A stretch of 34,925 nucleotides of DNA from Eubacteriaceae bacterium (GTDB lineage Bacteria > Bacillota > Clostridia > Eubacteriales > Alkalibacteraceae): positions 1 to 34,925 of the forward strand of contig JAAXUP010000015.1 in the NCBI GenBank assembly GCA_013335935.1, written 5' to 3'. Under the pieces are notes generated by a model. The model saw only the letters and a list, made by a program, of their open reading frames with translations, was not told the origin of the DNA and made no database searches. Numbering within the stretch: position 1 is the stretch's first letter; every line of letters begins with the position of its first letter. The translations under genes were made by a program, and so were the position numbers. Shown piece by piece: positions 1 through 34,925 of the stretch.

Positions 1-80
1 AGTGCAATAAAGTTTTCATATCCAAAGAACTCGCAGAGGGCAGGATGGCTGAGGTCGAAGAACAGCTGGAGGACAAATAA
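1..80 (+). CDS. C-terminal fragment of a small DVU_1557-like redox-type protein (5' end outside window)
   Basis: An open frame enters from the left edge and stops at TAA 78-80. The readable residues are CNKVFISKELAE followed by GRMAEVEEQLEDK. From memory this charged tail, right after a Cys, resembles the end of the small CxxC-type redox proteins annotated as DVU_1557 family, which sit beside TrsS-type radical SAM genes. The context agrees: such a radical SAM gene starts at 1460, separated only by an IS630 insertion. A diverged version of the same tail lies at 10121-10213, just before the second gene cluster. Only about 25 residues are visible, so the family call is inference; the open frame and the shared tail are seen directly. 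Confidence 0.5.
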   Translation, partial: CNKVFISKELAEGRMAEVEEQLEDK

Positions 81-125
81 AGAGGGTCCGTCCCAAGGAT
101 CCAAGGGTGGATATGGATTGACGTA

Positions 126-152
126 GTATAACGTTCGCTAATAACTTGTGCG
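126..152 (+). repeat. IS630 left terminal inverted repeat
   Basis: This end starts GTATAACGTTCGCTAA and pairs imperfectly with the right end at 1353-1379. The outer flank is the TA at 124-125. Confidence 0.8.
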
Positions 153-154
153 GA

Positions 155-1300
155 CTATAACATAACTTCATCCATTTTATACGTCCAGCGATATACAACT
201 GGGGAAGCGTTGACTTCATTTATATACCGATAAATCCGACTTACAAGTTCTTCTTTACTTTTGACCCTGATACCTCTCAAAAATTGCTTTGTCATTTTCC
301 CAAAGAAACTTTCTATCAAGTTTAACCATGAACCATGCTTAGGTGTAAACACAAACTCAAAGCGCCCCGGTCTTGATGAAAGATATTGGTTCGTTTCCTT
401 TGATTTATGTGCTGAATGATTATCGAGAACCAATCGGATTTTATCCCCGGCAGGGTATTTCTCATCAAGCAGTTTTAAGAATTCAATGAAATCAGAACTT
501 TTGTGAGTATCCCTTACTAAGGGTATGATTTCGCCTGTTAATAAGTCCATGCCGGCCAGAAATGATATCGTTCCAAGGCGTTTGTATTCACTATCTCTTC
601 CGACGAAACCGTGTTCCACAGATGGCCGTAAATCATCTACGGTATTTGCAATAGCTTGAATACCAGGCTTTTCATCATAAGATATGGTAACTATTTTGTT
701 CTCCTCAAGAGGAATCAAGTTTCCTTTTTCATCAAAGCACAATTCTATTTGCTTATAGACGAGAAGAACATCATGCATCTTACTCTCAAAATCAGGATCC
801 CTTTTTTCAAGATAATAACGGATCCTATGCGGTTTAATATCCAATGCATCAAGTATGTCATGAATAGTAGAATTTGAAATATTGTTCAGTCCTGGATATC
901 CTGCGTTAATACAGTGCTCTCTTATATGTTCTTGAAGTTTCTTGTACGTCCACAGTTCTTGAGCATAGCCTAGGTCAACCGGTCTACTGCATGCAAGATT
1001 GATTATCCAAACTTTTTCATCATCAGTAATAACAGACGGTTTACCGCTTCGTTCATTGTCATTGATGGCGTATTCAAAACCAGCTGAGAGGTATCTCTTT
1101 ATAATATTTGAAACTGTATTTCGATGAACACCAATCGCAGTAGAAATCTCGATATTGTTCATCCCTTCAGAACATAAAAGAATAATTTTTGCTCGTTGAA
1201 CTTTTCGATGTTCCTCAGTTTGTGATTTCGAAAGTTTTTCAAGTCGTTTTTTATCATCAGCACTTAAAACAAGTTTTGAATATTTACTATATGTGTTCAT
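155..1300 (-). CDS. IS630 family transposase
   Basis: DDE transposase of the IS630/Tc1-mariner superfamily that cuts and joins element ends at TA targets. The N-terminal third is a helix-turn-helix region (GVHRNTVSNIIKRYL) with a winged-helix type linker. The catalytic triad is visible as SYDEKPG, then LVLDNHSAHKS, then PKHGSWLNLIESFF. At 381 residues it is full length with no frameshift. I place the start at ATG 1300 because a GGAGG box lies 7 bases upstream; a TTG five codons earlier overlaps that box and is an unlikely start. It stops only 29 bases from the left end of the element. It is transcribed against the flanking radical SAM gene. Confidence 0.95.
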   Translation of the reverse strand: MNTYSKYSKLVLSADDKKRLEKLSKSQTEEHRKVQRAKIILLCSEGMNNIEISTAIGVHRNTVSNIIKRYLSAGFEYAINDNERSGKPSVITDDEKVWIINLACSRPVDLGYAQELWTYKKLQEHIREHCINAGYPGLNNISNSTIHDILDALDIKPHRIRYYLEKRDPDFESKMHDVLLVYKQIELCFDEKGNLIPLEENKIVTISYDEKPGIQAIANTVDDLRPSVEHGFVGRDSEYKRLGTISFLAGMDLLTGEIIPLVRDTHKSSDFIEFLKLLDEKYPAGDKIRLVLDNHSAHKSKETNQYLSSRPGRFEFVFTPKHGSWLNLIESFFGKMTKQFLRGIRVKSKEELVSRIYRYINEVNASPVVYRWTYKMDEVML

Positions 1301-1352
1301 GTCTATATCCTCCAATTACTTTGATATAAACATTATAACACATTTTATGCAT

Positions 1353-1379
1353 CGCACAAAGAATTAACGAACATTATAG
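1353..1379 (-). repeat. IS630 right terminal inverted repeat
   Basis: Read inward on the minus strand it starts CTATAATGTTCGTTAA, matching the left end. The outer flank is the TA at 1380-1381. Confidence 0.8.
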
Positions 1380-1459
1380 TAGTTACAACTCAAACCCTGT
1401 ATGATACAATTGACATCATCAGCGTTGCAATAAAACGTGATCGAGAAAGGATTTAGAAC

Positions 1460-2824
1460 GTGGGAAAAAAGGTGCTGCATCAAACAGAAAGCGTATGTCC
1501 TGTTTGTTTAAAAAAAATACCTGCAAGTCATGTAGAAAATAAAGGGGACGTGTACCTGGAAAAGGAATGCAGCGAGCATGGCGCTTTTTCTACGGTACTA
1601 TGGCGTGGAGGCTTCGAACTCCAATACCACACTTGGTTTAAGGATAAAGACCCCATACGACCTTCTTTCAAAAACAGAGATATCGAAAGGGGATGCCCGT
1701 TTGACTGCGGACTCTGTGCAGATCACAGACAGAATACGTGTTGCATTTTATTGGAAGTCACAGAGCGATGCAACCTTCATTGTGCATTCTGTTTTGCTCA
1801 AAGCGGAGGCCACAAGACCGATCCCACTTATGAAACAATCAATGGGTGGTTGGAAGGCCTGGCTTCGGATGGAAAACCCTATATTCAATTGTCAGGGGGG
1901 GAACCGACGGTACGGGATGATCTGCCTGAGATCATCAAACGGGCCAGACAGCTTGGATTTCCCTACGTACAGCTTAATTCCAACGGCCTTCGTTTGGCTC
2001 TTGAGAAGAATTATGCCAAGAAGTTGAAAGAGGCAGGTCTTTCATCGGTTTTTATGCAGTTTGATGGAACAAAGGATGATATTTATCAGAAGCTGCGAGG
2101 TAGAAAACTTCTGGACTTAAAGAAGTCAGCCATTGAAAATTGCGGCGACGCCCTTTTGGGGGTTGTTCTTGTACCCACGGTCGTGCCTGGCGTCAATGAC
2201 AAGAATCTTGGAGAGATGATAAAGTTTGGCTTGGAAAGAGCCCCCAACGTCCGAGGAATCCACTTTCAGCCTGTCAGTTATTTTGGCAGGTATCCTGAAG
2301 CTCCATCGGACGAGCAAAGAATTACCTTGCCAGAAGTTCTTAGTGCCATGGAAAAGCAAACTCAAGGCATGATTCAGATTGAAAATTTCGTTCCGTCGGG
2401 TTGTGACCATGCCCGTTGCGGCTTTCATGGCGATTTTGTTGTTATGCCGAAAAGTGTGCCAAAAGCCTTGACCCGCAAGAAGGAACCTTCCGCATGCTGC
2501 AATAGTATGGGGTTGTCTGCAGTGGAAAAAAGTCAGAATTTTCTTTCAAGGCGATGGGAACGAAAGAACCTTGCAAAGAGTGAGGATTCCTTGGAGGAGA
2601 ATACGGACTACGATGATTTGGACACTTTTGTTGAGCGGGTTCGGTCCCACGGATTTACCATTACTGGAATGTCGTTTCAGGATTGCTGGAATTTGGATTT
2701 GGAACGGTTGAGAGAGTGCAGTTTGCACGTGTTAAGCCCGGATGGAGATAGAATTCCATTCTGTGCATTTAACTTGAGCAACATGGAAGGAAAGGGATTG
2801 TATCGTGGACGTGAAAAAAAATAA
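1460..2824 (+). CDS. radical SAM enzyme with N-terminal Cys clusters, TrsS/Tes-like (copy 1)
   Basis: Radical SAM protein of 454 residues. The N-terminus carries a zinc-ribbon-like CPVC (13-16) with a later C37/H40. A second Cys cluster, GCPFDCGLC (79-86), and a CC pair (94-95) precede the radical SAM motif CNLHCAFC (C104, C108, C111), which holds the [4Fe-4S] cluster that cleaves SAM. LSGGEPTVRDD follows. This layout is shared with tetraether lipid synthase (Tes), MJ0619-type enzymes and the family I recall as TrsS. The substrate is unknown. The start is GTG 1460, with AAAGGA 8 bases upstream. It is clearly paralogous to the gene at 12850; compare the shared GVHFQPVSYFGR-type segment. It ends at a hairpin. 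A DVU_1557-like tail precedes it across the IS, suggesting a partial second copy of the 10236-17030 system. No in-frame UGA is present, so it is not a selenoprotein. Confidence 0.85.
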   Translation: MGKKVLHQTESVCPVCLKKIPASHVENKGDVYLEKECSEHGAFSTVLWRGGFELQYHTWFKDKDPIRPSFKNRDIERGCPFDCGLCADHRQNTCCILLEVTERCNLHCAFCFAQSGGHKTDPTYETINGWLEGLASDGKPYIQLSGGEPTVRDDLPEIIKRARQLGFPYVQLNSNGLRLALEKNYAKKLKEAGLSSVFMQFDGTKDDIYQKLRGRKLLDLKKSAIENCGDALLGVVLVPTVVPGVNDKNLGEMIKFGLERAPNVRGIHFQPVSYFGRYPEAPSDEQRITLPEVLSAMEKQTQGMIQIENFVPSGCDHARCGFHGDFVVMPKSVPKALTRKKEPSACCNSMGLSAVEKSQNFLSRRWERKNLAKSEDSLEENTDYDDLDTFVERVRSHGFTITGMSFQDCWNLDLERLRECSLHVLSPDGDRIPFCAFNLSNMEGKGLYRGREKK

Positions 2825-2837
2825 TGGAGACAAAAAT

Positions 2838-2861
2838 AAGAGATGCCCTTGGGCATCTCTT
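2838..2861 (-). terminator. hairpin terminator for the minus-strand gene at 2860, possibly bidirectional
   Basis: The arms AAGAGATGC and GCATCTCTT enclose CCTTGG, and inner C-G pairs can extend the stem. On the minus strand the hairpin is followed by ATTTTTG, a short U run. On the plus strand there is no clear U run, so arrest of the radical SAM transcript would be weaker. The stop codon of the minus-strand gene lies in the stem. Confidence 0.7.
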
Positions 2862-3111
2862 ATGTAATAATTGGATTGAAATTTTTAAAGCTGTTTTTAC
2901 TTCTGTATACCTTGCCAAGGAGTTCCTTGCCTAACTCGATCGCCTCTTCCTGGGAAATGTCGACTCGGATATCTCTTGTTTCCAGGATGTCAAATATGGA
3001 ATCCTTCAAGTATTTTTTCAGCGTATAGCCTCCAAAAATCTTTTTCTGAATATGCACCTCATAGGTGTCGTCATATACGATTATGGATTCATTATTAAAT
3101 TTTAGATTCAT
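2860..3111 (-). CDS. hypothetical protein, 83 residues
   Basis: I do not recognise this protein. It is short and charged, with no membrane segment and no Cys. The first part is beta-rich in appearance (FNNESIIVYDDTYEVHIQ) and the second half helical (ISQEEAIELGKELLGKV). Start at ATG 3111 is favoured: AGGTG lies 5 bases upstream, whereas the GTG two codons earlier overlaps that box. It ends in a hairpin with a U run on this strand. It is divergent from uvrC, sharing the AT-rich spacer 3112-3232. The ribosome site and terminator make it a credible gene. Confidence 0.7.
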   Translation of the reverse strand: MNLKFNNESIIVYDDTYEVHIQKKIFGGYTLKKYLKDSIFDILETRDIRVDISQEEAIELGKELLGKVYRSKNSFKNFNPIIT

Positions 3112-3232
3112 AATCACACCTCACCATCTAAACTTTTTATATAGGGACTTCTATGTTATATTATATATACACTAATATACTTAACACAAACTTTAATAGC
3201 AAGATTTTTTTGTTGAAAATGGAGATTTCGTA

Positions 3233-5065
3233 ATGATCGCTGCTGAAAAACTTAAAGAGCTTCCGGATAATCCCGGGGTTTATTTGATGAAAAACGAAGA
3301 CAATAAAATAATATACGTGGGGAAAGCGAAAAACCTAAAAAACCGGGTAAGACAATATTTTAGGAACGGTACTACCCATGGCATCAAGGTCCAATCCATG
3401 GTGAACAATATCACAGATTTTGAAATCATCGTGACGGACACGGAGATGGAGGCTCTGATCCTGGAATTTAACCTTATTAAAAAATATCTTCCCAGATACA
3501 ATATCATGCTTAAAGACGATAAGTCGTATCCTTATATAAAGGTGACCTTAAACGAGAAATTTCCAAGAGTCTTATCTACTAGAAATGTGAAGAAGGATGG
3601 CGCCAAATACTTTGGGCCTTATACAAATGCCCTGGCGGTGAAGCAGACTGTAGAGGCTATCAATAAATCCTACCCGATTAAAATGTGCGGGAAAATATTC
3701 GATGGAAGCAACAGCAGGCAGCGTCCGTGCCTGAATTATTTCATTCATCAGTGCTCAGGGGTTTGCACAGGGAATGTGGATCTGAAAAAGTACTGGGAAG
3801 ACGTCAACGAGATCATCGATCTGCTCAAAGGAAAAGATGATCTGATCATCAGGCGGCTGACCGCCGATATGGAGGCGGCATCGAAAAATCTTGATTTCGA
3901 AACTGCCGCAAGACTGAGAGACCAGATCCAGGGCATCCGAATAATTGGGGAAAAGCAAAAGATCATCACCAGCGTGCAATCCGAGCAGGATGTCATCAGC
4001 TATACGGGAGAAGGCAATACCTACTGCGTCCAGGTTTTCAATATACGAGAGGGGAAAATGCTGGGCAGGGAAAGTTATATCATAGAATCGGATCTTGATC
4101 AGTCTGACATGCTGAATCAGTTTGTAAAACAGTTTTACAGCCAGAGGACAATCATCCCAAAGGAAATCATTATCCCCATCGAAATCGAGGACAGGGAACC
4201 TGTAGAGATCTGGTTAAGAGAACGAAAGGGAACAAAAGTGGCCATAACGGTACCCGTAAAGGGTGATAAAAAGAAGCTTCTGAATATGGTAGAACAAAAC
4301 ACCAGTCTTTCTCTTTTTGAACATCTCAACAGGAAATATAATAAAGTAGAAGCTCATCGTTTTTGCGGGGATTGGCTGAAAGAAAAGCTTGGTCTCTCCA
4401 AGTGGCCAGAAAGGATCGAATCCTTTGATATATCCAATATCAGCGGTAAAGATGCCGTGGGAAGCATGGCGGTATTTCAGGATTTCAAACCCTTAAAAAA
4501 GGCATACAGGAGATTTAGGATCAAATCGGTAGAGGGACAAAATGACTATGCCAGCACCCAGGAAATCATTTTCAGGAGGATCGAAAGGGCGTTAAAGGAG
4601 CAAAGTGAAGGGATAGAGAATAATTTTCTTCCCCTTCCCGACATCATTATGCTTGACGGGGGATTAGGTCATATCAGTTCGGTGAAAAAGATCCTGGATA
4701 TGTATGATCTGAATATTGTTTTGTGCGGCATGGTCAAAAATGATAAACACAAACTGGAAAAGCTGGTGACCGAAACAGAGGTTATTCCCATACCCCAGGG
4801 GACTCCTATATATTATTTTTTGAACGAGCTTTCAGAAGAGGTTCACCGGTTTGCCATCGAATATCACAGGAAGCTTAGAAGTGACAACTTATTGGTTTCT
4901 GAGCTTTCTAACATCCCGGGAATTGGCAAAAAGCGGCAGAAACTGCTCCTTGAACATTACAAAAGCATGGATAAAATCAAGGAGGCCTCTGTGGAGGAGC
5001 TTTCTTCCATTGAAGGCATCGGCAGGAAAAATGCGGAAACCATCCATGAATACTTTAGCAAATAG
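3233..5065 (+). CDS. uvrC: excinuclease ABC subunit C
   Basis: UvrC makes the two incisions flanking a DNA lesion in nucleotide excision repair, together with UvrA and UvrB. The 610 residues are normal for the family. Order of domains: GIY-YIG nuclease at about 12-95 (NPGVYLMKN, IIYVGKAKNLKNRV); UVR motif for UvrB contact near 205-235 (DFETAARLRDQI); RNase H-like nuclease with FDISNISG near 397 and MLDGGLGHIS near 476; tandem helix-hairpin-helix at 558-608 (NIPGIGKKRQ, IEGIGRKNAE). ATG 3233 has GGAG 8 bases upstream. No convincing terminator follows; the next spacer is repeats and REP-like hairpins, which could end the transcript. Confidence 0.97.
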   Translation: MIAAEKLKELPDNPGVYLMKNEDNKIIYVGKAKNLKNRVRQYFRNGTTHGIKVQSMVNNITDFEIIVTDTEMEALILEFNLIKKYLPRYNIMLKDDKSYPYIKVTLNEKFPRVLSTRNVKKDGAKYFGPYTNALAVKQTVEAINKSYPIKMCGKIFDGSNSRQRPCLNYFIHQCSGVCTGNVDLKKYWEDVNEIIDLLKGKDDLIIRRLTADMEAASKNLDFETAARLRDQIQGIRIIGEKQKIITSVQSEQDVISYTGEGNTYCVQVFNIREGKMLGRESYIIESDLDQSDMLNQFVKQFYSQRTIIPKEIIIPIEIEDREPVEIWLRERKGTKVAITVPVKGDKKKLLNMVEQNTSLSLFEHLNRKYNKVEAHRFCGDWLKEKLGLSKWPERIESFDISNISGKDAVGSMAVFQDFKPLKKAYRRFRIKSVEGQNDYASTQEIIFRRIERALKEQSEGIENNFLPLPDIIMLDGGLGHISSVKKILDMYDLNIVLCGMVKNDKHKLEKLVTETEVIPIPQGTPIYYFLNELSEEVHRFAIEYHRKLRSDNLLVSELSNIPGIGKKRQKLLLEHYKSMDKIKEASVEELSSIEGIGRKNAETIHEYFSK

Positions 5066-5382
5066 GTGGTTGGGTGGTTGGGTGGTTAGCCAGAAACAAA
5101 GGCGTTGAAATGTTGAAGTGTTGAAATGCTTAATTCTGGCATACTTAGGACTTGTTTGGTGGTTGGGTGATCAGGTGGTTGGGTGGTTGGCGAAAAGCAA
5201 AATGTAAAAACGTTCAAGTGTTGAAATGTTGAAGTGTAGAAATGCTTAATTCTGGCATACTTAGGACTTAGGACTTGCGACTTATGACTTGTTTGGGTGG
5301 TTGGGTGACTGGGTGGTTAGGTGGTTAGCCAGAAACAAAGGCGTTAAAATGCTGAAGTGTTGAAATGCTGAAAGCCTGCCGT
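5066..5382 (+). repeat. mosaic intergenic repeat region A (no gene)
   Basis: This spacer contains no credible gene and is built from recurring phrases. GGTGGTTG-type octamers occur at 5067-5088, 5158-5190 and 5292-5327. A phrase GGTTAGCCAGAAACAAAGGC occurs at 5084 and at 5323. Runs of TTGAAGTG/TTGAAATG occur three times. A 31-base block ending CATACTTAGGACTT occurs at 5123-5153 and again at 5239-5269. GGACTTA is repeated in tandem near 5263-5280. Related phrases recur at 24240-24440 and 28117-28175, so this is a dispersed family. The G-rich octamers could form two-layer G-quadruplexes on the plus strand. Confidence 0.8.
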
Positions 5383-5406
5383 GTAGGGGCGAACAGTGTT
5401 CGCCCG
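5383..5406 (+). repeat. REP-like hairpin 1 (GTAG + palindrome)
   Basis: GTAG is followed by a perfect 8-bp stem, GGGCGAAC / GTTCGCCC, with loop AGT. A 5' GTAG at the foot of a short palindrome is the signature of REP elements handled by REP-associated tyrosine transposases. A near-identical copy with the same flank is at 28176-28199. Confidence 0.65.
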
Positions 5407-5411
5407 AGTTT

Positions 5412-5437
5412 GTAGGGAACGCATTTTGTGCGTTCCG
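5412..5437 (+). repeat. REP-like hairpin 2 (GTAG + different palindrome)
   Basis: GTAG is followed by an 8-bp perfect stem, GGAACGCA / TGCGTTCC, with loop TTTTG. It lies 5 bases after hairpin 1 in the same orientation, so the pair looks like a head-to-tail REP doublet with different stem sequences but the same foot. Confidence 0.6.
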
Positions 5438-5450
5438 CAAGAAAAATAGA

Positions 5451-5479
5451 TTGACACTTATTTGATTGAAAAATATAAG
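5451..5479 (+). promoter_or_regulatory. sigma-A type promoter for the HAD-hprK-PHP-cyclophilin operon
   Basis: TTGACA at 5451-5456, a 17-base spacer, then TATAAG at 5474-5479. This is a near-consensus housekeeping promoter 33 bases before the ATG at 5512. It sits just downstream of the REP-like doublet. Confidence 0.75.
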
Positions 5480-5511
5480 CATTTAAGCATAACAGAAAAT
5501 GGAGGACAATT

Positions 5512-6318
5512 ATGAAATACAAACTGATTGCAGTCGATATCGACGGGACCTTATTGAATTCGGAAGGAAAACTTACGGAAGTAACAAGAAGTGCAATTCG
5601 GAAAGCGGTAGATGCGGGAGCAGTATTCACCATATCCACCGGAAGGCCTGTACAGGGGGTCACTTCCCTGGTGGAGGAAATTGGGCTGGATCTTCCGCTG
5701 ATCACTTATAATGGTTCAATGGTTCTGAAAGCAAAAACAAGAGAAATCATCTATTCCAGGACCATGACGGACAAGGATGCGAAAATGGTCTATCAGACCG
5801 CAGTTGAATGGGATGTGAATATGATCCTATGGTCTGACAACAAACTCTATTCAACCAGGGATAACGAAAAATCACGGTACTACAGCCATATTACAAAAAC
5901 CGAATTGAATATCATCGAAAATTTTGAAGACATAAAAGCGGGGATCACAAAAATATTATGGTATGAAGAACCGGAGGTGTTAAAGGACTTTTTAGTGGAG
6001 TTGGATAAGCTTCTTGACAAAGACAGCGTAGTATTCCATACCTCACGGCCTTACTTTCTTGAATTTGTGGACAAGGGAGCATCAAAAGCCATTGCCATAG
6101 AAAAACTGGGAGAAGAATATGGAATAAAACGGGAAGAAATCATCGCTATTGGTGATTCCTACAACGATATTTCCATGATCAGCTACGCAGGTCTCGGAGT
6201 TGCGATGAATAATGCACCGGATGACATTAAAGCTATCGCTGATTACATTACGAAAAGCTGCGACGAGGATGGAGTCGCGCATGTTATACGAGAATTCATA
6301 CTGGGGGAAGAGGAATGA
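5512..6318 (+). CDS. Cof-type HAD-IIB family phosphatase
   Basis: Haloacid dehalogenase superfamily hydrolase of the Cof/YidA type, which dephosphorylates small phosphorylated metabolites such as sugar phosphates. Motif I is AVDIDGTLL near the N-terminus with the nucleophile and acid aspartates; motif II is STGRP; the C-terminal motifs are K in DKGASKAIAIEKL and IGDSYNDISMI. The 268 residues are typical, with the IIB cap in the middle. ATG 5512 has GGAGG 8 bases upstream. It is the first gene of an operon and overlaps hprK by four bases (ATGA), implying translational coupling. Exact substrate cannot be read from sequence. Confidence 0.92.
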   Translation: MKYKLIAVDIDGTLLNSEGKLTEVTRSAIRKAVDAGAVFTISTGRPVQGVTSLVEEIGLDLPLITYNGSMVLKAKTREIIYSRTMTDKDAKMVYQTAVEWDVNMILWSDNKLYSTRDNEKSRYYSHITKTELNIIENFEDIKAGITKILWYEEPEVLKDFLVELDKLLDKDSVVFHTSRPYFLEFVDKGASKAIAIEKLGEEYGIKREEIIAIGDSYNDISMISYAGLGVAMNNAPDDIKAIADYITKSCDEDGVAHVIREFILGEEE

Positions 6319-7235
6319 AAGAAATAACCATAGAAAAATTCTGTAAAGATCTAAAGCTCAAACTGGTATGCGATGGTGGACAACAAAACATTTATGTGAG
6401 CAACAGCAGCATCAACCGGCCAGGACTGCAGCTTTATGGCTTTTACGAACATTTTGATTCCGACAGGGTTCAAATCGTTGGAAAAGTTGAAATAAGCTAT
6501 CTGAATCATATGACGCCTGAGGCAAGAAAGGCAAGTGTGGAAAAACTTTTTCAGTATACCTTTCCCTGCCTAATCATGGCATGGGACATTGAGGTAGATG
6601 ACGTGTATTACGATTTGGCAAAACAATACAACAAAATCATACTTAAGTCGGAAAAGCATACCTCAAAGGTGATCAATATGGTCATTAATTATCTTGATGA
6701 ATATCTTGCCCCTACAGTGTCATTGCATGGGGTGCTTGTGGAAGTATTTGGCGTGGGGGCTCTGATTACAGGATCCAGCGGCGTAGGTAAAAGCGAAACT
6801 GCACTGGAACTGGTAAAAAGAGGCCATCGACTGATCTCCGACGACGTTGTGGAAATAAAAAGGGTTGGGGATGTGCTGACTGGCAGAGCGCCTGATCTTC
6901 TAAGGCAGTATATGGAAATTCGGGGTATCGGGATCATAGATATCAGGACACTTTACGGCATAGGCGCAGTGAAGGAATCCGTGGAAATCGATATGAACAT
7001 CAACCTTGAAAAATGGGAACCTGGCAAATACTATGACAGGTTGGGCCTTGATGAAATCTACCTGAATATTCTGGGTGCGGAAATACCGGAAGTGGTGATC
7101 CCGGTTACCACAGGAAGAAATCTTGCCATCATTATCGAAGCGGCGGCAAAAAATAATCGGCTTAAATTCATGGGAATAAACTCAGCTCAGGAATTTTGTG
7201 ATAGAATATTACTGAACAATGAACAAAAAGGGTAA
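6315..7235 (+). CDS. hprK: HPr kinase/phosphorylase
   Basis: Bifunctional enzyme that phosphorylates and dephosphorylates HPr at Ser-46, controlling carbon catabolite repression in Gram-positive bacteria. The 306 residues include H138 in SLHGVLVEVFG, the Walker A motif GSSGVGKS (153-160), ISDDVVEIKR (acidic pair 176-177), and the family signature EIRGIGIIDIRTLYGIG (201-217). Length and motifs are complete. Translation is probably coupled to the upstream HAD gene through the ATGA overlap. In Clostridia hprK often lies near uvrC, as here. No PTS gene is nearby in the window. Confidence 0.97.
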   Translation: MKEITIEKFCKDLKLKLVCDGGQQNIYVSNSSINRPGLQLYGFYEHFDSDRVQIVGKVEISYLNHMTPEARKASVEKLFQYTFPCLIMAWDIEVDDVYYDLAKQYNKIILKSEKHTSKVINMVINYLDEYLAPTVSLHGVLVEVFGVGALITGSSGVGKSETALELVKRGHRLISDDVVEIKRVGDVLTGRAPDLLRQYMEIRGIGIIDIRTLYGIGAVKESVEIDMNINLEKWEPGKYYDRLGLDEIYLNILGAEIPEVVIPVTTGRNLAIIIEAAAKNNRLKFMGINSAQEFCDRILLNNEQKG

Positions 7236-7254
7236 GAAGGAAGGACTGAATCTT

Positions 7255-8019
7255 ATGAAAACTGTACTCGATACCCATATGCATACCGTTGCCTGCAACC
7301 ATGCATACAGTACAATTGCTGAGAATGCCGCAGCAGCCAGAGAAAAAGGTCTGGAACTAATTTGTATAACCGAGCATGGCCCTAAACTGCCGGGAGGACC
7401 CCATTACTATTTTTTTGCAAATCTTAAGGTTGTCCCAAGTGAAATCAACGGGGTGAAAATACTCAAAGGCATTGAGACAAACATCCTGGATTACGACGGC
7501 ACATTGGATATCCCTGAACCGTACAAAAATCGGATGGAAATCGTACTTGCAGGTCTTCACAGCAAGTGTTATACGCCAGGTTCCAAAAAAGAGAATACCC
7601 GGGCAATCATTAAAACCATCGAGAATAAACTCGTGGATATTATGGTGCACTTAGGAAACCCTGCCTATGACCTGGACTATGAGGATATCTTAAAAGCGGC
7701 TAAGGATAATGACAAGCTGATCGAAATTAACAACAGTTCTTTTGTGCATTCAAGACCAGGCAGTTATCCAAATTGTATAAAAATCGCTGAAAAGTGCATG
7801 AAGGATGGAATAAAAGTGACCCTTGGCAGTGATGCCCATATCGCTAACGAGGTTGGAGAATTTGGAGAAGTCGTTAAAATGTTTGATGAGATGAATTTTC
7901 CAGAAGAACTGGTGATGAATACCAGTGTTGAGAAGCTTGTCAGCTATCTGAAGGGAAAGAACAAGGTGCTGTTTCTGAATCCAAGAGAAAATTTAAAAAA
8001 ACACAGAGGAGATGTATAA
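7255..8019 (+). CDS. PHP domain phosphoesterase (YcdX-like)
   Basis: Member of the PHP metal-dependent phosphoesterase superfamily, probably a phosphatase with a trinuclear metal site. Metal ligands are visible: LDTHMHT (H8 and H10), CITEHGP, AGLHSK, VHLGNP, and near the end [11 protein letters not shown] place the start at ATG 7255 (254 residues), because AAGGA lies 9 bases upstream and the homologous region begins there. A start at 7219 would add 12 Lys-rich residues overlapping the end of hprK. It ends one base before the cyclophilin ATG. The substrate is unknown. Confidence 0.88.
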
Positions 8020-8020
8020 A

Positions 8021-8542
8021 ATGACACAAAATCCAATCGTAACAATCAAACTTGAAGATGACCGAGTGATAAAATTAGAACTTTACCCAGACAAGGCGCC
8101 GAACACGGTGAACAATTTTCTGTCTTTGGTAAAAAAAGGATATTATAACGGCCTGGTTTTTCATAGGGTAATCAATGGGTTTATGATCCAGGGGGGATGC
8201 CCTAATGGAACAGGCACAGGTGGACCGGGTTATACTATCAAAGGAGAATTCAAGATCAATGGCGTCGATAATGACATCAAGCATGATCGAGGCGTCATTT
8301 CCATGGCAAGAGCGATGGACATGAACTCCGGCGGATCACAATTTTTCATTATGCACAAGAATTCGTCCCATCTTGATGGCCAGTATGCAGCATTTGGAAA
8401 GGTCATCGAAGGAATAGAAGTGGTGGATGAAATCGCGTCAGTAAAAACGAATTTCCAGGATAAGCCGGCGGAAAAAGTAATCATCAGGGAAATGACAGCG
8501 GACACTTTCGGAGTTGAATACCCAGAGCCAGAGCGAGTTTAG
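8021..8542 (+). CDS. cyclophilin-type peptidyl-prolyl cis-trans isomerase
   Basis: Cytoplasmic prolyl isomerase that assists protein folding. The 173 residues cover one cyclophilin domain: [36 protein letters not shown] and AAFGKVIEG are the active-site segments with the catalytic Arg, Phe and Gln positions. No signal peptide is present. I chose ATG 8021 because GAGGAG (8006-8011) is 9 bases upstream; an ATG at 8012 directly abuts that box. It is the last gene of the operon and is followed by a strong terminator. Confidence 0.95.
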
Positions 8543-8550
8543 AAGAAATG

Positions 8551-8594
8551 AAAAAAGCAAGGGGACAGTCGTCAGGCTGTCCCCTTGCTTTTTT
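8551..8594. terminator. bidirectional intrinsic terminator
   Basis: An 18-bp perfect stem, AAAAAAGCAAGGGGACAG with its complement, encloses an 8-base loop. A and T runs at the two ends give a U tract on either strand. It lies between the convergent cyclophilin and DegV genes and serves both. Confidence 0.93.
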
Positions 8595-8596
8595 GA

Positions 8597-9427
8597 CTAA
8601 TAAGCGATCACGATTCCACCATTGTCCATGTACACTGCTCCAAGTCCCTGGGCATCTGTCATGACGATTTCTTCAAAATTATACGCTTCCTTGATCATGT
8701 TTTTAACCGATTCAGCTTTCTCCGGTGCGTTGCAGTGAATGATCCCGATTCTTTTTCTCGTGGCATCTCCTTCGATCCCAATCAGTTCAACCATTCTTTT
8801 TAAGGCGTTTTTACTTCCCCTGGATTTTTCCACTAAAACGATTTCACCATCAACAGCAGTGAGTATGGGTTTAATGAGTAAAAGTTGGGCAAAAATCCCT
8901 GCCAGCCGGCTCATTCTTCCGTTTTTGATCAGATTATCAAGATTCTCCAGAACAAAAAGGGTTTTCATTCCTTTGATATAATCCTCCACATGATCCACGA
9001 CCTGTGAGGGAGTCATGTTGTCATCAACCGCTTCCTTGATTTTCATTGCGATAAGTGTTTCTGCGATAACGGCACTTAAGGAATCAAAGATATGAATGAA
9101 TTTTTCACCAAATTGTTCAAAGTACATATTCCGTGCAGATATTGCACTGTTGTATGTACCGCTGAGCTTTGAGGAAATCGTAACTACAAAAATATTCTCA
9201 GCTTCTTTATATTTATCAAAGAAATGTTGTGGTGATGGACATGCTGTTTTTACCGCGTTGGCTGACATTTTCATTTTCTCCAGCAAAGATTTTACCGGGA
9301 GGCTTCCATCATCCACAATGTCTTCACTGCCAACGGTCAACGTGAATGGCACCGAGGCATAAGGTATGGTTTTTTTTAGCTCATCATTAAAGTCACAGCT
9401 GCTTCCTACAACAATTTTATAGTCCAT
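8597..9427 (-). CDS. DegV family fatty acid-binding protein
   Basis: DegV/FakB-type protein that binds a fatty acid and in FakAB systems presents it to a kinase for acyl-phosphate formation. The N-terminus IVVGSSCDFNDEL, then SSKLSGTYNSAISA, the LENLDNLIKNGRMSR segment and the C-terminal AVYMDNGGIVIAY fit the family. The 276-residue length is typical. Start at ATG 9427, with AGGAGG 6 bases upstream; the frame is open 13 codons further but without a ribosome site. No fakA-like kinase is nearby. It reads alone and ends at a shared terminator. Confidence 0.92.
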   Translation of the reverse strand: MDYKIVVGSSCDFNDELKKTIPYASVPFTLTVGSEDIVDDGSLPVKSLLEKMKMSANAVKTACPSPQHFFDKYKEAENIFVVTISSKLSGTYNSAISARNMYFEQFGEKFIHIFDSLSAVIAETLIAMKIKEAVDDNMTPSQVVDHVEDYIKGMKTLFVLENLDNLIKNGRMSRLAGIFAQLLLIKPILTAVDGEIVLVEKSRGSKNALKRMVELIGIEGDATRKRIGIIHCNAPEKAESVKNMIKEAYNFEEIVMTDAQGLGAVYMDNGGIVIAY

Positions 9428-9500
9428 AGTGAACCTCCTATAATTAGTATAGTTTAATCTTATCATAGAAAGGTTGATAGTTAAACTAATTAAAATCAGG

Positions 9501-9529
9501 TTGACAAATCCGGCAATATTTGCAATAAT
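9501..9529 (+). promoter_or_regulatory. promoter for an untranslated leader RNA
   Basis: TTGACA at 9501-9506, a 17-base spacer and AATAAT at 9524-9529. It faces the structured leader at 9574-9660 and the terminator at 9677-9703, with no coding start in between, so the transcript begins with a long untranslated RNA. Confidence 0.6.
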
Positions 9530-9573
9530 TTTATGTATATATAAATAGTTTTGTGAGTATGCAACGATTTTTT

Positions 9574-9660
9574 CGATCCTGAAAACCTATGGGGACTAGG
9601 ACGTTAGGGTTTATCTGGAAACGGAAAAGCCTCCCGTGTGGAAAGAAAAGAGGATTTGGC
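9574..9660 (+). ncRNA. structured leader RNA, candidate riboswitch (Moco/Tuco-like, tentative)
   Basis: This stretch lies between a promoter and an intrinsic terminator and codes for nothing. A closing helix can form between GATCCT (9575-9580) and AGGATT (9651-9656). Inside, AAACC.TA near 9583 can pair with TAGGGTTT near 9605. The conserved-looking strings CTGGAAACGGAAAAGCCTCCC and GTGTGGAAAG follow. The GCCTCCC plus GGAAA strings remind me of the molybdenum/tungsten cofactor riboswitch, and downstream genes are molybdopterin-related. I could not fold or search it. What is seen is the promoter-structure-terminator arrangement; the class is inference. Confidence 0.4.
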
Positions 9661-9676
9661 ATAATTTGATGATGGA

Positions 9677-9703
9677 ATGCGCTCTTTTCGGGCGTGTTTT
9701 TTT
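9677..9703 (+). terminator. intrinsic terminator ending the leader RNA
   Basis: The stem ATGCGCTC / GGGCGTGT (with G-U pairs) has loop TTTTC and is followed directly by a run of seven T. It lies 17 bases after the candidate aptamer, the position expected of a transcriptional riboswitch expression platform. Confidence 0.7.
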
Positions 9704-10062
9704 GACAGACACCTTAGCTAGCTAAAATAAAAAATGTTGCAGCACTTTCAAGGGTAAGACATTTTAATTGATCAATGATCTTATTGAAATCGATTTCTGC
9801 GTACCTGCAGCTTTATAATGTGTACCGGCCAAGAAGAAGAATCTTATGAAGCCGTTCTCATTATATGGCAGGGAATGCGACCATTGACGCAGCAAATAAC
9901 TCATTGAATCCATGCGAAAGTCTGACGGGACCTTCGGGACCTATGAGGAAATTAGAAATACTACCTGGGAAGTGACCTTTATGCAATGCTGGAGGAATTT
10001 AAAAAGAATCCAATTATTGTGGCGAAGAAACACGCTTAAAAAAAATAAATAAATATTATATT
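9704..10062 (+). other. gene-free stretch with possible coding debris
   Basis: No credible complete gene is seen. Short open pieces in different frames are broken by stops. One reads YYLGSDLYAMLEEFKKN then PIIVAKKHA and stops at 10037-10039, which looks like a natural protein end but has a stop just before it at 9953-9955. I do not recognise it. A TAGCTAGCTA palindrome lies near 9717. The stretch may be the decayed first gene(s) of the cluster downstream. Confidence 0.5.
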
Positions 10063-10102
10063 AATATTCTGATGCTTCCTTTACAGGAAGTATCAGAATA
10101 TT
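10063..10102. repeat. long perfect-type hairpin, possible terminator
   Basis: The left arm AATATTCTGATGCTTCC (10063-10079) pairs over 17 bases with 10086-10102, with one G-U pair, around the loop TTTACA. On the plus strand only TTTC follows, so plus-strand termination would be weak. On the minus strand a long T-rich run follows. It separates the coding debris at left from the DVU_1557-like tail at right. Confidence 0.7.
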
Positions 10103-10120
10103 TCACATTGGGAGCAGAGG

Positions 10121-10213
10121 CACTATGGATGTCAAAGAAAATCCTTGGTTTGGATAGAAGATTTGCTCAAGGGAAAGTTATTTGAGGTCGAGAAGGCTTT
10201 GGAGGATAAATGA
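10121..10213 (+). pseudogene. degenerate tail of a DVU_1557-like small protein
   Basis: An open frame without a usable start ends in TGA 10211-10213. It reads WIEDLLKGKLFEVEKALEDK, aligning with the tail at 1-80 (ISKELAEGRMAEVEEQLEDK): nine of the last 22 positions are identical, including G, EVE and LEDK. The upstream part is cut off by the hairpin at 10063-10102 and lacks the rest of the protein. It sits 22 bases before the ligase gene, the place where a DVU_1557-family gene would be expected. A decayed gene is the simplest reading; a frameshifted but intact gene is less likely. Confidence 0.5.
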
Positions 10214-10235
10214 ATGCGCAGAGGAGAATTAACCA

Positions 10236-11552
10236 ATGATTTCAAAAACGCCGTTGGAAGTGTGGATTGCCGGAAAAATCAATAAAAATACGGATGAACG
10301 ACTTACCAGAGAACATATCGAACGTTACCAGGTAGATAAGCTGAATGAAATGATAGCTTACGTAAAATACAATAGCCGTTTCTACAAAAATCATCTTGCC
10401 GAATTTAAAGCAGGAGAGATAAAAACTGTGGATGACATCAAATATCTGCCATTTACTGATTTTCGGGATTTTAACAAAAATCCAAATGCTTTTGCATGCG
10501 TAAGCCAGCAGCAGATCTCTCGAATCATGACGGTACAGACCTCAGGCACAACTGATGCTCCTAAAAGAGTTTTTTACACGGAAGAGGATCAGGAGTCCAC
10601 GATTGACTTCTTTCAATTCGGAATGTCAAATCTGGCTGCCAAAGGAGACAACGTTCTGATCCTTCTGCCAGGAAATACACCTGGCAGCGTAGGGGATCTT
10701 CTGCACACGGCCCTCTCAAGATTAGGGGCTCGGGGCGTTAAATATGGCCTTGTAATGGATCCAATCCACACACTTAAAACTATGGAGGAAGAAAATATCA
10801 ATGTACTGGTGGGCATACCCGTCCAACTTCTCTCCTTGGCCAGGGCATCCAAGAGAACTAAAAGAAAGCTGAAATTAAAAAGCATTCTCCTTTCAACAGA
10901 TTATGTGCCCGGATCAATCGTAGATATTCTGGAAAACACTTGGGATTGCCGCGTATTTAATCATTATGGGATGACTGAAACCGGATTGGGAGGAGCTGTT
11001 CAGTGTGAAGCCTTAAGTGGATGCCATATGAGAGAAGCTGACCTTCTGTTTGAAATTGTAGATCCTGTAACTGGATCTACCGTAAAGGACGGAGAGTATG
11101 GAGAGGTCGTTTTCACAAGCCTCACTGCAAAAGGCACACCTTTTATCCGTTACAGGACTGGAGATATCAGTAGATTTTTAAAAGAATCGTGCCCTTGCGG
11201 TACGGTGCTGAAGAGTATGGACACGATCAAAGGGCGGATCAAAAACAGGATCTTTCTTCGAGATGATATTGTTATCAATATGTATGAATTGGACGAAGCA
11301 TTATTTAAATTAGAGGGTATTGTCAATTTCAAGGCATCAATATCCAGCAAACCGGATATCCAGCAGCTTAATCTGGAAGTTCAATATGACCAGCCCCTTG
11401 AAAATGATGAGCTTCTAAAAGTGTATGCCAAAGCAATGACAATTCCGTCAATTTGCCAGGCTGTCCATAAGGGATTTCTTAAAATAAACGTTGAAAAACA
11501 GCTCCAGGGCTTTGAAATATCGTCATTGAAACGGATAATTAAAGTTGAATGA
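10236..11552 (+). CDS. PaaK-like AMP-forming CoA ligase family protein (DVU_1553-like)
   Basis: Adenylate-forming enzyme of the phenylacetate-CoA ligase type, which activates a carboxylate with ATP and usually passes it to CoA. The 438 residues carry the phosphate loop TSGTTDAPK (102-110), YGMTETG (244-250), the ribose-binding RYRTGD (305-310) and the hinge region IKGRIKNR (331-338). C319/C321 (CPCG) occur as in PaaK. Substrate is unknown. ATG 10236 has GAGGAG 9 bases upstream. It is the first intact gene of a seven-gene plus-strand cluster. From memory it matches the family named DVU_1553, found with TrsS-type radical SAM genes. Because the cluster is molybdopterin-related, the acid activated may be a cofactor precursor or a small modifier; that is inference. 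Confidence 0.85.
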   Translation: MISKTPLEVWIAGKINKNTDERLTREHIERYQVDKLNEMIAYVKYNSRFYKNHLAEFKAGEIKTVDDIKYLPFTDFRDFNKNPNAFACVSQQQISRIMTVQTSGTTDAPKRVFYTEEDQESTIDFFQFGMSNLAAKGDNVLILLPGNTPGSVGDLLHTALSRLGARGVKYGLVMDPIHTLKTMEEENINVLVGIPVQLLSLARASKRTKRKLKLKSILLSTDYVPGSIVDILENTWDCRVFNHYGMTETGLGGAVQCEALSGCHMREADLLFEIVDPVTGSTVKDGEYGEVVFTSLTAKGTPFIRYRTGDISRFLKESCPCGTVLKSMDTIKGRIKNRIFLRDDIVINMYELDEALFKLEGIVNFKASISSKPDIQQLNLEVQYDQPLENDELLKVYAKAMTIPSICQAVHKGFLKINVEKQLQGFEISSLKRIIKVE

Positions 11553-11631
11553 TATTGCATTTGTGAATACTATTCGTCAATTTGCCCTAAATAAAACCGC
11601 ATATGGTATGTGAATGATTGGAGGTTAAAAA

Positions 11632-12357
11632 GTGAGTTACTATAATGCATATGAAAGCGACACGATGTGGAGTGCCATGGGAAATATGTTGAGACCAGGA
11701 AATTTTGACCTGACAGATATAGGTGTAAAACTCAGCAAATTCTCGCCTCAGGATAAAGTATTGGATCTAGGCTGCGGCAGGGGAGCTACTGTCGCTTACC
11801 TGAATGAAAAATACGATCTCAGTGCTGTGGGAATTGACTCCTCCGAAAAAATGATTAAAAATGCCAGGGAAGAGATGAAAAACGGAGATTTTATCCTAGG
11901 CAGGGGAGAAAACCTTCCCTTCAGGGACGAGATCTTTCAAGGGGTCTTTGCTGAATGTACACTATCCTTGATGGATGATTTAGACAGCACGCTGAAAGAA
12001 GTGCACAGAGTGCTGAAAAACCATGGATACCTTATTATTACTGATGTATATGCGAGAGGTCCTGGTTATGTATCGGAATTGGAAGCATTCTCATTGAATA
12101 GCTGCATGAAGGGTCTTCATGATTTAGATCATTTACGTGAGAAACTTGATTTTCACGGATTTAAGGTCGAATATTTCGAGGACCAGAGCAAGTTATTAAC
12201 AGATCTGATGATAAAAATTATTTTTTCTTATGGATCCATGGCAAATTTCTGGGAGTCGGTCACAAATGGAAATATCAATGGATATCATCTGCAGGATGCA
12301 TTAAAGATATGCAAGCCAGGATATTTTATAATGGTAGTCAGGAAAGGAGTTAAGTGA
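11632..12357 (+). CDS. class I SAM-dependent methyltransferase (TrsM/DVU_1556-like)
   Basis: Rossmann-fold methyltransferase of the UbiE/Methyltransf_11 type. Motif I is VLDLGCGRGATV (43-54), the acidic residue closing strand 2 is in VGIDSSEKM (D69), and ENLPFRDEIFQGVFAECTL is the typical motif II/III area. Length is 241 residues. Start at GTG 11632, with GGAGG 7 bases upstream. The next gene starts immediately after its stop (TGAATG), so the two are likely coupled. The substrate is unknown. The family I recall as TrsM accompanies TrsS radical SAM proteins. Confidence 0.85.
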   Translation: MSYYNAYESDTMWSAMGNMLRPGNFDLTDIGVKLSKFSPQDKVLDLGCGRGATVAYLNEKYDLSAVGIDSSEKMIKNAREEMKNGDFILGRGENLPFRDEIFQGVFAECTLSLMDDLDSTLKEVHRVLKNHGYLIITDVYARGPGYVSELEAFSLNSCMKGLHDLDHLREKLDFHGFKVEYFEDQSKLLTDLMIKIIFSYGSMANFWESVTNGNINGYHLQDALKICKPGYFIMVVRKGVK

Positions 12358-12813
12358 ATGGACGATATTGCTTTTGGTATGTTTAAACTCGCCAACGCTG
12401 GATATTGCTGCAGTCAAATTATGATAAAAATGGTATTGGATCTAGAGGAAAAGGAAAATAGTGATTTGATAGGTGCGGCAAATGGACTTTGTTTAGGAAT
12501 GGGAGGGCTGCAAAAAACCTGTGGCGTTCTTGCAGGTGGCATTTTGATCCTTGGACTTTATGCAGGAAAAAGAAGTGATACAACATATCCAAGAGATGAA
12601 TTTTACGGAATGCTGAAAGAATATACGGAGTGGTTTGAAGATGAGTTCGAAAGTACAGATTGTATCGATATTATTGGAGTATGCGACATACAGGACTATA
12701 CAAATAATCAACAATACCGAATGAAATGTGGAGATATCCTGACAAAGAATTTTGAAAAACTTCTTCAAATACTTGAAGAAAACGGATTCGAATTTGGAAA
12801 TCGAGAGAATTAG
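12358..12813 (+). CDS. C_GCAxxG_C_C family protein (DVU_1555-like)
   Basis: Small Cys-rich protein of 151 residues in the C_GCAxxG_C_C family, of putative redox or metal-binding function. The signature is visible as YCCSQ (C17, C18), then LCLGMGGLQKTCGVLAGG (C45, C55) and ILGLYAGK. Further Cys are C102, C109 and C124. The start ATG abuts the stop of the methyltransferase gene, with AAAGGAG about 10 bases upstream. No signal peptide. Family members often sit beside redox enzymes; here all neighbours belong to one cluster. The exact biochemical role is not established. Confidence 0.88.
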   Translation: MDDIAFGMFKLANAGYCCSQIMIKMVLDLEEKENSDLIGAANGLCLGMGGLQKTCGVLAGGILILGLYAGKRSDTTYPRDEFYGMLKEYTEWFEDEFESTDCIDIIGVCDIQDYTNNQQYRMKCGDILTKNFEKLLQILEENGFEFGNREN

Positions 12814-12849
12814 GTCTGTGTACGAAGAACGAAAGAAAAGGGGAAGAAG

Positions 12850-14199
12850 ATGAGCATATGTCCTGTTTGTGGGGAGAAAGTCGAATCCCAAAAAGTAGCA
12901 GAAGAAGATAAAGTATACTTAATAAAAAATTGCCCCCAGCATGGGAACTTCAAGTCATTGATCTGGAAGGGAAATCTTTCTTATGATAAATGGAATATAC
13001 CAGGGAACAACACAAAACCTTTTCATGCAAACACGAAAGTGGACAAGGGCTGTCCATACGATTGCGGTCTGTGCGAAAATCATAAACAACAGGCTTGCTG
13101 TGTACTGATCGAATTAACGGATAAGTGCAATCAACATTGTCCATTTTGCTTCGCTAATGCTAAAAAAATAAATGACAGGATGCATCAGGAGAATGACTGT
13201 ATTGAAAACACTGATCCTACCCTTGAAGAAATAAAAGGAATTTACGAATTTCTCCTTGAGCAAAGCCCGGACAGACCCTTTAATATTCAGCTGTCAGGCG
13301 GAGAACCAACCTTAAGAGAAGATTTGCCTCAGATTATTTCCTTAGGCAGGAAACTCGGTTTCCCATACATCCAGATCAATACAAATGGGCGAATTTTAGC
13401 AGAAGATTCCAACTATGTAAAAATGCTTAAAGAGGCGGGATTGTCCTCAGTGTTTTTACAGTTTGATGGTACAAACGATGAGATATACCTGAAGACCAGA
13501 GGAGAAAATCTCCTCGATATCAAGAAAAAGGCGATCGCTAATTGCGCAAAGCAAGAGCTTGGTGTTGTTTTAGTGGTAACGGTAGTCCCGAATATCAATG
13601 TGGATAATCTTGGGAAAATTATCCAATATGTCATGGACAATACGCCTTATATACGAGGGGTCCACTTCCAGCCGGTAAGTTATTTTGGAAGATTTCCTAA
13701 GGAACCTGATGACGAGGACAGGATCACCATACCCCAGCTTATTCAAGGGATTGTTGAGGGCACCAATGGGAAAATATCTTCAGGCGATTTTATCCCTCTT
13801 TTAACCGGCCATGCCATGTGCTCTTTTCATGGCAATTTTGTGGTCATGGAGGACGGAAGTCTGGCATCCATTTCCGCTGATCCGAAAGATGCCTGTTGCA
13901 GCAATAAGGAAAAAGCGATTGTCAATGCACGAAATTTCATTGCAAAAAAGTGGAGCTTTTCTAAAAGGCATAATGATAGAATAGAAATTTCTCCGATGAC
14001 CAGGGATAATAATTTTGATGAATGGGATCTGTTTGTCAATCGGATCAATAATCATGGCTTCAGCGTAACCGCCATGGCTTTCCAGGATAAATGGAATCTG
14101 GATTTAGAGAGACTTCAAAAATGCAGGGTTCATATTGCTACAAAAGACAAAAAGCTTATTCCATTTTGCGCATACAATTCACTGATCAGAAAAGAATAA
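12850..14199 (+). CDS. radical SAM enzyme with N-terminal Cys clusters, TrsS/Tes-like (copy 2)
   Basis: Radical SAM protein of 449 residues, paralogous over its whole length to the one at 1460. It has CPVC (4-7) with C28/H31, GCPYDCGLC (67-75), CC (83-84) and the SAM-radical motif CNQHCPFC (C93, C97, C100), then LSGGEPTLREDLPQ. The C-terminal half has MCSFHGNFVVMEDGS and DACCSN, a further Cys cluster shared with copy 1 (SACCNS). ATG 12850 has GGGGAAG 4-10 bases upstream. The multi-Cys layout resembles tetraether synthase and MJ0619-type enzymes that bind extra iron-sulfur clusters. Those act on unactivated carbons. The substrate here is unknown. No UGA is in frame. Confidence 0.88.
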   Translation: MSICPVCGEKVESQKVAEEDKVYLIKNCPQHGNFKSLIWKGNLSYDKWNIPGNNTKPFHANTKVDKGCPYDCGLCENHKQQACCVLIELTDKCNQHCPFCFANAKKINDRMHQENDCIENTDPTLEEIKGIYEFLLEQSPDRPFNIQLSGGEPTLREDLPQIISLGRKLGFPYIQINTNGRILAEDSNYVKMLKEAGLSSVFLQFDGTNDEIYLKTRGENLLDIKKKAIANCAKQELGVVLVVTVVPNINVDNLGKIIQYVMDNTPYIRGVHFQPVSYFGRFPKEPDDEDRITIPQLIQGIVEGTNGKISSGDFIPLLTGHAMCSFHGNFVVMEDGSLASISADPKDACCSNKEKAIVNARNFIAKKWSFSKRHNDRIEISPMTRDNNFDEWDLFVNRINNHGFSVTAMAFQDKWNLDLERLQKCRVHIATKDKKLIPFCAYNSLIRKE

Positions 14200-14248
14200 T
14201 AATAAATCAGAATGCAGGATGAGTAAGAAATAACAGGAGGAATTGCAG

Positions 14249-15271
14249 ATGAAAGAAGTATCGGTTTATGATGCTGTAGATATGGTTCTTGCTCACGATT
14301 TGACCCAGATTATTCCTGGGGAATTTAAGGGCAGTAAATTTAAAAAAGGGCATATCGTGTGTAAGGAGGATATTGAAGTTCTACTTAGCATGGGAAAAAA
14401 GCACCTTTATGTAGTCAGCAAAGAAGAGACGGATATCCATGAAGATGAGGCGGCGATGCGAATCGCATGTGCTGCATCCGGAAAAGGGATCAAGCTTCTT
14501 ACCCCTGGAGAAGGGAAGATAGAACTTGTAGCGGAATATGATGGACTTCTGAAAATTGATACCTCATTGCTCAATCAACTCCTGGACCAGGATGAGATCA
14601 TGTTTGCCACCATTCATGAAAATCAGCAAGTTAAAGCAGGACAAAAAGTGGCAGGCACCCGTGTGATCCCATTATATGTAAATGAAAGCATCGTAAACGG
14701 CGCTGAAAAGGTATGTAAAAACGGACCAATCGTTGAAGTATTACCACTGAGGTCACTTAAAATTGGCCTTGTTACAACAGGCAGCGAGGTTTATTCCGGA
14801 AAGATCAAAGATGCTTTTGGACCTGTTTTACAGAAGAAATTCAGTGTTTTGGGGAGTACAGTTGTAAAGCAACTTTTTGCTGACGATGACGAAAACATGA
14901 TTGCAGATTGTATTAAGCAGCTGATCGCAGAAGGTGCGGAGATGATCGGAGTGACAGGAGGTATGTCAGTCGATCCAGATGATAAAACCCCTTCAGGAAT
15001 TCGATGGGCAGGGGGACACATAATTGCATATGGAGCACCGGTTTTGCCTGGAGCGATGTTTTTACTGGCTTATATCGGAAACATCCCAGTTGTTGGGCTC
15101 CCAGGTTGTGTAATGTACAGCAGAGTCAGTATTTTTGATCTTATTGTTCCCAGGATTCTTGCAGGAGAAATTCTGACAAGAAAAGATATGAAAAAGCTGG
15201 CGCATGGAGGATTTTGCTTGAACTGTACCACCTGTACCTATCCAAATTGCGGATTTGGAAAAGCCTATTAG
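14249..15271 (+). CDS. MoeA/MogA-like molybdopterin-binding protein with C-terminal four-Cys tail
   Basis: Protein of 340 residues with a MoCF_biosynth (MPT-binding) domain near 170-310: GLVTTGSEV (174-182), VTGGMSVDPDDKTP (235-248) and NIPVVGLPGCVMY (278-290). The N-terminal 165 residues are MoeA-like in position but shorter than true MoeA. The last 20 residues hold CLNCTTCTYPNC (C323, C326, C329, C334), a metal or Fe-S binding tail not found in standard MoeA. Start at ATG 14249 with AGGAGG 8 bases upstream; a TTG at 14243 is too close to that box. Standard MoeA inserts molybdate into adenylylated molybdopterin. The role here may be a specialised version, in the same operon as a MobA/MocA-like transferase. 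Confidence 0.85.
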   Translation: MKEVSVYDAVDMVLAHDLTQIIPGEFKGSKFKKGHIVCKEDIEVLLSMGKKHLYVVSKEETDIHEDEAAMRIACAASGKGIKLLTPGEGKIELVAEYDGLLKIDTSLLNQLLDQDEIMFATIHENQQVKAGQKVAGTRVIPLYVNESIVNGAEKVCKNGPIVEVLPLRSLKIGLVTTGSEVYSGKIKDAFGPVLQKKFSVLGSTVVKQLFADDDENMIADCIKQLIAEGAEMIGVTGGMSVDPDDKTPSGIRWAGGHIIAYGAPVLPGAMFLLAYIGNIPVVGLPGCVMYSRVSIFDLIVPRILAGEILTRKDMKKLAHGGFCLNCTTCTYPNCGFGKAY

Positions 15272-15293
15272 ACAATAAAAGGCGGTGAATAGA

Positions 15294-15914
15294 GTGAGAA
15301 GAATATATCTGATTCGGCATTGCAAACCGATTATCCCAAATGATGGTTCCATTTGCATTGGAGTAACCGATCTGCCTTTAAGTGAATCTGGAAAAGTGTG
15401 TGCCCAAAAGTTAAAAGAATTTTTTAGTCAACTTGAATTTAATGATATTTACTCAAGTACCTTAAGCAGAGCCAAGGAGACTGCAGAAATAATTGCAGGC
15501 GTTAAACAGGATGTGTTTTATGAGAATCGATTTAATGAAATCGATATGGGTATATGGGACGGAATGTCATTCGATGAAATCAAGGAGAAATACCCTGAGC
15601 AGCATGAAGAAAGAGGGAAAGATCTGGAAAAATATATTGTGCAAGGCGGAGAAAGCTTTTCTATGTGTCAAAAACGAGCATTTCTTGCATTGAACAGTAT
15701 CGTGAATAATACAAAAGGAAATATTGTAATTGTATCCCATGCAGGAATAAACAGGGTTTTGATCAGCTGGTTGCTGGAGAGAAATTTAAACAATTTTTTT
15801 TCTATACCTCAGCCCTATGGCTGCATCAATATCTTAACAGAAAGCAGTGGGAATTATTGTGTGGAGAAGATAGGATTGACTTTAGAAGAAATTGAAAAAG
15901 GGAGGGGAGCTTGA
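15294..15914 (+). CDS. histidine phosphatase family protein (CobC/PGM-like)
   Basis: Branch-1 histidine phosphatase of 206 residues, similar in size to alpha-ribazole phosphatase (CobC). The catalytic His is in YLIRHCKP (H9, with Cys replacing the usual Gly of RHG). SSTLSRAKETAEI, NEIDMGIWDG and IVSHAGINR (second catalytic His, about 149) complete the site. Start at GTG 15294 fits the AGGCGG box 8 bases upstream; GTG 15285 overlaps it. It lies between the MoeA-like and the nucleotidyltransferase genes and stops 3 bases before the latter. No other cobalamin biosynthesis gene is nearby, so a cofactor phosphate as substrate is inference. Confidence 0.85.
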   Translation: MRRIYLIRHCKPIIPNDGSICIGVTDLPLSESGKVCAQKLKEFFSQLEFNDIYSSTLSRAKETAEIIAGVKQDVFYENRFNEIDMGIWDGMSFDEIKEKYPEQHEERGKDLEKYIVQGGESFSMCQKRAFLALNSIVNNTKGNIVIVSHAGINRVLISWLLERNLNNFFSIPQPYGCINILTESSGNYCVEKIGLTLEEIEKGRGA

Positions 15915-15917
15915 GTT

Positions 15918-17030
15918 GTGACAAATCAAAGAATTGCAGCAATTATCGTAGCGGCGGGGTTTTCATCAAGGATGAATGCCTTCAAACCTTTACTTGAAAT
16001 GGGGTCATCCACCATAATTGAACAAGCGATTCATACATTTCAGCAGGTTGGAATAAATGAGATTATTGTTGTTACAGGGAACCATGCAGAAAGATTGGAA
16101 GCTCACATCGCTTATACCGGAGCAATCTGCCTTCGCTCAGATTATACGAAAAATAAAATGTTCGACTCAGCCTGCCTGGGACTTGAATATCTTAAAAGTA
16201 AGTGTGACATGGCGTTTTTTACTCCGGTGGATGCTCCTCTTTTTACAATTTATAGTCTTAAAAAGATGATTTCTAGAATGAATTTGCTTAATAATTCAGT
16301 AATAATCCCATGCTTTCTGAATGAAAAGGGACATCCCCTCCTTATCAATTCCAAATGCTTTGAAGAGATTTTGTCCTATGAGGGATCATCAGGGATGCAA
16401 GGTGCAATCGGCAGATTAGAAGATCTGGATCTATTGAATTTACCTGATCCCGGGCTGATCATGGATGCGGATACTCCCCAGGATTATGAAGTCCTGAAGC
16501 GTTATGAACAGGAAAGACCTGTACCGTCAAAAGAGGAGTGTATGAAAATTCATGAATATTTTAGGACTCCGAAAAATATCATAAAACATTGTGAAATGGT
16601 CGCCAGTGTGGGTGAAGAGATATCAAAATCTCTTACTGATCATGGCTATTTCCTTGATCAAAGAAAAGTTCAGGCGGCAGCACTCCTGCATGATCTCATG
16701 AAATATAAAAAAAACCATGCAGCCGAGGGAGCAGAATTGCTGAAAGACTTGGGGTACACTGGCATATCGCCTATTGTTGAAGTTCACATGGAGCTTGATG
16801 AATATGATATATCTCACATCACGGAAAAAACCGTGGTCTATTTAGCAGATAAATTGGTGCTGGAAGATATCGTAATCTCTTTGAGAGAGCGTTTTGAACA
16901 TAAAATGAAGTCATATCATAATGACGAACAGGCATGCAAAGCTATTCAAAGAAAGTATATTCAGGCTCTTCACGTGGAGAAACTGATATTTCAGATAATT
17001 AATGAATCAGGAAATATTAAGCCAACATAA
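15918..17030 (+). CDS. MobA/MocA-like NTP transferase fused to an HD domain (DVU_1551-like)
   Basis: Two-domain protein of 370 residues. Residues 5-195 are a nucleotidyltransferase: AAIIVAAGFSSRMNAFKPLL, FFTPVDAPLFT and DADTPQDY match MobA/MocA/YgfJ enzymes that attach GMP or CMP to molybdopterin. Residues 205-365 are an HD phosphohydrolase: H224 in IIKHCEMVA, H258-D259 in ALLHDLMKY, H267 and H290 in VEVHMELD. A transferase joined to a hydrolase could add and remove a nucleotide on the same cofactor; that is inference. Start GTG 15918, with GGAGGGGAG 8 bases upstream. It is the last gene of the cluster. I recall the N-terminal family as DVU_1551. No good terminator is seen after it. Confidence 0.88.
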   Translation: MTNQRIAAIIVAAGFSSRMNAFKPLLEMGSSTIIEQAIHTFQQVGINEIIVVTGNHAERLEAHIAYTGAICLRSDYTKNKMFDSACLGLEYLKSKCDMAFFTPVDAPLFTIYSLKKMISRMNLLNNSVIIPCFLNEKGHPLLINSKCFEEILSYEGSSGMQGAIGRLEDLDLLNLPDPGLIMDADTPQDYEVLKRYEQERPVPSKEECMKIHEYFRTPKNIIKHCEMVASVGEEISKSLTDHGYFLDQRKVQAAALLHDLMKYKKNHAAEGAELLKDLGYTGISPIVEVHMELDEYDISHITEKTVVYLADKLVLEDIVISLRERFEHKMKSYHNDEQACKAIQRKYIQALHVEKLIFQIINESGNIKPT

Positions 17031-17103
17031 GCATTTCATGCTAAGGATGCCTGCTTTGTATGGGATTAAATACATAAACTTATTCGTAATTTACAATATT
17101 TTC

Positions 17104-17112
17104 TGGTATAAT
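17104..17112 (+). promoter_or_regulatory. extended -10 promoter for pgi
   Basis: TGGTATAAT (TGn plus TATAAT at 17107-17112) lies 32 bases before the pgi ATG. The -35 region is poor, which the extended -10 would offset. Confidence 0.6.
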
Positions 17113-17144
17113 AGTAAAAACAAATAAATTTAGGGGGATGTCCT

Positions 17145-18479
17145 ATGACGCTAAAAGTTGATTACAGCAATACTATGATCAAACAAGAGGAAATAGATAA
17201 TATCTACAAGCAGATAATCCTTGCAGATTCCATACTAAAAAGTAAAGAAGGTCCTGGCAGCGATTATCTGGGATGGCTGGATTATCCGGTGAGCCATGAC
17301 AAGGAAGAATTTGAAAGAATCATTAAAGCGGCAGAATATATTAAAGAGAACTGCGAGGTACTTATTGTTATTGGCATCGGCGGTTCCTATCTGGGTTCAA
17401 AAGCAGTGATCGATGCCCTCAGTCCGATTTTTGTCAACGAACTGGATGAAAAAGAACGCAAGGCGCCGAAAATTTACTTTGCAGGACAAAATATAAGCGG
17501 TAAATATTTGAAACAACTTTATGAACTTGTCAAAGATAAGAATATCATGGTTAATGTCATTTCAAAGTCAGGCACTACGACAGAGCCGGCTATCGCCTTT
17601 AGAGTGTTTAAAGCGCTTCTCGAAGAAAAATACGGCAAAGAAGCGAGCAAAAAACGTATTTTTGTAACTACAGACAAAAGCAGAGGCGCCCTTAAGACAA
17701 TGGCAGAGGAGCAAGGCTATGAAAGTTTTGTCATTCCGGATAATGTGGGTGGACGATTCTCCGTTCATACCGCTGTGGGACTCCTGCCCATCGCAGCTGC
17801 AGGAATTGATATCAGAGCCTTCATGAAGGGTGCAGAAGACAGCATGAAGGAATACACCAGCGAGAAGATCGAAGAAAATGCTTGCTATCAATATGTAGCA
17901 GCCAGAAATGTACTTTTGCGAAAAAGCAAAGAAATTGAAATAATGGTCAATTACGAACCTGAAATGACTATGTTCGCCGAATGGTGGAAACAGCTTTTTG
18001 GAGAAAGCGAAGGAAAAGAAGGAAAAGGGATCTTCCCGGTATCAGTAAATAATTCAACCGATCTTCATTCCCTGGGTCAGATCATTCAGGATGGAAAGAG
18101 AAACATTTTTGAATCCGTCATCGTCTTTGAAAATCATGAGGATGATTCTATTATCCCTTCAGATACGGAAGATCTGGACGGACTTAATTATATCGCTGGC
18201 ATGGGCATGAATTATGTAAACCAAAAAGCTTTCGAAGGAACACTCCTGGCGCATATCGACGGTGGAGTACCAAACATCATCATCCGGGTGGATAAGCTGG
18301 ATGCCTATAACATTGGAAGACTTGTGTATTTCTATGAAAGAGCGTGCGGTATAAGCGGGTATATATTAGGTGTAAATCCTTTTGATCAACCCGGTGTGGA
18401 AGCCTATAAGAAGAATATGTTTGCTTTACTTGGAAAAAAAGGCTACGAAGAGCTTGCAGCAAGTCTTAAAAACAGATAA
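17145..18479 (+). CDS. pgi: glucose-6-phosphate isomerase
   Basis: Interconverts glucose 6-phosphate and fructose 6-phosphate in glycolysis and gluconeogenesis. The 444 residues are the size of Gram-positive enzymes of this family. Sugar isomerase motifs are visible: [32 protein letters not shown], and the family signature [16 protein letters not shown]. The C-terminal part contains the [20 protein letters not shown] segment with the catalytic-region residues. ATG 17145 has AGGGGGA about 8 bases upstream. It is a single-gene unit with its own promoter and terminator, unrelated to the preceding cluster. Confidence 0.97.
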
Positions 18480-18495
18480 GAAAATACACCATCAT

Positions 18496-18526
18496 TTGGA
18501 CGGGAGAAACTCCCGTCCAATTTTTT
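18496..18526 (+). terminator. intrinsic terminator of pgi
   Basis: The stem TTGGACGGGAG / CTCCCGTCCAA with loop AAA is followed by TTTTTT. It lies 16 bases after the pgi stop. Confidence 0.95.
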
Positions 18527-18572
18527 AATAGTTTTCTAATAATACAACAATGCATACTTAATACGATTAGGC

Positions 18573-18578
18573 TATAAT
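18573..18578 (+). promoter_or_regulatory. -10 box for the UBA protein/two-component operon
   Basis: TATAAT at 18573-18578 lies 33 bases before ATG 18612. No good -35 is seen. The predicted transcript start near 18585 argues against using the ATG at 18585. Confidence 0.45.
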
Positions 18579-18611
18579 TGGGTTATGAAAAATAAAAACG
18601 GAGGCAAAACC

Positions 18612-19076
18612 ATGAGGATCACGCTGGAGCAAGTGGAACAACTTAGAAAAAAAATCGACTGCGATTATGTCACTGCTGAGAAAGCATTGAGGAAATCAAA
18701 AGGAAATTTTAACGACGCGGTTTTATACCTTGAAAAAAGAGAAAACAATAAAATTAAAAAACTAATAACAGAAATAGAGGAAGTTTTAAATCGAATATTC
18801 AGTTATAATCTTATTATGATAAAAAAAGAGGCTAATGTTATTAATTTTCCTCTTATTCTGATCCTACTAGCCATCGTAATATTCAAGATACCGGCGTCTT
18901 TGCTTCTGGTCGTTGCCCTGGCTGCTGTATTGGCCGATTATTCCTTCGAAATCGCCAGCAGGAATGAAAATGTATCCTCTGGCATAATGACAGGAAATGG
19001 ACAGGAGGAACCCGAGGTCTCCGTTGAAGAAATCAATGAAGACGATGACGGATTTTATGAAATCACAGTAGAATGA
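18612..19076 (+). CDS. UBA-like/DUF4342-type membrane protein
   Basis: Protein of 154 residues. The first 45 residues look like a UBA/TS-N fold (DCDYVTAEKALRKSKGNFNDAVLYLEKR), the kind used in elongation factor Ts and nascent-chain proteins. A Lys-rich helix follows, then one or two membrane segments (FPLILILLAIVIFKI and SLLLVVALAAVLADY), then an acidic tail (EEINEDDDGFYE). Start ATG 18612 is set by GGAGG 7 bases upstream. It precedes the response regulator by 15 bases, so they share a transcript. In Clostridia a protein of this type is often next to a two-component system. A role as membrane partner of the sensor kinase is inference. Confidence 0.7.
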   Translation: MRITLEQVEQLRKKIDCDYVTAEKALRKSKGNFNDAVLYLEKRENNKIKKLITEIEEVLNRIFSYNLIMIKKEANVINFPLILILLAIVIFKIPASLLLVVALAAVLADYSFEIASRNENVSSGIMTGNGQEEPEVSVEEINEDDDGFYEITVE

Positions 19077-19091
19077 CAGGAGGGGAAAAAT

Positions 19092-19781
19092 ATGGCAATC
19101 AAAGTGCTGATCATAGAAGATGAGGTAAAAATAGCCAGGTTTTTGCAGCTTGAGCTTGAACACGAAGGTTACATTACAGAGCTTGCTTTTGAAGGCCGTG
19201 AGGGTCTTCGAAAAGCTGAAGATCACACCTATGATGTGATCATACTTGACGTGATGCTTCCAAATTTAAATGGTATGGAAATATGCAGACGACTGAGACA
19301 AGGACAAAACAATACGCCGATCATTATACTCACAGCAAAAGATGATGTGATCGACAAGGTTATGGGTCTTGATATCGGCGCTGACGATTACATGACAAAA
19401 CCCTTTGCAATTGAAGAGCTCCTTGCGAGAATCAGAGTAATGGTAAAAAGAAATCACTCAGCAGCTGAAAAAGCGAATGGTAGAATGATCGTTGGCAAAC
19501 TGATTCTTGATAAAGATCAGTATCAGGCATATTATGGTGATGACCTCCTTGAATTAACAAAAAAAGAGTTTGACTTGCTTGAATACCTGATGGAAAACAA
19601 AAATATTGTCCTCACCAGAGATAAAATCGTTGAAAAAGTGTGGGGATACGATTATTTGGGAGAAACCAATATAACCGATGTTTATATCAGATACCTGAGA
19701 AGTAAAATCGACCAGAAATATCATGTGGATATCATCAAGACAATACGCGGCGTGGGGTATAAGCTGACCAATGAATCATGA
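19092..19781 (+). CDS. OmpR/PhoB-type response regulator
   Basis: DNA-binding response regulator of 229 residues. The receiver domain has the acidic pocket E9-D10-E11, the phospho-acceptor D53 in ILDVMLPNLNG, TAKDD, and the conserved Lys in YMTKPF. The C-terminal winged helix (about 130-227) has LTKKEFDLLEYLMENKN and TDVYIRYLRSKID. ATG 19092 has GGAGGGG upstream. It overlaps the sensor kinase gene by 11 bases, as is typical of cognate pairs. Target genes are not evident. Confidence 0.95.
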   Translation: MAIKVLIIEDEVKIARFLQLELEHEGYITELAFEGREGLRKAEDHTYDVIILDVMLPNLNGMEICRRLRQGQNNTPIIILTAKDDVIDKVMGLDIGADDYMTKPFAIEELLARIRVMVKRNHSAAEKANGRMIVGKLILDKDQYQAYYGDDLLELTKKEFDLLEYLMENKNIVLTRDKIVEKVWGYDYLGETNITDVYIRYLRSKIDQKYHVDIIKTIRGVGYKLTNES

Positions 19782-21267
19782 AAAGAAGGCCCAGAAGAAT
19801 ACCATGAAAAATGAAAGTGAAAAACCAAATTTGATAAAGCAGCTGATGAGACTCCCGTTTTCCATCGCTGATAATATTTCAAGGATACTTAGGTTCTCCA
19901 TCAGGACAAAAATATCCTTTAATTATATTGCCCTTTACACAATAATCGTTTTTATGACTTTCTTCATTGCTGTTTCCGGTTATCTCTATTATGTCAGGAA
20001 TATTGTCGGTAATGAAAATCAGGGGAATTATGAAAGAGTAACAATGGCATTGGACACCTTCGGAAATAATGGGGACTTAGGACAGTTAGCCTTGGAAATA
20101 AATAATATAAAAGACGCCAGTAAAAATTCGAAAACAGAAATTCTGGTTATGGACAACAACGGTCTGACAATGGTTTCAACGGATAACACTTATCCGGTAA
20201 AGAATTATGCCCTCATTCGAGGAAGCAATCCGATCTACAGCAATTTTTCGTTCTACAGCATAGTTTCCTATGGACTTATGCCTGCAGAATTTGAATATGG
20301 AGATTACCGAGTGATATTTTTTGACGAAATCTGGGATCAGCTGAACAATCTTGGAGTTTTTATCATTCTAATGACCATCAGTCTGCTGGTTGGATTTTTC
20401 ATGATCTGGTTTCTTGGGGGCATGAGGCTGAAAAGAGTGCTCAGCCCAATCAATAAAATCACAAAAACTGCCCAGAAAATAAATACCCAGAATCTGGATA
20501 TGAGAATCGACGTGGGAGAATCAAAATATGAACTCAGGGACTTGTCCTTGACGATTAATGAAATGATAGACAGGATACAGGATGGTTATGGGAAACAGCA
20601 AAGGTTTGTTTCAGATGTATCACACGAACTTCGTACACCCATATCGGTAATCAATGGATATGCCAATATGTTAGACCGTTGGGGGAAAAAGGACCCTGAA
20701 GTTCTCCAGGAGTCTATCGATGCCTTAAAGGTTGAAGCAGCGAACATGGCAGATTTGGTTGAAAAACTTCTTTTTCTGGCTCGTCACGATGGGGATACCC
20801 TTAAATACGAATTGAGCAGGCTGAATTTAAGTGAACTTGTTGATGATATATTTAAGGAGACCGAGCTGATCGACTCAACCCATCAAATCGAAAGCAGCAC
20901 GGTGGAAGATATTTTTATCAACGGAGATAGCAATAGAATCAAGCAAATGATCAGGATATTTGTGGATAATGCTATTAAATATACCCCTGAGGGGAAGTCG
21001 ATTTTTATTAAAACATTTACGGAAGGTAAGTGGGCAGTTGTTGAAATTAAAGATCAGGGTATAGGGATATCCGAAAAAGATATGAATAATATTTTTGAAA
21101 GATTCTTTCGCGCCGATGAGTCAAGAACACGAACCACCGGGGGTTACGGACTTGGCCTTAGCATTTCTAAGATCATTGTGCTTCAGCATGGTGGAAAAAT
21201 CAAGGTGCGGAGCAAACCGGGAGCAGGCAGCATATTCAGCGCATATCTTCCTGTCTCTCAAGAATAA
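19771..21267 (+). CDS. HAMP-domain sensor histidine kinase
   Basis: Membrane sensor kinase of 498 residues, partner of the regulator at 19092. Order: cytoplasmic Lys-rich N-terminus, membrane segment about 53-75, extracytoplasmic sensor domain about 80-190, second membrane segment about 193-217, HAMP about 218-270, phospho-acceptor helix with SDVSHELRTP (H285), then the ATPase domain with DNAIKYTPEGKS (N-box near 400), DQGIGIS and GYGLGLSISK (G-boxes near 430 and 459). The start ATG 19771 lies inside the regulator gene. ATG 19804 is a possible alternative. The signal sensed cannot be read from sequence. Confidence 0.94.
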   Translation: MNHEKKAQKNTMKNESEKPNLIKQLMRLPFSIADNISRILRFSIRTKISFNYIALYTIIVFMTFFIAVSGYLYYVRNIVGNENQGNYERVTMALDTFGNNGDLGQLALEINNIKDASKNSKTEILVMDNNGLTMVSTDNTYPVKNYALIRGSNPIYSNFSFYSIVSYGLMPAEFEYGDYRVIFFDEIWDQLNNLGVFIILMTISLLVGFFMIWFLGGMRLKRVLSPINKITKTAQKINTQNLDMRIDVGESKYELRDLSLTINEMIDRIQDGYGKQQRFVSDVSHELRTPISVINGYANMLDRWGKKDPEVLQESIDALKVEAANMADLVEKLLFLARHDGDTLKYELSRLNLSELVDDIFKETELIDSTHQIESSTVEDIFINGDSNRIKQMIRIFVDNAIKYTPEGKSIFIKTFTEGKWAVVEIKDQGIGISEKDMNNIFERFFRADESRTRTTGGYGLGLSISKIIVLQHGGKIKVRSKPGAGSIFSAYLPVSQE

Positions 21268-21277
21268 TGAGAATTTT

Positions 21278-21304
21278 AATAAGGCTGCCGACGGCAGCCT
21301 TATT
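21278..21304. terminator. hairpin between convergent genes
   Basis: The stem AATAAGGCTGCC / GGCAGCCTTATT encloses GAC. T-rich sequence follows on both strands but with no long U tract. It sits between the kinase gene and the minus-strand TetR gene. Confidence 0.75.
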
Positions 21305-21314
21305 AATGTCCATA

Positions 21315-21986
21315 TTACTTAGTAAGATCATCTTCGAAAATTTTAAGGTCGGCGTTGAAAGCAATTTCAAGTGCCTTATCAAGCTTCGCTTCGAAGATTT
21401 TTTCATCGATACCCACACTGATTACCCAGAATCGGGTAATGAAAAACATTGCTTCCCGGAAAGTCATATCGATATTGCCCAGAATATAATTTCTGATGAT
21501 ACTTGTTGCAATGGCAAATGCTCCAGTCGCATAAGCCCTGACATATTTTTCAGGCAAATCAACGTTGTATTTCTTTAAAATGCCTTCAAATTGTTTCTCG
21601 ACCATCAGATTTAAGTCATATTCGTCTTCCAGCTCAATGGGACTGTCAAACGGGTGGGCTGATTCCATGTAGAGAGATTTGTAAAGTTCATTTTCTGTAA
21701 TTACACGGAAATAAACCGAAACATAAATGAAATGATTCAGCATTTCATCTTCAGCGAAGGGAACTTTGTCTTCAGCAAAATCAAATATTTTCAAGATCAG
21801 CATACCAAAAATATAATCGGCGATATCCTGTTTGCTTTTAAAATAGTAATACAGCAGAGGGTTTTTTACTCCAGCTCTTGCAGCAATGCTTCTGACGGAA
21901 AGATTTTCCCAGCCATCTTCTTTTATTAATTCTTTGGTTACCCTTAAAATATTCTTCTTGGTTTCAATACTTTTACTATAGGCCAC
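21315..21986 (-). CDS. TetR/AcrR family transcriptional regulator
   Basis: Regulator of 223 residues. The N-terminal 50 residues form the TetR DNA-binding domain: TKKNILRVTKELIKEDG, then VRSIAARAGVKNPLLYYYFKSKQDI. The remainder is a helical ligand-binding domain with no recognisable specificity. Start is GTG 21986, preceded by AGGGGTG. No efflux pump or metabolic target lies directly alongside; the gene is divergent from acpS with a 200-base spacer that contains an inverted pair of CTACAGTAA sites, so it may control itself or acpS-nnr. Confidence 0.92.
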   Translation of the reverse strand: MAYSKSIETKKNILRVTKELIKEDGWENLSVRSIAARAGVKNPLLYYYFKSKQDIADYIFGMLILKIFDFAEDKVPFAEDEMLNHFIYVSVYFRVITENELYKSLYMESAHPFDSPIELEDEYDLNLMVEKQFEGILKKYNVDLPEKYVRAYATGAFAIATSIIRNYILGNIDMTFREAMFFITRFWVISVGIDEKIFEAKLDKALEIAFNADLKIFEDDLTK

Positions 21987-22015
21987 ACTAACACCCCTTT
22001 ATCTGCGTAATAATT

Positions 22016-22105
22016 CTACAGTAAGTATATCATAAAGCATTGGTGTATTGTACTGAAATTTTGCAGAGTAAATATTTCAAATCTGTGATGATAACGTTAC
22101 TGTAG
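22016..22105. promoter_or_regulatory. inverted pair of 9-base sites, candidate TetR operators
   Basis: CTACAGTAA at 22016-22024 and its exact reverse complement TTACTGTAG at 22097-22105 flank 72 bases in the spacer between the divergent TetR gene and acpS. Each is a single half-like site, not a clear palindrome. Operator function is inference from position. Confidence 0.3.
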
Positions 22106-22125
22106 CGGGGATTATCCTTCAAATT

Positions 22126-22156
22126 TTGCAAATTTTCAGCTTGTATATGTTATAAT
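22126..22156 (+). promoter_or_regulatory. candidate promoter for acpS-nnr
   Basis: TTGCAA at 22126-22131 and TATAAT at 22151-22156 with a 19-base spacer; a second TATAAT follows at 22160-22165. It lies about 50 bases before the chosen acpS start. Confidence 0.45.
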
Positions 22157-22211
22157 CACTATAATATGATTTCGTTATTCAAACAGTATGAAACGGTGTG
22201 AGGTGGAGCAA

Positions 22212-22592
22212 ATGCTATTTGGAATAGGAACGGATATAATAGAAATAGAAAGAATCGACCATGCCATTGGTAAAAACAGCAGATTTCTGGAAAAATTCTT
22301 TACGGTGACTGAGCAGGAATATTTCAAGAGCAGGAAAAATAAGCCTGAGACTGTCGCCGGATATTTTGCCGCCAAGGAAGCGGTATCAAAAGCCCTGGGA
22401 ACCGGCGTAAGGAACTTCAATTTGATAGACATCGAAATCCAAAAAAATGAGATGGGAAAACCTTGTGTGCTGCTTCTTAACCATGCAGGCCGTTTTGCTG
22501 ATGAAAACAAGATCAGCAGGGTGTTTGTCTCAATTTCCCATTCAAAATATTATGCAGTAGCGAATGCTGCCGCAGAAATTTCGGAGGTGTAG
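22212..22592 (+). CDS. acpS: holo-[acyl-carrier-protein] synthase
   Basis: Transfers 4'-phosphopantetheine from CoA to apo-ACP, activating fatty acid synthesis. The 126 residues are the normal AcpS length. GIGTDIIEIERID at the N-terminus holds the magnesium-binding Asp; FAAKEAVSKALGTG holds the second conserved Glu/Lys region; VSISHSKYYAVA completes the fold. I chose ATG 22212 because homology begins at MLFGIGTD and a GAGGTGGAG box precedes it; ATG 22188 would add eight unrelated residues. It is followed by nnr after 6 bases, a common pair in Firmicutes. Confidence 0.95.
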   Translation: MLFGIGTDIIEIERIDHAIGKNSRFLEKFFTVTEQEYFKSRKNKPETVAGYFAAKEAVSKALGTGVRNFNLIDIEIQKNEMGKPCVLLLNHAGRFADENKISRVFVSISHSKYYAVANAAAEISEV

Positions 22593-22598
22593 GCACTC

Positions 22599-24101
22599 AT
22601 GATATACACCGGAGATGAAATGCGTTATCTGGATAACTATACGATCAAGAATAAAGGGGTATCATCCATACTTCTAATGGAAAATGCCGCGGAGGAAATC
22701 TTCAAGAAAATAAAGAAAAATGTCCCCTCCTTTAAAAAGACCTCGTCTGTTACTATTGTATCGGGCACAGGAAATAACGGAGGTGATGGCCTTGCCTTAG
22801 CCAGACTAATGCAGTCCGAGGGCTATAAGGTCAAAACGGTCATAACGGGCAGCCAGGACAAAATGACGTCAGACACAGCAAAGAATTACAGAAGGCTGTC
22901 AGAGACAGGTGCAGAGATTTGCTTCTATGGGGAACTCAAGGGGAAAGCTGTCAGGAAAATTCTTGATTCATCGGACTATATCATTGATGGAATCTTTGGA
23001 TCAGGTCTTGATAGGGAAGTGACAGGTGAAATTAAGGAACTCATGGAATTGATCAATTCATCAGAAGGGGTCACTATTAGTATTGACATACCCTCAGGGA
23101 TCATGGGAAACAGCGGCAAAGCTGCAGGAATAGCGGTAAAGGCTGATTTTACCGTTGTCGTCGAGGCTTTGAAAACAGGAAATCTTTTGAATGATGCGGC
23201 GGATCATTCTGGCGAAATTCTTGTGACGGACTCAATAGGCATCGACAGAGCAGGCGCAGCAAATGATAAGGAACTTCTGACAAGTGAGTTGGTGGGAAAA
23301 ATGAAGTGCCGGAGAAAGAATTCCCACAAATATGACTTCGGAAAGCTTCTGGTGACAGGGGGAGCTCCGGGAATGACAGGCGCACCTCTTTTGTGTGCCA
23401 TGGCCGGACTGAGGACAGGTTGTGGACTCTCCGCAGCAGCAATTCATCAGGATGTTTGCCAATATACGAACAACCCTTGGCCACAGCTGATGGTATTCTT
23501 CTATAATAATAAGTGGGAATACGAAAAAATGCTGGATAAGACTAAAGCTGTGGTGTTCGGGCCAGGGCTGGGCCAGGAAGAGAAGTATGATGAAGTGCTC
23601 ATCCAGGTCCTTGAAAGGAATATCCCAGTGGTTATTGATGCCGATGGGATATTCCGGCTAAACAGCATTCGGGATAAAGTAAAAATAGACAATAATAAAA
23701 TCATTATCACTCCTCACACCGGGGAAATTGCTAAATTATTCAGGATCACAGCGGCTGAAGTGGAAGAAGATCCCGTTTGTTTTGTTAAACTCGCCGTTCA
23801 AACCTACAATGTCAGCGTCATACTTAAAGGGCCGTGCACCATCATCGCTGATGAGGGGAAAATGTTTTTTAGCTATAAGCCTAATTCGGGGATGGCAACA
23901 GCAGGCAGCGGAGATGTCCTCTCAGGAATCGTGGGCGGGCTTCTTGCCCAGGGATATTCGGTTATGGATGCCATGAAGAAAGGCGTTTACCTACACAGCA
24001 CAGCAGGTTACATCGCAGCTGAAGAAAAAAATGAGTGGAGCATGACGGCAGTGGACATCTTAGATAATATTCATTGTGCGATTGAGGAGCTGGGGACTTA
24101 G
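22599..24101 (+). CDS. nnr: bifunctional NAD(P)HX epimerase / ADP-dependent dehydratase
   Basis: Repairs hydrated NADH and NADPH: the N-terminal YjeF_N domain (about 1-215) epimerises NAD(P)HX and the C-terminal ribokinase-like domain (about 225-495) dehydrates the S form with ADP. Visible motifs are SGTGNNGGDGLALARLM and SIDIPSGIMGNSG in the first, and FGKLLVTGGAPGMTGA, VFGPGLGQ, IITPHTGEIAKL and NSGMATAGSGDVLSGIVGG in the second. The 500 residues are the usual length of the fused form. The ribosome site GGAGG is 11 bases before ATG 22599, inside the end of acpS, so translation is probably coupled. Confidence 0.96.
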   Translation: MIYTGDEMRYLDNYTIKNKGVSSILLMENAAEEIFKKIKKNVPSFKKTSSVTIVSGTGNNGGDGLALARLMQSEGYKVKTVITGSQDKMTSDTAKNYRRLSETGAEICFYGELKGKAVRKILDSSDYIIDGIFGSGLDREVTGEIKELMELINSSEGVTISIDIPSGIMGNSGKAAGIAVKADFTVVVEALKTGNLLNDAADHSGEILVTDSIGIDRAGAANDKELLTSELVGKMKCRRKNSHKYDFGKLLVTGGAPGMTGAPLLCAMAGLRTGCGLSAAAIHQDVCQYTNNPWPQLMVFFYNNKWEYEKMLDKTKAVVFGPGLGQEEKYDEVLIQVLERNIPVVIDADGIFRLNSIRDKVKIDNNKIIITPHTGEIAKLFRITAAEVEEDPVCFVKLAVQTYNVSVILKGPCTIIADEGKMFFSYKPNSGMATAGSGDVLSGIVGGLLAQGYSVMDAMKKGVYLHSTAGYIAAEEKNEWSMTAVDILDNIHCAIEELGT

Positions 24102-24152
24102 GACTTGGAGCCTCAATGTACAATGTACAGTGTACAATTTACAATGATCGTA

Positions 24153-24207
24153 CATTTTAGAAAATATGATTCAGATACGTCCGTATGTAAGGTCTTTTTC
24201 TAAAATG
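24153..24207. repeat. 12-bp perfect inverted repeat, small structured element
   Basis: CATTTTAGAAAA (24153-24164) and TTTTCTAAAATG (24196-24207) are exact reverse complements around 31 bases, which contain a further small palindrome ATACGTCCGTAT. It may be a miniature transposable remnant or an RNA hairpin; nothing decides between these. Confidence 0.6.
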
Positions 24208-24224
24208 TTTTTGTTAACAAAAAC
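24207..24224. repeat. 18-bp perfect palindrome
   Basis: GTTTTTGTTAACAAAAAC is an exact palindrome that begins at the last base of the preceding inverted repeat. It might act as a terminator for nnr or a protein site; its function is unknown. Confidence 0.6.
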
Positions 24225-24483
24225 ACAACAAGAAAAGTGCTTAGTGTTGCATAACTTACGACTTAGGACTTAGGACTTAGGACTTATTGGGTGGTTGGCG
24301 AAATGCAAAATGCAAAACATTGAAGTGGAGAAGTGTTTAGGGGCTGCTAAGAGAACAGCAAAAGCAGTTAAATGTTGAAATGCTGAAGCGTTGAAGTGCT
24401 GAAGTGCAATGCAAATATGCATAAATCTGGCATACTAGCGACTTGGGACTAGCGACTAGCGTCTACAGAAAGAGGGTGTATAA

Positions 24484-26427
24484 ATGAAGAGATTTGGATT
24501 TTATCGAGTGGGGTGTGCTGTTCCTGAGGTAAGGGTAGCAGATTGCACATATAACAAAAATACCATGATTGAACTTATAAAAAAGGCACAGAAAAAAAAT
24601 GTGGATATCCTTTTGTTTCCTGAGCTTTCCATAACGGGATATACCTGTGGAGATTTGTTTTTTCAGAATTTGCTTTTAAGTAAAAGCGAGGAAGCTGTGA
24701 AAGAAATCGCTGCTTTTCTGGAGGATAAGGAAATTACAGTTGTATTAGGGGTTCCTGTCAAGGTTTCAGGCAGGATCTATAACTGTGCAGCAGTAATAAA
24801 TAAAGGGAAAATTCTTGGAATCGTGCCAAAAATATTTATCCCCGAATATAATGAGTTCTATGAGAAAAGATGGTTTTCCTCAGGGAAGGATCTTGAAGAG
24901 AACAGGCCCATAGAATATGCAGGACAGGAAATGCTGATGGGAAATAACATTCTTTTCTGCGATGCGGCAGACCGTGAATTTATTTTTGGGATAGAAATTT
25001 GCGAGGATCTATGGGTGCCAATCCCACCCAGCAGCCGGCATGCATTAAATGGTGCGGCACTGATCCTCAATCTTTCCGCCAGCAATGATCTGGTAGGAAA
25101 ACGGGAATACAGGGCTGAATTGGTAAAGCAGCAGTCTGCCAGATGTGTGGCATCTTATGCCTACGCATCTTCAGGATTCGGTGAGTCCACAACTGACGTA
25201 GTTTATGGGGGAGACGCAATGATCTCTGAAAATGGAACCATTCTTACAGAAAGCGAGAGATTCCTTTTCCAGTCTCAACTGATTTATGCCGATGTGGACA
25301 ATGAAAAACTCATCAATGACAGAATGAAGAAGCATTCCACATTTCGAAGCGCCAACAATGCAAATAATGAAAAATATGATTTCGTTGAATTCGCCTCAGG
25401 ACAGGATAAGCAAGAAATCCAACGAACTTTTCCCAAATTTCCATTTGTACCTTCTAAAAACAGCGACAGAAATAAAAGGTGCGAAGAAATCTTTAATATA
25501 CAGGTGACTGCCCTGGCTAAGAGGATCACTCATACCAGCACAAAAGCCCTTGTGGTAGGAATTTCAGGGGGTCTTGATTCTACACTGGCACTTTTAGCCT
25601 GTGTCAAAACCTGCGACAAGATGGGCATTGACAGAACCATGATTAAAGCTATCACCATGCCAGGCTTTGGGACCACCGACAGGACCTACAACAATGCTAT
25701 TGAACTTACAAAAAGGTTAAAAGTGTCACTTGAAGAGATTTCAATTAAGGCTGCTGTCATGCAGCATTTTAAGGATATCGGCCATGATCCTGATTTACAC
25801 AATGTGACCTATGAAAATTCACAGGCAAGAGAACGGACTCAAATTTTAATGGATATAGCCAATCGCGACGCAGGTCTTGTTGTTGGGACAGGGGATCTTT
25901 CGGAACTGGCTCTTGGATGGGCAACCTATAATGGTGATCACATGTCCATGTATGGCATAAACAGTGGAATACCCAAGACGCTGGTTAGATATCTGGTGAA
26001 ATGGATCGCAGACAACAGTCTTAAGGATGTAAAAGACATCCTTTATGATGTGCTTGATACCCCTGTAAGCCCTGAACTGCTTCCTCCGGACAAAGAGGGA
26101 AATATCGCACAAAAAACCGAAGAAGTTGTAGGACCTTATGAACTGCTTGATTTCTTTTTGTATTATATGGTGAGATTCGGATTCAGACCTGAGAAAATTT
26201 ATAGAATAGCACAGATCTCCTTTAAAGGAGAATATGACAAGGAAACGATTTATAAATGGCTTCGGAAGTTTTATGTCAGGTTTATCTCCCAGCAGTTTAA
26301 AAGATCATGCCTGCCGGATGGACCTAAAGTAGGATCGATAAACCTTTCCCCAAGAGGCGACTGGAGAATGCCGAGCGATGCATCCATGTCCCTTTGGCTT
26401 GAAGAGCTGGACTCAATGATTAAATAA
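24484..26427 (+). CDS. nadE: glutamine-dependent NAD+ synthetase
   Basis: Catalyses the last step of NAD synthesis, amidating nicotinic acid adenine dinucleotide with glutamine nitrogen. The 647 residues comprise an N-terminal nitrilase-type glutaminase (E47 in FPELSITGY, K116 in VPKIFIPEYNE, C173 in EICEDLW) and a C-terminal synthetase with the PP-loop SGGLDS (361-366) and the GTGDLSELALGWATYNGDH segment. All catalytic residues are present. ATG 24484 has GAGGGTG about 7 bases upstream. NAD metabolism links it with nnr just upstream, although region B lies between them. Confidence 0.97.
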   Translation: MKRFGFYRVGCAVPEVRVADCTYNKNTMIELIKKAQKKNVDILLFPELSITGYTCGDLFFQNLLLSKSEEAVKEIAAFLEDKEITVVLGVPVKVSGRIYNCAAVINKGKILGIVPKIFIPEYNEFYEKRWFSSGKDLEENRPIEYAGQEMLMGNNILFCDAADREFIFGIEICEDLWVPIPPSSRHALNGAALILNLSASNDLVGKREYRAELVKQQSARCVASYAYASSGFGESTTDVVYGGDAMISENGTILTESERFLFQSQLIYADVDNEKLINDRMKKHSTFRSANNANNEKYDFVEFASGQDKQEIQRTFPKFPFVPSKNSDRNKRCEEIFNIQVTALAKRITHTSTKALVVGISGGLDSTLALLACVKTCDKMGIDRTMIKAITMPGFGTTDRTYNNAIELTKRLKVSLEEISIKAAVMQHFKDIGHDPDLHNVTYENSQARERTQILMDIANRDAGLVVGTGDLSELALGWATYNGDHMSMYGINSGIPKTLVRYLVKWIADNSLKDVKDILYDVLDTPVSPELLPPDKEGNIAQKTEEVVGPYELLDFFLYYMVRFGFRPEKIYRIAQISFKGEYDKETIYKWLRKFYVRFISQQFKRSCLPDGPKVGSINLSPRGDWRMPSDASMSLWLEELDSMIK

Positions 26428-26438
26428 GATACAGAGAA

Positions 26439-26723
26439 TCAGATATCGTTTTTCTGTTTAAGTTTTTGGATCGCTGATTTGTAGCCGGTGCCGTATTTCA
26501 GGCATCGGCTTACCCTGCTTACGGTAGTAGAACTGGCTCCGATGAGTTCCTGAACCTCTGAAAAAGTTTTGCCTCTGGATAGATTCAAAGCGATTTCCAG
26601 GCGATGCTCCATATCTTCGATTTCTTTGATGGTGCACAAATCCTCCAGGAAGGAAAGGGTTTCCTCTTTGCTGTCAAGGGAAAGGATGCAGTTTATTAAA
26701 AGGTCAAATTTATTGATATCCAA
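26439..26723 (-). CDS. YerC/YecD family TrpR-related DNA-binding protein
   Basis: Small regulator of 94 residues with a TrpR-like helix-turn-helix: DLCTIKEIEDMEHRLEIAL, then GKTFSEVQELIGASSTTVSR VSRCLKYG forms the DNA-binding part. I place the start at TTG 26723, seven bases after GGAGG; a TTG five codons earlier overlaps that box. No tryptophan-binding pocket can be judged. Its stop is 11 bases from the end of nadE on the opposite strand, with no visible terminator between them. Targets are unknown. Confidence 0.88.
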   Translation of the reverse strand: MDINKFDLLINCILSLDSKEETLSFLEDLCTIKEIEDMEHRLEIALNLSRGKTFSEVQELIGASSTTVSRVSRCLKYGTGYKSAIQKLKQKNDI

Positions 26724-26922
26724 ATATGTTTCCTCCAATTTAAGACAATCTAAAGGTAATGCGTTATAATTAATAGCTGTAAGGTGAACTGTTAATACGA
26801 TTATACTTTATTAAAGTAAAGCAGTAAAGAAATAAATTCAAGGAGATCGTCCATTGGAGCAATACAAAACAGATGAAAGTATCATGGAACGGAATAATAT
26901 TTGGAATTAATTGTGGAATACA

Positions 26923-26931
26923 TGATATAAT
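26923..26931 (+). promoter_or_regulatory. extended -10 promoter for rodA
   Basis: TGATATAAT (TGn plus TATAAT at 26926-26931) lies 28 bases before the rodA ATG. TTGGAA at 26901-26906 is a possible -35 with a 19-base spacer. Confidence 0.55.
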
Positions 26932-26959
26932 CTGTAAACAATATATTTGAGGTGAATAA

Positions 26960-28081
26960 ATGGAGTTTATAAAATATTTAAAAAAGATGGATTACATACT
27001 GTTATTCACAGTATTCAGTCTGTTTGCAATTGGCATTTCAGCAATCAGGGTAGCAACCAACACTGAAAATTTCGTTGCAGGTGAGTCATCCACATACATC
27101 ACCAAACAGCTGGTGTCCTTTTCCATTGGGATCATTGCAATGCTGCTGATCATATTGCTGGATTACAAAACCCTTGAGCATTACTGGATGCATATTTTTG
27201 GTTTCGCGATCCTGGCACTTCTTTTAGTGTATGTGCCTGGGTTGGGGATCGTAAACAAGGGAACAAGAGGCTGGATCAATTTAGGTTTCATGGATCTGCA
27301 AACCTCAGAGATCGCTAAGATCGGGTTTATCATTGCTTTCGCGAAACTTCTTGAAAAACGGAAAAATAAACTGGATAGAATAACAGATATCATGATCCCG
27401 ATTCTATTCACAATCATTCCCGTATTTTTTGTATTTATACAACCGGATCTGGGACAATCTCTTGTTTTTATCGTGATCGCATCGGGTATGCTTTTTGTCG
27501 CCGGAATCAATATGAAGTACATCTATGGCGTACTTGGAGCCATGATCATCGGCTTTCCCATCATGTGGAATTTTTTCATGCAGGATTATCAAAAAAACAG
27601 AATCCTGACATTTTTAAATCCTACCCTGGATCCCTTGGGGAATGGGTATCATGCCATTCAGTCGATGATGGCCATCGGTTCAGGTCAAATCTTTGGCAAG
27701 GGGATAGCTGCTGAGAATACTATGACCAAGCTTAACTACCTTCCTGCCCAGTGGACAGATTTCATATTCTCTGTCATTTCTGAAACAGCCGGTTTCGTCG
27801 GCGCAACTGTAGTGGTACTTCTACTGGGACTTTTTCTTTACCGCCTGCTTAAGGATTCCAGGGATGCAAAAGATGAATTTGGAAGCCTGATTATCATAGG
27901 GGTATTTTTCATGTTCTTATTCCAGGTTTTCGAAAATATCGGGATGACTATGGGCATTATGCCCATTACGGGAATAACCCTGCCATTTTTAAGCTACGGG
28001 GGAAGCTCCCTAATGACCAACCTGATTGCTGTAGGCCTTGTGCTGAATGTACATATGCGAAGGTCGCATATTAGTTTCTAA
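26960..28081 (+). CDS. rodA: RodA/FtsW/SpoVE family peptidoglycan glycosyltransferase
   Basis: Polytopic membrane protein of the SEDS family that polymerises lipid II during cell elongation. The 373 residues show about ten hydrophobic segments. Family landmarks are visible: KGTRGWINLGFMDLQTSEIAK, FIQPDLGQSLVF with the catalytic-loop Asp, GIAAENTMTKLNYLPAQWTDFIFSVISETAGFVGA, and the C-terminal PFLSYGGSSLMTNL. The RodA form is favoured over FtsW by length and by the Q-WTDFIFSVI segment. The GAGGTGA box is about 7 bases from ATG 26960. It stands alone between two spacers. Confidence 0.93.
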   Translation: MEFIKYLKKMDYILLFTVFSLFAIGISAIRVATNTENFVAGESSTYITKQLVSFSIGIIAMLLIILLDYKTLEHYWMHIFGFAILALLLVYVPGLGIVNKGTRGWINLGFMDLQTSEIAKIGFIIAFAKLLEKRKNKLDRITDIMIPILFTIIPVFFVFIQPDLGQSLVFIVIASGMLFVAGINMKYIYGVLGAMIIGFPIMWNFFMQDYQKNRILTFLNPTLDPLGNGYHAIQSMMAIGSGQIFGKGIAAENTMTKLNYLPAQWTDFIFSVISETAGFVGATVVVLLLGLFLYRLLKDSRDAKDEFGSLIIIGVFFMFLFQVFENIGMTMGIMPITGITLPFLSYGGSSLMTNLIAVGLVLNVHMRRSHISF

Positions 28082-28175
28082 AAGCAGCTAGCTGTTAGGT
28101 GAATAGGTGAATAGCGATTAGCCAAAGACAAAAGCGTGGAAGTGTTGAAGTGTTGAAATGGTGAAAACCTGCAGA
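28082..28175 (+). repeat. mosaic intergenic repeat region C
   Basis: The block from 28117 (GATTAGCCAAAGACAAAAGC) through the TTGAAGTGTTGAAATG run to the REP-like hairpin at 28176 matches 5323-5382 phrase for phrase, so about 85 bases including the hairpin form one composite repeat. No gene is seen. The remaining spacer to 28287 is A-rich and ends with the GGAGG ribosome site of the next gene. Confidence 0.75.
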
Positions 28176-28199
28176 GTAGGGGCGAACATTGTTCGCCCG
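28176..28199 (+). repeat. REP-like hairpin 3 (GTAG + palindrome)
   Basis: GTAG precedes the perfect stem GGGCGAAC / GTTCGCCC with loop ATT, followed by GAAAAAAT. It differs from hairpin 1 (5383-5406) only in the loop. The A run after it is in the wrong sense for plus-strand termination. Confidence 0.65.
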
Positions 28200-28287
28200 A
28201 AAAAATATGCAAAAGTATTAAATAAAAACATTGAAAACAAAGGCTGAAAAAATAAGCTAACAGCGAACAGATAAACGGAGGAAAGTA

Positions 28288-30147
28288 ATGATAAATAAGA
28301 TAGATGTAATACTGCCAAGAGTAGAATCACCGGCAAGGTACACGGGCAATGAGTTAAATAGTATAAAAAAGGATCTTAGGGAAGACTTGATAAGATTCTG
28401 TTTTGCTTTTCCGGATATTTATGAAGTTGGGATGTCCCACCTGGGACTTCAAATCATTTATCAAATGCTTAATAAGGAAGAGAATATCTACTGTGAAAGA
28501 GTATTCGCGCCTTGGGTGGATATGGAGAAGGAATTAAGGGAAAACAACGTGCCGCTTTTTTCCCTTGAAACGAAGACATCCCTTAAGGATTTTGATTTTT
28601 TAGGATTTACCCTACAGTATGAGATGAGCTATTCGAACATTCTGAATATGATGAATATGGCAGGGATAACCCTTTTCTCCAGGGACCGAAAAGAGGATGA
28701 ACCGATCATTATTTTAGGAGGTCCCTGCGCCTATAATCCTGAACCTATGGCTGATTTTGCAGATATTATCCTCATCGGCGAAGGGGAAGAGGCAATCATT
28801 GAGCTGATGGAACTCTATGAAGAGTCCAAACAGGAAAAGCTCTCCAAAAAAGAGTTTCTTTTGAAAGCAGCACAGATATGGGGAATCTATGTGCCTTCAT
28901 TCTATGAAGTGCAATACAAGGAAGATGGTACTTTAAAGTCGTTTAAACCACTGATAGAAGGTGTGCCTGAAAAAATCAGGAAGCGGTTTGTAAAAGATCT
29001 GGATACGATGTATTTCCCGGAAACCATGATTGTTCCCTATCTTCAGGTGATCCATGACAGGATCCTACTTGAATTGTTCAGGGGCTGCACACGAGGCTGC
29101 AGATTCTGTCAGGCAGGAATGATCTACCGGCCCTTAAGGGAAAAGAGTCTTGAAGTCTTAAAACGGAATGCTGATCAATTGATCGAGAATACCGGGTATG
29201 AGGAAGTTTCCCTGTCGTCTCTTAGTACAACCGATTATTCCTGCCTTCCTCAGCTTACGGAATATCTCATCGATAAATATGAGGATAAAAAAGTTGCGGT
29301 GGGTCTGCCATCACTGAGGCTGGACAACTTTTCCATAGAGCTTGCCCAAAAAATTCAAAAGGTAAAGAAAACAGGGCTGACCTTTGCTCCTGAAGCAGGC
29401 ACTCAGAGGTTAAGGGATGTCATTAACAAAGGGGTTACAGAGGAAGAACTCATGAGCGCGGTAAAAAAAGCTTTTGAATCCGGATGGGGGAATCTGAAGC
29501 TGTATTTCATGATCGGACTTCCAACGGAAACGCTGGAGGATATTGATGGAATCATCGATCTGGCATTTAAAGTCGTGGATGAGTATGATAAGACGGAAAG
29601 CCCTCTTAAGAACAAAAAAGTCAGACTTTCGGTATCTACCTCATCATTTGTCCCAAAGGCGTTTACTCCATTCCAGTGGGTTGCGCAAAACAGCGCCCAG
29701 GAGATCAAAGATAAGCAAAGCTACATCATCCGAAATATGAGAAATAAAAAAATAGAATACAGCTGGCATGAGCCTTATGTCAGCAGGATGGAAGGGGCTT
29801 TCGCCAGAGGGGACAGAAGGCTTTCTCAAGTCATCTATAAAGCCTGGGAAAAAGGCTGCCGGTTCGACGGATGGAAAGATCATTTCAATTATGAAAGCTG
29901 GATGGCGGCGTTTCAAGAGACCGGATTAGACCCTGATTTTTATGCCCTCAGAGAAAGAGAGTACGAAGAACTCCTCCCATGGGATTTTATCGATATTGGC
30001 GTTACAAAAGAATTCCTGATCAAAGAGCATAAAAAGGCGATCAATGAGACAGTGACTGATTTTTGCAAATACAAATGCGTCAACTGCGGATTCAATGATT
30101 TTGAAGAAGGGTGGAGATGTGATGTATACAGCAAGAATGAAGTTTAA
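28288..30147 (+). CDS. TIGR03960-type B12-binding radical SAM protein
   Basis: Radical SAM protein of 619 residues with an N-terminal cobalamin-binding-like region (about 20-190; LGFTLQYEMSYSNILNMM, IILGGPCAYNPEP) and the radical motif CTRGCRFC (C267, C271, C274), followed by SLSSLSTTDYS and GLPSLRLDNFS. The C-terminal part has CKYKCVNCGF, a small Cys cluster. ATG 28288 has GGAGG 7 bases upstream. It overlaps by 26 bases the gene for its usual partner (TIGR03936 type). In many Clostridia this pair precedes rng and rplU; here gltX follows. The reaction is not established; a role in tRNA or ribosome modification has been suggested by context. Confidence 0.92.
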   Translation: MINKIDVILPRVESPARYTGNELNSIKKDLREDLIRFCFAFPDIYEVGMSHLGLQIIYQMLNKEENIYCERVFAPWVDMEKELRENNVPLFSLETKTSLKDFDFLGFTLQYEMSYSNILNMMNMAGITLFSRDRKEDEPIIILGGPCAYNPEPMADFADIILIGEGEEAIIELMELYEESKQEKLSKKEFLLKAAQIWGIYVPSFYEVQYKEDGTLKSFKPLIEGVPEKIRKRFVKDLDTMYFPETMIVPYLQVIHDRILLELFRGCTRGCRFCQAGMIYRPLREKSLEVLKRNADQLIENTGYEEVSLSSLSTTDYSCLPQLTEYLIDKYEDKKVAVGLPSLRLDNFSIELAQKIQKVKKTGLTFAPEAGTQRLRDVINKGVTEEELMSAVKKAFESGWGNLKLYFMIGLPTETLEDIDGIIDLAFKVVDEYDKTESPLKNKKVRLSVSTSSFVPKAFTPFQWVAQNSAQEIKDKQSYIIRNMRNKKIEYSWHEPYVSRMEGAFARGDRRLSQVIYKAWEKGCRFDGWKDHFNYESWMAAFQETGLDPDFYALREREYEELLPWDFIDIGVTKEFLIKEHKKAINETVTDFCKYKCVNCGFNDFEEGWRCDVYSKNEV

Positions 30148-30808
30148 AAAAGGCGAAGAGATCAAATACATTTCCCATTTGGATATGCAGCGGATGCTCC
30201 AGCGCACCCTGCGAAGAGCAGGAGTACCCATAAAATATTCCGAAGGCTTTAATCCTCATCCCAAGTTATCATTTGCAATGGCTATGGCGGTGGGAATGAC
30301 ATCGGATTGTGAATATGCTGATATTGAGCTTGAAGAATACATAGACCCTGAGGAATTTGTAAAAAAGGCTAATAAATCTGCACCCCAGGGGTTTATCATC
30401 ACGAAAGCGCTGGTGACGGAGGACAATATCCCGTCTCTTACTTCCCTGGTGGGATCAGCTGAATATATTTTAAATGGCGTTGTGTCAGAACATGGGACGC
30501 TGGACTTAATTCAATCGAAAATCCAAATGATTTTGGAAAAAGAAAGCATTACCATAAGAAAGCGAAATAAAAAAGGTAAGATGGGCATTAAGGAAATCAG
30601 ACCTATGATCTATACCTTCCAGGCAACTTCTGAGGAAGACGGTATGGTGAGCATAAGATGTTCAGTAGCCACAGGAAGCAAAGAAAACCTGAGACCTGAT
30701 GTGCTGATTGATCTTATTAATGAAGATGAGCTTTTAATCGACAAGGATAAGGGAATGGGCATTCACAGAGTTCTTCTGGGTAATGAAGAAAGAGAAGAGC
30801 TTCTGTGA
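30122..30808 (+). CDS. TIGR03936-type radical SAM-associated protein (DUF2344)
   Basis: Partner protein of the preceding radical SAM enzyme, 228 residues. The N-terminus MKFKKGEEIKYISHLDMQRM, RTLRRAGVPIKYSEGFNPHPK and LSFAMAMAVGMTSDCEYADIEL are the family landmarks. In many bacteria it is fused to the radical SAM protein; here it overlaps it. I chose ATG 30122, with GGAG 5 bases upstream; ATG 30095 would extend it by nine residues without a ribosome site. Function is unknown beyond the association. Confidence 0.92.
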   Translation: MYTARMKFKKGEEIKYISHLDMQRMLQRTLRRAGVPIKYSEGFNPHPKLSFAMAMAVGMTSDCEYADIELEEYIDPEEFVKKANKSAPQGFIITKALVTEDNIPSLTSLVGSAEYILNGVVSEHGTLDLIQSKIQMILEKESITIRKRNKKGKMGIKEIRPMIYTFQATSEEDGMVSIRCSVATGSKENLRPDVLIDLINEDELLIDKDKGMGIHRVLLGNEEREELL

Positions 30809-30859
30809 AAGTTAACAACGAAAAGAAAATAAACTAAATTAACTACAGGAGGAAGACTT

Positions 30860-32329
30860 ATGGTCAGAGTGAGATTCGCCCCAAGTCCAACAGGATATGT
30901 GCATATTGGTTCCCTGAGAACAGCATTATACAACTATCTTTTTGCTAAAAAAAATGAAGGGGTATACCTTCTTCGAATAGAGGATACCGACAGAACAAGA
31001 TTTGTTGAAGGCTCCTTCGAGAACCTGATCAAGTGCCTTGAAGAAACTGGAATCATCCATGATGAAGGACCGACTATTGTGGACGGAAAAATCATCGAGA
31101 AGGGCAGCTTCGGACCGTATGTGCAGTCCGCGAGACTGGATATTTACAATAAATATATTGCTCAGCTTATTGAGGAGAAACATGCCTATCATTGCTTCTG
31201 CTCAAGAGAAAGACTTGAGGAGTTAAGAGAGGATCAAAGGTCAAGGAACGAAACGCCAAAATACGATGGCCGCTGCAGGAATCTGTCAGCCGAGGAAGTC
31301 AATCAAAGGATCAAAAACGGCGAGGAGCATGTTGTAAGACTTAGAATGCCGGAGAATACCTCCCTTTCTTTTTATGACGAAGTCCGGGGCAATATCGATA
31401 TCAACAGCGACGAGGTTGACGATCAGGTGCTGATCAAGTCCGATGGATTTCCTACCTACCATTTTGCAGTCGTCGTGGATGACCATCTCATGGGAATAAC
31501 CCATATTATAAGAGGGGAAGAATGGCTGCCCTCCACACCCAAGCATATCCTATTATATGAAGCGTTTGGATGGGAAAAGCCAAATTATGTGCACCTGCCA
31601 AATATCCTGAATGCCGACAAGAAAAAACTCAGCAAGCGTCAGGGAGATGTTGCCGTTGAGGACTTTTTACGGAAAGGTTATCTGCCACAGGCCCTTATCA
31701 ATTATATTGCTCTTTTAGGATGGAGTCCGGAAGGAAACGAAGAAATATTTTCTTTGGAGGAACTGGCAGAACATTTCGATATCAAAAGGGTCAATAAATC
31801 GGGTGCGGTTTTTGATGTTGACAAGCTAAACTGGATGAATGCAGAGTATATCAGAAAAATGGGCATTGATGAACTGACTGAACTTTGTCTTCCCTATATG
31901 CTGGAAACCGGTTATATTACGGAAGACACGGTTAAAAATAATCTGGACTATGTGAAAATGATCGTTTCCACATTCACGGAAAAGCTCCATAAACTTTCAG
32001 ATATCCAAGGGGAAATGAAAAGTATCTTTGAATATGACGGAGAACTGGATGATGAAATGAAGGAGATCTTATCTGGTGAGACCGTAGCGCTTTTAGCGGA
32101 AACTGCAGCAGTTAAAGTTGATGCTGAAGAAAATATCACCCCAGAAACTCTTAAGAGGATCTTCAAGGAGATCCAGAAGGAACACGGAATCAAAGGGAAA
32201 AATCTATTCATGCCGGCCCGGGTGATCGTTACAAAACAGGTTCATGGATCAGATCTTATGATGATCATGTCCATCCTTGGGAAAGAGGAAGTTGTAAGGA
32301 GATTCAAAAGTTTTAACACTTTAGTCTGA
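30860..32329 (+). CDS. gltX: glutamate--tRNA ligase
   Basis: Class I aminoacyl-tRNA synthetase that charges tRNA-Glu. The 489 residues include the HIGH-type motif HIGS (15-18) in APSPTGYVHIGSLRTALYN, the CFCSRERL segment with a Cys/His-type zinc-site region, GEEWLPSTPKH, and the KMSKS-type motif KLSKR (256-260). The C-terminal third is the anticodon-binding helical part. GGAGGA is 8 bases before ATG 30860. Whether it is discriminating or also charges tRNA-Gln cannot be told; no gatCAB is in the window. Confidence 0.96.
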   Translation: MVRVRFAPSPTGYVHIGSLRTALYNYLFAKKNEGVYLLRIEDTDRTRFVEGSFENLIKCLEETGIIHDEGPTIVDGKIIEKGSFGPYVQSARLDIYNKYIAQLIEEKHAYHCFCSRERLEELREDQRSRNETPKYDGRCRNLSAEEVNQRIKNGEEHVVRLRMPENTSLSFYDEVRGNIDINSDEVDDQVLIKSDGFPTYHFAVVVDDHLMGITHIIRGEEWLPSTPKHILLYEAFGWEKPNYVHLPNILNADKKKLSKRQGDVAVEDFLRKGYLPQALINYIALLGWSPEGNEEIFSLEELAEHFDIKRVNKSGAVFDVDKLNWMNAEYIRKMGIDELTELCLPYMLETGYITEDTVKNNLDYVKMIVSTFTEKLHKLSDIQGEMKSIFEYDGELDDEMKEILSGETVALLAETAAVKVDAEENITPETLKRIFKEIQKEHGIKGKNLFMPARVIVTKQVHGSDLMMIMSILGKEEVVRRFKSFNTLV

Positions 32330-32341
32330 GGAGGGTCATCC

Positions 32342-32860
32342 ATGCAAATACTTGATAAGGTAGCGGTTTATTTTGAAAATTTCAAGGTGGTTCCAAGAGA
32401 ATCCATAACACTCAGCCCAGAAGTAAGAAAAATGTGCGAGAGAAATACCTGTGGAAATTACGGTAAAAGCTGGACGTGCCCACCTGCTCTGGCACCTATA
32501 GAGGAAATTCAGGACAAGTTCAACAGCTTCGAGCATTTCGTCGTTGTCTTTCAGGTGTATCCTCTGAAAAATAGCCTTGACTACAAGGGAATGATGGCAG
32601 GGGTGGAAGATTTCAAGGTCAGGATGAACCAGCTTCATCAGGAGCTTAAAGGCACGGATAGATACATGATGCTAGGCGCTGGTGGTTGCAATCTCTGCAA
32701 GGAATGTACTTATCCTCAAGCCCCCTGCAGAAGACCAGAGGATGCCATCGTCTCAGCAGAAGCCTACGGGATCGATGTTATGAAACTCATGAGAGAAAAT
32801 CACCTCAAATATAACAATGGCCCCAATACCGTCACATATATTGGTGGAATTTTATTCTAG
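32342..32860 (+). CDS. DUF2284 family Cys-rich metal-binding protein
   Basis: Protein of 172 residues with two Cys groups: C32, C37 and C46 in MCERNTCGNYGKSWTCPPA, and C116, C119, C122, C129 in CNLCKECTYPQAPC. The spacing suggests an iron-sulfur or other metal cluster. DUF2284 proteins are common in anaerobes; the role is unknown. The motif CxxCxxCTYP also occurs in the tail of the MoeA-like protein at 14249. ATG 32342 has GGAGGG about 8 bases upstream, 12 bases after gltX, so the two may be co-transcribed. Its stop codon lies in the hairpin at 32848-32878. Confidence 0.88.
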   Translation: MQILDKVAVYFENFKVVPRESITLSPEVRKMCERNTCGNYGKSWTCPPALAPIEEIQDKFNSFEHFVVVFQVYPLKNSLDYKGMMAGVEDFKVRMNQLHQELKGTDRYMMLGAGGCNLCKECTYPQAPCRRPEDAIVSAEAYGIDVMKLMRENHLKYNNGPNTVTYIGGILF

Positions 32861-32878
32861 CGAAGCTAGAATAAAATT
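32848..32878. repeat. 13-bp perfect hairpin over the DUF2284 stop codon
   Basis: AATTTTATTCTAG and CTAGAATAAAATT are exact reverse complements around CGAAG, and the stop TAG is in the left arm. There is no U tract. It may be chance duplication or a 3'-end stabiliser. Confidence 0.6.
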
Positions 32879-32937
32879 AGAGAACAGATAATAATTAATA
32901 GAGAACAGAACTAGAGAACAGATAATAATTAATAGAG
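32878..32937 (+). repeat. 26-bp direct repeat, two copies
   Basis: The same 26 bases, TAGAGAACAGATAATAATTA through ATAGAG, occur at 32878-32903 and 32912-32937 with period 34. Words of the same kind in inverted order (CTATTCTCTGTTAATTATTC) appear at 33041-33058, reaching the last codons of argH. Confidence 0.8.
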
Positions 32938-32950
32938 CATAGATGATGTG

Positions 32951-32984
32951 GAGATTTAAACCTGAAACGTTTAAATCTCTTTTT
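32951..32984 (+). terminator. intrinsic terminator of the gltX-DUF2284 unit
   Basis: The stem GAGATTTAAAC / GTTTAAATCTC with a 7-base loop is followed by TTTTT. Confidence 0.9.
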
Positions 32985-32985
32985 A

Positions 32986-33027
32986 TGTAAAAAAAAGAAA
33001 TCAGATGCTGTATTTGCATCGGATTTC
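32986..33027 (-). terminator. intrinsic terminator of argGH
   Basis: The stem GAAATCAGATGC / GCATCGGATTTC (one mismatch, 32997-33027) is followed on the minus strand by TTTTTTTTACA. Confidence 0.9.
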
Positions 33028-33052
33028 TCCCTAAACTATTCTCTATTCTCTG

Positions 33053-34438
33053 TTAATTATTCTCTAAATTAGCCAGGTAGTTCTTGTTGATGGAAAATAC
33101 CTTTTCCATGTTTTCCGGGGAGGGACCGCCGGTGAGCTTCCTGTTGTTTACACAGGCTTCGATGGTAATGCTTTCATAGATGGTGTCGTCAAAGATCTCA
33201 TGGAGATTTTTGAATTCTTGAAGGGATAGATCTTCAATATTCTTGTTGTTTTCAATGCAGTAAAGCACCAGTTTTCCTATGACAGCGTGGGCTTCCCTGA
33301 AGGGCATGCCTTTTTTAACAAGCCAGTCTGCTGCGTCGGTTGCGTTGGTAAATGCTTTTTTTGCACCTTCGTACATGACTTCCTTGTTTATAGTCATGGT
33401 CCTGACCATATCGGTAAAGATGGGAAGGCACATGGTGAGGGTTTTCACGGAATCAAAAACCGCCTCCTTGTCCTCCTGCATGTCCTTGTTGTATGCCAGG
33501 GGGATCCCTTTCATCGTAGTCAGGAGAGCCATAAGATTTCCATAAACTCTTCCGGTTTTTCCCCGGACAAGTTCAGCGATGTCTGGATTTTTCTTCTGGG
33601 GCATGATGCTGCTTCCTGTTGAATAGGCATCGTCCAGCTTGATGAAATTGAATTCATCCGTACACCATAAGATGATTTCTTCGCTGAATCGGCTTAGGTG
33701 CATCTGGATGAGAGACATGGCGCTCAAGAATTCTATGCAGAAATCCCTGTCGGAAACGCCGTCCATGCTGTTTAAGGTGACCGAACCGAAATCCAGCAGC
33801 GATGCCACCAGGTCTCGGTCTAAATTGTAGGTTGTTCCCGCAAGAGCGCTGGAACCAAGGGGCATAACGTTAGTCCTTTTATAGCAATCTTCGATTCGGC
33901 CTCTGTCACGCTTCAACATTTCGAAATAGGCCATCAAATGATGCGCAAAGGTCACAGGCTGAGCTTTCTGAAGATGGGTGTATCCCGGCATAATGGTCAT
34001 TACATTTTTTTCAGCGATTTCAAGAAGCACTTCCTGAAGGTCGTGGATCATGGAGTCGATAAGGATAAGCTTATCCTTCACATACATTCTCATGTCCAGG
34101 GCGACCTGATCGTTACGGCTTCTTCCTGTATGTAGCTTTTTACCTGTTTCGCCAATCCTCTGGATCAGGAGTTTTTCCACATTCATATGGATGTCCTCAG
34201 CAGAGACATCAAATGTCACCGTTCCTTCATCAATATCTTTAAGTATTCCCTTTAGTCCGTCTATGATGACTTCGCTTTCCCTTAAGCTGATTATTCCTTG
34301 TTTACCAAGCATTTCGGCATGTGCAATACTGCCATTAATGTCATAGCTATAGAGAACATTGTCAAAATGTATGGATGAATTGAAATCATCGGTTAAAGGA
34401 TTTGTTTCCTTGGTAAATCTTCCGCCCCATAGTTTCAT
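33053..34438 (-). CDS. argH: argininosuccinate lyase
   Basis: Last step of arginine synthesis: cleaves argininosuccinate to arginine and fumarate. The 461 residues are standard. Fumarase/aspartase superfamily regions are visible: TGRSRNDQVALDMRMY, GYTHLQKAQPVTFAHH with the catalytic His, and the signature GSSIMPQKKNPD. ATG 34438 has AAGGAAG about 8 bases upstream on the minus strand, 17 bases after argG, so they form an operon in the order argG-argH. A terminator follows. Confidence 0.97.
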   Translation of the reverse strand: MKLWGGRFTKETNPLTDDFNSSIHFDNVLYSYDINGSIAHAEMLGKQGIISLRESEVIIDGLKGILKDIDEGTVTFDVSAEDIHMNVEKLLIQRIGETGKKLHTGRSRNDQVALDMRMYVKDKLILIDSMIHDLQEVLLEIAEKNVMTIMPGYTHLQKAQPVTFAHHLMAYFEMLKRDRGRIEDCYKRTNVMPLGSSALAGTTYNLDRDLVASLLDFGSVTLNSMDGVSDRDFCIEFLSAMSLIQMHLSRFSEEIILWCTDEFNFIKLDDAYSTGSSIMPQKKNPDIAELVRGKTGRVYGNLMALLTTMKGIPLAYNKDMQEDKEAVFDSVKTLTMCLPIFTDMVRTMTINKEVMYEGAKKAFTNATDAADWLVKKGMPFREAHAVIGKLVLYCIENNKNIEDLSLQEFKNLHEIFDDTIYESITIEACVNNRKLTGGPSPENMEKVFSINKNYLANLENN

Positions 34439-34455
34439 GGCTTCACTTCCTTAAT

Positions 34456-34925
34456 TTAAAGTTGTTTGTTTTTTTCTTTCATAAGCGCCCTTACTTTAAG
34501 CGGCAATCCGAAAAGCTTAATGAAGCCTTCTGCATCCTTATGATTGTAAAGTTCACCGGTATCAAAGCTAGAAATTTCTTCGTTGTATAAAGAATATTTC
34601 GATTCGATGCCTGCCAGCACGATATTGCCTTTATAGAGTTTAAGCTTAACTTTTCCGGTGATTATTTTTTGTGTTTCATCCACGAAAGCGCTCATGGCTT
34701 CCCTTAATGGGGTATACCATTGTCCGTTATAGACCATTTCGGCAAATTTGGTGGATACGATCTGTTTGAAGGAATAGGTTTCCTTGTCAAGACACAGGTG
34801 CTCCATTTCCTGATGGGCTTTATAAAGAATCGTACCACCTGGAGTCTCGTAGATCCCTCGGGATTTCATTCCAACCACACGATTTTCGATCAAATCGATG
34901 ACCCCTATTCCGTGCTTGCCGCCTA
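34456..34925 (-). CDS. argG: argininosuccinate synthase, C-terminal part (5' end outside window)
   Basis: The frame is open to the right edge. The visible residues begin [18 protein letters not shown] and continue [12 protein letters not shown], then [21 protein letters not shown], all characteristic of the C-terminal half of ArgG, which joins citrulline and aspartate with ATP. About 155 residues are in the window, ending in KEKNKQL. It is co-oriented with argH, 17 bases away. The ATP-binding N-terminus is not visible. Confidence 0.95.

Follow-up and report, generated by a model that had tools for sequence, protein, structure and literature searches.

The seven genes at positions 10236-17030 of the window, the whole 34,925-nucleotide stretch of Eubacteriaceae DNA analysed here, are a genuine conserved accessory set that travels with one molybdenum aldehyde oxidoreductase (AOR). 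Across 199 genomes of the phylum the AOR of family NF045668 was present in 13 of 13 genomes with the radical SAM enzyme TrsS and in 2 of 186 without it (p = 1.3e-18, Fisher; this and the other p-value given below treat genomes as independent and ignore phylogeny). The families of this neighbourhood have already been named by curators. Our best reading is of an AOR-dedicated island with two branches, one for the molybdopterin cytosine dinucleotide (MCD) cofactor and a second, formed by TrsS, a ligase and a methyltransferase, that would yield a small redox partner or a protein modification.

The seven-gene run and the contig junction

Gene models were taken from ORF calls, and families were assigned by HMM scans (NCBIfam, TIGRFAM and Pfam) with curated cut-offs (Table 1). 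As an earlier note on this DNA had it, the seven genes are tightly packed on the + strand, with intergenic gaps of 79, 0, 36, 43, 13 and 3 bp, and its identification of the neighbourhood with DVU_1551-1557/TrsS is borne out by the NCBIfam matches. Five of the seven exceed their curated NCBIfam cut-offs (the DVU_1551, 1553, 1555 and 1556 families and TrsS), the remaining two being recognised as MoeA-like and CobC-like only. In the HMM scan the MoeA-like protein passed none of the MoeA equivalog models (best 46.8 of 536 bits); its reading frame may start at ATG 14249 instead of TTG 14243, and its relatives adjoin the AOR in other genomes. The histidine phosphatase falls just under the cut-off for CobC alpha-ribazole phosphatase (TIGR03162), and the nearest general family of the DVU_1551-family nucleotidyltransferase is MocA (TIGR03310, 115.2 bits, below the cut-off of 186.45). 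A glucose-6-phosphate isomerase gene lies 114 bp beyond the end of the run. Promoter-like and terminator-like matches were about as common as in shuffled sequence, and therefore do not set the operon boundaries.

Table 1. Features of the accessory system within the window
Feature	Position	Strand	Evidence
DVU_1557-family four-cysteine redox protein gene, 3' end	1..80	+	NF045645 match on both contigs; 127-bp overlap
Insertion sequence between DVU_1557 and TrsS2	128..1377, ends approximate	-	Transposase ORF 155-1315; Pfam DDE_3, HTH
Second TrsS (TrsS2), copy adjoining the AOR run	1460..2824	+	NF045646 631.7 bits, cut-off 490
DVU_1553-family adenylate-forming (AMP) ligase	10236..11552	+	NF045666 459.7 bits, cut-off 300
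DVU_1556-family SAM methyltransferase	11632..12357	+	NF045667 243.2 bits, cut-off 155
DVU_1555-family C-GCAxxG-C-C protein	12358..12813	+	NF045669 149.4 bits, cut-off 103
Divergent TrsS paralogue, a radical SAM enzyme of the cysteine form	12850..14199	+	NF045646 575.0 bits, cut-off 490; 7tol E = 4.9e-90; metal ligands conserved
MoeA-like molybdopterin-binding protein, cysteine-rich C-terminal tail CLNCTTCTYPNC	14243..15271	+	PF00994 67.7 bits, cut-off 26.6
CobC-like histidine phosphatase	15285..15914	+	PF00300 156.1 bits; TIGR03162 149.8, cut-off 162.9
DVU_1551-family fusion, MocA-like NTP transferase + HD domain	15918..17030	+	NF045665 375.8 bits, cut-off 315; PF12804 + PF01966

Although the seven genes do occupy the extent originally given for the cluster, the system does not end at 10236. 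Upstream, across 7.4 kb of unrelated DNA, lies TrsS2, and the last 127 bp of contig C202 (18512-18638) are identical to window positions 1-127 and occur nowhere else in the genome. The window therefore begins inside a DVU_1557 gene, whose start lies 5' of the window at C202:18394; its translation of 65 residues ends in LEDK, and the C-terminal EDK is invariant in 11 of 11 sequences. The end of C202 reads AOR, dicluster oxidoreductase, DVU_1557, and its overlap with the window stops at the left end of an insertion sequence with imperfect terminal inverted repeats (TATAACGTTCGCTAATAACTTGTGCGG / TATAATGTTCGTTAATTCTTTGTGCGA, read from the sequence). Judged from this overlap, the order in this genome is probably AOR, dicluster oxidoreductase, DVU_1557, insertion sequence and TrsS2, with the run adjoining the window at base 1.

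The AOR on C202, of 942 residues, scores narrowly over the NF045668 cut-off (1132.7 bits against 1100), and among solved structures it is closest to the AORs of D. desulfuricans and D. gigas (1dgj and 1sij). It carries two [2Fe-2S] motifs (CX4CX2C at 41 and CX2C...CXC at 101) and lacks an FAD domain. At the catalytic glutamate this type II enzyme reads GCAEVF, not a GVGELPL-like loop, with the glutamate itself kept; given this altered active-site loop, it may act on something other than an aldehyde. Some residues are invariant in TrsS-linked AORs and altered in sister AORs, a pattern that may merely follow phylogeny. The XdhC gene of this genome is unlinked, on contig C61, and in relatives an XdhC of the AOR-maturation family lies within the cluster.

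Co-inheritance with one aldehyde oxidoreductase subfamily

TrsS occurs in 13 of the 199 genomes, the DVU_1553 ligase in 12, DVU_1557 in 13 and the D. gigas-type AOR in 15. TrsS and DVU_1557 occupy exactly the same 13 genomes, and TrsS, ligase and DVU_1557 are all confined to genomes with the D. gigas-type AOR. The families neither want for co-occurrence with molybdoenzymes nor scatter, TrsS being associated with the ligase (p = 2.3e-18) as well as with the AOR. The proposed link to a molybdenum hydroxylase therefore stands, with the partner enzyme being one AOR subfamily and not xanthine dehydrogenases or molybdenum hydroxylases generally. In the sampled genomes the NF045668 subfamily is almost never found without TrsS, the ligase and the small redox protein; genomes G073 and G083 hold AOR pieces, at contig ends, without any of the three. 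The AOR and dicluster genes lie within the TrsS locus in most genomes. DVU_1557 adjoins TrsS in genomes G030 and G072, and in these two the AOR is the sole enzyme matched by the models of three molybdenum/tungsten families.

We know of no ligase, C_GCAxxG_C_C or TrsS gene in the XdhC/MocA maturation systems. The likeness of E. coli paoABCD with MocA and of B. subtilis puc (PMC2997495) to the present system lies in a hydroxylase-dedicated MocA-type cytidylyltransferase and an XdhC-type chaperone. Much closer is D. vulgaris DVU_1551-1559 (NF045645, NF045646, NF045663-NF045669), which comprises the same families, with locus numbers running as in our locus L003; DVU_1559 is an AOR (PMC10920352) and DVU1558 an Fe-S cysteine-rich protein (PMC3114432). 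Compared with that locus by families, locus numbers and papers, the set described here is split in two by ~7.4 kb and an insertion sequence; it also carries a second TrsS copy and a type II AOR, and its XdhC is unlinked. Our literature search found no paper on DVU1551-1557; PMC13188914 credits the description of TrsS to Haft and Tolstoy 2025 (PMC12013261), where a fuller earlier account may exist. The C. ljungdahlii sets CLJU_RS11815-11830 and RS11850-11870 also combine an AOR, an FAD/CCG oxidoreductase, a four-cysteine protein and a C_GCAxxG_C_C protein, as here, but the account of them in PMC5640608 makes no mention of TrsS, ligase or methyltransferase.

TrsS as a relative of tetraether lipid synthase

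The closest solved relative of TrsS is the tetraether lipid synthase Tes (GDGT-MAS, 7tol), which couples membrane lipids in archaea. Every Tes metal ligand that was checked is conserved in 18 of 18 TrsS sequences; the two enzymes share the cysteines of a rubredoxin-type site and of N-terminal auxiliary, radical SAM and C-terminal auxiliary clusters, and the radical SAM motif CX3CX2C (C93, C97, C100) and the other auxiliary-site ligands are invariant in the same 18. TrsS differs from Tes in an additional invariant Cys-Cys pair (Cys349-350) and Cys83, in a molybdenum-enzyme rather than a lipid context, and in scoring under the Tes cut-off (NF045702; 365.6 and 361.7 bits for the two copies against 450). 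The C-terminal third of TrsS is mostly unaligned with 7tol, including the region of the labile Met439 and lipid pocket of Tes, and it was left unresolved in a poor AlphaFold model built from five input sequences (mean pLDDT 49). The likeness to the radical SAM maturase of tungsten oxidoreductases (TIGR04317) is one of idea, the gene for a radical SAM enzyme accompanying that for a molybdenum- or tungsten-pterin enzyme; TrsS reaches only 47.7 bits against a cut-off of 380.

TrsS2 is 46% identical to the copy at 12850 and clusters with type II TrsS in the tree (support 96/88). Both copies read through without an internal stop and are therefore cysteine forms, not selenoproteins. Selenocysteine is optional in the family, whose name includes '(seleno)protein'. 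A scan of genome contigs with a single TrsS sequence as query returned four loci only. A DMSO-reductase-family enzyme stands beside a Tes/TrsS relative in genomes G124 and G042 (in G042 from its sequence), and in G083 a neighbour is so assigned by gene length and order only. A general tie of these relatives to DMSO-reductase-family enzymes was considered and rejected, the copy on contig C229 of our own genome not fitting it.

Possible roles of the ligase, methyltransferase and TrsS

We tentatively propose, at somewhat less than an even chance, that the cluster forms the accessory part of a system devoted to the D. gigas-type MCD AOR, in which the ligase, methyltransferase and TrsS branch may build a dedicated redox partner or prosthetic group. 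Going by their families, the MoeA-like protein would handle Mo-molybdopterin, the DVU_1551 protein would add CMP to molybdopterin to give MCD, and XdhC would sulfurate and insert the cofactor. The AOR would then draw two electrons from its substrate via its two [2Fe-2S] clusters to the FAD/CCG-domain dicluster protein, DVU_1557 being a candidate small electron carrier. With low confidence, the ligase, methyltransferase, C_GCAxxG_C_C protein, phosphatase and TrsS might produce a low-molecular-weight redox partner or prosthetic group, the ligase perhaps converting an acid to its adenylate, the methyltransferase methylating, and TrsS using chemistry of the Tes type to link an unactivated carbon through a C-C or C-S bond. 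We counted in favour of the AOR-accessory reading the co-inheritance, the AOR linkage, the C202 overlap, the relatives' XdhC, the MocA likeness, the AOR as sole such enzyme in G030 and G072, the D. vulgaris and C. ljungdahlii gene sets and the Tes ligands, and against it the AOR pieces without TrsS in G073 and G083, the unlinked XdhC, the AOR on another contig, the 7.4 kb of unrelated DNA, the altered AOR active-site loop and p-values that ignore phylogeny.

Since its structure of 1995 the D. gigas AOR has reportedly served as a model for molybdenum enzymes, and if the accessory genes are required, AOR biology is missing a cofactor or modification. It is possible, if doubtful, that D. gigas-type AORs need a cofactor or protein modification that has so far escaped notice, the product of a Tes-type radical SAM enzyme working with the four-cysteine protein, ligase and methyltransferase; if true, this would be new radical chemistry serving the electron path of a molybdoenzyme.

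Modification of a protein is nearly as likely as a small redox partner or prosthetic group. Radical SAM enzymes often modify small proteins encoded next to them, and the invariant EDK terminus of DVU_1557, its exact sharing of genomes with TrsS and its position beside TrsS in G030 and G072, with just an insertion sequence between it and TrsS2 here, are consistent with TrsS modifying DVU_1557, or else the AOR or dicluster protein, and the ligase and methyltransferase finishing the modification. This reading is less likely than not: the presence of an adenylate-forming ligase with a phosphatase and a nucleotidyltransferase is more suggestive of a small molecule being made, DVU_1557 resembles a zinc ribbon or rubredoxin-like carrier of the ordinary kind, and the literature searched yielded no Desulfovibrio AOR reported to bear a modified residue.

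The earlier note inferred a modified molybdopterin or a maturation factor. In the first case the ligase, methyltransferase and TrsS would alter the AOR pterin before or after CMP addition. MoeA-like and MocA-like genes within one run, and the DMSO-reductase-family neighbours of TrsS relatives in G042 and G124, speak for this idea, but it is weakened, and now improbable, because ordinary MCD is the cofactor described for Desulfovibrio AORs, among them that of D. gigas with its structure refined to 1.28 A (PMC12316806), a point whose weight presupposes TrsS in D. gigas; DVU_1559 heads the same locus-number run. The note's linear scheme, in which one cofactor is activated, methylated, radically modified, bound, dephosphorylated and nucleotidylated in turn, is conjectural: the MoeA-like and MocA-like genes would suit the assembly of ordinary MCD, and some other target is possible for the ligase, the methyltransferase and TrsS.

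An acid-activating ligase next to an aldehyde-oxidising enzyme, and the type II AOR's own active-site loop with its hint of a particular substrate, would suit a catabolic pathway in which AOR, ligase, methyltransferase and TrsS take consecutive steps on one substrate (from the aldehyde through the acid to an acyl adenylate or acyl-CoA) and the MCD genes are carried along. The set is nevertheless retained in organisms as different as Clostridia-like genomes, Chloroflexaceae and Desulfovibrio, and the survey of neighbours in relatives found no recurring transporter or further catabolic enzyme, which leaves such a pathway a poor prospect.

A role for TrsS as a bacterial lipid synthase of the tetraether type, with an incidental AOR link, is very improbable despite its nearest solved relative and retained metal ligands, given its score under the Tes cut-off, its mostly unaligned C-terminal third and an AOR association far from incidental. 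The comparison instead assigns TrsS to a bacterial branch within the tetraether-synthase family that has a non-lipid context, and this context bears on the role of bacterial homologues, which the Tes paper leaves as a question (PMC9433317).

The cluster and its aldehyde oxidoreductase

The seven genes at 10236-17030 form a real, conserved gene cluster of an already named kind. The earlier note had described them correctly: all are open reading frames on the forward strand, separated by intergenic gaps of only 79, 0, 36, 43, 13 and 3 bp, with glucose-6-phosphate isomerase 114 bp 3' of the cluster end, and their families are matched by curated models. Five of the seven pass the curated NCBIfam cut-off; in the scan of these ORFs the MoeA-like and phosphatase genes did not reach it. 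The equivalence to the D. vulgaris DVU_155x neighbourhood, which that note had put forward, also proved right; the DVU_1551, DVU_1553, DVU_1555, DVU_1556 and TrsS models were all matched. The neighbourhood is already known to curators, so any claim to novelty here is limited; TrsS is named in a passage of a 2026 selenoprotein review that credits Haft and Tolstoy 2025 (PMC13188914).

A second TrsS (TrsS2), outside the span first described, scores 631.7 bits versus 575.0 for the cluster copy, to which it is 46% identical. The sole D. gigas-type aldehyde oxidoreductase (AOR) gene of the genome lies on contig C202, followed by an FAD/CCG-domain oxidoreductase gene (the dicluster gene) and a DVU_1557-family gene. 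C202 ends in 127 bases that match window bases 1-127 exactly and have no other copy in the genome, so the window begins inside the DVU_1557 gene, whose stop codon ends at base 80. This overlap stops at the left end of an insertion sequence, a likely cause of the assembly break. Across the junction the order would be AOR, dicluster gene, DVU_1557, insertion sequence and TrsS2, then about 7.4 kb of ordinary genes, and then ligase, methyltransferase, C_GCAxxG_C_C protein, TrsS, MoeA-like protein, phosphatase and NTP transferase. As judged from the overlapping sequence, the cluster is now tied to its own genome's AOR across the contig break.

Features of the window and of the adjoining contig C202
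Feature	Position	Strand	Remark
AOR gene	C202:13234-16062
Pyridine nucleotide-disulfide / dicluster oxidoreductase	C202:16142-18391		3' of AOR
DVU_1557-family gene, 65 aa	starts C202:18394		3' of dicluster gene
Insertion sequence	window about 128-1377		transposase 155-1315, DDE_3
TrsS2	window 1460-2824
UvrC, HAD hydrolase, HPr kinase, PHP protein, cyclophilin, DegV	window, between TrsS2 and ligase
DVU_1553 AMP-ligase, DVU_1556 methyltransferase, DVU_1555 C-GCAxxG-C-C protein, TrsS	window 10236-17030, genes 1-4	+	curated models
MoeA-like protein, CobC-like phosphatase, DVU_1551 NTP transferase-HD fusion	window 10236-17030, genes 5-7	+	curated models
TIGR03960-family B12-binding radical SAM protein	window 28288-30147		956 bits
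DUF2284 predicted metal-binding protein	window 32342-32860		149.5 bits

Linkage and co-inheritance in other genomes

TrsS was found in 13 genomes of an even sample of 199 from the phylum (12 above cut-off, plus G072, truncated by a contig end), and the DVU_1557 genomes are exactly the same 13. All 13 are included among the 98 genomes with any molybdenum hydroxylase (PF02738; hypergeometric 6.5e-5) and among the 15 with the AOR subfamily NF045668 (13 above cut-off, the other two, G073 and G076, with fragments at contig ends; Fisher 1.3e-18), while the DVU_1553 ligase occurs in 12, every one a TrsS carrier (two score under the curated cut-off; 2.3e-18), although these p-values treat genomes as independent and hence overstate the strength. 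AOR without TrsS was seen only in G073 and G083, as pieces at contig ends, and by the same profile counts the ligase and DVU_1557 are also absent there.

Physical linkage follows the same pattern. Among the TrsS loci compared, the AOR and dicluster genes lie within those of G119, G151, G003, G155, G147 and G033, and likewise in G042 (twice), G096, G030, G072, G140 and the Bacillota MAG G201; G076 has a TrsS locus with part of an AOR. A Chloroflexaceae locus (L001) begins inside the dicluster gene and a MAG locus (L002) at the methyltransferase; since both start mid-system, their AOR is expected on other contigs, and a fragment of AOR does lie at the end of one in the Chloroflexaceae genome. 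Searched with models of the xanthine oxidase, DMSO reductase and tungsten AOR families, G030 and G072 yield no enzyme other than the AOR. The link to a molybdenum hydroxylase proposed in the earlier note, for which a lack of co-occurrence with molybdo- or tungstoenzymes, or independent scattering of the genes in relatives, had been named as refutation, is upheld by the TrsS-AOR association and the shared loci.

A common order, that of locus L081, is MoeA-like protein, AOR, dicluster gene, DVU_1557, methyltransferase, C_GCAxxG_C_C protein, TrsS, ligase, XdhC, NTP transferase and phosphatase, with variants in L003 and L083. The L081 XdhC scores 465.5 bits with the NCBI family 'XdhC family aldehyde oxidoreductase maturation factor'; the only XdhC of our genome lies on contig C61 amid unrelated genes. 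Compared by locus numbers and family names, DVU_1559, 1558, 1557, 1556, 1555, 1553 and 1551 of D. vulgaris parallel the L003 order. DVU_1559 is the AOR, detected in the proteome (PMC10920352), and DVU1558, a cysteine-rich/iron-sulfur protein (PMC3114432), matches the dicluster protein. The families, their linkage and the co-inheritance of the system are established, and we are highly confident that the system is dedicated to AOR.

The AOR tree resolves two supported clades. Type II comprises the AORs of our genome, G096, G042 (contig C103), G140, G030, G072 and G076; its loop around the counterpart of the catalytic glutamate reads G[CA][AS]E.[FY]Q (six sequences covering the site), and the type I loop is canonical, GVGELPL-like. 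This altered active-site loop suggests that the type II substrate differs. TrsS2 falls among the type II TrsS proteins (support 96/88), and the copy at 12850 sits on a long branch, unplaced.

TrsS as a relative of tetraether lipid synthase

The closest solved relative of TrsS is tetraether lipid synthase (Tes; 7tol, E = 4.9e-90), in whose description bacterial homologues of unknown role are mentioned (PMC9433317). Tes holds metal in a site of rubredoxin type (C9-X2-C12-X20-C33-X2-H36), in a cluster near the N-terminus bound by C73, C77, C80 and a histidine, in the radical SAM cluster and in one further cluster, at the C-terminus, that has a labile methionine, and forms C-C bonds via a bond between substrate carbon and cluster sulfur (PMC9433317). 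In an alignment of 18 TrsS proteins (numbered by the copy at 12850-14199), the counterparts of these sites, C4, C7, C28, H31; C68, C72, C75, H78; C93, C97, C100; and C324, C425, C440, are invariant throughout, as are C83 and a C349-C350 pair, absent from three Tes-like relatives (G042, G124, G083). By score (365.6 bits against a cut-off of 450) TrsS is not assigned to Tes. TrsS probably operates with the Tes set of metal sites.

The Tes-like radical SAM genes of G124 (L096:9645-13147), G042 (contig C62; L095:3399-7098) and G083 (contig C129; L099:838-4323), which score below the cut-off for TrsS as well as that for Tes, directly adjoin a DMSO-reductase-family molybdoenzyme of 726-727 aa (in G083 judged from gene length and order), with a MoeA gene also nearby in G124; the superfamily may be tied more widely to molybdenum enzymes. 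A third, very divergent TrsS-like protein of our genome (C229:2201-3583, locus L094; 368 bits) seemingly misses the C-terminal cluster cysteines, and its neighbour reads as a sugar PTS transporter.

Possible roles of the linked genes

Molybdenum insertion is handled by MoeA-type proteins, and proteins with CCG domains hand electrons on to carriers such as disulfides and quinones. Molybdopterin cytosine dinucleotide (MCD) is made by MocA-type enzymes, and the cofactor of xanthine-oxidase-family enzymes is sulfurated and inserted by XdhC proteins (PMC2997495). C. ljungdahlii has two tandem sets of AOR, CCG oxidoreductase, four-cysteine protein and C_GCAxxG_C_C protein, and electron exchange of the CCG protein with a membrane carrier has been proposed (PMC5640608). 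We tentatively prefer a model in which the ligase, methyltransferase, C_GCAxxG_C_C protein, phosphatase and TrsS would supply a path of AOR, DVU_1557 and dicluster protein with a prosthetic group or a small redox partner. A close second is that the same five proteins modify AOR, DVU_1557 or the dicluster protein; the exact match between TrsS and DVU_1557 genome sets argues for this, as does the C-terminal EDK of DVU_1557, invariant in 11 of 11 proteins (window 1-80 joined with C202:18394-18591; L001, L003, L081, L083, L085, L090-L093). An altered molybdopterin in AOR, one of the two products suggested in the earlier note, is weakened and now disfavoured: the D. gigas enzyme, whose structure has been refined to 1.28 A, is described as containing ordinary MCD (PMC12316806).

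Two loci of G096 differ in content. Contig C45 (L104, about 5,200-14,400) carries a second AOR-like gene, of 893 aa, with ligase, methyltransferase and phosphatase genes, without TrsS, together with a TusE/DsrC sulfur relay protein and two genes that by eye look like a ModE-like regulator and a cysteine desulfurase; this content may point to a sulfur-transfer step within the ligase/methyltransferase branch. On contig C114 a 244-aa cysteine-rich protein, DUF5714-like by eye (L090:14220-14954), adjoins TrsS at a locus with no C_GCAxxG_C_C gene, and possibly replaces that protein.
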